Source: Trachythela sp. YZ-2020 (lineage: Eukaryota; Cnidaria; Anthozoa; Malacalcyonacea; Clavulariidae). Taken from it: 64,000 nt of DNA. Made by a program: the position numbers and the translations under genes. The notes under the pieces are model-generated. The model was not told the DNA's origin, ran no database searches, and saw nothing but the letters and a program-made list of their open reading frames with translations. The DNA lies in contig JADLSH010000035.1 in assembly GCA_016169945.1 (NCBI GenBank), forward strand, positions 744,001 through 808,000. Reading direction: 5' to 3'. Of this stretch, positions 1 to 64,000 are shown piece by piece; within the stretch, counting starts at the first letter, position 1, and the number at the start of each line of letters is the position of its first letter.

Positions 1-400
1 ATGATGTAAGTCATTATTGCTTTAAATGAACTTGGAATTTCACGGTTTTACAAGTATAGGAGTTTAATGAGGAAAATGAAAAAGAACCCAAATTTTAGGC
101 CGGCGACTTTAATTTTTCAGATGCCTCCATATCTAAAAGTTATTGTCATATCAAAGTCTATACTTCCTGCAAATATGGTGCTTTTATCACAAAATGAACA
201 ATTCTTACACTTAACCGCCAGACTATTAGCACAAAATACGTATAAATGCGCAACTGAACAAAATGAAATGCGTTGAACTAATAAAAACTATCCTAAGGTC
301 CTTTATATGGCAGACATTTACTGACATTATGCGAGAACTATTGTATGACCATTTGAAAACAAACAATATATTATATATAGCGTAAATATGATAGCGTATA
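1..400. other. Unassigned AT-rich sequence
   Basis: I see no convincing gene here. The 69-codon frame at 67-276 has no recognisable motif and no splice context, so I treat it as chance. Confidence 0.4.
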
Positions 401-549
401 TAGCCCGAGTGCCCGGAGAAAAACCACGACTTTCGACAGAGCGTTGACTTACTCTTTTCACATGAGTGTGATGAGTGTCCTCAATTACGAGAATCGAACT
501 CAAGACTCAGAAGTGAAAGGCGCTTGCTCTGACGACTGCGCCACCGAAT
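401..549 (-). repeat. tRNA-derived SINE, 3'-truncated copy
   Basis: Read on the minus strand it has a tRNA-like head. An A-box-like stretch (TGGCGCAGTCGTCAGAGC) is followed by a B-box-like stretch (GAGTTCGATTCTCG). It then continues with the same body as the plus-strand copy at 47851-48176, including the shared blocks CATGTGAAAAGAGTAAG and TTCTCCGGGCACTC. Two copies in opposite orientation with the same head and body identify a dispersed SINE rather than a tRNA gene. This copy stops at about 401, before the 3' part seen in the second copy. Confidence 0.75.
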
Positions 550-864
550 TTACTCTTTACATAATATAATTTACGCTTTACAAGTTCTCTGCTGTGCTGA
601 ATTATATCCAATGGTGGTGATGGATATCTCTTTCTTATTTCATTATACTGGAAGTGGTCTAGAATTCTCCCATCCCAGCATGCCAAATATCCCTCTGACT
701 ATCCATCGATATGCCACTGCACGAAGATATCTAAATAATCAAACACTGATTCGTTAAATTCATGTGTGCAGTAAGAATGTGGTAATCAACCTCAAATGAT
801 GCAACCAAATCAATATCCCTGCAAAATTTGCAATCGTTCATTTAGGTACAGCAAATGGACATAA
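550..864. other. Unassigned spacer
   Basis: I see no gene, RNA or clear repeat in this stretch. Confidence 0.4.
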
Positions 865-1100
865 TAGGGCCATTTATATGGGGATAAAATAACTAAATAA
901 GTCGTGGCTTACATAACGCGCGTCTTACATAAGAAGCGAACACACTCGTATAAATGGTCAAATTCTAATAAGTCGCGATTTATTGTGGAACAGCCTCAAC
1001 CCCTGTTCTTATTTAAGTCGCGACTTACTAGAATTTGACCATTTATACGAGTGTGTTTGCGTCTTATATAAGACGCGTCTTATGTTAGTTATGTGCCCTA
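865..1100. mobile_element. Palindromic MITE with TA flanks
   Basis: Two long inverted arms flank a short loop. The left arm (about 910-985) carries CACACTCGTATAAATGGTC and AAGTCGCGA. The right arm (about 1012-1090) carries their reverse complements. The outer ends are GGGC at 867 and GCCC at 1095-1098, each next to a TA dinucleotide (865-866 and 1099-1100) that could be a target duplication. There is no coding capacity. This fits a non-autonomous foldback or Tc1/mariner-type MITE; the superfamily is inferred. Confidence 0.7.
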
Positions 1101-1395
1101 ATATTTGTCTCCCCAAGTAAATATTCATATATAGATAAGTCATAATATACAAAGGAAGATAACAAAGATCACACGCTCGCGTTCCTCAAACTCGTTTAGA
1201 TTACAGCTTTTGACAAATATACACAAAAATACTGATGAGAAGACACAAAAATTCAGTCTGACTTACTCATTTTTCCCATCTTGGGTTGTGCTTGTTGGTT
1301 GGCGATATTTTCCCCTGACTTAGCAGAGAGAAAAGCCCCTGCAGTCTCTAATACTGGTCTGTGCGTAATAACTGAATAATCCCAGTGCTGAGTAA
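1101..1395. other. LINE 5' boundary region, degenerate
   Basis: No intact frame is present. The last 80 bp or so may be decayed endonuclease sequence of the following LINE, because the frame becomes recognisable at 1396. I cannot place the exact 5' end of the element. Confidence 0.35.
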
Positions 1396-3642
1396 TACAT
1401 AGCTGGTGATTTTAACCGGTTAAATATTAGTGGGGTACTAAGCCACTTTCGTTTGAGACAGTTCGTCAAAGTACCGACGCGTGGAAACGCTACATTAGAT
1501 TTAATTTTAACTAATTTACATGAGTCCTTCAACGTACCTCAAGCTTACCCGCCGTTTGGCCTATCTGACCATAATGTTGTGGTTGTTCCCTCAAAAGGTA
1601 AAGGACAGAGATCCTCCAATAAGAAAACTATTGTCAAACGCGATCAGCGACCAAATCGCAAAAACGAATTGGGAAGATATTTGAACAGTGTGGATTGGAA
1701 TACAATGTTTGCTACCTTGGGTGCTAGCGAAGACATGTGGAATGTCTTTGACGGCGTTGTTCATCTTGGCCTTGATATATTAATGCCAGAAAAACATATA
1801 CAAATTTGTACAGCCGATGCCCCATGGATGAACCAAAATTTGAAATCTCTCATCTTAAAACGACAAAAAGCTTTTACTCATGATGGTGTTAACTCGGCAA
1901 AATTTAAATTTTACAGAAATCGTGCGAACAGAGAGCGGAAAATTATCAGAGCCAAGTATTATGAATCAAAAGTTCAACAACTGAAAGGGGAGCACCCAAA
2001 AAAATGGTGGAGTGAAATAAAACGTTTGAGCAATATGAAGGTCAATAAAAGTGACTTGACTAACCAAATCAATGTTGGTGAGCTCTTAAACTTAACCTAC
2101 CACGAACAAGCAAACGCCATAAATTCGGCATTCTTAGAGCCCCTCGAAGAATATAGACTACCAAATTTATTAGAGCATGTCACCTTGGAAGAATCGCCAG
2201 TTTTTATCGAAGTAACCGAGATGAGAGTACAAAGATACTTGGCCAAATTAAATCGTTATAAAGCAGCAGGACCAGATGCAATACCTAACTGGATATTAAA
2301 GGAATATTCATTTCTTCTGGCACAACCTATTGCTCTTATTCTCAATGCCTCCTATTACGAACAGCGTTTGCCGGCTAGCTGGAAAATGGCTGATGTAACC
2401 CTAATACCGAAAACCAATCCCGTACGAAACCTAAAAACAGGATTAAGACCAATTTCACTCACGCCATGCATATCTAAAATAGCTGAGGGATTTGTTGTTG
2501 TGGATTATTTAAAACCGGCTATCCTCCGGATAATTGATTCAAACCAATTTGGAGCGATACCAAATTCCTCCACGGCTTTGGCCTTAATTAGCATGTTGCA
2601 TCACTGGAATATGAGCACTGATGGTAATGGAGCAACAATAAGAACACTCTTATTTGATTACCGCAAGGCTTTTGACCTTATCGACCACAGTTTTCTCATT
2701 AATAAATTATCAAGATTAGATCTACCCAGGAGTGTTGTAAATTGGATAATTGATTTTTTAGCTGATCGATTTCAAAGAGTCAAATTATCAAACCAGTGCT
2801 TTTCAGAATGGAGATTAGTGCCCTCTGGTGTACCCCAAGGAACGAAGCTTGGTCCTTGGCTGTTTGTGCTAATGATAAATGACTTAGATATTGGAAACAA
2901 CGGTATTTGGAAATACGTTGATGACACGACAACCTCTGAGATTGTCTATAAAGAAAATATAAGTAATTCACAAGCTATAGCGAATAAAGTTATGTCTTGG
3001 TCATCTGAAAATAGAATGCAGTTAAACTCAGACAAGTGCAAAGAGCTAAGAATCTCATTTTCAAACCAACCTGTTACCTTTGACCCCGTAATTGTAAATG
3101 GTAAAGAAATGGAAGTAGTTGACAGTGTTGACCTCTTAGGGATCACCATTACTAACCAATTAACTTGGAATGCTCAAATCGAGAAAGTAATAAGGAAATC
3201 TTACAAACGTTTATACTTCCTCGTTCAGTTGAAACGAGCAAGAGTACCACCTGAAGATTTGGTGTTGTTCTATATCACGTGTATTAGATCGGTAATTAAC
3301 TACGCAATACCTGTCTTTTACCATTCTCTTCCTCAGTACCTAAAAACCGAGTTAGAGCGATTAGAGAAACGTGGCTTGTCAATTATTCTTCCTGAAGATA
3401 ATTATCTGTCCGCTGTTAAAAGCCTCAATATATTACCAATACAAGAACATCACATATACCTATGCAACCAGCTATTTAAATCTGCTGTGTCAAATCAGAA
3501 CCACAAGCTTGCAAAACTGTTGCCACCATTACATGAACCCAGCTATAGTTTAAGGAATCAACGGAAATTTGATGTCCAACGGTTTTATACAAATAGAGCC
3601 TCAAACTCTTTTATCCCTGCTATGTGCAGGCTGTTTCAATAA
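1396..3642 (+). CDS. Non-LTR retrotransposon ORF2: C-terminal endonuclease plus reverse transcriptase
   Basis: This frame encodes the retrotransposition enzyme of a CR1/L2/Jockey-type LINE. The upstream stop at 1393-1395 sets its open start. It begins inside the APE-like endonuclease, where GDFNRL is visible at 1405, followed by LDLILTN and the SDHNVV motif at about 1564. RT motifs follow in order: KAAGPDAIPNW (about 2263), LRPISLTPCISK (about 2440), DYRKAFDLIDH (about 2656), SGVPQGTKLGPWLF (about 2824) and the catalytic box YVDD at 2914-2925. YVDD replaces the more common YADD. The thumb and C-terminal region run uninterrupted to the stop at 3640-3642. The 729 codons from 1453 have no internal stop, so this insertion is young or the RT part was recently active. 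The N-terminal endonuclease half is missing or decayed, so it is a 5'-truncated copy. Confidence 0.9.
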   Translation, partial: YIAGDFNRLNISGVLSHFRLRQFVKVPTRGNATLDLILTNLHESFNVPQAYPPFGLSDHNVVVVPSKGKGQRSSNKKTIVKRDQRPNRKNELGRYLNSVDWNTMFATLGASEDMWNVFDGVVHLGLDILMPEKHIQICTADAPWMNQNLKSLILKRQKAFTHDGVNSAKFKFYRNRANRERKIIRAKYYESKVQQLKGEHPKKWWSEIKRLSNMKVNKSDLTNQINVGELLNLTYHEQANAINSAFLEPLEEYRLPNLLEHVTLEESPVFIEVTEMRVQRYLAKLNRYKAAGPDAIPNWILKEYSFLLAQPIALILNASYYEQRLPASWKMADVTLIPKTNPVRNLKTGLRPISLTPCISKIAEGFVVVDYLKPAILRIIDSNQFGAIPNSSTALALISMLHHWNMSTDGNGATIRTLLFDYRKAFDLIDHSFLINKLSRLDLPRSVVNWIIDFLADRFQRVKLSNQCFSEWRLVPSGVPQGTKLGPWLFVLMINDLDIGNNGIWKYVDDTTTSEIVYKENISNSQAIANKVMSWSSENRMQLNSDKCKELRISFSNQPVTFDPVIVNGKEMEVVDSVDLLGITITNQLTWNAQIEKVIRKSYKRLYFLVQLKRARVPPEDLVLFYITCIRSVINYAIPVFYHSLPQYLKTELERLEKRGLSIILPEDNYLSAVKSLNILPIQEHHIYLCNQLFKSAVSNQNHKLAKLLPPLHEPSYSLRNQRKFDVQRFYTNRASNSFIPAMCRLFQ

Positions 3643-3953
3643 GGATCATTAAGTATAACCTGGTTCTTAACTTTTAAACATTTGCATGATAAACTTTGTT
3701 ATAGTTTTTTTATATATATTGTCGTAATATCTAACTTTTAAATATTTGAATGATAAACATTTAAACATTTGCATGCCGTAATAATTAACTTTTAAACATT
3801 TGCATGATAAACCTTGTTATAGACTTTTTATATATATTGTCGTAGTATTTGATGTAAAATAGTCATCTTATTTTATCTTATGGCATTGTTAAAATTACGT
3901 AATTCAGCCTTTGGCTGCAAAGTATTTTTATTAAATCTATCTATCTATCTATA
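1396..3953 (+). mobile_element. CR1/L2-like LINE with (TCTA)n tail
   Basis: This is the extent of the LINE including its 3' UTR. The UTR (3643-3935) contains three imperfect copies of a block of about 60 bp (AACATTTGCATGATAAAC). It ends with AATTCAGCCTTTGGCTGC and a (TCTA)n tail at about 3935-3953. The same 3' end motif, in minus orientation with a GATA tail, occurs inside the 934-bp satellite at 62.4 and 63.3 kb, so those are 3' ends of a related LINE. The tail abuts coding sequence of a P2X7-like exon at about 3955. Confidence 0.85.
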
Positions 3954-4348
3954 CATTCTGCGTCTTTTCCCTCGAACGTAAATTTTACAACATCTGTACT
4001 CTCTCGCATCCTCTAACAGAGCATCACTACAATGCCCACATGCGCACCTTAAAATATATTCACATATCTGAGACGAAACACGGTAATAAATAGTTCGAGG
4101 AACGGTTTAATACTAGATTACTTTGATAAATTTACTTACCATGAAATAACAGCTGCGGTTTTCTTAAATCTCGCCTCAAAAGTTTCTCGCAGAATACCGT
4201 CTTCGTCTGTTTCTTCTTCCTCATAGTCACTATAAGCGACTGGCTCAAATTGATACGGCTGGACACCAGACGATTGCTCAACAATGTCCTCTTGATTTGT
4301 TGACCCTTCTGTCTCTGTCTGTGATTCAAAGCTTTCGGTATCGGACAT
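3954..4348 (-). pseudogene. P2X7-like acidic/zinc-binding protein, exons 1-2, truncated by LINE
   Basis: Exon 1 (4348 down to 4140) starts at ATG 4346-4348. It encodes a Ser/Glu-rich acidic N-terminus with GVQPYQFEPVA, the hallmark of proteins annotated as 'P2X purinoceptor 7-like' in fish and invertebrate genomes. It ends ...VISW before a GTAAGT donor. Exon 2 starts at 4047 after an AAG acceptor and begins CACGHCSDALLE, then YRCC. This is the CxCGxC zinc-binding start of the family, and the phase matches because the split Trp codon TG|G is shared with the copy at 21.3 kb. Exon 2 stops after about 31 codons, exactly where the LINE (TCTA)n tail begins, so the gene is cut by that insertion. Despite the name, the family lacks a receptor channel. 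It corresponds to the cytoplasmic zinc-containing domain found at the C-terminus of P2X7. The function is unknown. Confidence 0.75.
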
Positions 4349-4650
4349 CTTCAAAGTTTGTAAAGCGAAATATAAAAGCTCCTGTCTTGTTATTTGTGAT
4401 ATTTTGTTGTTTTCATTAAGGCAAGCACTTCGAGATGTCACACTGCATACGTCACAAGGCCGGAACTCTCGATACCAGTCTTTCTTCAAGTTAAGATTCA
4501 AAATAGCTGTATTTATCGTAGTGCCAAGGCTGTTTTAAATAATTTTACGGCGCTTTTACTGACAAAAATATTTTTAGCAAGTCCAGGGAGGCCATTTTTA
4601 TTGAAATACCGCAAATTTGACATTTTTCGTTGCATATACACTTTAAGATG
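4349..4650 (-). other. P2X7-like 5' flank and LINE junction
   Basis: Minus-strand frames cross this stretch, but I recognise no domain. It lies between the acidic exon and the break in the neighbouring LINE, where the RT motif NKAPGPNDP stops matching LINE sequence at about 4651. It may hold the original promoter of the P2X7-like gene. Confidence 0.35.
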
Positions 4651-6002
4651 CGGGTCATTTGGACCAGGAGCTTTGTTAGAGTGGATGGACAAATGCTTTT
4701 TCGACGATACGCTATCATATGTAACAATGGGCAGGATATCCGAATGAACGTAAGATAACCATCTGGGTTGAATTTCTGGGAAATCATTCGTTAAACCTGC
4801 GAAAAACGTATTAATCATGTTTGCAGCATCTTTATCTTCCAGTTTGGAGACTGAACCCTGTTCACTGAGATTTATAAGAGTATTTTTCTTTCCAGTCAGT
4901 TTCCAAACCTTCTTCCACCACGTTCGAGCATCACCATTACTATTCTGCCCTCCAATATTTTTTACATAATAATTCGTCTTTGCTCTTTCGATGCTACTCT
5001 ATTTCGTAATTTGCTAAACATAGCAATACTTCCCTGTTGATATGCATTATCTCGCCTCCTTAATAAACTTTTTAATTTTGTTGTTATAAAAAATTTATCG
5101 TCAGAATGCATTCTAACTGTTCTCTCTGGAAAATAGTAATTAGTGATATCGTTAGTAGCTCTGATAAAATCCTTAACTTTTTCATCTATGTTCTCAGCAT
5201 TTAATACAGATGACCAATCGTATTGGGATAGGCATGAGCCAAATTGCTGCAGACTGTGGCTTGGCGTTGAACGAAATTTAATTTTCCTCATATGACCCTG
5301 CTGTACTTTCGCCAACCAAATAACCATGTTATGATCTGAAGTAGACAGTGGTGCAATTACCTCTGGGGGGTTGTAATATGAGCTGATGTTGGTGAAAATA
5401 AGGTCCAAAATATTGGAATTTATTATCGGATCCTTAACCACTTGCTTTAAATTGGTATCACAATAGTTTGAAAGATACTTTGTATCAAAACCGTTGCTGC
5501 AAGGATTAAAGTCACCAGCCACAATAAATCCTGTATCAGGACTCTCAGATGATACAATATCATGACACGAAAATAAATAATCATAAAAATTTTCTATACT
5601 TATTCGATCCATTGAGGGAGGAAGAAATAGACTAGCAACAGCAATCCTCGAAACTGCTCGTGGGAGCCACTTCGGGCGCCGAGTTAGACACTGACATTCG
5701 AAGTTTGCGTCAGAGAGATCATTACGAGTTTTTATTGAAATCTCTTCACGGACATAAATCGCACAGCCCCCTCGTAGACAAATTTCCCTATCCTTACGTA
5801 TTAATGTAAATCCTGAAATGTTAACAACTTCGTTAGGTATATTATCTGATAGCCATGTCTTCGTGACAATGATAATTTCGATTTTGTGCTCATTTGAGTA
5901 ATATTCTAATTCATCAATTTTCCTCATAATAGATCTTGAATTCACAATAAGCACATTTGGTGAAGTCCGAGCAGTTGAAGAATATACCGGACTCTCTTTT
6001 TT
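4651..6002 (-). pseudogene. LINE 5' half: APE endonuclease and start of RT, 3' truncated
   Basis: Reading leftwards from about 6002, the frame gives VLIVNSRSIMRKIDEL, a typical start of LINE endonuclease domains. It continues with TKTWLSD, GGCAIYVRE, GDFNP, LDLIFTN and the catalytic SDHNMV. It then enters the linker and the first RT motif, NKAPGPNDP, at about 4651-4675, where it is lost. There is a frameshift near 4975 between ...ASKE and YYVKNIGGQNS. The usual RT catalytic core is absent, so the copy is dead. It is 5' complete relative to the LINE at 1.4 kb and points the other way. A run of eight T at about 5997-6004 marks the point where the upstream frame breaks. Confidence 0.8.
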
Positions 6003-6137
6003 TTAAAGTAGATCAGATTCTAATCCCAGAGTTAGATTTTGGTTGATAATACTGGTAGGAACAATCGTTATTTCGGTGAGTAATAATTACTGGTATTGGA
6101 AAACAATTATTGATTCGATTAATGGAAAGCTCCATTT

Positions 6138-6811
6138 TCACTTCATCATACTTAGAAACAACTTTAAGTGGTCTAACCATTCCATTGAACGTGGTGGGGG
6201 CGTCTGGTTTGTTTGGCGCCGCCGAAAAAGGTATTGTGATTCTTTAATAGAATTCATAAGGCTAGACGTTAAAGGAGACACCCTACAATCATCTTGTTTT
6301 CTTGAGGGTACTCTAACCAACCGGGCCCACCTTTCTTTCTTGAGAGTGATGTTGGATGAAGCACTTCAATGAAAGGCAAATAATTTAACCGTACATTAGA
6401 TCGCGACGATTGTTTAGCTTGCTCAGCTATACTTATGTCCACAGTTCCTGTATTGCTGGGACTTGTTACATCTACATCATATTCATCAGATCGCATACAA
6501 TGTTGGTTGCAATTACCAAATTTAGTGCGATCCACTAAGTTAGCCTCACTTATTACAATATCAGCTGTTTTATCTAAGCTTGAGTCCTGTTCATCATCAG
6601 TTTGATTATTAGAAGACAAGGGGCCATTGTAATCGCTTGTATTAGTAATTTGCAAGTCAAATTTTGACTTATCAGGCTTAGATTGTTCCACTAAAGTAGC
6701 TTCACTTAATACAACAACATCAATATTGTCTGAGCTTGCTTCCTGTTTATAATTAGCTTGATTATTCGAGGACAAAAGGCCATTGTAATCGCTTGTATTT
6801 ATAATTAGCAT
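6138..6811 (-). CDS. Acidic ORF with two 52-residue internal repeats, possible LINE ORF1 region
   Basis: On the minus strand, codons from 6811 encode two tandem copies of a segment of about 52 residues. Each copy carries NTSDYNG, LSSNNQ, a Glu/Asp/Ser-rich stretch and SEA(T/N)LV. The frame ends at 6269. A second frame overlapping 6320-6138 continues with a Pro/Arg-rich stretch and may be the same protein after a frameshift. It lies just upstream of the LINE endonuclease in the same orientation, so it may be the ORF1 or 5' region of that LINE. I recognise no conserved domain. A decayed host exon is the alternative. Confidence 0.4.
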
Positions 6812-7025
6812 GTCAGGATTTCCGGACCTTGTATAAAATGAAATGAAAAGGTACGTACAGTGTAACTGTCAGTGTTACAGTGACAGTTGGACAGTTACTA
6901 GAAACATGATGTTGACAGAAGCAATTGTGATTGGTAACTGAAACCATTTGTTATGTTGATGTAGTGGACAAGCTTGATCAACCATCAACTATTGATCTAC
7001 AGTACACCAATCAACTAGCAGCGAA

Positions 7026-7182
7026 ATGTTAGAAACGGAGGTAGATATGACTAGTGCGATTGAGAGTGAAGATGAATCAATGGATGAAAATGATGATGAT
7101 ATGTATGACCCTCAGTATGAGATGGAAGCCGACCATGACAATTCTGAATCTGAGAACGATGAGTCTGATGAAGAATCAGAGT
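7026..7182 (+). pseudogene. Transposase-like pseudogene exon 1 (acidic N-terminus)
   Basis: ATG at 7026 opens a strongly acidic stretch (MLETEVDMTS, then ESDEESE). It ends GA before the donor GTAAGC at 7183. The phase matches exon 2. Confidence 0.6.
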
Positions 7183-7379
7183 AAGCGAATTTGATTATTA
7201 AATAACCGAATACGGTCAATACAGAAAAGGCACAGACTTATCCTACAAAGGAAATCTCAGCTGTCCAGATGGAGAAGGATTCTCATAAAAGTACAATTTT
7301 TTGGGACATAAAAGGGGGGAGGGCTGATGTAGTTCAATCATTATGTAGAATTGATATGCTATATATATACTTGTAACAG

Positions 7380-7739
7380 GTTACTGACAATGGATGATGA
7401 AATCTGAGGACCATACCAAAGCACATTGTATTTTTGTCACAGCTGCTGTTGTTGTTCCATTTCTGTCATTCGTGCAAAGCTGACAAGCCTCTAGTGGAAA
7501 CAAGAGAAGTTGGCGGAAAAGCTGTGGTCACAACCATATGTAGCAACCCAAAGTGCCCACAGAAGACAACAATGGGGCATAGTCAACCTATGATGGCTGG
7601 AACCAAAATTTCTGCTGGGAATTTCCTTATATGTATGGCTACTCAACTCGGTGGTGCTTCCTTTTCAAAAGTTAGACAAATGTTTCTGCACATGGGCCTC
7701 GGTTGTGTATCTCTGAGTACATACTTCCGTTATCAAAGG
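7380..7739 (+). pseudogene. Transposase-like pseudogene exon 2 (zinc-like region)
   Basis: The acceptor is AACAG at 7375-7379. It encodes LLTMDDEI, a 2-nt insertion creating TGA near 7404, then HIVFLSQLLLLFHFCHSCK, CSNPKCPQKTT and HMGLGCVSLSTYFRYQR. The donor is GTTTGT at 7740. CxxC pairs suggest zinc binding. Confidence 0.75.
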
Positions 7740-8188
7740 GTTTGTAAATACTGTGCAAATATTAACAAACAATATACACTAAATTTAGATAGTGAAATTG
7801 AATTACATTTTACACTAATTCAAAGGGAGAAGTTACAAGTCAGTCCAAGAATCCTCAAAAACAAGATTTCCTAACTCATAAGAGCATTTCAAGATAAATC
7901 ACTAGTTCCATTTAGGATTAATAGGTTTAAGTTACAGTAGTTGTCCAGTAAACAACATCTTATTTTTGCTCCGCGTATTGTTCAAACCATGTACTGATTA
8001 ATATAGGGAAAATGATAATGATTTTGCAATAATTATGTGTTGAAATTGTACCTCAATAGCAAATAGAATATCCAGCATATTAACGATAACTTGCAATGAC
8101 TTTGAGGTTTCTAACTTGGGATATAGTTTTAGTAGTTATAAGTTGATTCTAGCATTTCTAGGTGTGTTTACATTCATATGAGAAAGCT

Positions 8189-8444
8189 ACAATGTTTGCC
8201 AGAAACTATGGGACAAATATTCAAATTCCATCACGCATCTTATGTTCAGTTCCCCCCGCGTCCCCCGTTCATTGTTGGTATCACAAAAAAAGTAATGCAT
8301 CGCAAACGAGACATCTCCTGACATGAGCGCAACATTGAAACGGGTGGGGGGAGGGAGGGAGGAGTAATTAGGTTAAAATTTTTTATAAATACTATATTTC
8401 TTCAATGAAGCTATATTGTCCCAAAGTATTAGGGCAAAGATTGT
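8189..8444. mobile_element. MITE, 256 bp, copy A
   Basis: Imperfect terminal inverted repeats of about 30 bp (ACAATGTTTGCC... and ...GGCAAAGATTGT type ends) flank a non-coding core. Three more copies occur at 9818, 12011 and 16389. This copy lies outside the triplicated unit, so it is an independent insertion. Confidence 0.75.
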
Positions 8445-8535
8445 GTGTAAACGCATCGCCATTATCCATAAAAATAATTTCAAGGTCACAGACCAGTCAT
8501 GTACGCAATAACTCTACGTGATTTATTCATTGACA

Positions 8536-8757
8536 GACATCAATCCGGTCGAACATATTTTCCACATAGTTAAGAGCAATCTACAGATGCAGGCTAGACA
8601 CACAGGGAATCAATCATGAAACATGGACGGAGATCAAGGATAGAGTTTGGAAAACATTGCTAGATACTTCTGTAGATTTGTCAATACTTTACTATTAAGT
8701 ATGCCTAGACGCGCAGGCGCAGTGATTGCTGGAAAGGGCTACAGAACAAAATACTAG
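8536..8757 (+). pseudogene. Tc1/mariner-like transposase C-terminal fragment
   Basis: Translation gives DINPVEHIFHIVKSNLQ, which contains the NPxE motif with the third catalytic acidic residue of Tc1 transposases. After a frameshift it gives HETWTEIKDRVW and the diagnostic end SMPRRAGAVIAGKGYRTKY followed by TAG. Only the last 70 or so codons remain. Partial duplicates beginning at GGAATCAATC (10801 and 15177) are carried by the triplicated unit. No N-terminal DNA-binding domain is visible upstream. Confidence 0.8.
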
Positions 8758-9304
8758 TTTATTGATTAAACACGTGACATTGATATTGAGCTCACTACCA
8801 CACGGTTCTCACTACGAATCTCACCTAAATATTTACACCTTATATGCGCTGTAAATTACTTCTTAGCAACTTATATTTAACAAGGTCGCGATGGGGGACT
8901 GACATCATGCATATCAGATATGCCAGCATGATTTTATAACTTTTAAGGACGATATAACCAAGTGAGAGATGATTTTTGAGCAACGATTCTCACTTCCGTT
9001 ATAAAGAAAGCAGTGAGATATCAAGTTCATTTACTGTTTTCTGGTGAGAACCGTTCAAAATAGACCACTATTTCCTATATATCTTAACTATACCATAAAT
9101 TTACTATAACATTATTTTTGTACACATTGTGTTATAGAAATTAGCAAATATAAAATGTATGTTCTTAAAACCCCGAGAAAAAAACTATATTTAATAGTGA
9201 GATCCGTGCATGAGCCGAGTGAGCCTCGTTCACTAAATTGTTTGTTGACAGACAAGCATATGATTATCGCTAATTATCTTATCCTGTCAGCATATTATTG
9301 TTTG

Positions 9305-9568
9305 CTAATGTTCGGCATTCTTAAAAATAAGCTTCGCAAAGCAACGACGACAAGGTTCGACTTGTTTTTGCTCATCTTTTGGTATTTGACGATGTAATTT
9401 GAACATACGCCAACGGACATCCATTATTTCAGTGTTGACCCGATCCACACTTGCCCCATTCACTAAGGCGAGAGGGGCGTCAATAGTCGCGAAAAACGGC
9501 GTATCCTTCTCTAGCACAATAACTTTTTTCGTGAAGTTCCACATTTTGCGCAAACAATTGTAATCCAT
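9305..9568 (-). CDS. Hypothetical 87-codon ORF (copy 1 of 3)
   Basis: The minus-strand frame MDYNCLRKMWNF...KNAEH recurs unchanged at 11498-11761 and 15876-16139 because it rides in the triplicated unit. The copies are too recent for their identity to count as selection. I do not recognise a domain. It sits between a Tc1 fragment and a MITE, so it may be mobile-element debris. Confidence 0.3.
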   Translation of the reverse strand: MDYNCLRKMWNFTKKVIVLEKDTPFFATIDAPLALVNGASVDRVNTEIMDVRWRMFKLHRQIPKDEQKQVEPCRRCFAKLIFKNAEH

Positions 9569-9817
9569 CTCTTAGAAACATGTCCGAAATGTGATTAAGT
9601 TTACAGTTTGTAGCGCAGTTTTACTCACAAGTAAAAATACTATAAGAAATGCCCACCCTCCTCGAAGAATGACCTACATATAGACCACACAAGCTCCTCT
9701 GAAAAGAAAAAATTTCTGTTCTTAGTTTCTAAAGTAATAAATATACTTTTAAGTCAAATAATCTGACTAAGAAAATATTCTTTAAGATCACTATGTATAT
9801 AAGTGTGCAAACCTCAG

Positions 9818-10070
9818 ACAATCTTTGCCAGAAACTATGGGACAAATATTGAAATTCCATCACGCATCTTATGTTCAGTTCTCCCCGCGCGTCCCGTTCA
9901 ATTTTGGTATCACAAAAAAGTAATACATCGCAAACGAGACATCTCCTGACATGAGCGCAACATTGAAACGGGTGGGAGAGGGAGGGGGAGCAATTACGTT
10001 AAAAAATGTTATAAATACTATATTTCTTCAATGAAGCTATATTGTCCCAAAGTATTATGGCAAAGATTGT
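9818..10070. mobile_element. MITE, 253 bp, copy B
   Basis: It has the same inverted ends as the copy at 8189 (ACAATCTTTGCC and GGCAAAGATTGT). It is carried in unit copy 1 and duplicated with it. Confidence 0.75.
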
Positions 10071-10165
10071 AGTCAGTGTTGGGGGACGGGGCATGGGAGA
10101 GGATTATGGGCGTATGAATGACGTAATTTAGCCAATTCATGTCCTTACTGACTGCTTAGCAACAC

Positions 10166-10170
10166 CAAGA

Positions 10171-10224
<54 letters not shown>

Positions 10225-10316
10225 GTGTAGGTTTAGGTCTGCCTGATGATTCTTTTACAGATGAAACAGCCTGTTGCAGACCAGTTTTGAGGCAAGCGAA
10301 TATATATATATATATA
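10166..10316. repeat. (TA)n microsatellite enclosing a PLE terminus
   Basis: Long (AT)n runs at about 10168-10222 and a shorter run at about 10298-10315 flank a minimal Penelope-type terminus. That terminus begins ACGTGTAGGTTTAGGTCT, which is also the left end sequence seen near the PLE at 53.25 kb. Confidence 0.85.
10236..10282 (+). ncRNA. PLE-type hammerhead-like ribozyme motif
   Basis: Stem I GGTCTGC (10236-10242) pairs perfectly with GCAGACC (10276-10282). The conserved core CTGATGA is at 10243-10249 and GAAA at 10263-10266. The stem II arms are TCT/AGA with a U-U mismatch at the base. Stem III is minimal, ending U-U before stem I. The order fits a type I hammerhead like those reported in Penelope-like elements. 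The weak stem II base may reduce activity. Confidence 0.7.
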
Positions 10317-10800
10317 TGACATGTTGTGATAAGTTCACTCGGTAATATGGAAGAAATGTTCTTCGAGTGAATTGTTCCAAACCGCGTAAGCAGAAAATAC
10401 TGCTTGCCGTGGCAGGATTCGGACCCGCGACCTTAGAAATGCTAGCTCGATGCTCTACCTACTGAGCTACACGGTCAAGTCCGATAATGGCCTGGGATTT
10501 ATTAATTATAATGCTGAATTTCGTAAACAAACTCGTTTATATCAATGCAGCATCGAACTATGCTCAGTTCTACAATGATATGAAATGTTGTGATAAGTTC
10601 ACTCGGTAATATGATAGGAAGAAATGTTCTTCGAGTGAATTTTTCCAAACCGCGTAAGCAGAAAATACTGCTTGCCGTGGCTGGGATTCGATATAAACGA
10701 GTATGTTTACGTAATTCAGCATTATAATTAATAAATCCCAGGCCATTATCGGACTTGACCGTGTAGATCAGTAGGTAGAGCATCGAGCTAGCATTTCTAA
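10310..10800. repeat. tRNA-like foldback cluster (unit copy 1, truncated)
   Basis: Minus-strand tRNA-like sequence at about 10412-10475 (A-box TAGCTCAGTAGGTAGAGC, B-box GGGTCCGAATCC) is followed by an inverted partial copy. Shared blocks such as AATCCCAGGCCATTATCGG occur in both directions. The 93-codon minus frame at 10502-10783 is a by-product of this repeat. The most complete version is at 16876-17445. Confidence 0.7.
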
Positions 10801-11497
10801 GGAATCAATCATGAAACATGGACGGAGATCAAGGATAGAGTTTGGAAAACATTGCTAGATACTTCTGTAGATTTGTCAATACTTTACTATTAAGTATGCC
10901 TAGACGCGCAGGCGCAGTGATTGCTGGAAAGGGCTACAGAACAAAATACTAGTTTATTGATTAAACACGTGACATTGATATTGAGCTCACTACCACACGG
11001 TTCTCACTACGAATCTCACCTAAATATTTACACCTTATATGCGCTGTAAATTACTTCTTAGCAACTTATATTTAACAAGGTCGCGATGGAGGACTGACAT
11101 CATGCATATCAGATATGCCAGCATGATTTTATAACTTTTAAGGACGATATAACCAAGTGAGAGATGATTTTTGAGCAACGATTCTCACTTCCGTTATAAA
11201 GAAAGCAGTGAGATATCAAGTTCATTTACTGTTTTCTGGTGAGAACCGTTCAAAATAGACCACTATTTCCTATATATCTTAACTATACCATAAATTTACT
11301 ATAACATTATTTTGTACACATTGTGTTATAGAAATTAGCAAATATAAAATGTATGTTCTTAAAACCCGAGAAAAAAACTATATTTAATAGTGAGATCCGT
11401 GCATGAGCCGAGTGAGCCTCGTTCACTAAATTGTTTGTTGACAGACAAGCATATGATTATCGCTAATTATCTTATCCTGTCAGCATATTATTGTTTG

Positions 11498-11761
11498 CTA
11501 ATGTTCGGCATTCTTAAAAATAAGCTTCGCAAAGCAACGACGACAAGGTTCGACTTGTTTTTGCTCATCTTTTGGTATTTGACGATGTAATTTGAACATA
11601 CGCCAACGGACATCCATTATTTCAGTGTTGACCCGATCCACACTTGCCCCATTCACTAAGGCGAGAGGGGCGTCAATAGTCGCGAAAAACGGCGTATCCT
11701 TCTCTAGCACAATAACTTTTTTCGTGAAGTTCCACATTTTGCGCAAACAATTGTAATCCAT
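11498..11761 (-). CDS. Hypothetical 87-codon ORF (copy 2 of 3)
   Basis: Identical to the frame at 9305-9568. It lies in unit copy 2 and its function is not recognised. Confidence 0.3.
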   Translation of the reverse strand: MDYNCLRKMWNFTKKVIVLEKDTPFFATIDAPLALVNGASVDRVNTEIMDVRWRMFKLHRQIPKDEQKQVEPCRRCFAKLIFKNAEH

Positions 11762-12010
11762 CTCTTAGAAACATGTCCGAAATGTGATTAAGTTTACAGT
11801 TTGTAGCGCAGTTTTACTCACAAGTAAAAATACTATAAGAAATGCCCACCCTCCTCGAAGAATGACCTACATATAGACCACAAAAGCTCCTCTGAAAAGA
11901 AAAAATTTCTGTTCTTAGTTTCTAAAGTAATAAATATACTTTTAAGTCAAATAATCTGACTAAGAAAATATTCTTTAAGATCACTATGTATATAAGTGTG
12001 CAAACCTCAG

Positions 12011-12263
12011 ACAATCTTTGCCAGAAACTATGGGACAAATATTGAAATTCCATCACGCATCTTATGTTCAGTTCTCCCCGCGCGTCCCGTTCAATTTTGG
12101 TATCACAAAAAAGTAATACATCGCAAACGAGACATCTCCTGACATGAGCGCAACATTGAAACGGGTGGGAGAGGGAGGGGGAGCAATTACGTTAAAAAAT
12201 GTTATAAATACTATATTTCCTCAATGAAGCTATATTGTCCCAAAGTATTATGGCAAAGATTGT
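12011..12263. mobile_element. MITE, 253 bp, copy C
   Basis: This is the duplicate of the MITE at 9818, carried in unit copy 2. Confidence 0.75.
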
Positions 12264-12510
12264 AGTCAGTGTTGGGGGACGGGGCATGGGAGAGGATTAT
12301 GGGCGTATGAATGACGTAATTTAGCCAATATCATGTCCTTACTGACTGCTTAGCAACACCAAGATTTAATATATATATATATATAATGCAAAAGCTCACT
12401 TCCCTTGTGGTCGTTTGAGCACTCTGGCCCCAAGACACTTCACGCATGTCTGGATGCGCATGTGTCTGAGTATTGTACCACATGCGCTTGGTGAGGGCAA
12501 GAGTATGGTG

Positions 12511-12518
12511 TATAAATA
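12511..12518 (+). promoter_or_regulatory. TATA-like box in array unit
   Basis: TATAAATA lies 40 bp before the hammerhead stem I in the first unit and at the same offset in every unit. It could drive transcription of the array. This is a sequence match only. Confidence 0.35.
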
Positions 12519-12550
12519 CGAAGTCACTCGCATCTAGACTGCGTTACAAG

Positions 12551-12594
12551 CTGCACTGACGAGCCGTTGAACGGCGAAACATGCATGTCTGCAG
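12551..12594 (+). ncRNA. Type I hammerhead ribozyme (array unit 1)
   Basis: Stem I CTGCA (12551-12555) pairs with TGCAG (12590-12594). The core CTGACGA (12556-12562) matches CUGANGA. Stem II GCCGT/ACGGC has five pairs with a TGA loop. GAAA is at 12576-12579. Stem III is minimal (ACA/TGT with a TGCA loop), leaving GUC, so predicted cleavage is after C12589. All invariant core positions are present. Equivalent motifs start at 12832, 13114 (first base T, still a wobble pair), 13396, 13678, 13959, 14241 and 14523. Confidence 0.85.
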
Positions 12595-14611
12595 ATTTGA
12601 CTATATATGCTCCTTCACTTGTGTTGTTGAGCACTCTGTGAGGTTAATTGGTGGCTAATAAGCTATAATGCAAAAGCTCACTTCCTTGTGGTCGTTTGAG
12701 CACTCTGGCCCCAAGACACTTCACGCATGTCTGGATGCGCATGTGTCTGAGTATTGTACCACATGCGCTTGGTGAGGGCAAGAGTATGGTGTATAAATAC
12801 AAAGTCACTCGCATCTAGACTGCGTTACAAGCTGCACTGACGAGCCGTTGAACGGCGAAACATGCATGTCTGCAGATTTGACTATATATGCTCCTTCACT
12901 TGTGTTGTTGAGCACTCTGTGAGGTTAATTGGTGGCTAATAAGCTATAATGCAAAAGCTCACTTCCCTTGTGGTCGTTTGAGCACTCTGGCCCCAAGACA
13001 CTTCACGCATGTCTGGATGCGCATGTGTCTGAGTATTGTACCACATGCGCTTGGTGAGGGCAAGAGTATGGTGTATAAATACGAAGTCACTCGCATCTAG
13101 ACTGCGTTACAAGTTGCACTGACGAGCCGTTGAACGGCGAAACATGCATGTCTGCAGATTTGACTATATATGCTCCTTCACTTGTGTTGTTGAGCACTCT
13201 GTGAGGTTAATTGGTGGCTAATAAGCTATAATGCAAAAGCTCACTTTCCTTGTGGTCGTTTGAGCACTCTGGCCCCAAGACACTTCACGCATGTCTGGAT
13301 GCGCATGTGTCTGAGTATTGTACCACATGCGCTTGGTGAGGGCAAGAGTATGGTGTATAAATACGAAGTCACTCGCATCTAGACTGCGTTACAAGCTGCA
13401 CTGACGAGCCGTTGAACGGCGAAACATGCATGTCTGCAGATTTGACTATATATGCTCCTTCACTTGTGTTGTTGAGCACTCTGTGAGGTTAATTGGTGGC
13501 TAATAAGCTATAATGCAAAAGCTCACTTCCCTTGTGGTCGTTTGAGCACTCTGGCCCCAAGACACTTCACGCATGTCTGGATGCGCATGTGTCTGAGTAT
13601 TGTACCACATGCGCTTGGTGAGGGCAAGAGTATGGTGTATAAATACGAAGTCACTCGCATCTAGACTGCGTTACAAGCTGCACTGACGAGCCGTTGAACG
13701 GCGAAACATGCATGTCTGCAGATTTGACTATATATGCTCCTTCACTTGTGTTGTTGAGCACTCTGTGAGGTTAATTGGTGGCTAATAAGCTATAATGCAA
13801 AAGCTCACTTCCTTGTGGTCGTTTGAGCACTCTGGCCCCAAGACACTTCACGCATGTCTGGATGCGCATGTGTCTGAGTATTGTACCACATGCGCTTGGT
13901 GAGGGCAAGAGTATGGTGTATAAATACGAAGTCACTCGCATCTAGACTGCGTTACAAGCTGCACTGACGAGCCGTTGAACGGCGAAACATGCATGTCTGC
14001 AGATTTGACTATATATGCTCCTTCACTTGTGTTGTTGAGCACTCTGTGAGGTTAATTGGTGGCTAATAAGCTATAATGCAAAAGCTCACTTCCCTTGTGG
14101 TCGTTTGAGCACTCTGGCCCCAAGACACTTCACGCATGTCTGGATGCGCATGTGTCTGAGTATTGTACCACATGCGCTTGGTGAGGGCAAGAGTATGGTG
14201 TATAAATACGAAGTCACTCGCATCTAGACTGCGTTACAAGCTGCACTGACGAGCCGTTGAACGGCGAAACATGCATGTCTGCAGATTTGACTATATATGC
14301 TCCTTCACTTGTGTTGTTGAGCACTCTGTGAGGTTAATTGGTGGCTAATAAGCTATAATGCAAAAGCTCACTTCCCTTGTGGTCGTTTGAGCACTCTGGC
14401 CCCAAGACACTTCACGCATGTCTGGATGCGCATGTGTCTGAGTATTGTACCACATGCGCTTGGTGAGGGCAAGAGTATGGTGTATAAATACGAAGTCACT
14501 CGCATCTAGACTGCGTTACAAGCTGCACTGACGAGCCGTTGAACGGCGAAACATGCATGTCTGCAGATTTGACTATATATATATATATATATATATATAC
14601 GTGTAGGTTTA

Positions 14612-14658
14612 GGTCTGCCTGATGATTCTTTTACAGATGAAACAGCCTGTTGCAGACC
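14612..14658 (+). ncRNA. PLE-type hammerhead-like motif (unit copy 2)
   Basis: It has the same sequence and fold as 10236-10282 and lies immediately downstream of the 282-bp array and its (TA)n flank. Confidence 0.7.
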
Positions 14659-14877
14659 AGTTTTGAGGCAAGCGAATATATATATATATATATGACATGT
14701 TGTGATAAGTTCACTCGGTAATATGGAAGAAATGTTCTTCGAGTGAATTGTTCCAAACCGCGTAAGCAGAAAATACTGCTTGCCGTGGCAGGATTCGGAC
14801 CCGCGACCTTAGAAATGCTAGCTCGATGCTCTACCTACTGAGCTACACGGTCAAGTCCGATAATGGCCTGGGATTTA

Positions 14878-15176
14878 TTAATTATAATGCTGAATTTCGT
14901 AAACAAACTCGTTTATATCAATGCAGCATCGAACTATGCTCAGTTCTACAATGATATGAAATGTTGTGATAAGTTCACTCGGTAATATGATAGGAAGAAA
15001 TGTTCTTCGAGTGAATTTTTCCAAACCGCGTAAGCAGAAAATACTGCTTGCCGTGGCTGGGATTCGATATAAACGAGTATGTTTACGTAATTCAGCATTA
15101 TAATTAATAAATCCCAGGCCATTATCGGACTTGACCGTGTAGATCAGTAGGTAGAGCATCGAGCTAGCATTTCTAA
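14878..15176. repeat. tRNA-like foldback cluster (unit copy 2)
   Basis: Duplicate of the cluster at 10310-10800. The preceding part is at about 14690-14877. Confidence 0.65.
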
Positions 15177-15875
15177 GGAATCAATCATGAAACATGGACG
15201 GAGATCAAGGATAGAGTTTGGAAAACATTGCTAGATACTTCTGTAGATTTGTCAATACTTTACTATTAAGTATGCCTAGACGCGCAGGCGCAGTGATTGC
15301 TGGAAAGGGCTACAGAACAAAATACTAGTTTATTGATTAAACACGTGACATTGATATTGAGCTCACTACCACACGGTTCTCACTACGAATCTCACCTAAA
15401 TATTTACACCTTATATGCGCTGTAAATTACTTCTTAGCAACTTATATTTAACAAGGTCGCGATGGAGGACTGACATCATGCATATCAGATATGCCAGCAT
15501 GATTTTATAACTTTTAAGGACGATATAACCAAGTGAGAGATGATTTTTGAGCAACGATTCTCACTTCCGTTATAAAGAAAGCAGTGAGATATCAAGTTCA
15601 TTTACTGTTTTCTGGTGAGAACCGTTCAAAATAGACCACTATTTCCTATATATCTTAACTATACCATAAATTTACTATAACATTATTTTTGTACACATTG
15701 TGTTATAGAAATTAGCAAATATAAAATGTATGTTCTTAAAACCCCGAGAAAAAAACTATATTTAATAGTGAGATCCGTGCATGAGCCGAGTGAGCCTCGT
15801 TCACTAAATTGTTTGTTGACAGACAAGCATATGATTATCGCTAATTATCTTATCCTGTCAGCATATTATTGTTTG

Positions 15876-16139
15876 CTAATGTTCGGCATTCTTAAAAATA
15901 AGCTTCGCAAAGCAACGACGACAAGGTTCGACTTGTTTTTGCTCATCTTTTGGTATTTGACGATGTAATTTGAACATACGCCAACGGACATCCATTATTT
16001 CAGTGTTGACCCGATCCACACTTGCCCCATTCACTAAGGCGAGAGGGGCGTCAATAGTCGCGAAAAACGGCGTATCCTTCTCTAGCACAATAACTTTTTT
16101 CGTGAAGTTCCACATTTTGCGCAAACAATTGTAATCCAT
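15876..16139 (-). CDS. Hypothetical 87-codon ORF (copy 3 of 3)
   Basis: Identical to the frame at 9305-9568. It lies in unit copy 3. Confidence 0.3.
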   Translation of the reverse strand: MDYNCLRKMWNFTKKVIVLEKDTPFFATIDAPLALVNGASVDRVNTEIMDVRWRMFKLHRQIPKDEQKQVEPCRRCFAKLIFKNAEH

Positions 16140-16388
16140 CTCTTAGAAACATGTCCGAAATGTGATTAAGTTTACAGTTTGTAGCGCAGTTTTACTCACA
16201 AGTAAAAATACTATAAGAAATGCCCACCCTCCTCGAAGAATGACCTACATATAGACCACAAAAGCTCCTCTGAAAAGAAAATATTTCTGTTCTTAGTTTC
16301 TAAAGTAATAAATATACTTTTAAGTCAAATAATCTGACTAAGAAAATATTCTTTAAGATCACTATGTATATAAGTGTGCAAACCTCAG

Positions 16389-16641
16389 ACAATCTTTGCC
16401 AGAAACTATGGGACAAATATTGAAATTCCATCACGCATCTTATGTTCAGTTCTCCCCGCGCGTCCCGTTCAATTTTGGTATCACAAAAAAGTAATACATC
16501 GCAAACGAGACATCTCCTGACATGAGCGCAACATTGAAACGGGTGGGAGAGGGAGGGGGAGCAATTACGTTAAAAAATGTTATAAATACTATATTTCCTC
16601 AATGAAGCTATATTGTCCCAAAGTATTATGGCAAAGATTGT
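16389..16641. mobile_element. MITE, 253 bp, copy D
   Basis: Duplicate of the MITE at 9818, carried in unit copy 3. Confidence 0.75.
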
Positions 16642-16742
16642 AGTCAGTGTTGGGGGACGGGGCATGGGAGAGGATTATGGGCGTATGAATGACGTAATTT
16701 AGCCAATATCATGTCCTTACTGACTGCTTAGCAACACCAAGA

Positions 16743-16782
<40 letters not shown>

Positions 16783-16793
16783 GTGTAGGTTTA

Positions 16794-16840
16794 GGTCTGC
16801 CTGATGATTCTTTTACAGATGAAACAGCCTGTTGCAGACC
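16794..16840 (+). ncRNA. PLE-type hammerhead-like motif (unit copy 3)
   Basis: Same sequence and fold as 10236-10282, again between (TA)n runs. Confidence 0.7.
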
Positions 16841-16875
16841 AGTTTTGAGGCAAGCGAATATATATATATATATAT

Positions 16876-17442
16876 GACATGTTGTGATAAGTTCACTCGG
16901 TAATATGGAAGAAATGTTCTTCGAGTGAATTGTTCCAAACCGCGTAAGCAGAAAATACTGCTTGCCGTGGCAGGATTCGGACCCGCGACCTTAGAAATGC
17001 TAGCTCGATGCTCTACCTACTGAGCTACACGGTCAAGTCCGATAATGGCCTGGGATTTATTAATTATAATGCTGAATTTCGTAAACAAACTCGTTTATAT
17101 CAATGCAGCATCGAACTATGCTCAGTTCTACAATGATATGAAATGTTGTGATAAGTTCACTCGGTAATATGATAGGAAGAAATGTTCTTCGAGTGAATTG
17201 TTCCAAACCGCGTAAGCAGAAAATACTGCTTGCCGTGGCTGGGATTCGATATAAACGAGTATGTTTACGTAATTCAGCATTATAATTAATAAATCCCAGG
17301 CCATTATCGGACTTGACCGTGTAGATCAGTAGGTAGAGCATCGAGCTAGCATTTCTAAGGTCGCGGGTTCGATTCCCAGCCACGGCAAGCAGTATTTTCT
17401 GCTTACGCGGTTTGGAACAATTCACTCGAAGAACATTTCTTC

Positions 17443-17445
<3 letters not shown>
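16876..17445. repeat. tRNA-like palindrome, most complete copy
   Basis: The left arm carries a tRNA-like sequence on the minus strand (about 16978-17032). The right arm carries it on the plus strand (about 17310-17387, with GTAGGTAGAGC and GGTTCGATTCCC). Outer blocks AAATGTTCTTCGAGTGAATT and its reverse complement bound the element. A third partial copy lies in the middle. This is a SINE-derived foldback flanked by (TA)n. Confidence 0.75.
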
Positions 17446-17493
<48 letters not shown>

Positions 17494-17507
17494 ATTTATT
17501 TATTTAG

Positions 17508-17705
17508 ACTAAGCTATTTCCAACTCTCTACCTTCATTGGAAGAAATACCAGAGGATGTTGATAGAAAAGGCTAAACAAATCAAGGGAGGTGTAGTAATG
17601 GCAAGAAAAGGTCGCCGCGACAGCATGGGACACTCGGCTAAGTTCTGTGCATATACAATGTTCTATTGTACCATGACGAAAATCATACACTTTGATCTTG
17701 TGCAG
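17508..17705 (+). pseudogene. Transposase-like pseudogene exon 3
   Basis: Acceptor TTTAG is at 17503-17507, directly after a (TA)n/(TATT)n tract. It encodes TKLFPTLYLHWKKYQRM, then GRRDSMGHSAKF and CTMTKIIHFDLVQ. Relatives have an acidic residue before GR (GDGR), but here it reads RKGR, so a probable catalytic Asp is lost. The end CAG is followed by ATACTG where a GTACTG donor would be expected. Confidence 0.75.
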
Positions 17706-18190
17706 ATACTGTAGAAATACTGAATTATACTGAATTAATTATAGTCATTTGAATATTGGCATAATTATTACATTTTGAAAATTCCAGGGGGGTGTAAATA
17801 GGGATCTTTGGGAGGATTAAGGGAAGATTGTGTTCACAAATTTATACTTCTACAACAAAACCAAAAAATGAAAAATACAATATGCTTCATGTTATATCTG
17901 GTCATTGATAGGCCTTTTTAGGCCATCTGAGAATAATTTTTTCAAACATTTTCTGCCATGATAACCTGTTGACCGTGCCAAGGGTCCTGAGTGATAATTT
18001 ACCCTGCTTTGGATGCTGGGCACACCCGGCATCATGTCCAGCACCCGCTTGGCACCTCCTATCAGATAATCCTGGGTCCATCCCTGTGTATATTGTGTAT
18101 ATCCGTGTTGTGAGATTCAACTAATGCTTACTTGGTATGAAAACATGAATATGTTCAGATGTTAATGGTATTTTGTATTTCCTATTACAG

Positions 18191-18377
18191 AGAAATCAGG
18201 CAGGAAGCAGTCCTGCAATGGAGTTCATATCATTTAAGTCCTGTATGGATTATTTCAAAAAGCAAGGGTTGACCGTAACAACATTTATCTCAGATAGACA
18301 TGCATCAATTGCCAAACATATGAGAACTGTGTTGAAAAATATAACACATTATTTTGATATCTGGCACTTAAAGAAAA
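18191..18377 (+). pseudogene. Transposase-like pseudogene exon 4
   Basis: Acceptor TTACAG ends at 18190. It encodes RNQAGSSPAMEFISFKSC, then ISDRHASIAKHM and HYFDIWHLKK. The SDRH Asp is a candidate catalytic residue. The donor is GTAAGT at 18378. Confidence 0.8.
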
Positions 18378-18724
18378 GTAAGTACAATTCCATTTTGATA
18401 TGCATTTGTATCGACTTTCATGCTTACATGCAGCAGGAGGTGCTGAACTACATCGAGGGAGTGTTTATATATCTCTACTAGGCAGGATGGTCAGTTGCCG
18501 AGATGCCATTCATAATATATACTTGTATTTAGTATTTATATGATTCAATGTCTGAACTGTCTAGCAAGGGTATTGCCTAGTCGGGATGGGAAATTTCCTC
18601 ATAAACGTTCTAACCTGGCTAGGCAGGGTGAATTTGCATTGTGAGCATGTGCAAAACGTTTAGCCTTCTCCCAAGTGAAGTAGCTGGATCATTTTTGTGA
18701 CAAGTTCATGATCAATATTTTCAG

Positions 18725-18976
18725 AAATACGGAAGGTGCTTTCGAAAATAGCTAAGGAAAAAGACTGCGAATCATTGAACGAATGGATCAAACCATGCGA
18801 GAATCACCTGCACTGGAGCGCAACATCAACATTTAGTGGCAATGGACTGGTGATATGGGCCAAATTCAAGTCATTTTTGGGACACATTTTGAATACACAT
18901 TCTGATCACAGTGATCCACTGTTCAACAAGTGTGGCCATGGCAGTTAAATTCCGGCTACAAAGTGGCTCACAAAAG
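18725..18976 (+). pseudogene. Transposase-like pseudogene exon 5
   Basis: Acceptor TTTTCAG ends at 18724. The frame IRKVLSKIAKEKDC, KPCENHLHWSATSTF, DPLFNKCGHG is interrupted by TAA at 18946-18948 and continues IPATKWLTK. The donor is GTATAT at 18977. Confidence 0.8.
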
Positions 18977-19130
18977 GTATATACAAATTATGGTTACTGT
19001 ACAGGTATCAGTTCAGTATTATATGCATGTTATAAAACCACAGTTAGCCAAGCCCAGATTCCATTTGAGAACATCATCCTGCATTAGACTTAAAGTAGGG
19101 ATTCTCATGTTATGATCATTTTATATTAAG

Positions 19131-19301
19131 ATTCACAACTTTACGAGAACGTCTCTGCTGTATTGACAAACCCCAGGCAGTTGAAATGAATCAAGCAGGA
19201 TTCTCCTTTGGAACAGACAAGTTGCCTGGAAGGAGCCATAGTGTTCTAAATCAATTTGCCACCAAAACGATTGCATACTCTTATATTGGACAATACTGCA
19301 G
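19131..19301 (+). pseudogene. Transposase-like pseudogene exon 6
   Basis: It encodes QLYENVSAVLTNPRQLK, TGA at 19187-19189, then IKQDSPLEQTSCLEG. A frameshift near 19230 is followed by HSVLNQFATKTIAYSYIGQYC. The donor GTTTGT is at 19302. Confidence 0.75.
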
Positions 19302-19468
19302 GTTTGTGGCTTTGATGATAAAAGCATCTGGTTTTAGTGAAGAATGTACTGTAAGGGGAGGCGAAGAGATGCTTAGACGTTGACTAGTAATGGGTTAGCT
19401 AATTGGTCATGGTAAGTTTATTTAGGATTTTACTCTACACACCTAAGATATTATTGATTGTTTTCCAG

Positions 19469-19620
19469 CTATATTCTTGCTGTCGTGCATTTTAATGCAA
19501 ATCTTCATCGTGACACACAGACCAAAGAAGCTGACAATGCGGAACGAGTAAAGGGCACTTATCCCAAGTTTAAGAATGATGCAGCAACGATTAGGAATGT
19601 TAAAATTTCACAAAACTCTT
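19469..19620 (+). pseudogene. Transposase-like pseudogene exon 7
   Basis: Acceptor TTTTCCAG ends at 19468. It encodes YILAVVHFNANLHRD, then KGTYPKFKNDAATIR. The donor GTAAGT is at 19621. No stop is seen in this exon. Confidence 0.8.
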
Positions 19621-19763
19621 GTAAGTACTATCTACAGTATGTATATAGATTACAGGTGCATTTACTATTTTCACCTGCTTCATCTGTAAATAGTAATTTT
19701 TCGTAAAATGTCTATAGAGATAAATTGTCTTGATTTGTTACATATTCCTTTTTATCTTTGCAG

Positions 19764-19958
19764 CATATGTACAGGAGGTATTCGAGACATACACTGGATA
19801 AAATAAAAAAGCACGAAAAGATGCGTCTTTGAAGCTCAAAGAAATGTCTCCAAAGCCAGTGGATTCAATGTTTGCAAAGCAAACAAAGGCAGAGGCTCTC
19901 AAGAAAAGATTGGACAGACGTGAAATGGCCATCCTATATGCCCCAGCAACCACACCAG
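19764..19958 (+). pseudogene. Transposase-like pseudogene exon 8
   Basis: Acceptor TTTGCAG ends at 19763. AYVQEVFETYTG is followed by TAA at 19799-19801, then NKKARKDASLKLKEM. The donor GTACTT is at 19959. Confidence 0.75.
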
Positions 19959-20171
19959 GTACTTATTTCATACATTTCTTGGTATATCGTACCCATTAGC
20001 TTGCAATGCGCCAATATACACCCAACCAATTTATGCTGTATGAGGGTAGAGTATTTCATTCAGTCTAATTCCAGATGATTTTACTCCTAGGTAGTAGGGT
20101 ACTGCCAGTTTATGGGCTAATAAACCATTCACTTCATAACAGTTTCTGAAATGTTTGCGACTTTTTTACAG

Positions 20172-20344
20172 AATTACATGTTCCTGCACAGGAGAAACAA
20201 GCAAAAAATAAAAAATGAAAGCGTAACGAAAAGGCTATTCCATGCTGTAGATTATGCAAGAATCCTATGAAAGGGCAAAAATATGTTAAATACCCACCCA
20301 AAAACAAAATAGAGCACAGTATTTGGGACAAAGGTGTAACATAA
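20172..20344 (+). pseudogene. Transposase-like pseudogene exon 9 (zinc knuckle)
   Basis: Acceptor TTTACAG ends at 20171. It encodes ELHVPAQEKQAKNKK, TGA at 20216-20218, then the knuckle CCRLCKNPMKGQKYVKYPP and a stop at 20342-20344. Confidence 0.75.
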
Positions 20345-20899
20345 ATTTTAATCAAATCGAAAATGTTTCGAGTTTTTACAGTACATAATAAATAAATCTG
20401 TGAATTTATCAAAAAGGAAACCAACTATATATTAATATTATCATGGATCACACGATAACAGGTTTTGTAAAATTTCATTATCAGAAATCATCCAGATTCC
20501 CCCAACAGAGGAAATTCCAGTCAGCCGGAGGGGGACGGTGTTACCTCTGGTAATAGTAAAATGTACTAACTAGGACATAAGAAAGGGGAGTATCGACTTG
20601 GATTCCTCTGGGGATGTTTTCCGAAGACCCAACACTATAAATATGGTGTGTAAGCTTTGGTTAGGGACTATCGCCAAGCAGATTTTTTCCAACTTTGCAG
20701 ACTTATTCTGAGGAGGGCGTTTGCTTATGGTCCGCAATTATTGAACAATTTGGACTAACACAGAATTTTTTGTGCAAACTACACAATACAACCAGCATCG
20801 GGCCCAAACTATTCCTGAACAGCTGATGTTCAGAAAATCAATTTATTGACAGTCCCTTACCAAACAATTTGGAAGCATGCGAGAGGTGATATTTATATT
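20345..20899. other. Intergenic, unassigned
   Basis: It lies between two convergent pseudogene 3' ends. I see no further exon, RNA or repeat. Confidence 0.4.
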
Positions 20900-21818
20900 T
20901 CTCAGTCAGATTCATCAACATAGCCAGCAACATAGCCAGCAACATAGCCATGTAGGCACATGCAGGCATAGGTTCCTTTCATTGCCGAGGAATCGATAAA
21001 CCATCCTCGTAAATCATCTGTACGAGACACTGGGCAGGAATCTAGAAAAAGGACAACAATTTGTTAAATGCCAATACAAAATGATTTTGTCTTTTACTAT
21101 CACATGCAATAATTTTATATATTCTACTTAATAATATCACAAGTAATTGAGCAATAAATGCATTTCTAACCTGTTCTCTCCTTCCAGTTGGCGATATCTG
21201 GCTTTAATTTTGGTTTTATAGTTATCTTCAGACATCTTTAAACTCCACTTTTGCAAACAAAAGCAATTAAATCCTGGGTGTTGCGTTATACATGACTTCG
21301 TCATAGCCTTCCAACTCAGAACAGCAATAGCACTCGTATCTATTATGAAGTAGTTCTACACTACAGTTACCACAATTACACCTGCAACAAAATTACAAAA
21401 ATAAAACATTTCACTTCGGTCAAAAGCAGCTAGAGCAACAGAGCATGTCAAAGCGACTACCTTACATCAAACATCGCGTACTGAAATGACAAATTATAAC
21501 GAATTTTTAATAGACTTTGATATAAATTCCTTACCATTCGCTTATATCTACAGAACTATTTAATCTTTTGCCAAGTTTTTCTTCTACTTCTAAACGCACC
21601 TGTTCTTCTTTGTGGTAGTTTTCAGCCAGGCTTGGTCAGCTAAAGGTTCATCGGCCTATTATGCAATGCCCGAACAACCATCGTCTTCGAGCTCTGGAGT
21701 ATTGACGATTATCATTATTTAATTATTCATCCTCTATGACATATTCAGGAATGAAGTTTACGTCCGGGTCATCAGATTGATAACTTGCATCAGAATTATC
21801 CGATTCACTGCTGGACAT
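20900..21818 (-). pseudogene. P2X7-like protein, three exons, broken
   Basis: Exon 1 (21818 to about 21535) starts MSSSESDNSDASYQ. It breaks after YVIEDE and recovers in another frame as LEVEEKLGKRLNSSVDISEW before a GTAAGG donor. Exon 2 (21381-21171) gives CNCGNCSVELLHNRYECYCC, a frameshift, then SCITQHPGFNCFCLQKW and KARYRQLEGEN. Exon 3 (from 21041) gives RFLPSVSYR, TGA, FTRMVYRFLGNER, a frameshift, then PMPACAYMAM. This order (CxCGxC, ECxCC, CITxHPGF, SYRxF.R, PLPACAY) is that of P2X7-like zinc-domain proteins. A 12-bp block (CATAGCCAGCAA) is triplicated near the end. The same split Trp codon as the copy at 4.1 kb confirms the family and gene structure. Confidence 0.8.
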
Positions 21819-21911
21819 GATCGCTGTATAATACTTATTTGCAATTGAAAGGTTTTTGGTAAAATACAGTCCTCCTCGGGATCGAATATAAAACAACACA
21901 TCGAACAACAA

Positions 21912-22279
21912 AGCAAAACACCAACTGCCTTGCGTGACGTCAGAAAAGCGTGCTAGGCCCAGACTCCTAACTCCGCGTCAATGGGCCACGAGATGCCATA
22001 TTTGACACGCCATAAAAACCACCCAAATTATTTTAAATTTTTTTTTCACTAAACCACTGTAAATAGGTAGTAGATCCGATAATACGAAAAAAAGAAATTG
22101 TGCGAGGGGCACTTTAACCAATAAAATATCATCTTCATATACCACGTGATAAAACGAACCACACACAGATCCAACTGCAAAGTGAATCATGTTGATGTAC
22201 ATATATGTATGTTGTTTTATAATTTCAAATTCAAATTAACCAATATTGACGGCAATAATACCTATTTAAAATCACATCT
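21912..22279. other. 5' flank of P2X7-like pseudogene, unassigned
   Basis: I see no recognisable gene. The flank may include the former promoter of the minus-strand pseudogene. Confidence 0.35.
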
Positions 22280-22582
22280 TTAAGACGTAAACAGAATGAA
22301 GAGCATTGATCCTAGTCTCAGTTTACTAACAGTAACACTGATTTGGTTACTAACAATATTGCATAATCGTGGCTGTTTTCTCACATCTGCAGATGATGTT
22401 GTCTGTATATTAATATCTTGAAGATATCTTGCCCACAATTCGACCTTGTCATTGTAACTGTTACACGCTACGCTTAGCTTTCCACGGTTAACACTAGCAA
22501 ATAATTTTACTACATGATTTGTGCCACGCCAGTTCACTTTCCATATAGATTCATCAGATAACCAATATATTTGACGTAACAT
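22280..22582 (-). CDS. Hypothetical 100-codon ORF
   Basis: The frame starts MLRQIYWLSDESIWKVNWRG and has a regular amino-acid mix (later QPRLCNIVSNQ, SKLRLGSMLF). That looks coding rather than random. I cannot name a family. A LINE or transposon fragment is as likely as a host exon. Confidence 0.3.
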   Translation of the reverse strand: MLRQIYWLSDESIWKVNWRGTNHVVKLFASVNRGKLSVACNSYNDKVELWARYLQDINIQTTSSADVRKQPRLCNIVSNQISVTVSKLRLGSMLFILFTS

Positions 22583-23058
22583 AAGTAATTATTATATGGA
22601 GATTTTAAGTCTGGAAAATGAAGTGGCCTTTTCCGGTCAGCCGCGTCTTATATTTAGTTTCTGATTCGCTTGATGAAATTTTGAATCTTTTAAGCCGTTT
22701 TTCTTTTTACCCAATTTAGTTTCCTGCCAGAGGAACTTCGGATTTTTCTCCTCTCTATAATAGGAAAGACAGCGTTTTTAATATTATATGTGTGGCATAG
22801 GTATTTTAAGGTTAATACATCACTACAACGTGATTTGTACGCATCGGACATATTGCTCAAACAGAATACAGTAACTCTCACAAGTATGCTAGAGCCAAAC
22901 CATTCATATTTTTATACATTAATATCGCCATTTGTTCCTGGCGTCTACTTTCCTTTTTTTTTCAACCGAATTCATTCAGTAAGTCAATAAACCGATATTG
23001 ATATCCTTTCCTGGCAATTATACAGACAGTTTACAATCAAAAAATAAATTCTTTACAC
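22583..23058. other. Unassigned spacer
   Basis: The short opposing frames at 22690-22990 show no recognisable domain. Confidence 0.35.
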
Positions 23059-23294
23059 TACAGCAAGATAAGATAAGACCAAGTAAGACCAAGATAAGAC
23101 CAAGATAAGACCAAGATAAGACCAAGATAGGACCAAGATAAGACCAAGATAAGACCAAGATAAGACCAAGATAAGACCAAGATAAGACCAAGATAAGACC
23201 AAGATAAGACCAAGATAAGATAAGATAAGACCAAGATAAGATAAGACCAAGATAAGATAAGATAAGATAAGATAAGATAAGATAAGATAAGATA

Positions 23295-23323
<29 letters not shown>
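23059..23323 (-). repeat. (TCTTA)n / (TCTTGGTCTTA)n tail minisatellite
   Basis: About 265 bp of 5-bp (GATAA on the plus strand) and 11-bp (CCAAGATAAGA) units. It lies at the 3' end of the minus-strand LINE, as expected for a microsatellite-type LINE tail that has expanded. All minus frames stay open (LSYLI/LVLSW) because the unit lacks stops. These are not proteins. Confidence 0.85.
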
Positions 23324-23325
<2 letters not shown>

Positions 23326-26068
23326 ACAAACTTTAATTCCTCCAATATTGAAGATATCTAGGTACAATATTTAAAAACTATAAAATGTTTAAATATATAA
23401 AATGTCAACAAACAAAAAATTAAAAAATGATTAATTTCATGAATGGTCAGTTCTAATTAAAGCTAGTTTGTTCTGTTATAGTTAACAGCATGTTAATATG
23501 TCTGACAACAATTAAAGAAAGTTCGTCCATCAGGCCTTCGTTTCCGCATCCATGGTAAATACGTCTGCTGAGTAAGCATATGTATAGTTCGACATCATCC
23601 ATTGACTGAAGAATAGCCAAAATACTTGTCGGAAGACTATCTGATATCTCGTCCCACATTTTGTTCCGCCAGCTACTTGTGTGTGAACATCTCATAATAA
23701 AATGGAAGTTAACATTCCAAACTTGAACTTTGCAAAAAATACAGCGGGTCGTCTCATCACATTTCGTCCACAAATTGAAAAGTCTCGGAGTATTTCCACA
23801 AACAATCTTTGCTACTTTCAATATTGAAAATTTCAAGTGAGAATTTCTTCTTGCCAACTTCCAGAGGTGTAGGGGTTCCAGTTTCGTATGAACTTCTTTA
23901 AAGAAAACGAGTTCTTCTTTGTTTAACATGCCGTTTCTCCACTTTAGCTCCTCGTATCTCTTGATTTCAATATAAACTTGTTTCCTCCAGGTGTTCCTTG
24001 TTGGAAAGGTTAATTCGCCAATATAAGTAGTGAGATAGCTTGTAAGGTTGTATTTTTGTATAATGCGGATTATATCAGGAAAGAAGCTAAGTTTTTGTTT
24101 TCGTGGATTTGTAAGGTATGAGAAAAGGCGATTGATGAAGATCTGTTTTGTAACCATTGTTGGCCTTGATAAACATAAGCGACCGAAGTACTTTAACTTG
24201 GCCTTGTCGATGTAACCTTCCATTGACCACAGGCCTAAACTTCCAACTGCTGCTTCAGATCTGGTATTAGGATCTAAACCTTGAATACACTTCGCATTGA
24301 AGCGCAGACTTCTTTCAATTGATGTTGTTTCATGCTGAGTTAAATTGTTCCAAAGTTCGCAACCGTACATAGCAGTCGGAAACACAACAGTGCACAATAG
24401 ATTGGCACCACAAATTGGATTTATAGCATTCGGACGAGCGCCGATATTGGAAACATTTGCCATCGTTGATTTTGCTTTTGCACAAGCATTGAGTGTGCGT
24501 TTTACGCTCGAAAAATTCCCGGATAGTTATATTCCAACATGTGGCCAACTTTCCTTTTCTTCTATTTTAACACCATACAAAGTCCACTGGCGGGAATTCA
24601 TAAGCTTGTTCCGCATTTGCGTAGATTCGCCAAAAGTTACTATAGTTGTTTTGGATGGACTGATCTCAAAACGCCATTTAATACTGTAACGTTCCAAAGA
24701 GTCCAGCATGACTTGTAGACCCTTAACACGTGTGGACATTATGGTAATGTCATCGGCGACCATAACTGGATTGCATTCGAGATTGTTCAGCCAAAGGCCT
24801 TCACCGCATTCGTCAAAAATGTTAGGTAAATCGTCGTTGAATATCATGAAGAGCCATGGTGACAAAACACCTCCTTGTCTTACTCCTTGTAAAATCGGGA
24901 ATTCGGCAGACGGTACACCATCAAACATAACGCGACTTTTAACTGGGAGTACCAATTTCTGAGGAGTCTCCAAGTTTTCCCTTTAATACCAAGATTGAAC
25001 ATTTTGTAGAAGAGGCCAGGGATCCACACAGTATCGAATGCTTTTGTGGTGTCCAAGAAACAACAATAAACTTTGCTACCATTTTCAATGTTATGTAGTG
25101 CAGCTTCTTTTAGTGACAACGTTGCATCAAGGCAGCTTTTCCCTTTTTGGTACGCATATTGCATGCTGTTAGGAAATCCCCTTCTGATGAAAAAAGGGGT
25201 CCATCTATCGAGTATTAATCGTTCGAATATTTTTCCGATTACATTCAACAGCGTAATGCCACGGTAATTATTTTTGTCGTGTCTATTTTTCTTGTTATGT
25301 TTAAAAAGTGAAATAATGTCACCGACCGCAAGAGCACTTGGGATCTTTTCTTCGACTCTATTTGCATTGAGAACCTCAGTGAGTACTTGAAATACCGCAT
25401 GACCGCCACACTTTATATGTTCGTAAAACAAAGAATCTGGACCACATGCTTTCCCATTAGGTAATTCATTGCACGTTCTACTGACTTCTTCAACAGTGAA
25501 AGCTGTATTCAAAGCATCAAAGCTCGCGCTGAAACTCTCAATTTCATAGTCATTCAAACAACTTTCGACATGAGAAGCAAACTCTGCGTCAAAATTTGGA
25601 TTCGGTTTAGGAGTGTACAATTGCGAGTAGTGGTCTTTCCATACCTCACGCAGTTCGTTCGTGTCACTTATAAATTTTCCGTCAATCTTCAGACTATTTG
25701 TTTGTAGTCTTCTCTTTTTCCGTCGAGATGACATGATGCGTTGAAATGCGCTATTGTCTTGCTCAAAAATATTTTCGAAATGTTCGTACTCTTTGCACTC
25801 GTATTCGTGAGCCTTTCGTCTGAGATGCCTTCTAAAATCACGTTTTGCCTGCTTGTAAGCGCGGAAAGTTTCACTGTCTGGAGCTCGCGGGCGTCCTTGC
25901 ATGATCCAAAGTTTTCTGTAGTGACGACATTTGTCGTGCAATGGTTTTAGGCCTTCTTTCCAGTAGGGTTTAAGATAATCCCTGAAGCTTGATTTAGGAA
26001 TAGATTGATCTGCTGATGATTTAAGCGTAGTTGTTAAGTTGTTTAATAGCTCACTTACTGAAGCGATG
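23324..26068 (-). mobile_element. Non-LTR retrotransposon, 5' truncated
   Basis: It spans from the repeat tail at 23323 to a 5' truncation at about 26068. It encodes the linker and RT to the C-terminus in three frames. A matching TCTTA-type repeat sits directly before its 5' end (26069-26184), so it may have landed in, or next to, the tail of an earlier copy. Confidence 0.8.
23453..26064 (-). pseudogene. LINE reverse transcriptase, frameshifted
   Basis: From 26064 leftward, a linker rich in Arg/Lys leads to NGKACGPDSLFYEH (RT motif 1), YRGITLLNVIGKIFERL, CCFLDTTKAFDTVW (motif A, about 25040), a frameshift near 24970, QGVRQGGVLSPWLFMI (motif B) and VADDITIMS (motif C, about 24750). MVADD replaces the usual YADD. 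Another frameshift near 24530 leads to a C-terminal region (24463-23453) with NAINPICGANLLCTVVFPTAMYG, YFGRLC and CIFC..VNFHFIMRC, a zinc-knuckle-like HxxxxC end. At least two frameshifts disable it. The clade is not certain. Confidence 0.8.
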
Positions 26069-26184
26069 TCCTCAATAAGATAAGATAAGATAAGATAAGA
26101 TAAGATAAGACCAAGATAAGGCAAGACCAAGATAAGATAAGACCAAGATAAGATAAGACCAAGATAAGACTTGGTAAGATAAGA
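26069..26184 (-). repeat. Second TCTTA/TCTTGG repeat block
   Basis: The same 5- and 11-bp units as at 23059-23323 join the LINE 5' truncation point on one side and a foreign RT fragment on the other. Confidence 0.8.
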
Positions 26185-26262
26185 CCAAGCCAATGGTTCA
26201 TTTATAATTTCATAGTGATTCAGCTTCCGAATAAGAATATATTGCTCAACTGTATCAAATAT
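26185..26262 (-). pseudogene. Short RT motif-A fragment of another LINE
   Basis: It encodes IFDTVEQYILIRKLNHYEI followed by EPLAW, which resembles the FDTVNHxILLxKL.HYGI motif of CR1-type RTs. It is unlike the neighbouring LINE and is broken by the repeat block. Confidence 0.6.
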
Positions 26263-26704
26263 CTTACTCAGGGGGGGCTGATTATATGGAGGAAATTTAA
26301 CCCGGTTACTGGAGTGTGGAAAAGAGGGGGGAGTGAAAAACAGTGCCTTCCTAAAATCGATCAAGGAGTAAAAAACATGACTTATTTGAAATTAACAATG
26401 AAATACATTTATTCTACGCCATGCGCTCATAACCACACGAGTAGACTCATGTGGTAGACGTGACTGATTTTCCCACTTCCTGGTTTCATTCTCCCTCATT
26501 TCCATAATCTCAGCTAGATCTGAATTTTCTTAATGTATTGGCCCCATATTCAAGAACAGGACACTTTAGATTAAGAAACCGTTATCTACCACTTGGTACC
26601 ACGTTCTGTGTGATTCTCACGTCGTGTTACCTAAATTTGCATGGTTAATGTACAAACTGAGTGCTGACACGGAAGAATGGTTTGAACGGAAACCATTGAG
26701 TAAA
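26263..26704. other. Unassigned spacer
   Basis: I see no gene or repeat that I can support. Confidence 0.35.
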
Positions 26705-27579
26705 CAAATTATGGTAAGCTGTAAAACATGGAATCTGGAATTTTGGAATCTTGGAATTTTTGAATATTGGAATTTAAAATCTTAAAATTTCTAAATATTT
26801 TTACATCATTCCAAAGTATATAATTCGCTTATATATTTTGTCATTTAGCATTTTTGACACAGAATGCGTCATTTTGCATAACGTTTGTAGATCGTTTTCT
26901 CTAGATCATCTGCAATTTCCGTAGGGTTAGCGGCCTAAATCCTCCCTTGTTATAAAGCTTTATACATGTGTCTGAAATAGGTGCGCACCTTTGAGGCTTT
27001 ACATTGTCATTGCAACAAGAAAGACGAAAGAGAGTGCTTTTGCACCCTGGCCTTTGCAAACTAGAGTCATTCTTACACATGCTTTGCCTTTGCGCGTTTT
27101 ATCTACCAAATTGTTTATCGCACTTCTGAAGCTGGTGTTGACAACTTATTTCTGACAATAGGGGTATTTCAATCAAATTAAGCATTAGATTTTGTTGTTC
27201 TGTATCACTTAATTTAGAGCATTGTAACACTAAAATGCCAAATTTGGCACTGAGCTTAAGCGTTTGTACCATTATGCTTGTAAAAATACCATTATGTAGC
27301 ATTATGCCTGTAAAAATATTGCTTTCTGTCTCCAAGGTCCCATTTTGGACACGTGTCTCTAGCTTTATAACACAGACAATTTAGGCTGATAACCCTATGG
27401 AATAATGTAGCAAAAACGATCAACAAACGACATGCAAAATAACGCATTCTGTGTCAAAATTTAAAAAAAAGGAAATTATATATTTGATGTGATTTTCTAA
27501 GATTCAAAAATTCTTAGATTCCGGAAATCCAAGATTGCCAATTCTAGATTCCATGTTTTACAGCTTACCGGCAAATTAT
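26705..27579. mobile_element. hAT-like MITE with 8-bp target duplication
   Basis: TSD CAAATTAT at 26705-26712 is repeated exactly at 27572-27579. The termini are GGTAAGCTGTAAAACATGGA at the left and its near-perfect reverse complement at 27546-27569. A second inverted pair inside (ACACAGAATGCGTCATTTTG versus CAAAATAACGCATTCTGTGT) extends the symmetry. There is no transposase frame. The 8-bp TSD points to the hAT superfamily. Confidence 0.85.
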
Positions 27580-27661
27580 TATCTGCACAGTACTTATAGA
27601 ATTGACCAAGCGCCAGCCTTTGATATACATTAGCAAGCTTGCCAGGTCACTATCTACGAAA

Positions 27662-27746
27662 ATGCTGAACTTAAGTTTCTTGGTCCTTTGCATACATGTT
27701 CTTGGACTTGGTGCCAACTACATTGCTAATCAACCGCCATTTGAAG
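27662..27746 (+). CDS. Putative signal-peptide exon of a secreted protein
   Basis: ATG at 27662 opens MLNLSFLVLCIHVLGLGANY, a short n-region, a hydrophobic core and a small-residue cleavage zone. IANQPPFE follows, then an ideal donor GTAAGT at 27747. This is what exon 1 of a secreted protein looks like. The nearest downstream plus-strand host exons are those of the nuclease gene at 43.04 kb, also likely secreted, so it may be that gene's exon 1. The exon ends in phase 1, which I could not match to an obvious AG acceptor before 43039. The link therefore stays a hypothesis, or an intermediate exon is missing. Confidence 0.45.
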
Positions 27747-28679
27747 GTAAGTAACACTCCTTCAGTGATATATGATAGACGACCTTTGTTAGAAAGGGAT
27801 ACAGATAGAGGTGCTTTTTAACGCATCGTATATATTCAGTGGAAAGTCGACGTGGCTGTACGAGCTTCAATAAATCTTCATAAAATGGTTTAATCTCTAT
27901 CTCAAGAAGCTAGAAATTTGTACAGAAAATTTTTAGGCTATAACAGAGATAAAAACCACATCAAGTGATTTAAATCTGGCAAAGATTTAAGTAAATTTGT
28001 AGATTTATTCTCGACCAAGCTGATGAATGTGAAGTTACCTGGGACCGGTTGTTCGAAGCAGGATTAGCGCTAACCCTGTGTAAAAATTTGACCTACTGTT
28101 TGGCTTATGTATTTCTGCACGTCTGTTAATTTCAAAACTCCAGAAAATAGAACTTCACTATATCCAGACGAAATTTCTGGAAAAATTTATAAAGGAGTTT
28201 ATAAAGGAGCGGAGACGAAGCCAACATGGCTGACAACGATGAAGTTTCGTGATAGTACAAACCTCTGGGAAAGGTGAAGAAACTATTGGAAAAAATCTTC
28301 GCCTGAAAGCTTAATTTAAGGCAAAAGTCGAGTCTATTTTGTTATTGGAAATGGGAAGGGCTAGTCTTTTAACAGCGCTTAGACTTTTACAATAGGATTA
28401 CTTTACAATTCAAGCATAAGACGACAACGAACAGCCTTTGTCGAAGGAGCCACTTGATATTTCAAGCGACAGGAAATGGTCTCAGCCTAGGTAATTAAGG
28501 CAGTGACTGTTGAAAATACATTGAACGAAATATTGTGAGATTTTAACCCATTTTAATAAAAATAATATATACAGATAAAACGTTTCTTGTGATAAAACTT
28601 ACAAAACATGTGGTGAAGTAATGGTCAAGTGACTCAAGTCACGCCATCTGATCATGCGACTATATCAACCAGTCATAGT
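27747..28679. other. Intronic or intergenic, unassigned
   Basis: No exon or repeat is recognisable here. Confidence 0.35.
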
Positions 28680-28681
28680 TG

Positions 28682-28717
<36 letters not shown>

Positions 28718-28990
28718 GAAACTTTATTAACCCTTTACAGGGCAAATTTTAAAATACCACTCATGGCATCACTGCCCGCTTAGGGTTATATTTTGAGCAA
28801 ATTGTCGGATTGAACAGATAATGAGTTTGGATGTTTGACAGAATGTTTTTTCAGCACATTTTGCATATCTTAGTGCTAGTTGACATAAATTTACTTGTTG
28901 CTGTAGTGCTAAGGGGTTTTAGTTGATTTTTATGGCCGCTTGCGGAGGAGGGCAGGGGTGGTTGTGCTGAAGTAATATAGAGTACTGCGG
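28680..28990 (-). repeat. LINE 3'-end fragment with (TTA)n tail
   Basis: (AAT)n at about 28680-28718 is followed, on the minus strand, by a UTR-like end (TTAATAAAGTTTCTATT...). This resembles the TTTAAATAAAGTTTTACTACT end of the LINE at 61.7 kb. The coding part is not visible. Confidence 0.45.
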
Positions 28991-29440
28991 CAGCATGAGA
29001 ATACTGAAAATGAAATTAGTCATAACGATGTTATATTATAATGACATTTAACAAATATAAAATTATATATTACTTGAAAGAAATGAAATTCTATATTACT
29101 TGTACTGTTCACTTGTTTCCATGGGTTCTACGTACTGAAGCCAGTGTCTTCCATTGTCGACAATGACCCTAACTTAGCTTAGCTTACGTTAAGTTACCAT
29201 AATGCTGTTGAATCAATGCGAAAGTCTTTGAAGCAGTCTCTTCCACTACTCAGGCACAAGCAAACATTGGGCTTGATGCAATATGTTCTAATGCCGATTG
29301 TTTGATACCTTGTGCTTTGGCTATAGTGAACGGTATTATCTGAACAGACAATCTCTAAATTTTCAATGTCATTTTCTTGAATAGTACAACTTGGTGAATA
29401 TCAAGATTTTTCTCGACATCTCGCTCGATAAGATTAATAA

Positions 29441-29695
29441 TAGATGGAATACTCGAACGGAAATTTATATACATATTTTAGACCTACAATAGCCAGGAGC
29501 AGTTGCGAAACATGCAACTTAGGCCTTCTGCCCAAACGACTACTAGACTCTGTAGCAGAATTGGTTAGAGCGCTGCACCGGAATTGCAGGGCCGCAGATT
29601 CAATTACTGCCAGAGGGCCTAAGTTGCATTTTTTGCAACTGCTCTTGGCTAGGTCTAAAATATGTATAAACATTTCTGTTCGAGTATTCCATCTA
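29441..29695. mobile_element. tRNA-cored foldback element
   Basis: Inverted arms of about 80-90 bp begin TAGATGGAATACTCGAAC at 29441 and end at 29695 with the complement. Further paired blocks are CCTA..AGCCAGGAGCAGTTGC and GCAACTGCTCTTGGCTAGG. Between the arms, at about 29549-29612, lies a tRNA-like sequence (TGTAGCAGAATTGGTTAGAGC, then CGCAGATTCAATTACTGCC). TA sits at both ends. A second element of the same design is at 54105-54290. Confidence 0.75.
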
Positions 29696-30330
29696 CTAAC
29701 TAACACCTTCTACTTGGTGAATATACTGTAGTCATCATCTTCAAGCTTTGACTACTCAGAATCTGAACGTAGCTCTAATATATACTAAAATTCCTCACCC
29801 ATAGTATATCATCTTCTTCTCCGCTTCAACGCCTCTGTCCTTGATTGCCTGCAGAACAAAGTTATCCTAGTGAATACAGTTTTACTGCCATATTGATAAA
29901 ACCATTGAATACATTTATACAAAGCGGCCCACTGGTGGAGTTGTCGGCTCCACCTAGGAAACATTTCGGATTAATACAAATCCCTATGTTGCACTTGGCC
30001 CCCCGCCCCTTACTCCCTTCTGCCTGATACATTTTTGGAGGCCCTTGACTGAAAATCCTGGCTATGTAACATAGAAAAATCTTTTAATTTAGCTGGTATT
30101 TTATGCAACCCAAAATTGTTATTGCACTATGGCAACAAATTATTTTGAACTCTCTGAGGTGCTTGAATGATAGCAGCTATTTAAATTAGCTGACCAAGTT
30201 AACCTGTATAATTATAAATATTGTATATTATTATTATTATTATTATTATTACTAGCCAGGATGGTAATTTTTTGGGGGACAAAAACATTAAAGGCGCCCA
30301 TGCCACTCAAGATATCCTTTTGCTATACTA
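29696..30330. other. Unassigned spacer with (ATT)n
   Basis: A short (ATT)n microsatellite lies at about 30226-30253. There is no gene signal. Confidence 0.4.
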
Positions 30331-30870
30331 TCTATTCAGTGGCAAAACACTCACCTTCCGAAAAGTCAACATTTTACATCGCTTCAAACTTAAAATGGCA
30401 GCCATAATAAGAAAATATGGGTGCCAGTACTTCATGTTAGCAACGTGAAAATATTTACATATACAAAGCATGCAGAGAAAAATTGTTTTCTTCCATTTCG
30501 CACCAAATGGTGGAAGGAAAATCAGTGTATTTTAAAGAAGCTTTACTTTTTTCATGCTTTATCTTTCGCTCCAAAGACTGGTTTAAAAGTTCTATTTTTA
30601 GCAGAGGTTATCGGGGGTCGGTTGTATAAAAAAGTAGTTAAAGTTAACTATAAGTAGTGCGAAAGTTAACCAATCAGAATCGCGAATTTTACAGTTAACC
30701 ACTATTTAACTACGAAAATGGTAGTTGAAATGCATTTAAGACCTTTATACAACCGTTCCCTGGACTCCTAATCGTAAGTTTAAGCGAATTCAATTCAATA
30801 ATTCGCGAGAAAATTGCTTTCGAGTTGAGAGAAGTGAAGCAAATTTGGCAAAAAGCTAGCCTAATTATCA
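30331..30870 (+). repeat. Dispersed repeat copy 1, interrupted by a MITE
   Basis: It is similar in order to 47251-47690 (shared blocks GAGAAAATTGCTTTCGAGTT and AAGCAAATTTGGCAAAAAGC). The tail also matches 50478-50604 on the minus strand. Here the repeat is split by the MITE at about 30614-30760. Confidence 0.65.
30614..30760. mobile_element. Small MITE inside the dispersed repeat
   Basis: The ends GGTCGGTTGTATAAA and TTTATACAACCG are inverted, and internal TAGTTAAA/TTTAACTA blocks are also paired. Comparison with the uninterrupted copy at 47.45 kb shows this segment is extra. The TSD is not clear. Confidence 0.65.
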
Positions 30871-31274
30871 GACGGTTCGTTGTCGTCTCTCACTTCCCCT
30901 CTCCGTCTGATGGACTTCACCGGATATTGTGCTCCTGCGATTGTTTTATTTCGACCAATCACAGCGAGGGTTTCAATTTTTGAGAGGTGAGGTATGTCAG
31001 GAATGTTAAACAAAATATTGTGAATGTTGTCAATGGGTGCAGTCGAAGCAATTTGAAGGAAATATTTTAAATTTGTGCTGTGTGGGCAATGGAATTATTG
31101 AAGTTTAATTGGGAATATGTAAAGGAGTTGTATATTGTTAAAGCCGCAGATTTGGTTTGATTTCGGGCTTTTCTCGGCGAAAAAACTGTTCGCGTGTGTA
31201 TGTTTTTGTCAACCATGAGTGAGCATATCCACATGAAAGTAGCCGTAGTGTGCCCCTCGGCGTAGTAATTATTA
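30871..31274. other. Unassigned spacer
   Basis: No supportable gene. The minus-strand frame at 31067-31312 is not recognisable. Confidence 0.35.
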
Positions 31275-31982
31275 CAGTGGCGTGATGGCTTGTGTTCGCC
31301 AGGGGAGGCCACCTGGAAATTTTGCGCCCCCTTGTAATATGTGTATGGTTGAGCGTCGTAGACGCGAGACCTCTAGGGGGTCCGGGGGCATGCCCCCCCG
31401 GGAAAATTTTAAAATTTAGAGTCCCTGAAATGCTATTTCTTGCGTTTTGGGTGGCGATTTGACGGAATTCTGAGAACTATAAAACATCGTATAAATTAAA
31501 AAGGCGCAAGGAACAATACATTCAGGAGTAATAAATATATAATTCATAGAGGACTTAGTTTTTTTCTTAAAAAGAAAAGTAGACGGCGAACATTCATGAA
31601 GTAGACGGTGAACTTACCAGTGATCGTAAGCCAAATCACTTCACAATTAACAATTTACATCCTTTGAGATATTACAGACTGGACAGTAATGCCTTGCAGT
31701 TGTAGGTAGGCTGGTGAATTTTTAATCCTCGTGTAAGTCGTATTCCGACTAACAGAACTCAAATTAAGCGCGCGTACTAGCACTTTGAACAGTGCTTGTA
31801 ACAATCGCAAACCCTTTTTTCTCTCGTTGGCTCATCGGATCTGTCAAAATTCCAATTCGGACTGGCGCTTTTGTGTGATTTGTGCAATTTCGGCGCCCCA
31901 TTTATGTTTTGGCGCCCCCTAAAAAATCTTCGCTGGGGGGGCCATGGCCCCCCGACCCCCCCTGCCAGCAGGCCAATCACTA
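31275..31982. mobile_element. Possible hAT-like non-autonomous element
   Basis: The left end CAGTGGCGTGATGGC and the right end GGCCAATCACTA are imperfectly inverted and fit the CAGTG-type termini of hAT elements. GGGGGTCCGGGGGCATGCCC and GGGGGGGCCATGGCCCCC are GC-rich internal blocks. No clean TSD is visible, so the boundaries are tentative. Confidence 0.4.
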
Positions 31983-32207
31983 ATTAATCAAATAAATTAC
32001 CAGAAGGGAGACAGTTCCACATGTGCAAGTAATAGTGGGCAAATAGTGGTGGTGAAAGATCGGGCTTAAAACGGCTTTTTGTGACGATTAAAGTCGACGA
32101 GCTTTGCGTGTTGTAGCTACAATGACGAAGTTTGCGTGTTGTAGATCACTAAGCCAAAATCCAAACCTATTTTAATTGCACCTGTATATAGACACCAAAA
32201 TCGCGAA
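31983..32207. other. Unassigned spacer
   Basis: Nothing supportable is present. Confidence 0.3.
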
Positions 32208-34643
32208 TCGAACTCCTAAATGAAACTGAAACACTACTTCAAAATATTGATACTAAACATAAAGAACAAATTATTGTAGGTGACTTTAATTGCGATCTTT
32301 GACGAGATAATTTAAATAATCACACTAAAAGATTCAATGAGATAGTAAATTTATTCCAAGAAACACAGTTGATTGAGCATCCTACGCGAATTACAGATAG
32401 TACATCGTCTCTTTTGGATGTTGCAGTTGTAACTAATCCCGAAAACATTTCGCAATCTGGGGTTCTGCATGTAGGAATTAGTTACCAAAGCTTAATTTAC
32501 GTTTGTAGAAAACATTCGTTTAGCTCTAATAAAAATCAACCTAAAGTGTTTCGATCAAGGGATTGTAAGAGTGACGTGCAAAGAAATTTTAATCATTATC
32601 TAAATGTCGCTTTTTCAGATATAGATTGGGATATTGATGATCCAAATAGATTATGGGAGAACTTTAAACAACTTTAAAAACCATAAAGTAAGAAGTCAAA
32701 GAGCTCCGTGGCTCACAGATGAGATTCAGAAAAATATGAACCGTAGGGATTTCCTTAAGAAAAAAGCTATTCAATCAAATTCAAGTGCATATCACAATGC
32801 CTACAAATTATACGAAACAAGATTAATAAACAAATAATCTATATGCAAAGCGATATTACTATACAGATTGCATTGATAGAAATAAGAATAATACAAAACA
32901 AATGTGGAATAATATTAATCATTTGATTAATAAAAAATCTAAATCTACAAGCATTTCATCATTATAAATTGAAGATTAATTTGTAACTGTATAATATACC
33001 ATGTAATATGTAATTGTAAATTGGGATCGCAGTAACTGGCGTAAGCTGTTGCGTGAACCCTGCCACATATTCTTTCCAAGTTTTTTATAGTCCTATATCA
33101 TTGCTATGTTAGTGGCAAATCTAAATAAATAAATAAATAATTTCTCAGACATTCATATTCAGGAGGTTCTTTATGAAATTAGTAAATTAAATACATCTAA
33201 GTCTGTGGAACCTGATAATATTCCAGCCAAACTTATAAAGGACTAGAAAGATTTCGTTGCCCCATTTTTAACATTGATATTTAATGCTTCTTTAAGAAAT
33301 GGAATTTTTCCTGATGATTTTAAAATAACAAGAGTAAGTCCAATTTATAAATCCGGTAACAAAAAAGAGCGAGGTAATTATCGACCTATTTCTATACTCT
33401 CGATAAGTGCGAAACTTTTTGAGAAGCTTGTTTGTTCGCAACTCAACATGTTTTTAACTGAAAATAATATCCTGACTCCATGTCAGTCTGGGTTTCGAAA
33501 AGGTCATTCAACTACAACGGCTCTATTATAAAATACTGATTCATGGTTCCTGAATATGGATGTCGGGATGATAAACGGTCTCCTTTTCCTTGATCTATGC
33601 AAAGTATTTGACACAGTTGATCATAAAATTTCTTATAAGAAAGCTTCAAAACAAATGCCTTGATTGGTTTAAATCGTATTTGCATAATAGAAAACAATTC
33701 TGCGTGGTCAATACTGCAACATCGTGTTCTAAGAAGGTAAATTGTGGGGTTCCACAAGGGTCAAACCTTGGTCCTCTTCTACTTTTGACGTATGTTAATG
33801 ATCTCCCAAACTGTTTGGAGAACTCACATTCCGCAATGTATGCTGACGACACAACTATTACAGTGCGTTCATCTAGTTTATGTAATGTGGAAGAATCCTT
33901 AAATAATGAATTAGAAAATATATATTCATCAATGGCTTCTTTCAAATAAATTAACACCAAATGTGGAAAAAACAGAATACATGGTCATTGGAACACGTCA
34001 AAGGTTGAGTAATCTTTCTCAAAACATTAGTGTGTCTATCAATGGGAAAGTGTTAAAAGAGGTGGAATCAAAAAATACCTTAGGCGTTTTAGTTGACAAA
34101 CATCTGTGCTGGGATAAGCAGATTGGTAACATCAGCAAAAAAGCTTCGAAGGGCATTGGCATGTTGCGTCGTGTAAAGCCATATGTTTCAACTGAAAATC
34201 TTAAACATCTTTATCAAGCTTCAGTTCAACCACACTTTGATTACTGCTCAATGATTTGGGGTAACTGTGGCGAATCTTTAAGAGGCAAGCTACAGAGACT
34301 TCAAAACCGAGCTGGAAGAGTTATTACTGGCGACTCATATGAAATACGCTCTATAGATATTTTAAAGAAACTTGACTGGAAAACGCTAGGTGAAAGAAGG
34401 AAGGAGCAACAACTAAAATATGTTTCAAAAGCACAGACATGCCAATGTCCTGAGAACATTTCGGCCATGTTTAAATTATCCAATTCTGATCGATATGAAT
34501 TAAGAAGTAATACAAATAAGCTGATGTTGTCGAAGCCAAAAATAAATTCAATGAAACGAACTTTCGATTATGCTGCTGCTAAAGTATGGAATGCTGCTAA
34601 ACTTATTCTTATCTGGAAAAACTACATTGTTTTTGCGATATAA
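32208..34643 (+). pseudogene. CR1-like LINE ORF2, multiply broken
   Basis: The order of parts is the second half of the endonuclease (QIIVGDFNCDL, stop, then LLDVAVV), the linker (APWLTDEIQKNMNRRD), RT motif 1 (PDNIPAKLIKD), NYRPISILSISAKLFEKL, QSGFRKGHSTTTALL, motif A LDLCKVFDTVDH (about 33600), motif B GVPQGSNLGPLL and motif C YADD at 33841-33852. The C-terminal domain has LGVLVDKHLCWDKQI, QASVQPHFDYCS and LQRLQNRAGRVITG, ending at 34643. Motif A reads VFDTVDH, so the catalytic Asp is kept. There are stops or frameshifts near 32300, 32670, 33245, 33530, 33640 and 33950, and a 170-bp insertion at 32967-33140. The C-terminal 226 codons are open. Confidence 0.85.
32967..33140 (+). mobile_element. 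Nested LINE 3' end with (AAAT)n tail
   Basis: This sequence interrupts the host LINE between KSTSISS and SDIHIQEVL. It ends in TAAATAAATAAATAAAT, a LINE-type tail. It is a later insertion than its host. Confidence 0.6.
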
Positions 34644-35130
34644 TTCCAATTTTTTTTTACTGATTTCCACCTACAAATTGGAATAAAATATTTGTTCAAA
34701 ACGCAGGAAGTCCTTTCTACGAGGTCCTAGATTTCAAAATTTCCCAGAGGAGAATTCCTTCGGACCCCCTGCGAATGGGTGTCAACTGTCATACTGCTTC
34801 AGTCTTCCTATTCTCCTGGATCTGCCCTGTGTACATGAGTTCAGTAAAAATATGAAATGTAAGTTACGCAAGTTGAATAGTGCGGCTACTCGTGCGCAAG
34901 TTAATAGATAATTAATAAAAACTAACAAAGCGCGGACACTTGATAAATATGTGACTATATTGATTAATTTAAAAGTTCATTAATTCACACCAACGAACAT
35001 AATTATGAAAGATAAACTGTCTTGATCAGCTTCCAAATTTTCATTATGATACTAGCGACACCACTCAAGTCTGTCAATCCTGTCCCTAATAATTTTAGCA
35101 CTTAAGGCTAAGAGTTTTAGGCTTTTAGCA
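34644..35130. other. LINE 3' flank, unassigned
   Basis: It may include the 3' UTR of the preceding LINE. Nothing else is recognisable. Confidence 0.35.
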
Positions 35131-35325
35131 CTGACAGCCAGTGGCGTAGCCAGTCCGCCGATTTGGTCCTGCTATGCAAATTTCAAATCATTATCAAAAT
35201 TCATTTGTTTAGAAATTGGTTGTTTTCACCGTCAATGAACACGAACAAATAAATCAGGGGAGGATCTAGGAATTTTCGTACGTTCGGGACTAAATCGGCG
35301 GGCTGGCTATGCTACTGCTGACAGC
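35131..35325. mobile_element. hAT-like MITE, 179 bp, with perfect 8-bp TSD
   Basis: TSD CTGACAGC at 35131-35138 is repeated at 35318-35325. The termini are CAGTGGCGTAGCCAG...CGCCGATTT and AAATCGGCGGGCTGGCTA...CTACTG. These are classic hAT-type ends with no coding capacity. Confidence 0.9.
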
Positions 35326-38300
35326 ACTAGTGTGTACGTAATTTCTAAAAACGAAAGGCAGTATGACATGAACTCTCATGCGAGTACTCAATGTAACTGA
35401 AAGTCGGAGAACAAGTTTCTGCTCAATTTCCAATGAGTGATATAAAAACTTTTTTCTTATACAAGGTGGTCATTAGAATGTGTGTGCATATTTTGTTTAC
35501 TGAATTGTGTGCCATTCAACTTATTGAAGCAGCGTACGTAATTTTTCCATTGACTTTTCGATTTAGAATTGGGGGGGGGGGGTGGTTGAGAGTTCGGTCT
35601 GAATTTATGAGTCGCCCTCATTTCGAAACTTCATCCCCCAGCCAAAATCGATATGTACGCCCCTGAGCCTACACTATATATTTTTACAACAATTGCGCTG
35701 TAATATATCATACGCGAGGAGTTTATTATAGTGATTTGAAACCGGAAATAGATTTTATACCGTGAATAATGGAACTTATGTTGTCAAGACTTCCAGTCTT
35801 TTGTCAGCTGGTCGTTAAGATCTAGAGTCTTTCGGCTCCCAGTGGAAACTGTTTTACAATGAGGATAATATAATTCAATATTTAACTGTGTCAATGCTTT
35901 GAGTTATTCAAGACATTTACAGTCTGAAGCCCCATCCATCTGTTGGAAATTTACTTTATCAACGGCAAATTTATATAAACATTGAATCGTTGTTTTATGT
36001 TATAAATTGCACGGTTTTAGTATATAGTGTACTTTAATTTCGTGTGAAGCTGTAAAAATGCTATGTTTATTTTACTATACTCAGCCTGGCACTGAAAATT
36101 ACATCAGAATGCCAAAACAAATGCTTTCTAGAGCTGTAAAAACGCTCTCCTTTTCGCATTTTCGTGTTTATATAAACATTTTTGTTCTTAAATACTTAAA
36201 TACTGGAGTTTTTGTCTTCGCATTTCAAGCTCCAGCCGCCAGAATGTGATAATATTATCAATAATGTTTTGCAGCCTTCGGACTTTGTAGGATGTTTGCA
36301 GATATTCGCATAAGTGAAAATTATAAGCTTACTGGTATATATATTTATTACAAAAGTACTAACCTGGTAAACGCGAAGAATTGCATATGCCGTATTGACC
36401 GCACTGATATACCCATATTAATTCAGCCATATATCTGTCTTGCATTTCAGTGTGATTCTATAACACGTCACGGCCCGCGCCTCCAAAATCTCGCGTGTTC
36501 CACGAGTGCACTGATTACTAGAACGTGGGAGGACCCAGGCATTAATATACCTGAGTGGAATTCACTATTATCCATTCAAAAAATAAAGGATTTATCATAC
36601 AAAATGTTTGTATCATAATTATCCAGTGGTGGTAGATAAGTGCAAATGCAACTTGAACCATATGTCATTGTCTTGTCTACCTTGAATATTAATATAAAAG
36701 GTAGAACTTGGAGAAAATAATCGTCATAGCCCCAGTCAACTATTTTTGCTTGGAATAAAACACAGGTAAAATTTATCTTTGCATGACTCAGAAGAGCAAG
36801 AGTTGGCTATGTTCTCCAAGGCCAAGAAAAGTACTGAAACCTGCTCAGTTGAGACTTCAGGTTTGGGTAAAAATATGTTAATTAAATAATTAATAAACAA
36901 AATAATATGTCGAATAAGGATATTAAATTTGAGCTCATCTGAAGGTATCATCTCATTTCAGAAGCACGCGTCGGCCATGGCCTTCTGACCTTCCCGCCAT
37001 ACGGCGGAATATCAACAGAATAAAGCACAAAAATATGCCATATTAAAACCATAATATCTTGCCTATTTCACGAGGTAATTCGGGTTTTATGGTACAAATA
37101 GAAAGAAAGTCATAACCCTGATTTCAATGATGTGACTTTCATTAGATTTTCTCTTGGATTATCCATATTACCTTCACATGTTGACATGTCATTTTCGAGG
37201 CTTGCGTACTGACGCGACACAATGGTAAATATAATGAGAGATTCGGATAAGAAAGCGCGATAAATAAACAAAAAAAGCCAATCGTTCAAAAACACGAAGT
37301 TTTCGGGGTGAAAAGCGCAATATAAATTCACAATATTTTAAAGTACAGCAGAAATACTCCATTCTATTAATTTTCTCCGTCATATGTAAAATTACCTCCG
37401 GCAGATAACAAAGCCACTTTTCTCACACCCGAAACATAGGCAAATACCATGCGCGATTATAATCTCTAAACTGCGATCAATTAACCAAACATGACACAAA
37501 TCGTTAAATTACATTCATAGGTAAAAATAATTATAAAAACATACCTTTAAAATACGATATTTTTAGCAGAAAAATGGCAACATAAATCCACAATTTTTCA
37601 TGAAATGTTTGTCGAAAATTCCAATTTTGAATAATAATTAAGGCAATGCATTGTGGTTTATCTCACCATTCCTCCTTTGATCTCAACTAAACAATATCAA
37701 CTCTCATGAAATCATCTAGTATTATATTGAAATAAGTATAGTTTTTTTAACATATGACAAAAATATTTGGGAAATGATAGCCTTTCTAAGATGTATAAAG
37801 AAATGTGATGTATAATTAGCACTTGAGCTGAGATAGTACATAGTCCTTTTCTTGTAATATATTATACCTAGACACATTTCACTCTGCAATGACCACCCCT
37901 AAGAGTGGTCACTCCAAAAACGATAAGCACTTCAAAAAGTCTGTGCTTTCATGGTTCTGGAGATAGAGCTATGTCGACAGTGCTGTTTCTGGGTGTGGTC
38001 ATTTCAGGTATTTCGCCCCGGATACGGGTTTTGGCACATATGCCATGTTGTCCATCATAGTAATGTTACTCTAAAACAGTTGAGATGATTCACGCCTGTC
38101 GTTTTTGCATGCAAAACTTTACTTTTGGAATGTCCCAAATTTTTTCGCTACGGCGTTGGTGATTTCGAGAGCCTGGGAACAAATTGGACGAGTGAAAAAT
38201 TCCTCAGATTCCTTAATCTTTGCTTGCACGGGTTTTCGTTAAGGGTCATATGGGGTACTACGAAGATAGAGGGTCTCTCGAGGATCAATTTGATACCAAT

Positions 38301-38940
38301 ATTGCCATGGTTACGCGTAATATTTTGCCGCTGCCAGGCTTATTTTTCCAGGCTTTTGAGCGAAATGGTGTCTTTCGATAGAAGTTGTAAAAATGCAACA
38401 ACTTCAGCTACAATAGGATCTTTGGTTGAAGCTTATTTTGTTTTTATTTTTGATTCAAATTCAAGAGAAAGGTGTTATTGAAGTTTGTACGCTTTTTTTT
38501 ATTTTTGTCCTATGAAAAGAAATGTGCCATGTTCGAAGGAAAGAAATCACAAACGTTTCAATATGGGCGAATATATGAAGAAAGGCTAGGTTGGTTGGCA
38601 AAGAGGGGAAGTGCTTTAAAGGCATAAAAAACCAGACGCGACGGTAAGAAACGTTTGTATGCTTATATGGCTTGTCGTACAGATTCTTATTGCGTATAAA
38701 CTTTGTAGTCATTCATTATTTCATGATTTAAACTGAGCCCTTCTTCATCCCGGGACTTCAGGTTCAATGTGGATGAATGCCTGTATGATGTTCTTAGCGT
38801 TATAATTTTTGTCAGTTATTATCTTATTTTGGCCTTATTTAAGATCACATTCACAGTTAATGTATTAATACGGAGAATTGCCAATAGAATTATGTGCATG
38901 ATCAGTGAATGCAAACAATTTGATTCAATATAGCCTGTGA
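35326..38940. other. Long unassigned stretch
   Basis: It holds many short frames, none with a recognisable motif or paired splice sites. A fragment of the hairpin repeat found at 44086 occurs at about 35700-35735 (ATCATACGCGAGGAGTTTA). A poly-G run lies at 35571-35582. Confidence 0.4.
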
Positions 38941-40250
38941 AAGCATATCATTTAATATACAAGGAAGAAGTATGTAAAATGAAGCTCCTGAAAATGATGA
39001 TTGTGTATGTTTATTTTCTTGGTTTTCTATATTCTAGCAATTTATAAACTTGTATATAATGTTTACTTTAAATAACTTATCTAAGCTCATTGTATTTCTT
39101 TGCCAGAGATGAATATTAAAGACTATTACTGTTATTAATTGTGTTCATTAAGGAGACATCGATTATTGTCTACATGCAAGTTTGTCACTGGACTTTTGGG
39201 CTAATATGTGTTAAATATGCTGTCAACCAAATGTCGGTTAAATGCCCTGTGGACCGAATAATATGAATTAAATGTCCTGTCGACAGAATGTCAGTTAAAT
39301 GTACTGTCGACCAAATGTTGGTTAAATGCTCAGTCGACTGAATAATGTCAATTAAATATCCTGTCGACAGAATGTCAGTTAAGTGTACTGTCGACCAAAT
39401 GTTGGTTAACCCATTAAAGCGCATGGATCTCCCCTTGACAAGTAAAATAGCCTGGCATTAGACAAACTAAAATAAAAGAGTAAGGCATACTAGGGCACAC
39501 TGCGCCTTAATGTGTTAAATGTCTTGTTGACAGAATGTCGGTTAACCAAATGCCATTTAAATGTCCTGTCATGCCGATGTTTGTTGACTGAATGTCAGTT
39601 ACGTGTCCTGTCGACTGAATGTCAGTTAAATGTCCTGTTTATTAACCAAAAGTCGGCTACATTTCTTATCAACCGAATGTCAGTTACATTTCCTGTCGAC
39701 CAAATGTCGGTTACATGTCCTGTCGATCAATACAGTTTCTGAAAGCATAATACAGTTTCTGAAAGCATATTATTTATACAAGGAAGGAGTATGTAAAATA
39801 AAGCACCAGAAAATGATATGCATGATTATTTTCTTGGTTTTATATATCATAGCAATTTGCAACCTTGCATGTAACTGGACTTTTGGCATATTGTCGGTTA
39901 AATGTAGTGTCGACCAAATGTCGGTTAAATACCTGGTCGACCGAATAATGTCAATTAAATGTCCTGTCGACAGAATGTCAGCTAAATGTACTGTCATCCA
40001 AAGGTTGGTTAAAGCGCATGGATCTCCCCTTGACACGTAAAATAGTCTAGCATTACACAAACTAAAATTAATACGTAAGGCATACCAATGTACCTTAATA
40101 AGTTAAATGTCTTGTTGACCGAATGTCGGTTAAATGTCCTGTCGACTGAAGGTCGGTAAGATGTCCTGTCGACTAAATGTCGGCAAAGTATCCTGTCTAC
40201 CAAATGCCATTTAAATATCCTGTCAACCAACTGTATGTTGTTCTAGTGCC
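38941..40250. repeat. Duplicated minisatellite region with GTCGAC-rich units
   Basis: Irregular units of about 25 bp such as ATGTCCTGTCGACCGAATG and TCGGTTAAATG recur in blocks at 39200-39410, 39525-39740, 39890-40010 and 40110-40240. The flanking sequence (ACAAGGAAG.AGTATGTAAAA, GCGCATGGATCTCCCCTTGA) is also duplicated between about 38943-39545 and 39757-40130. The unit therefore grew both by local slippage and by a larger tandem duplication. Frames across it (TECQLNVL types) are by-products. Confidence 0.8.
39406..39518 (-). mobile_element. piggyBac-like MITE at TTAA
   Basis: TTAA at 39406-39409 and 39515-39518 flank a 105-bp element with inverted ends CCCATTAAAGCGCA and TGCGCCTTAATGTG. 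TTAA target duplication and CCC-type ends fit piggyBac-derived MITEs. A degenerate copy is at about 40003-40108. Confidence 0.7.
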
Positions 40251-41460
40251 TATCAGCCAAGAGTCTGCACCATAAATTTAAACGTATTTAATTAAACGAG
40301 AATCAGATTTTTCACTTCAAGAGCATATTTGAGTTGTTTACTTTACCATTTTTCAATATTTATGAAAAAATTAGTCATCTGGGAACGATACGTAATAATA
40401 CTTAATTCGAATTCCCACTATCTGCTGGACATATTGCAACAGTATACGGTATGCATAATTTGTAGTTTGTCATGGTGGGCCCAGGCAATATCAGATGCAC
40501 AAATTTGGAGAGTTTCCTGTGATATATGTAATATATATACAACTTCTCACTTGTGCAGTTCTGCTTTGTCGTCACTACGATCTACGGAACAAAAGTGTTC
40601 CACGAAGCCGTTTAGGTCCTGAACATCTCCCTACAGACTAGCGAATATATTGACTGGAGTATTCCTATTAATCTCGCTATGGTTCGTCCTTCGGATACTT
40701 CGCATGGCGACAATTTTCACATTGTAAAGACAATAATTTAGATGAAAAACGTCGGCCATCTTGGCTAATTAACTATTCTTGTGTGGGCCACCGCTGACCT
40801 ATTATGAATGGCGAACTAGCGATTTCGTTAGCAAATATGCCAGGCGTGATCTGTCCAGAATGAAATGCATACAAACTTATAACAAGTTTTAGACTAAATG
40901 CAATTTGTATAAATATTTATAATAGAAACACTGAAACATGTCTCCATGAACACTGATTGTGCACTTGTTGGTACAGAAGAACTGTAGATATTTATGTTAA
41001 AAGCAATGATGTCAACACATGTACATACATTTCAATAAATAAAGTTTGTTGTAATATTTATAACGCGGTGACATGTTTAGAGTTTGTGTATGAAAATATT
41101 TGCATTTGTAAAATTTGCTAACTTTGGAATAGCCTTGTGTGCGCAAGTGCACGCGCGCGAGCGTGACGCGGAGCGTTGAAAAATTTAACAACGCGGAGCA
41201 TTCAAGCTTTATCAAGAGAATAAAAACAAGAAAAAAGCGGAGCGTTCAAGCTTATCAAGTGAATATATCAAAGAAAGCTAATCCAAAATATTAAATATCC
41301 GGGCCGCCTATGGTTTAACGAGGATAATCTACAACAAGCTATTTTGTTTTTGCTGACGTTTTCGCGCTTCCGGCCGCGTTGAGGGCTTGGGTTTTACAGC
41401 GGTCCAAAAAAACCTATTTATCCCACGCAGAGCAGCGTGGGATCACGTCAGCAGCGGAAA
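40251..41460. other. Unassigned stretch
   Basis: No gene is recognised. Short direct repeats (GCGGAGCGTTCAAGCTT) occur at about 41165-41260. Confidence 0.4.
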
Positions 41461-41465
41461 TAAGA

Positions 41466-43028
41466 AACATAGAGATATTAGTATAGAAAGAGAAAAAGGC
41501 AGATATATAGACGCAGATAGGGGTAGGGATATAAATATAGAGATATAGGCAAACGCAGAGATAGAGACAGGGCCAGATATAGAAATAGAGACCGAGATAG
41601 AGACAGATATAGAGACAGATATAGAGACAGGGGCAGAGATAGAAATAGAGACCGAGATAGAGACAGATATAGAGACATGGGCAGAGATAGAAATAGAAAT
41701 AGAAATAGAGACAGAGACAGAGAAAGAGACAGAAATAGAGAGAGATATAGAGACAGGGGAAGAGATAGAAATAGAAACGGAGATAGAGACAGAGATAGAG
41801 ACAGGGGCAGAGATAGAAATAGAGACAGAGAAAGAGACAGAAATAGAGATATAGAGACAGGGGCAGAGATGGAAATAGAAATAGAAATAGAGACAGAGAC
41901 AGAGAAAGAGACAGAAATAGAGAGAGATATAGAGACAGGGGAAGAGATAGAAATAGAAACGGAGATAGGGACAGATATAGAGACAGGGGCAGAGATAGAA
42001 ATAGAGACAGAGAAAGAGACAGAAATAGAGATATAGAGACAGGGGCAGAGATAGAAATAGAGACCGAGATAGAGACAGATATAGAGACAGATATAGAGAC
42101 AGATATAGAGACAGATATAGAGACAGATATAGAGACAGATATAGAGACAGGGGCAGAGATAGAAATAGAGACAGAGAAAGAGACAGAAATAGAGATATAG
42201 AGACAGGGGCAGAGATAGAAATAGAGACCGAGATAGAGACAGATATAGAGACAGATATAGAGACAGATATAGAGACAGATATAGAGACAGATATAGAGAC
42301 AGATATAGAGACAGGGGCAGAGATAGAAATAGAGACAGAGATAGAGACAGATATAGAGACAGATATAGAGACAGATATAGAGACAGATATAGAGACAGAT
42401 ATAGAGACAGATATAGAGACAGATATAGAGACAGATATAGAGACAGATATAGAGACAGATATAGAGACAGGGGTAGAGATAGAAATAGAGACCGAGATAG
42501 AGACAGATATAGAGACGTGGGCAGAGATAGAAATAGAGACAGAGAAAGAGACAGAAATAGAGAGAGATAGAGAGACAGGGGCAGAGATAGAAATAGAAAC
42601 GGAGATAGAAACGGAGATAGGGACAGATATAGAGACAGGGGCAGAGATAGAAATAGAGACAGAGACAGAGACAGAGACAGATATAGAGATAGAGGCAGAG
42701 ATAGAAATAGAGACAGAGATAGAGACAGATATAGAGACAAGGGCAGAGAAAGAGATAGAAAAAGAGATAGAAAAAGAGATAGAGACAGATATAGAGACAG
42801 GGGCAGAGATAGAAATAGAGACAGAGATAGAGACAGGGGCAGAGATAGAAATAGAGACAGAGATAGAGACAGAAATAGAGACAGAGATAGAGACAGGAGC
42901 AGAGATAAAGATAGAAACAGGGGCAGAGGCAGAGATAGAGACAGCTATAGCAATAGAGATGGAGATAGAGATAGAAACAAAGGCAGAGATATAGATAGGA
43001 ATCGTGTTAGAAATATAGATATAAGATA
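41466..43028. repeat. Homopurine hexamer minisatellite, 1.55 kb
   Basis: The plus strand is almost only A and G, interrupted mainly by T and C at fixed places in AGAGAT, AGAGAC, AGAAAT and AGGGGC units, with higher-order 24- to 36-bp periodicity. All frames of both strands stay open over hundreds of codons (Ser-Ile/Ser-Val on minus, Arg-Asp/Arg-Asn on plus). This follows from the unit and is not evidence for a protein. It ends a few bases before the next exon. Confidence 0.9.
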
Positions 43029-43032
43029 AAAT

Positions 43033-43435
43033 AGGGAGATGGAAATTATTGATAACTGTCTGGCACATGTATTAACAAGCATTAATCAGCAATCGTATTA
43101 CTTTGATTCCACCCCAGAAGGCGATGAAGAAAGCTACAAGAGGGTCATTCCGCTTGCAGAAAGATATGCCTTCGACAATGACTTTGACAAGTGTATGATT
43201 CAAAAATGGATTGTAGCCGGTGTTCTCAAAAACTCACCAACCGACGACTGCAGCTCACCAAAGCATTCTAGACTGTGTTATGGCCTTAACAGTGATCGTC
43301 CAGCTGATGCTCAGTTCATTTCATGTTACAACATTGAGACCTTAATACCTGAATTTACTGCCTACCTCGTTCCATACACTGGGATTTCAGGCAAAACAAA
43401 ACGACCGAACTGGGAAGAGGACAAGGGATCATATG
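43033..43435 (+). CDS. Secreted DNA/RNA non-specific endonuclease, N-terminal exon
   Basis: From about 43039 it encodes EIIDNCLAHVLTSINQQ, YYFDSTPEGDEESYK, PLAERYAFDNDFDKCMIQKW, LCYGLNSDRPADAQFISCYN, IETLIPEFTAYLVPYTGI and NWEEDKGSYG. This is the N-terminal half of the EndoG/Serratia-type (Endonuclease_NS) fold in its metazoan extracellular form, with paired cysteines consistent with secretion. The donor after TATG is GTTGGT at 43436, phase 1, and it fits the next exon exactly. The upstream boundary is unclear: a purine-rich satellite replaces the pyrimidine tract expected before an acceptor, and the only nearby AGs are in ATAG|GGAG. The ATG at 43039 could be a new start if the upstream exon has been disconnected. 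Confidence 0.7.
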
Positions 43436-44781
43436 GTTGGTATATCAAACGCACCAGTTTTCGCTGTTTTATTATAATTGATGCTGCATCTTAATTTGAG
43501 AATTTTTTCTTATTTAGCTATATTTAAATTTGGGCCAATATCGCTATATCTTAGTTTTGTGGGGAGATTAATTTAGGAAACAACGGTGTTTGCATAGTGG
43601 AATAAAAAAGAATATAACACGGTGGTGACCGGGCTCTACCGAGTGGCGCGTTTCTCGTATGTCACTCGCGAGCGTGACGTACGAGAAAAACGTCATTTGG
43701 TACCCGGATGTAGTGTAATATGGATACTACGATTAATTTAGTTTCTAGTAAAATATGCTTATGCATATAATAAGTTGATTTATTTTACAGAAGCGAGTGG
43801 TTTACTAGCAGATATACATTAAAGTTTTTCGATATCCTCACTAGTGAAGATACCGATCACGTGACTTATCCGTGTTGTTTGTATATAATGAAAAGAACAT
43901 TAGATGGTGACGTGAATATATAAATTTTATCCTTTCCTGGTGAAAACAATATTTCTTCCATCACTCAAATATCTCTCTCGAATTCGTGGATAAAATCGTG
44001 ATTACAAATATGTTTGGATGAAACATTACAGCGATTTTTTAAGCGATACCTGAGTTGAGACACTTCATAAATTATTGTCAAATAATATATCATACACGAG
44101 AAGGAGTTTATTAGAGTGATTTGAAACACCGAAAACATACTTTGAGGTGTTTTTAAATCGCTATAATAAACGACTTCGAATGTATGATATAGCTTCTCGA
44201 ACAAACCAGTATTTAAAGAGAAAGTCAAACTAACTTTCAGTGACGGCGCTAACCTCTAAACTTTAAAAGCCTTGTTGAATCAATACTTTTCCACCACACG
44301 TTTCCGAAACTTCTCCCAAATTTGTACATTGCTATTCTTGGCATGTGAGATAATTTTTCCAGAAAAAATCTAACGAGTCTTGTTTTGAAAATAGACCCAT
44401 GTCCATAAATTGAATGTTGCCAGTAGAAACCGTCATTACCTGAATCTCGGAGGGTATGAAGGGCCAGCTTTCTGTCTTATACTGTTATGCATGCCCTCCC
44501 AACTCTTTATTCTTCCTACCCGTTGCCAACAACATTATCTACAATAAGAGCACTGGACTGGTAAGTAAAGTAAGTAAATCTGTGTTACTAACAAACTTGG
44601 TCAAGATGATCTGACGTTTCAGCAGAAACACAATTTTACCTTACTACTTGCTTGGATGCTCAATTTTGTTGTACTTCAGGGACTTTCTTTTCAATTTCAA
44701 CGTCACAGTATCAAATTATGGCATAGTTTGCCCGAATCCTACCGAGTCGAACTTCTCATTGATTCAACTATGTTTTTTTAG
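43436..44781. other. Nuclease gene intron with hairpin repeats
   Basis: It holds a short near-perfect hairpin at 43651-43688 (TTTCTCGTATGTCAC and its complement) and a foldback MITE at 44086-44191. No other exon is seen. Confidence 0.6.
44086..44191. mobile_element. Small foldback MITE
   Basis: TATATCATACACGAG...TTGAAACACC and GGTGTTTTTAAAT...GTATGATATA are inverted around a loop of about 14 bp. A partial copy is at about 35700. Confidence 0.7.
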
Positions 44782-45036
44782 CTCCAAATCCACAGGCACA
44801 AGTGGGAGACTGTAGTAAGCCCCAGGCTGCGAGCGCTGACTTCTTTTGTTCAAGAGGTCACCTGACTCCAAATGGAGCTTTCGATACCCAAGATAGACGT
44901 GATCTTACATTCATTATGACTAACGTTGCTCCACAATGGCAAACATTCAATGCAGGCAACTGGGCTTCAGTGGAGAATGCTGTCAAAAACTATGTTGATG
45001 CGGTTAAGCATGGAGTTTATGTTTTTACAGGAACAG
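44782..45036 (+). CDS. Endonuclease exon with catalytic RGH motif
   Basis: Acceptor TTTTTTTAG ends at 44781. It encodes APNPQAQVGDCSKPQ, then ADFFCSRGHLTPNGAFDTQ. This is the active-site region of Endonuclease_NS, where DRGH is canonical. Here Ser replaces the Asp, while the general-base His is kept. TFIMTNVAPQWQTFNAGNW and SVENAVKNYVD follow, matching the Asn and W..(V/L)E motif that binds the metal ion in this superfamily. The exon ends VYVFTGT plus one base. The next bases are GCAAGT, so splicing would use a GC-AG intron. That choice restores frame with the next exon, whereas the GT two codons later does not. Confidence 0.85.
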
Positions 45037-46175
45037 GCAAGTATATAACTTTGTTTCCATTCTTCCTTCTCCTAGGACTTCGCTTTCCTTCCTTTCACTG
45101 CAAGTTCCTGTGTGGCGTCACACCGTAACAAAACCACACAATACCCTAAACCTGAGGTAGTGGAAGTGGTGCCTCCTCCTAAGATTGGTTAATATCCTAA
45201 GTCTCAATGGCTTCCTCGTGCATGGTGAAACAATGTCTCGTTGACTGATATTCATTATTACATATATTTACGTTTGTTTGAATGGGAAAATATGCATGGG
45301 CGACGTGGCAGACCTGGTGCTAGGCAAAGAAGCAACAGATACGCTGTTAGCCCTGGCCAATAAGCATTTGCCAATTGGTAAACTAACGTTTTAAATATCG
45401 CACCAGGTGTAAAAACGAAATTTTAACGTGTATAAAAGGCATTTTTCAAAACCATGTGAGAGACTGAAGCCGAATTTATCTGGGAAAAATACTATAACGA
45501 CAGATGCAGTTTCAGTTTGAAAACATTCAAATTTGAAAATGACATTATTATGCAGACACGCTGGAAAACAACACTGTGCACATATTTTTTGCTAGGCTAA
45601 GCATGATTTGTAGTCGGGACAAAGTATAGGATCAGGAACAGTTAACAAGAAAACGTGTGGCTCCGCTAGCCTCTGTATAGCCTCCCATTTATGTAAACCA
45701 ATAATGCGCGATTGAGGAGACTAAACTTGCTAGCAGAACAGAAGAGCACAAATGATCATTACAGTAACATTATTTGATCAGGTCCTGTCACTCCTATGTA
45801 AACATAACTGAAGCATCTACGTAAAAACCCAGGGTGTTGTTGCCTTGGGTCACAGTTTGAGAATATAAGTAAAATTATGTAGGTTTGTTAGCGATTATGA
45901 GATCTCAACAGTGCAAATTCCTGACGGAATTTAAACACTCATGCGTTTGAACAACTAATGACAAAAAATCCCAGACACTGCTTTGTTCTCAATGAAAAAA
46001 TAATTAAATAGGAATTAAAAAAATATTTGTAAGAAAGCCTCGGAATAAAGCATTGTTTTATTTATAGCATACTTTGGGTAAGTTAAGTGAGTATATGAGG
46101 GCTCTGCAATCAGCACCATTTTGACCGACATGAACTGCTGTAGTTTTAATTTCACATCTACTTCTCATTCTTTAG
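45037..46175. other. Nuclease gene intron (GC donor)
   Basis: 1.14 kb with no exon or recognised repeat. The donor is GCAAGT and the acceptor TTCTTTAG. Confidence 0.6.
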
Positions 46176-46531
46176 CGGGACAAGCCACATACTGGGAATG
46201 GGGCTGGAAGTGGACGCATAAAGCTGGGCAGATCACCACCCCTAAATATTTCTGGAAAGCTGCATGTGATCCTGTTGCAAAACAATCTATCGTTTTTATT
46301 GCCGAAAACAATATCGACGAGACCTCGACTACCAAAGTAACGAGTGGTACCTGTTTAGGTAGCCCAATGACAAAGGCAAAAGGTGTTGTTCAGTGCGAAA
46401 GTGTGTCCCAAGCATCCTCAAAATGGTTCCGCAACTGGTGGTACGGTTTTAAATTTCCTGGCTTTGACGCGACCAACTGTGGTACTGACACCATGGGTGC
46501 ATTTCTGAACAGATATCTCAAGTTTAATTAG
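46176..46531 (+). CDS. Endonuclease C-terminal exon
   Basis: Acceptor CTTTAG ends at 46175. It encodes AGQATYWEWGWKW, TTPKYFWKAACDPV, SIVFIAENNIDETS, CLGSPMTKAKGVVQC, then CGTDTMGAFLNRYLKFN and stop TAG at 46529-46531. P.(Y/F)(F/Y)WKAVCDP and a closing FLxxYL are typical of the C-terminal half of metazoan Endonuclease_NS proteins. There are no stops or frameshifts across the last three exons, so this is the best candidate for a live host gene in the window. A secreted nuclease acting on extracellular nucleic acid (digestion, defence) is inferred. Confidence 0.85.
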
Positions 46532-47250
46532 AAAAACAGCAATTGTAAACGTTGTTTCCACAATTTTTGATTGTATTTTACCATAAACAAACCAGAAGAC
46601 ATGTCTTCTGGATAGTCTATGGTTTTACCAATAAAATTAAAGCAGAGAGAAATGTGTCGAAAAAATATTTCTACCATGAAAATATTGTCTATAGAATGTG
46701 GGAGATTTTTTCCAGGGCAGATTTGCTCCAGACCTCTGAGACACTTTGCAAGGGTCTTCGCCTTTTTATATGTTTTTAGTGTTTTATTCTGTCTAACTAA
46801 AATTGGTGTTATTACCATGAAGCTCAAAACTTTTAACTTTGCTCCTGTCGTAATTTTCTGCATAATACTAAAATTCCGAAGTATGGGAGGGATGCTTTTC
46901 AAAACCACTTTAAAAACGGTTTGCGCACAAAAGAGAATGCTGAAAACAGATGATAAATGTGTTAATCTACCAGAGAAATTGTGTGCAAAAAGTCAAGAAA
47001 CAGAAGCAGATCCTCACCCCGCCTGACCCAACCGATCCAGAATCTGGAGTTTTGGTGGTCTGTATCAAAAGTTTCGTCGATTGTGGTACTGAACATCTGA
47101 GTCGGTAATAAGTCTCTTAGTCTATTGCTTTTCTGAGAAAATTTTGTTGTAACCCCACCTCGCACAAAGCCACCATCATCAAGACACTGACCCGACCAGA
47201 ATCTGAAATAGCCTCTACATGCCTCTCCAGAGGTATTGGTTGGGAATTAT
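46532..47250. other. 3' flank of nuclease gene
   Basis: It probably includes the 3' UTR; AATAAA-like strings occur (for example near 46630). I see no further gene. Confidence 0.4.
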
Positions 47251-47690
47251 TCTCGTAGTGTACAAAAATATCGTAGTTTCACTTTGAGACAGTTTTCAAA
47301 ATTTAAATTTTCCAAAACGCAAATGTTCGTTCTAGCTAATATAAAGCATGCTGGGAAAAATGGTTATTCTTCCATTTCTCGCGCGAAATGGCGGACACAA
47401 AATGTGTACTTTACACGAAGCTATATTTTTTAATTTTCATGCTTTAAGTTTCGCTGCAAACACTGGTTCAAAAGTTATATTTTTAGCACAGCTTATCAGG
47501 ACTCTAAACCGCAAGTTTAATTAAGCGAAATCTATTCGACATTTCACGAGAAAATTGCTTTCGAGTTGACACAAGAGTGAAGCAAATTTGGCAAAAAGCT
47601 GGCTTTGAACACTGCTCTGTCGCACGTTTTGAAGTAAATAAAGTGATCGGTAAGGGCACAGTAAACAATTTACACCTTTAATTTAAATGG
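47251..47690 (+). repeat. Dispersed repeat copy 2 (uninterrupted)
   Basis: It is homologous to 30331-30870. Its end is homologous to 50478-50604 in reverse. The frame KQIWQKAGFE...ARFEVNKVIGKG is shared by the 47.6- and 50.5-kb copies. It may be a piece of an unrecognised element ORF. Confidence 0.65.
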
Positions 47691-47850
47691 AGTTCAGTAA
47701 CGAAGAAATACTTTTGCTTTGCTGTTGACTTTAGCTTGGCTATATTTTTGGTTGTGGCCACATGTGTTTATAGAATAGCTGCAAAAATCAGTGTTTTGGT
47801 TGATGTGCGTGTGCAAAAGGTCGTATTTTTAAGAAGCCCTTCCATGGCGC

Positions 47851-48176
47851 TTCGGTGCCCCAGTTGTTAGAGCAAGCGCCTTTTACCTTTGAGTCTTGAT
47901 TTCAATTCTCTCTGGTGGCTTTACTCATCACACTCATGTGAAAAGAGTAAGTCAACGCTCTGCCGAAAGTCGTGGGTTTTCTCCGGGCACTCCGGTTTCC
48001 TCCCACAGGGAAAGTTGACTGGGTGGGTTAGGATATACAGATTAAGAAAATAATGTTGTAAAAATAGATAGTGTAGGCTAAGTACGTAATATAGGTACAT
48101 GTAAGCGAGATACTTGATGTAATCGGTCACTGAAAAGCCCCAATGGGGAGTGAACTGAATAATGCATGTATGTATT
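47851..48176 (+). repeat. tRNA-derived SINE, long copy
   Basis: The tRNA-like head (GTGCCCCAGTTGTTAGAGC, B-box remnant TTTCAATTCTC) is followed by a body shared with 401-549. A block GGGTTTTCTCCGGGCACTCC, then GGTTTCCTCCCACAG, is of the kind common in many metazoan SINEs. The tail CCCCAATGGGGAGTGAACTG is a small hairpin, possibly borrowed from a LINE 3' end. Confidence 0.8.
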
Positions 48177-50441
48177 AAAAGAACTGAAAATATATTATAT
48201 GCAAAGCCCTTTGTCTCTCCACTACTCCAGGCATTTAAATCACAAGAGGTTTTGGTCCAATGATTGCTGAAAGTAACAAAGTTTTTATAATCTGCCTCTT
48301 ATTCTTCCAAAAAGTTTATACTTAGAGGTCTGAACTATCGATTTATTCTTTCCAACACAACTAATTAAAATATATAAACAACTGTTGAATACGCATTCAT
48401 GCAGATATGCTTACTTTAATATAAATGCTGTGGAAGTTGAACACCTTGGGGAAAATTAAAAAGATTAGGTGCACGTTGCTGCTGCATGGTCACAGTTGGT
48501 ACATTCATGACAATTGTTGTAGATAAAGAGGTCGGAGTGGTTGCAATAGCTGTAAAAGTTCTTTCTGACCATTAATTAAACCAAAGCATTATACTTTAGG
48601 TAACCCAATTTCATATAGAAGCAGAACAGGGGGCTAGTAGCCGCATGCAGGAAAATGACTGCAGTTAGTGCTTACTGCTGTTTCTCGGGACTACATGTCC
48701 TGATACTCACTGGTATTCAAGTTTATGTCCCTGTTAATTGAATCACATGTTTAATTCACAGATTAAGTACTCTTAGTGTGCCCAGTAGTAAGAAATGACA
48801 TTTATAAAAATGTTGTCTTTATTATTAATAACGGCCAACTCAATTATACCTTTGTTTTGAAGTTTTATTTATTGAATTCCCAGCTAAATGTCCACATGAG
48901 TTATTGTAGGAAGATGATGGCCTGGCAAATCATGCTAACTCACTTTGCAGGCTTGCCATTCTCTAATCATATTTCCTGGAAAATTAAATTAGTGTATATT
49001 TTGCAAAATAGGTAATTACAGAAAATGTTCAAACTCACCCCTAGTTCTAGATTCATTTATTTGGGAGTAATAAATTAAAAGGTCTCCCTCTTAGAAAGAT
49101 ATCTCCCCCTTTTAGTAAGATACCTTGAACAAGGTCCTAAGGTTTTCCTTTGGAAGTGCCAATCAAAACCAGATTTCATCCACTCCCTGTGAATTTGATA
49201 AATTTCTTAATAGATTTACATGAGTGGCATACAGTTGCCGATCCTTAATACAGCAAGAGAAGCAGAAACGGACCTGGTGGTCCACAAGAGTTTGCTTTGT
49301 TCACTGCCCACCTCCCTCCTTCCAATAATGATTTGCAATTTAGAATGTATGTTATAAATTGAAAAGCTTTTGAATGTTGATGAGCACTCTTGGAACATGT
49401 AGATTGGGAAGGATGATAATAGAAGTCTTGGAGGGAGTGCAGACCTTTCAAGGCCTAGTCCTATCAGTTTCACTACTTGAAAACAATAATGTCGACATCT
49501 TGCCTTGCTCCAACAGACACTTAATCACTAGCATGGCCAGATTTTAAGAGGAGTTGTGAGAAGGTGAGCACCTCTCCTGGGATCATTTTGTACCTCCCCT
49601 GAGACTTTTTCCACCACCCCCGGTAATTTATACACCTCCTCTTGCTAACAGTTAAATTATGGGTCAAATTCAAAATTTAATATTGAATAATAACAGAATC
49701 ATTACAACCAACTTGCCAAGTTTTGTTCAAATACAATTTCAAGGGGGTATGTCTTAAACCCTAAAATTCAAGAACCACTCCTCCGTGGGCACATACACTG
49801 CACCTCTCCTAAAATTTCTTTCACCTCACCCCTCATGTCACTGCAAGCAGGCAGTCATCGGCTGCAATTACTAGCCTTCCGAATGTTGTGGGACTACCAG
49901 TGTTGTATTTTTTGCTGCAGCCGACACTGGATCCCAAGGTTACAGATTTATATAAAATAATATATGAAGTAATCTTGGTATGGGCGTAGCAAACATGGTT
50001 CTTATGAACAGACCCTAAACAATTGTAGGAGCACTACAGTATATCGTGGGACAAAGGCTGTTCATTAACAACTCTCAGCAATCACTGACCCAAAACCTCT
50101 TGTGTAGTCACTACTCACAGTCTGGAGTAGTCGACAGACAAAAGGCTTTGCATATAATATATTTTAGTTATTTTAATGGAAGGGCATGTTAAAAATACAA
50201 CCTTTTGCATACACTCAGTATCAAAACACTAATTTTTGCACCGATTCTATAAACACATCTGTCCACATGCAACCATTAAAGTCAACGGCAAAGCAAAACA
50301 ATTAGTTACAGTCAATACTGTTCGCAAATAACGATTAACGAAACCATGTCTCTGAGACATGTTAACAAAAACTCGGCTAAAAATTGTGATATTTTACTGC
50401 CTGTACGTACGAATCAAGCGGTCATAAATACATAAAAAAAT
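48177..50441. other. Unassigned stretch
   Basis: No recognisable gene. Between about 49526 and 49845 CACTAGCATGGCC... and ...CATGTCACTG with CACCTCTCCT blocks hint at a decayed hAT-like MITE, too weak to call. Confidence 0.35.
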
Positions 50442-50477
50442 CTAGATTTCTTGGTTACAGTACTTAATTTGAAGCGG

Positions 50478-50604
50478 TAAATTGTTTACAGTGCCTTTAC
50501 CGATCACTTTATTTACTTCAAAACGTGCGACAGAGAACTGTTCAAATCCAGCTTTTTGCCAAATTTGCTTCATTCCTCTGTCAACTCGAAAGCAAACGTT
50601 TACG
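50478..50604 (-). repeat. Dispersed repeat copy 3 (3' part)
   Basis: Minus-strand homologue of 47545-47675, with the same frame MKQIWQKAGFEQFSVARFEV. Confidence 0.65.
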
Positions 50605-50905
50605 AGTCCTGAAAACCTCGTCCCCGGGGTCATCTTGGTTGCCTCGCAACGAAACAGGCAGGTGACCATGGAAAAGACCATGTAAATCTCCAAGATTCTT
50701 GGAGATTGGGTGTATGCGCAATGACGGCTACGTATGTTGCTGATTTAAAATTAGCGCTGACGTACGCGATGTTTTTGCTATAAAATATACAGCGTTTTGT
50801 TTGTAATATTTCTGAAAGATTGAACAAATTTCAACAAAATGTTACATAAATATGTTGAATAATTATACTGTTTATACATGTAACCAACTGAATTTTCATC
50901 AATAT
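50605..50905. other. Unassigned spacer
   Basis: A short hairpin near 50690-50712 (AATCTCCAAGATTCTTGGAGATT) is the only structure I note. Confidence 0.35.
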
Positions 50906-50959
50906 TCAATATATATATATATATATGTATAGATTTTCGGCGCTTACCTCAAAATTTGT

Positions 50960-51000
50960 CTGCAACAGGCTGTTTCATCTGTAAAAGAATCATCAGGCAG
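50960..51000 (-). ncRNA. PLE hammerhead-like ribozyme (minus)
   Basis: On the minus strand, stem I CTGC/GCAG, core CTGATGA, then GAAA and a minimal stem III occur in the same order as at 10236. It lies between the RT 3' end and (TA)n. Confidence 0.65.
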
Positions 51001-51026
51001 TAACAAGTATCGAAAGAAATGACCGC

Positions 51027-53227
51027 TTATGTGCTTCCTGTCGGAACGTGGGGGTGTATGTGGGAGACAATGTGTGCATGCATGGCTTTGTTTGCGTTGT
51101 TTACGCCAAATTTGTTGCGATGACGACAACGTGAAATTATTTCAGCTCTTTTGTTGAGTAAACAATTCTTGTTTCTTTCTTTCAAAATACAAAATTTTTC
51201 TTCTAAACATAAATTGCATCGTCTTGATCCTCCCGTGTACGAAATAGAATGTTTTAAAATTTGCCAATTAATACTGAAATCCATATTGTTTTCTTTCAAT
51301 GTCCAAACAAATTTCGAAAGTTCCATGTCGTTTGCATGCTTTTTATGCTGAAAAGATTTAGTGTGGTTGCCAATCGCTCTTTGAATGTGGTTGCAGTCAT
51401 GCCAATGTAATTTTTGAACGTGTTTGTGTTGCTTACTGTAACTGTTGCTTTGTATACTATGTCCCTAGTCATGCATTCTTTTTGAAGCGGGCAAATGGTG
51501 TTTTCTCTACAACTGCAATTGGTAGTGTCCCTATCCTTTGCCTTGTTATTCCTAGATATGCGTGCATTGTGTTTAGTGATTACTGACTTGACATTGTTCA
51601 TGCAGCTGTAACTTACTTTAACTGTATTGCTGTTAAAAATTTTATGGAGCTTGTGGTGCGGTAGAAAATGTTTGTCAATTAGAATAAGGAAATTACGTCC
51701 TATGTTTGTGCTAACACTCTTGCTAAATGGTGGGTTGAACCAAATGATGTTGCGTTGCCTATTCCTGCGTTGTTGTTGCGGTGTGTGCTGAGTGTAGCTA
51801 AGTTCATGATTAAAGCTGCTATGCCTAAGTGCGTTCTGATATATGGGTGCAGATTCCTGAAAAGTTTGCTCATCTGATGAAAGAAGTGCAATGCGCTTGT
51901 TAATTGATGCAGGTAGTTGCCTTGTGATGTTCGACGGGTGATTTAGAGTGCATATTTTTGTATAGTGGATCGTCATTGGGCTTCCTATAGGGCCTATGTT
52001 TTCTATTGTTAAGGTCGAAAGTTACATCTAAAAAGTTTATTATGCGTAAATTTGATTCGGCGGTAATTTTTAGGTCAAACTGCTCGAAAATTTTGTGGAG
52101 ATCTTTTCTTGTTTTGTCTGCTAAACGTGCTGATTTACTTTTTATAATAGCCAAGCCGTCATCTCTATATAGGCCGATGCTTTCTTTGCCAAATTTCTTA
52201 CTCAGGTGGTTTTAAATGAAAAGGCCTATTAACTCACAAATTTCCGCGCAGTCGAAACTGCCCACGGTAACGTCAGACAAACTCTTGCTATTTTTTTTTA
52301 TCCATGAAATTCCGGTATTGAAAAGCAGAGATTTTCTAGCGTGTTTTATTATTGAAATATCGTTTTCAGGTATAGTAGCCAAATTTGAAGCCTAAGATAA
52401 AGCTTTGTCCAATAGTTTTCAGAAATGAATGGGTAGAAATCGACAATATCAAACGAAATAAAACTGTGTCTGTCCTTATCTTTTATATTGCCAAACCACT
52501 GAATAACGTGTTTTGTATTCCTCCATTGATTTAATTTCAAGTTTTTGTCTCAAATTAAAATTAATTTTGTCCAAAATAACTTTGCTTATTTTTCCGGATT
52601 CGCTTTTAGCGGGATTAATCAATCGGCTCTTTTCTTTGTGGTCTTTTAAAGATATAAATGCTTCGTGTTTTTTCATTTTTTCTATTCTGTCGCCTATTCC
52701 TAAATTGTTCGAAATGTTTTTTAGTTCTGAATCAATTTCATCTATAGTGTCCTCGGATCCATGCTTATATGTTTTTGTGATGTTCTCATGTAAGAGCTTG
52801 TTGTATGTGTCGAGCGAGGTTTCATAAATATTCCTAGTTTTGTCTGCAAAAATGAAAATGTTAGGAGAGGAATTGATTTTCTTGAGATCGTTAGTCAAAG
52901 ATTTCTGAAATTGGTTCCTATATGGCCGAAATTCTAAATTTTCGATTAGTTTTATAAGGTCGTCTTCGAAAGGTTGCATTTCCGAAATAGAAGGAGGTGT
53001 TTTGTTGGAAGCAAGGCCGAAATGGCTGTTTTGGTTTTCGCTTTTTTTGTTTTTAAGAAAGAAATTAGTTTCCATATCATACGTTTTATTACACTTTCCA
53101 CTTTTTCAATCAAAATTTTCAAAGAAGCGTCCTGTGATGGTATAGGGAAATTCTTTAGTGAATAGTCAAATCGAAATTGCCGCATTTTGAAGTTAAATAT
53201 ATGAATAACGTAAACAAGAGTGCACAA
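51027..53227 (-). pseudogene. Penelope RT plus GIY-YIG endonuclease, frameshifted
   Basis: From 53227 leftward, the N-terminal region (FRFDYSLKNFPIP, then SENQNSHFGLASN, LIENLEFRPYRNQF) leads to FIFADKTRNIYE, AFISLKDHKEK and RLINPAKSESGKISK, which are typical of Penelope RTs. Motif A is FISFDIVDFYPFIS at about 52425-52460 and motif C is YRDDGLAI at about 52150-52175. The connector has HSKSPVEHHK, and a Cys-rich stretch NCSCRENTICPLQKEC precedes GIY-YIG (KNYIGMTATTFKERL at about 51370-51415). The end is RCRHRNKFGVNN. Frameshifts lie near 53070, 52520, 52350-52160 and 51360. All catalytic motifs are still readable, so it died recently. Confidence 0.9.
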
Positions 53228-53244
53228 CCGATATACGAGTGCAA

Positions 53245-53511
53245 ATATACGTGTAGGTTTAGGTCTACGAAACCCAAAGAGTGCTCGACAACATATAGTT
53301 AGAGCAAATTATAGATTTTCGCTTATACATGTAGGTTTAGGTCTACGAAACACAAAGAGTGCTCGACAACATATAGTTAGAGGAAATTATCAAATTTCAG
53401 TTGTAGAGAAAACACCATTTGCCCGTTGTAGAGAAATTAGGGCAAATTATCAAATTTCAGTTGTAGAGAAAACATCATTTGCCAGTTGTAGAGAAATTAG
53501 CAAATTTCAGT
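53245..53511 (+). repeat. PLE terminal repeats and shuffled pieces
   Basis: Two copies of an end sequence (GTAGGTTTAGGTCTACGAAA, then AGAGTGCTCGACAACATATA) are followed by three copies of CAAATTTCAGTTGTAGAGAA. The last piece derives from the Cys-rich coding stretch before the GIY-YIG domain. This points to template switching or slippage at insertion. Confidence 0.7.
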
Positions 53512-54080
53512 TGTAGAGAAAACAACATTTGCCCGCTTCAAAAACAGTGCATGACTAGGGACATAGTATACAAAGCAACAGTCACAGTAAGCAACACAAA
53601 CACGATCAAAAATTACATTGGCATGACGCAACCACATTCAAAGAGCGATTGGCCAACCACACTAAATCTTTTCAGCATAAAAAGCATGCAAACGACACGG
53701 AACTTTCGAAATATATTTGGACATTGAAAGAAAACAATAAGGATTTCAGTATTAATTGGCAAATTTTAAAACATTCTATTTCGTACACGGGAGGATCAAA
53801 ACGATGCAATTTATGTTTAGAAGAAAAAATTTGTATTTTGAAAGAAAAAAACAAGAATTATTTACTCAACAAAAGAGCTGAAATAATTTTACGATGTCGT
53901 CATCGTAACAAATTTCGCGTAAACAACGCAAACAAAGCCATGCATGCGCACATTGTCTGCCACATACACCCCCACGCTCCGGCAGGAAGCATATAAGCGG
54001 TCATTTCTTTCGATACTTGTCACTGCCTGATGATTCTTTTACAGATGAAACAGCCTGTTGCAGACCAGTTTTGAAGTAAG
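53512..54080 (+). pseudogene. Second PLE copy, GIY-YIG end only
   Basis: It encodes CRENNICPLQKQCMTRDIVYK, TIKNYIGMT, a frameshift, then ELSKYIWTLKENNKDFSINW, KRCNLCLEEKICILKEKN and RCRHRNKFRVNNAN. This is a closely related plus-strand copy, 5' truncated and inverted relative to the element at 51-53 kb. Its hammerhead-bearing terminus is at 54023-54063. Confidence 0.85.
54023..54063 (+). ncRNA. PLE hammerhead-like ribozyme (plus)
   Basis: Stem I CTGC/GCAG, CTGATGA at 54027-54033, GAAA at 54047-54050, minimal stem III. (TA)n follows at about 54085-54101. Confidence 0.65.
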
Positions 54081-54104
54081 CGAATATATATATATATATA
54101 TGTG

Positions 54105-54290
54105 TGTGTTAAGGAAAGATTGTTCTTCAAGCTTTAGTATTCAGAAAAATCATCTGAACTCCCAACGGGATTCGAACCCGTGTCTCCCGATTGCCGGTTC
54201 GGTTGTTTTACCACTAGACTATAGGGTTTCAGACGGCAATCTGATGTTATTTAGAGACTAAAGCTTGAAGAACAATCTTTCCTTAACACA
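54105..54290. mobile_element. tRNA-cored foldback element with perfect 34-bp inverted ends
   Basis: 54105-54138 (TGTGTTAAGGAAAGATTG...CTTTAGT) is the exact reverse complement of 54257-54290. The core holds a minus-strand tRNA-like sequence (about 54168-54232) with TAGTCTAGTGGTAAAAC and GGGTTCGAATCCCG as A- and B-boxes. It has the same architecture as 29441-29695 but unrelated arms. (TA)n lies to the left. Confidence 0.8.
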
Positions 54291-54442
54291 TATCCAAGCT
54301 TACAACATGTACTATATCACATACATAGTATATGAAAACAACCACAAATATATATATATATATACGTGTAGGTCAGTTTAGGTCTACGAAATGCAAAGAG
54401 TGCTCGACAACATATAGTTAGAGCAAATTATAGATTTTCGCT

Positions 54443-54560
54443 TACCTCAAAACTTGTCTGCAACAGGCTGTTTCATCTGTAAAAGAATCATCAGGCAGTT
54501 TACCTGCCTGATCATTCTTGTACAGATGAAACAGCCTGTTTCAGACAAGTTTTGAGGTAA
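54443..54560. repeat. Head-to-head PLE hammerhead palindrome
   Basis: CTTACCTCAAAACTTGTCTG... at the left and ...CAGACAAGTTTTGAGGTAAG at the right are inverted around TTTAC, with arms of about 56 bp. The minus-strand hammerhead (54458-54498) keeps CTGATGA. The plus-strand one (54504-54544) has CTGATCA and TCAG, so it is decayed. (TA)n follows. Confidence 0.8.
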
Positions 54561-54566
54561 GCGAAA

Positions 54567-54600
<34 letters not shown>

Positions 54601-54707
54601 CGATTCCCTATTTGATGTCACTATGAGCAGCTTCGACGCGCCGAAACATGCGAGCTTTTGGGATCCTACCAACTGTATAACTAACCCCGTTATACGGTAA
54701 TAACATC

Positions 54708-55199
54708 GGTATATATAGAGATGACGGACTAGTCGCATTCAACCAAACGCCTAGAGAAATTGAAAATATCAAGAAACAAATTTTCAGCGATCACAACCTG
54801 AAGCTCACGATAGAGGCGAACAAAAATGTGCCGACTACTTAGATGTTACATTCGATCTAAGAACCGGTACCTACAAGCCATACACGAAATCCGGAAACAT
54901 ACCGCAATACATTAACCGCCACAGCAACCATCCGCGATCTATAGTCCGCGGCATACCAGATGCGATCAATCGTAGGCTATCTCGTCCGACCAGAGAGCAT
55001 TTGAGACAGCCATTCCACCTTACTAGAAAGCCCTGAAGAAAGCGAACACGAGTATAAGCTTCATGTTAACCCCAGCCACCAAAACCGAAACGCTCGCGAG
55101 GCAGACACGTATAATAAAAACCCCTTTAAAAGACACTTGAAGCAAGTCTACAGTTACGCGAGAAGACAACGCGAAAGAAGAAACCTACGTTGGTCTTAC
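54708..55199 (+). pseudogene. Fragment of a different Penelope-like RT
   Basis: It begins at RT motif C ([19 protein letters not shown]), then [10 protein letters not shown], a frameshift near 54830, [19 protein letters not shown] and YINRHSNHPRSIVRGIP. Another frameshift near 55035 is followed by LHVNPSHQNRNAREADTYNK and RRQRERRNLRWSY. Sequence and spacing differ from the PLE at 51-53 kb, so this is a second lineage. It lacks the earlier RT motifs and the GIY-YIG domain. Confidence 0.8.
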
Positions 55200-55207
55200 T
55201 GCACTCT

Positions 55208-55575
55208 AAAAACAGGTGTGTTTAATTACACACCAAGGTGTTTTTAATGACACATCAATGTGTGTTTCATTACACACCAAGGTGTGTACTTTTTACACAC
55301 CTTTCTACGCACTTTTGGAAAACACACCTTGGTGTGTTAGAAAACGCACCTTGGTGTGTAAGAGAACACACCATGGTGGGTCACAAAACACACCAAGGTG
55401 TGTTATGGAACACACTTCCTTTAAGAACACCTTTCTTTGATGACTGTAAGGTGTGTTAAGTTGCACACCTTTTGAATGAAAACACATCTTGGTGTGTTCG
55501 ACAACACACCTTTGACTTTTTATAGAAACACACCTTGGTGTGTTACAGAACACACCTCGCACCGATTTTTTAAAC
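55208..55575. repeat. ACACACC-GGTGTGT palindrome array 1
   Basis: About 12-15 short palindromes of the type AACACACCTTGGTGTGTT are separated by 5-25 bp of variable sequence. A second array is at 60862-61155. Confidence 0.85.
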
Positions 55576-57789
55576 GAAACACAGCATGGAATGAGAAAGG
55601 AAATGCCTTTTAAAGTGGCTCCCAACATTTTCTAAAAGAGATAGTTGATTTCCTACTTAGATCCAATTTTTTTGACAATTATTTTTGGTTTGAAAAACAA
55701 AGAGACTCGACTGACTTGAATACAACAGTGATCGAGTTAGTTATCATAGTTGGCGTATATAATGTTTTCTTTAGTTTTCTTGTTTATAGATGTGAAAAAT
55801 TATAACATGTTTAACTTATGTGTATGACAAATATGTATGATAAATTATTGGTGCAATCCCTCTCTCTCCCCACCGCCCCTCCCCCTCTGTCCCGCAGTCC
55901 CTGGTTAAAGCATTTTAAACCCAAACTGCTATCCTAAAACGTCATTATCACCATAGCAACGGCGGTAATAGATGTTTCTCGAAAAATTTCAAACCGTTTA
56001 GTTATTATTTTGATAAAAGACCTTAATTATATGTTAATAACCTTCCTTATACCAGAATTCCACATGTATGCTATAATATTTCTACGAAAATATTGAAATA
56101 TATCGGGCAATATATCGGTATGCTCAAGTTTGAAGGGCATCTCAGCGACTATCTAGCTATTTAAGACCTCTATATGTAACACAAAATCTTAAACATTTAA
56201 TGGTGATTGAAGTTTTGTCACTCTATCAAAGAATGAACGAAAAATGAATATTCCGCAATGCGCGCTGACTTACAGACTGGTGTCTAGTCTTCTTACTACG
56301 CGCGCAAAGGTTCTCGGGATAGGGTCATCACACCTCCATATTTTAAAATTTTTATTTTTGTTCTGTTAGTCGAAATCGAGCTCGAAATTTTATATTTTTG
56401 ACCCAAGATAAACTGGATTTTCAGAAGCAATACATCGGCGACTACTGAATAATATTCAGGTAAGGTTATTGTTATGTTTTATATGTAATAGAGCGATTTT
56501 GTTAGGAAATATTTGCAATCTTCGTTCGTGGATGTTATAAAGCATGTTGTCCCCGCTTAAAATTTGAATTTGCCGCGACAATATATGAATTAAAACGCTG
56601 AAAATAATACAGTTCCAATTTAAAATTACTTCAGCAAATGCTGCTAACAAAATCTTCACTTTTACTTGGGCTTTCAATGTTTATATTTACCAACTGTATA
56701 TGACAGATTGGCAGTTAAATACTCAGAGCCCATCTTGTCCTAGTATATAGCTTTATTTAAAGATTTAACCACTTCAAATATCAGCTACAACTTTCATATA
56801 AGATTTTAACATAATTATGTTGATACATATGCAGTGAAAATGGAGAAAAACAAAGTATTGCCTATTCTAAATATATTATTTGAGTTCAAGAGATTGCATC
56901 CTTGTCACCACTAACTGGTATACTGTCAATCAGAGTCATGTATCTAAATTCTGCTGTATTTTGTAAGCTGAAATGTTTCATTGATACTAATAGGTCAGAT
57001 TCGCATGACTTTTATATATTTTCACATGTCCGAAACCTGTCCAAGAATGTAAAATCACTGGGCCCATTGTCCAACTATTTAATACTATCACAGGTGAATG
57101 TTCGAATGCCTGGTTGATATATTTTGATTGTGAGAAGTTTATGCACCAGTCAATGTAAATCCATGATGCTCTCATGCTGCCGATAAGTGGATATTTGGTA
57201 GTACCAGGAATATTCTCCCCTTTTACACAAAAATAGCTTGCTTCCAAAGTTAATCATAGATGTTAAATTATATCATGCCTATGTTCCAAGAGTAGAGAGG
57301 ACTAACACTATGCCCTACTTATCCATGTATCAGCGGCTTCCCCCTGGGGACCCAGAGGCATTTGCCAAGTGTTTGCATCCCATCGGGGTGGGGGAAAAGT
57401 CAAATTTGGTTCTCAAGCCGAAAACCCACAGGAAAGTACCCAAGAGATTTTGATTTAGAAACTCCCAAATGTGACTTGGATGCATTGAATTTATTATGAA
57501 TTTATAGGATTGGTCTAGGGCCATTCATATTGTACATTTCCTACCTTTTGCTACAAGTCATTGTTGATGTTTTAGTGTTGATAAGTCAGTCAATAAACAA
57601 GAGCTTATACCGCTTGCAACTGGCTCTGTAACTTGATATAGGATTGAAAAAAAGATACTGCCCTTGAGGGTGGGGGTTGTATTTAATACCTGTATCTTGT
57701 CCCCAAGGGAATTTGCTAAGGTTTGACTGGGTAAAAAGACCAATCCCCCTGGGTCCTGGTGCAGACAGAAGCAATGTGTGGATATGGAA
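55576..57789. other. Unassigned stretch
   Basis: No gene is recognised. Short frames at 56456-57453 lack motifs. Confidence 0.4.
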
Positions 57790-58069
57790 CTTATTGCCAG
57801 TGCCGGACCCAAAATATTGGGGGTGCGAACTTAGGTTGCCAACATATAACCATCCTTCTGTTGCTGCAAATCTCAATTCTTAAAACCATTTCCCCTTAAA
57901 ATTTCATGCAAATTTACTTAAATTATAGCCTATCAAGGCTTTTGTGGTTGTAAATTCATTGATACAGCTTTGTTACACAGTTAACCAGCTATCATTCAAA
58001 GGCTTTGAGAAATTATTGGAGGGGGCGACTGCCCCTCTTGCCCCCCTAGTGTCTACCACTGCTTATTGC
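57790..58069. mobile_element. hAT-like MITE, 264 bp, with perfect 8-bp TSD
   Basis: TSD CTTATTGC at 57790-57797 and 58062-58069. The termini are CAGTGCCGGACC and GTGTCTACCACTG. It is non-coding. Confidence 0.85.
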
Positions 58070-59172
58070 AAAATACTTAAAATTGATTATGATTTTAGAT
58101 ATAACTGTAATTTAATCCAATAATAGTTTACTCTTATAGTATGCGTACCAGGGTTCATTAATTAATGTTTTTGTGTCTGTGAGCAAAATTTATTACCTTT
58201 TGAAATGTGCTTGCAAATTAAAATACATCTTATATTTTTAGATTATATGAGTCCCCCTTACTGTCTGCCACTGCTTAATATTACAGAATTCTATAATGTT
58301 TCCCCACAAATTGAAAAGGTAATAAATTTTGTATATATGTTAATGATGCCTGACCGTTACCAATGTTGAGTGGTTAATCATTAAGGATGTGGCCTAATTC
58401 CCCATTCGTTAGTTTACTATGTTTAACACCACATGATTGTACTCGCCACAGACCGCTGGATGTTGGTGGGTTAACCGAACTGTTTGCCCACGTCTCTTTT
58501 TAATCCATTAAGACAATTTGCTCATTTCACCCTAGTGGCCCTACATTCCTATTTCACTCTGTCTAAATGGCAGACGATTTTACTTGTTAAGGGAAAGAGT
58601 GTTGGATATGCATGGCTTAAATAGACATAATTATGAGACCAGTCTATTGGCATTCAATATATACTCCATTATATGTATTATAAGGTTGTCCTAATATATA
58701 TGTTTACTTCTCTTGAGACAGATATTGTATATTTGGAGCTGGCGAAACAAGGTATATTTCTGTATGGTTCACCTTGTCCTTAGGACTCAAAGATTAGAAC
58801 AATGATATATTACTGGAAGAGACAAAACAAATGCTACAAGGATTGAATGAACTGCAGCAAGTTATATGTGTTTGATATTGGCCAATGTGACAATGTAAAA
58901 GGTATTCAGATCATGGAAAACTTAGGGTTGCAGTCTTTTGACAATCACATGTCTACAAACTATTAGACGATTAATATCAGTATAGTATTCTAACTCTAAT
59001 TAACTCCTCACTTATGGTTAACCTATTAAACCGCAATGTGCCTTAATTCGCTATTATTCTCTGTCTAATACCAGGCAGTTTTTCAATCAATATGCAGCGA
59101 CCTGTTCTAAACCAGGCTGTTTTAAGTAGTGGGTTGTCTCACAACAAGGTAGATTATAATTATTCTCTGTCT
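58070..59172. other. Spacer with decayed TTAA-type MITE copies
   Basis: Around 58485-58620 and 59015-59130 there are degenerate relatives of the MITE at 39406 (CCATTAAG, CTCTGTCTAA, CCAGACGATTTTACTTG-like blocks). No gene is seen. Confidence 0.5.
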
Positions 59173-59982
59173 CAGTGATGAAGCTAGAGATAGCAACTGG
59201 TTGTGCTATGCAAATTGTTGATTCTTTAATTATTGAAACCTTCAGAAATGCATTGTCTTTAGCCTATTTTAATGCATGCTTATTTGAATAGCAAGAGCAG
59301 TTTCCATGGCTTGCTTTGCCAATTGATGCTCTTTCTAACTGCAGACAATTTGAGTAATCAAAGGGAGAGTAGGTGACTGGTAGACATTATGTACAGGTAA
59401 TACCATAAGCTATTGGATGAGAAAAACCTCTGGTCGCAATAGGGACTTACAAAAATAACAATTAGAATTTTTGTATTTTTATGCGGTGCAAAGATTTGAT
59501 ACAGTATGTAGTTAACTAATTCAAGGTTATGGCGGTTGACTGAACATGTGTAAAACTACCTGAAAAATACAATAAGAAGTTTGACGTTTCGAGCGAAGGC
59601 CCTTTGTCTGGGCTTCTACTAACTTCCAGATGAAGTTTTACACAACAGTCAACCGCCATATTTGCTATACTCTACCCACACTGGCACCGCACGATCGAGA
59701 TAATTCAAGGTTAACCGATTAATGTCCAATGCATTTTAAAATAGTGTATTAATTTTTATTCTCCTAAGATTCTATTGTGGCCAGATGTTTTGCTTAATCC
59801 AAGAGAGCTAGCTTATAGCATTACATAATGTCCAGGCAGTCTACCAGTCTTCAGGTCGTTTAACAGAACAGTCAACTGCCGAGTATCCCACTCTCCTTAT
59901 AATAACTCAAATAAAGGTTTCAATAATTTAAAAAATATATTTGCATAGCATGGCTAGTTGCTAATGTCTAGCTTCACCACTA
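59173..59982. mobile_element. hAT-like element, 810 bp, with nested foldback
   Basis: Inverted termini of about 43 bp (CAGTGATGAAGCTAGAGATA... and ...CTAGCTTCACCACTA). No clear TSD and no transposase. A 133-bp foldback (59528-59660) is nested inside. Confidence 0.7.
59528..59660. repeat. Foldback with decayed hammerhead-like core
   Basis: TATGGCGGTTGACTG and CAGTCAACCGCCATA bound it. On the minus strand the core reads CAGACAA, then a hairpin and CGAAACGTC. This resembles a hammerhead whose CUGANGA box carries two changes. Confidence 0.45.
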
Positions 59983-60195
59983 AGACAAAGTATATAATCT
60001 AGCTTGCTTTCTGCAGGACATTTGATGTTTGGCAAGTGCTATTTACTGCGGGATATTTAATGTTGTGCAAGTGCTCTGACCTCAGACCTCATATTCTATG
60101 TTGGATGTGTAATCGTATTCTAGTTGAGTAGTTGTCTCTTACACCAATATCTACATTGACGCTCACAATATTTTTTTCCATAGCCCTCGTCAGCA

Positions 60196-60402
60196 ATGGA
60201 GAGTATAGTCCGGGACAAAATGGTCCAGTTTTGTGTACTGTGCACTGGGTGCCCGGAGGATGTAGACCAGTTAATGATTATTGGGGAGAACCAAGTGTTT
60301 GTTGAATGCCCTGGTACTGATGTGATCAACGCTCTGATAGATGTCATATCCGCGCACTACCGTACGTTTTCAACGTTTCCTACCCAGATGGTATGGTTGT
60401 GA
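60196..60402 (+). CDS. Hypothetical exon-like ORF
   Basis: The frame MESIVRDKMVQFCVLCTGC...IIGENQVFVECPGTDVINALI looks coding. It is preceded by an AG (CCCTCGTCAG) and followed by CCCAG|ATGG. I recall similar sequences in cnidarian hypothetical proteins but cannot name a domain. It may be an exon of a decayed gene copy. Confidence 0.3.
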   Translation: MESIVRDKMVQFCVLCTGCPEDVDQLMIIGENQVFVECPGTDVINALIDVISAHYRTFSTFPTQMVWL

Positions 60403-60840
60403 CCTTATCCTTTCTTCAGGAAATTGTGTTGCGATCAAGCGATAATGCATACAAAGGTACAAAGTACTCAGCATTAATGTCTGAACTAAACAGTAGCATG
60501 TCAATAGCTGAAAACGAACTGTAGAACTATTCTCTTATGAATTAAGCTAACTGTAATCCTACAAAATAGTCTGTACATTATTTAATAGTCTTAACGTTAC
60601 TTTATAGTCTTAATAAATTATTTAACAATTATTATAGTATTATGCTTTCTTATATAATGGTAAAACTAGATTCAAAAATCATGGTTGCCACAGAGTAACT
60701 TTGAAAATACAAAGCACTGCACAATCTGGGAATGAGTATGACATTTGAATTCTGTGTTTCAACCATCTTGCAATCATTGAAACATAGAATTAAGATGTCA
60801 ACCATTTTCGATGTGTGCATTGTCAATACATGTGTTGTTT
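60403..60840. other. Unassigned spacer
   Basis: Nothing supportable is present. Confidence 0.35.
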
Positions 60841-60861
60841 AGCACAGCTTTAGCTGTGTAA

Positions 60862-61155
60862 TAAAACACACCTTGGTGCGTGTCAAAACACACCTTGGTG
60901 TGTTTCAAAACACACCTTGATGTGTTAGAAAACACACCTTGGTGTGTTAGAAAACACACCTTCTTCCAAAACACACCTTTAGGTGTGTTAAAAATTGGAC
61001 AAGCCGGACACACCTTTAGGTGTGTTTTCTAACACACCTTATGGTGTGTTTAGCACATCTTTTGGTGTGTAACTAAACACACCTCAAGGTGTGTTTAACA
61101 CACCCTATGGTGTGTTTAACACACCTTAGGTGTGTATCAAAACACACCTTGGGTG
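60862..61155. repeat. ACACACC-GGTGTGT palindrome array 2
   Basis: It has the same palindromic units as at 55208-55575, denser here, with about 12 in 290 bp. It abuts the 5' truncation of the next LINE fragment. Confidence 0.85.
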
Positions 61156-61750
61156 TCGGACTTTCAAACAGGCTTCAAAAACTCCAAAATAGAGCTGCTA
61201 GAGTCATAATGAACTTTGGAAATGATATTTCTGGACCAGAAGCAATAAAAGCGTTAGGATGGGAAACTCTTGAGACTCGACGAGCCAAGTCCAAAGCAAA
61301 AACAATAATACGACCTCAGGGGCTCTTCTACCTCGCTGCACTTGCCTCAACCAAAAACTGAAAAGTTAAAGAAAAGTTTCTCATACGATGGAGCTGGAGT
61401 TTGGAATTCTCTACCTGCAGATGTGCGTAATTCGGATACATTGACAATATTCAAAAACGGAATTCGTGCTCATACCTCCTAAATTTTTTTCTAAATTAAA
61501 TTCTATTTTTCTGTAATTCAATTTTTAAATTTATGCATGCCTTATTTGTCATACTTGTGTTCAGTATAGCGTATCGTAGATGTGGTTCATTGTACTATAT
61601 AATATGTATGTAATGTATATAATTGTATAATGTTATGTTCTTAAATATGTTATTCACACGCCCCTCGTGGAAACCAGCTTTAAAGTTGACGAGGCTAGCG
61701 TGTGACTTTTAAATAAAGTTTTACTACTACTACTACTACTACAACTACTT
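61156..61750 (+). mobile_element. CR1-like LINE 3' end, 5' truncated
   Basis: It encodes LSNRLQKLQNRAARVIMNF, EAIKALGWETLETRRAKSK, a frameshift near 61360, then SYDGAGVWNSLPADVRNSDT and FKNGIRAHTS before a stop at about 61480. This is the classic C-terminal end of CR1-type ORF2. The 3' UTR ends TTTAAATAAAGTTTTACTAC followed by (TAC)n at 61722-61742. Only about the last 110 codons remain. Confidence 0.8.
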
Positions 61751-61810
61751 GCGCCACAAACATTGCACACTGACCCTATATCGATCGGTAAACACGTTGA
61801 GAAACGCGAA

Positions 61811-64000
61811 CCGGAATTGGTATGTTATAACATTTTTGAGGCCTTATCATCCTTAAAACACTAGCGAGTTTACGAAATGCTGGAGTTCAGGACGCCGCCG
61901 TCAAAAGCCCGCATTGCGCATGCTTTTATGAGGTTTTGGCGACGTCCTGTCACGGCAACGCCGTGAAAGGGTGTGACATGAGGGCATCTTCAAAATAAAA
62001 AACGGCGAAAACCATTCAGTTCGACAACATTACAACTTACTTGAGAAGCAAGCGTAAGAGAAGAGAAGGTTAAAGTGCTTGTGAACCCAAAATGGGTTTT
62101 TATTGATTCGGATAGGGTATGAAAAGTTAGTTAGTGAGTTCTAGATTAGTGTTTGGCTTAGACTTTTAGTTTCGGAGATATAAAGGCTCAAACAGGCAAA
62201 TTTTGCCATTTTCTGAAAAAAAGTAGCGCCATCAAATATCACCAAGAGACCTGGATCCCAGGAACCCAAGTTTGATAAACAACTAAGAAATAGATGGCGT
62301 AGATATCGATATCTTGTGTTTATTTCATATTTTGTCTAAACGATGTTTCGTTTGTGCGCGATCTTAGATAGATAGATAGATAGATAGATAGATTTAATTA
62401 AGATAACACATAGCAGCCTATAAGGCTGAATTGCGTGCTATAAACATAGACAGAATGTACCAGCAGTAATATATCTAGCTATTTGACACCTTTTTTGGAT
62501 GATAAATCACCTATTGCGGCTTTAAACCGATAGAAAAGACGACACCGAAACTCATCTTCATTTGCCTTCGGATTTGGTGGCAAATACAGACCATAGTTAA
62601 TAGACCTACAAACAAAGACTAATGTACCCAGCTGTCCAAACATAGGACAGGAATTCAGAATACAGGTAAGCTGTGATTTTAGCAATTGCAATGATGTCTA
62701 TTCGCGCGTATGAACTTTCGATATTTAAATATTTAATTACGGAACCGGAATTGGTATGTTATAACATTTTTGAGGCCTTATCATCCTTAAAACACTAGCG
62801 AGTTTACGAAATGCTGGAGTTCAGGACGCCGCCGTCAAAAGCCCGCATTGCGCATGCTTTTATGAGGTTTTGGCGACGTCCTGTCACGGCAACGCCGTGA
62901 AAGGGTGTGACATGAGGGCATCTTCAAAATAAAAAACGGCGAAAACCATTCAGTTCGACAACATTACAACTTACTTGAGAAGCAAGCGTAAGAGAAGAGA
63001 AGGTTAAAGTGCTTGTGAACCCAAAATGGGTTTTTATTGATTCGGATAGGGTATGAAAAGTTAGTTAGTGAGTTCTAGATTAGTGTTTGGCTTAGACTTT
63101 TAGTTTCGGAGATATAAAGGCTCAAACAGGCAAAATTTGCCATTTTCTGAAAAAAAGTAGCGCCATCAAATATCACCAAGAGACCTGGATCCCAGGAACC
63201 CAAGTTTGATAAACAACTAAGAAATAGATGGCGTAGATATCGATATCTTGTGTTTATTTCATATTTTGTCTAAACGATGTTTCGTTTGTGCGCGATCTTA
63301 GATAGATAGATAGATAGATAGATATATTTAATTAAGATAACACATAGCAGCCTATAAGGCTGAATTGCGTGCTATAAACATAGACAGAATGTACCAGCAG
63401 TAATATATCTAGCTATTTGACACCTTTTTTGGATGATAAATCACCTATTGCGGCTTTAAACCGATAGAAAAGACGACACCGAAACTCATCTTCATTTGCC
63501 TTCGGATTTGGTGGCAAATACAGACCATAGTTAATAGACCTACAAACAAAGACTAATGTACCCAGCTGTCCAAACATAGGACAGGAATTCAGAATACAGG
63601 TAAGCTGTGATTTTAGCAATTGCAATGATGTCTATTCGCGCGTATGAACTTTCGATATTTAAATATTTAATTACGGAACCGGAATTGGTATGTTATAACA
63701 TTTTTGAGGCCTTATCATCCTTAAAACACTAGCGAGTTTACGAAATGCTGGAGTTCAGGACGCCGCCGTCAAAAGCCCGCATTGCGCATGCTTTTATGAG
63801 GTTTTGGCGACGTCCTGTCACGGCAACGCCGTGAAAGGGTGTGACATGAGGGCATCTTCAAAATAAAAAACGGCGAAAACCATTCAGTTCGACAACATTA
63901 CAACTTACTTGAGAAGCAAGCGTAAGAGAAGAGAAGGTTAAAGTGCTTGTGAACCCAAAATGGGTTTTTATTGATTCGGATAGGGTATGAAAAGTTAGTT
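61811..64000. repeat. 934-bp tandem satellite, 2.3+ copies
   Basis: Unit starts (CCGGAATTGG) are at 61811, 62745 and 63679, exactly 934 bp apart. The third copy runs off the window end. Copies differ at only a few bases (for example in the GATA tract). Each unit contains a hairpin CACGGCAACGCCGTG and a minus-strand LINE 3' end with a GATA tail. The 70-codon minus frame at 62479-62691 recurs at 63413-63625. Confidence 0.95.
62370..62705 (-). mobile_element. LINE 3'-end fragment inside satellite unit 1
   Basis: On the minus strand a short coding remnant (FRCRLFYRFKAAIGDLSSKK, stop) is followed by AATTCAGCCTTATAGGCTGC and (TCTA)n. This is the same 3' end design as the LINE tail at 3895-3953. 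It is repeated at about 63300-63640 in unit 2. Confidence 0.65.

Follow-up and report, generated by a model that had tools for sequence, protein, structure and literature searches.

A hammerhead retrozyme array at a (TA)n site of Trachythela and its likely link to a Penelope-like element

Metazoan retrozymes, as defined by Cervera and de la Pena (2020; PMC7229834), are dispersed, tandem, non-coding units of 170-400 nt that carry a type I hammerhead ribozyme and reside together with Penelope-like elements (PLEs); their RNA circles were proposed to be copied by LINEs or PLEs. According to a 2020 review, animal retrozyme repeats have no conserved motif that would reveal their autonomous partner (PMC7761336); in a 2024 review the candidates for copying them were still LINEs or PLEs (PMC11722881). 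For the PLE of Anolis, initiation in vitro was internal and 3' of the hammerhead, both strands were cut in AT-rich DNA and two start sites were used; hammerhead mutants were inserted normally, and unprocessed RNA was the main substrate (PMC11167929). All four papers are cited here for selected passages.

The array described here lies in a window of 64,000 nt (the whole stretch of DNA that was analysed) from Trachythela sp. YZ-2020 and is of the metazoan retrozyme type, with the same tandem non-coding layout, type I hammerhead, dispersal and co-resident PLEs. What sets it apart from the retrozymes in the cited passages of PMC7229834 are its empty insertion sites, a 3' end fixed within (TA)n and a box in common with a resident PLE. 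Retrozymes themselves are already known; the stronger finds, absent from an earlier note on this DNA, are the (TA)n target with its empty sites, the constant position of the 3' end and the link to a PLE. Neither a fixed (TA)n end nor a box shared with PLEs was found for animal retrozymes among the titles and abstract openings listed by literature searches.

Tandem Repeats Finder gave the array a period of 282, 7.8 copies and 99% matches (Table 1). Its seven units measured from cut to cut are each 281 or 282 nt long with 3 variable columns, and the sequence flanking both array ends is non-repeated. The earlier note had counted eight units in register; there are eight hammerheads, but the first and last units are partial. 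Its statements that the array lacks an open reading frame and has a TATA box at a constant offset were borne out, the longest stop-free stretch being 62 codons and TATAAATAC being present in 8 of 8 units. The note's reading of the array as a metazoan retrozyme also held: unit size, tandem layout, type I hammerhead, absence of an open reading frame and dispersal all support it, and published metazoan retrozymes agree with the array in these features (PMC7229834). The GC content is 46.6-46.8%; the published figures for retrozymes differ, being <50% in the text and <45% in a legend (PMC7229834), and the array lies below the first and above the second. On this sequence evidence the identification of the array as a metazoan-type retrozyme, a small non-coding jumping element, is supported, and its RNA probably undergoes self-cleavage and circularisation. 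Other repeats in the window include ~22-bp arrays based on a palindrome similar to ACACACCTTGGTGTGT (55193-55557 and 60831-61156), a 12-bp array in which either strand has long open frames (41556-42998), and three 300-nt stretches at 934-bp spacing that are 100% identical (61808-63975).

Table 1. Positions, within the window, of the retrozyme array, its parts, its insertion site and neighbouring PLE sequence.
Feature	Position	Strand	Remark
Tandem triplication, ~2.19 kb	8606-17360		copy starts 8606, 10801, 15177; array in middle copy
Empty (TA)n site, triplication copy A	10175-10223
(TA)n target, left part	12370-12385
Retrozyme array, 7.8 units of 281-282 bp	12382-14580	+	Tandem Repeats Finder, cut-to-cut units
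TATAAATAC, first unit	12511-12519	+	putative promoter
TATAAATAC, other units (starts)	12792, 13074, 13356, 13638, 13919, 14201, 14483	+
Hammerhead 1 (stem I to stem I)	12551-12594	+	predicted cut after 12589
Hammerhead 2	12832-12875	+	predicted cut after 12870
Hammerhead 3, stem I variant TTGCA	13114-13157	+	predicted cut after 13152
Hammerhead 4	13396-13439	+	predicted cut after 13434
Hammerhead 5	13678-13721	+	predicted cut after 13716
Hammerhead 6	13959-14002	+	predicted cut after 13997
Hammerhead 7	14241-14284	+	predicted cut after 14279
Hammerhead 8	14523-14566	+	predicted cut after 14561
Box TGCTC...GAGCACTCT	12608-12637	+	common to PLE tail and retrozyme
GAGCACTCT, other complete units	12910, 13192, 13474, 13756, 14037, 14319	+
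CTATATAT, unit nt 12-19	14573-14580	+	fixed right end of array; predicted reverse-transcription start
Right TA run	14574-14599		overlaps TATATAT of last unit
PLE fragment with minimal hammerhead	14600-14684	+	adjoins array
Empty (TA)n site, triplication copy C	16747-16781
PLE 3' end	53559-54101	+	C-terminal reading frame, minimal hammerhead (54022-54065), TA run

A type I hammerhead descriptor applied to both strands of the window matched 8 motifs, all on the plus strand and all in the array, and 40 first-order Markov simulations gave 0 matches. The eight sites read CTGCA-CTGACGA-GCCGT-TGA-ACGGC-GAAA-CATGCATG-TC/TGCAG (the slash marks the predicted cut), one of them with TTGCA. The T at 13114 behind this variant, which the earlier note took as a hint that the fold matters, is real, but a single U.G wobble is weak evidence because the conserved core is altered in other genomic copies (L010, L042). 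The covariance-model check proposed in the note gave a weak result: two Rfam searches gave matches below the gathering score, namely Hammerhead_3 at 13108 with 22.4 bits (gathering 48.5) and, for 91 nt searched alone, Hammerhead_HH9 with 23.0 bits (E 4.5e-4, gathering 52). Stem III of the array hammerheads has 2 bp only. The predicted full-unit fold forms stem II and stem I, the latter with a further 4-bp part; predicted folds have one bulged A in stem I and UGA as loop II. Most conserved loop contact bases are missing from the published hammerheads of mussel retrozymes. Folding of the monomeric core gives the hammerhead no advantage (-11.4 vs. -13.9 kcal/mol), and the fold energy of a 71-nt piece was not better than that of shuffles (z 0.17). 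For two copies, pairing at the palindrome ACAUGCAUGU is predicted to give a double hammerhead (-39.5 vs. 2 x -13.9 kcal/mol), which resembles the newt and axolotl dimers described in PMC7229834. Newt satellite 2 and the axolotl retrozymes share the weak helix III and a palindromic loop able to pair two hammerheads; theirs differ in sequence and have a unit of ~330-350 bp (PMC7229834). In the L034 subfamily stem II reads GGCGT/ACGCC, with one pair changed on both sides, and a case for selection on the hammerhead fold stands on the thin ground of this one subfamily in partial copies.

The array is present in one copy of a tandem triplication and absent from the other two. With the TA run and the array excluded, the three copies show 2, 3 and 5 base differences and 3-4 gap columns over 2151 columns. 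In copy B, a stretch of 16 nt of TA precedes the array and one of 26 nt follows it, the latter overlapping the unit's own TATATAT. In each copy a tRNA-Ala (AGC), surrounded by inverted repeats, is predicted on the minus strand. Under looser rules for stem II a second motif, a Penelope-type hammerhead, was matched at 10243, 14619 and 16801. Most likely the TA run predates insertion of the array; the alternative, that the other two copies have lost an array, is less likely. Our main reading, to which we assign a probability of about 0.7, is that the array stems from a single insertion event, in which a resident PLE used its reverse transcriptase and GIY-YIG nuclease to copy a non-autonomous, non-LTR retrozyme. 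It is the two empty triplication copies, the fixed right ends, the TA targets and the sequence in common with the PLE tail that make a PLE the likely driver of the retrozyme.

A search of the genome assembly (578 Mb, 396 contigs) with one unit gave at least 161 matches, and with the best 40 of 576 candidates scored the counts are lower bounds; 36 further places beyond the window were fetched. From 53 arrays of at least 95 bp, 44 were analysed, 5 arrays under 140 bp and 4 shared-flank copies on C350/C194 having been dropped. Right ends, counted from the predicted cut, lie at nt 15-22 in 39 of the 44 arrays and exactly at nt 19, after CTATATAT and into TA, in 35; the five exceptions belong to L022, L024 (two), L034 and L038. 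Left ends are spread evenly along the unit (44 arrays, KS p 0.52), and the lengths of the same arrays are non-integer, from 0.53 to 16.5 units. A TA run of at least 10 nt lies no more than 40 nt away from the right end in 32 of the 44 arrays and from the left end in 21, compared with 2.6% of random 40-mers in the retrozyme loci. Microhomology at left ends is slight (2 nt or more in 17 of 32; 26% expected). The combination of a fixed right end and a random left end points to target-primed reverse transcription from one internal start. Of the 53 arrays, 10 have their right end opposite an inverted PLE end and 8 opposite an inverted retrozyme end, and in 6 the left end comes after a PLE end in the same orientation. 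Six loci (L011, L033, L042, L014, L015 and L028) hold tail-to-tail pairs, in which a retrozyme end faces a retrozyme or PLE end across a TA run; cutting and extension of both strands could be the origin of such pairs.

The position of this start, 12-19 nt past the cut, also bears on the template. A cleaved linear monomer would offer only ~19 nt to copy and is therefore unsuited, so the template would have to be continuous across the cut; circles or uncleaved multimers are favoured mainly on this ground. A PLE might have copied a linear multimeric transcript that its hammerheads had left uncut, with no circle formed. Such a transcript is equally continuous across the cut and would correspond to the unprocessed RNA mainly used by the Anolis PLE (PMC11167929), but copying from array to array should pass on the order of variant units, and no common order was noticed informally. 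Moreover, 57 of the 69 variant types were seen once, in a single assembly in which unit variants could be assembly error, and a few arrays have a variant shared by every unit or almost every unit, as would be expected from one circle (position 108 in 4 of 4 units of L014 and position 82 in 8 of 9 units of L038). We consider the linear multimer an unlikely template. Across the family 60 of 124 complete units equal the consensus, and the mean unit difference is 0.43% within arrays and 0.61% between arrays. These figures suggest a recent burst of copies from almost a single sequence, as sampled by a search that favoured close copies. Phages gave no retrozyme match, and viral contigs had no exact match to two hammerhead patterns; a loose pattern for the box discussed below matched at least 120 stretches of the viral contigs, taken as chance, and a stricter pattern matched none.

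The repeats that border many arrays are PLE 3' ends, and the PLE frame at 53559-53996 is present again in retrozyme loci; one locus (L046) has three PLE hammerhead sites with longer PLE frames, in line with tandem PLE copies. Behind the frame lies a minimal hammerhead, CTGATGATTCTTTTACAGATGAAACAGCCTGTT/GCAGAC, whose stem I is 6 bp long and whose stem II is weak, and this minimal type I hammerhead had a fuzzy match at 35 places. A 439-aa PLE piece aligns over 91% of its length, at 75% identity, with a relative of 710 aa that carries PF26215 and in which YRDD and GIY-YIG motifs were read by eye; a Pfam search of three PLE pieces gave no match. The partner PLE is predicted to encode a reverse transcriptase with a GIY-YIG nuclease. 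An inverted pair of PLE 3' fragments with 429-nt arms, 95% complementary, lies at 50941-54082.

PLE insertion ends were sampled with a query that stopped before the end point, in order to reach beyond the neighbours of retrozymes. The best 40 of 1277 candidates were scored, giving 40 places (32 fetched and 8 already in hand), and offsets were counted from 2 nt before the predicted cut. In 15 places a TA run starts at 26-41 nt and in 11 at 93-110 nt; the other 14 places have none starting at either offset. One of the two offsets was thus occupied in 26 of 40 places compared with 1.05% of random window stretches, near-identical places (e.g., L069 and L072) being counted separately, which makes the P values too small. 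The two end points recall the PLE tail. By eye, retrozyme sequence was seen close behind the PLE end in 5 of 32 places (L078, L086, L088, L091 and L096). Two samples were set aside as biased, PLE ends beside retrozymes (39 matches, 35 with a TA run of at least 10) and those from a PLE query itself containing TA; their places were counted only if they were also in the unbiased list.

Nucleotides 12-56 of the retrozyme align with the PLE tail from nt 29 past the PLE cut, the predicted start site. Both stretches open with CTAT at the predicted start and extend beyond GTTGTYGAGCACTCT. The alignment is short (~45 nt with gaps); its score of 22 was reached by 1 of 1000 dinucleotide shuffles and by 2 of 1940 pieces of the window, which itself contains PLE tails, and the antisense score was 7. 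GAGCACTCT occurs 321 times in the 251 kb analysed compared with ~0.7 expected, many occurrences being array units and relatedness being uncorrected. Exclusion of three standard contexts left 20 residual contexts, of which 9 were read at length: in seven (L034 three times, L035, L036, L038 and L042) GAGCACTCT lies either 3' of a hammerhead, or of sequence resembling a degenerate one, or within a retrozyme subfamily; in two, both in L019, it lies in a flank that separates a PLE end or an array from the array that follows. At window position 49382 it lies in no recognised element. The descriptor detected five further type I hammerheads (L034 at 1118 and 1866, L035 at 402 on the minus strand, L042 at 1727 and L043 at 1903); GAGCACTCT is found 53-83 nt downstream, exactly in three and with one mismatch in one, and the L043 hammerhead has no box downstream. 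Random stretches contain the box in 0.8% (exact) and 2.7% (one mismatch) of cases. Common descent could explain part of this sharing.

These sequences suggest, tentatively and at somewhat less than even odds, that PLEs and retrozymes here use one RNA address, consisting of a hammerhead, tens of nucleotides and the box (T)GCTC...GAGCACTCT, which the PLE enzyme would read, and that circularisation would make a non-coding RNA a valid and endless template. As copying would start between ribozyme and box, RNA cut by the ribozyme would be a dead template until its ends were joined. In SINE/LINE pairs with common 3' tails, a non-coding element likewise bears the recognition sequence of its partner; in the retrozyme, by contrast, the common part starts internally and what is inserted is a multimer. 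A LINE that targets (TA)n could itself have copied the retrozyme, and LINE-type reverse transcriptase frames are present in the window (PF00078; 1396-3642, also with PF09004, and 24527-26391). Target-primed copying by a LINE would also yield a fixed 3' end and a random 5' end, but the start is internal and has sequence in common with a PLE tail, and a LINE in place of the PLE is very improbable.

Copying by the PLE would proceed as follows. RNA would be made through the array from the unit's own putative promoter and cut at GUC/UGCAG by the hammerheads, perhaps paired through the palindromic stem III as their structure suggests, and unit-length RNA would be circularised by a host ligase, as published for other animals. 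The PLE protein would recognise the box TGCTC...GAGCACTCT directly 3' of CUAUAUAU, a role suggested by the common sequence. Its nuclease would open the TA run, whose 3' end would prime at CUAUAUAU (nt 12-19); here the junctions are observed and the enzyme is the presumed part. The enzyme would then circle the template for 0.5-16 units and halt anywhere, leaving the observed pattern of a fixed right end and a random left end. The 5 of 44 right ends and the 14 of 40 PLE ends outside the main positions do not fit this model. Like the hammerhead PLEs, the retrozyme combines a hammerhead, an internal start 3' of it, an AT-rich target, an optional tail and tandem copies; unlike them it has no open reading frame, a 282-nt unit and a start that is TA-rich like its target (PMC11167929). 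The start of the Anolis PLE was not homologous to the cut DNA, whereas in the retrozyme TA meets TA (PMC11167929). Spread at the DNA level, by DNA circles recombining at TATATA or by satellite growth, is the least probable explanation: it would fit the tandem layout, and arrays with the same left flank and unequal lengths (11.8, 3.77 and 3.77 units in L019, 16.5 in L030) do indicate some length change after insertion, but crossover of a DNA circle should place both ends at TATATA, and left ends at nt 13 number 2 of 44, and satellite growth predicts neither dispersal nor a single fixed end.

The empty sites, the exact starts and the target and box in common turn the question of the copying enzyme into a defined in vitro test. 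The junctions extend the picture obtained for the Anolis PLE (PMC11167929) to a non-coding element, and the retrozyme family suggests why ribozyme, circle and tandem array go together. If true, one RNA address would explain the co-occurrence of hammerheads, tandem arrays and PLEs in animals.
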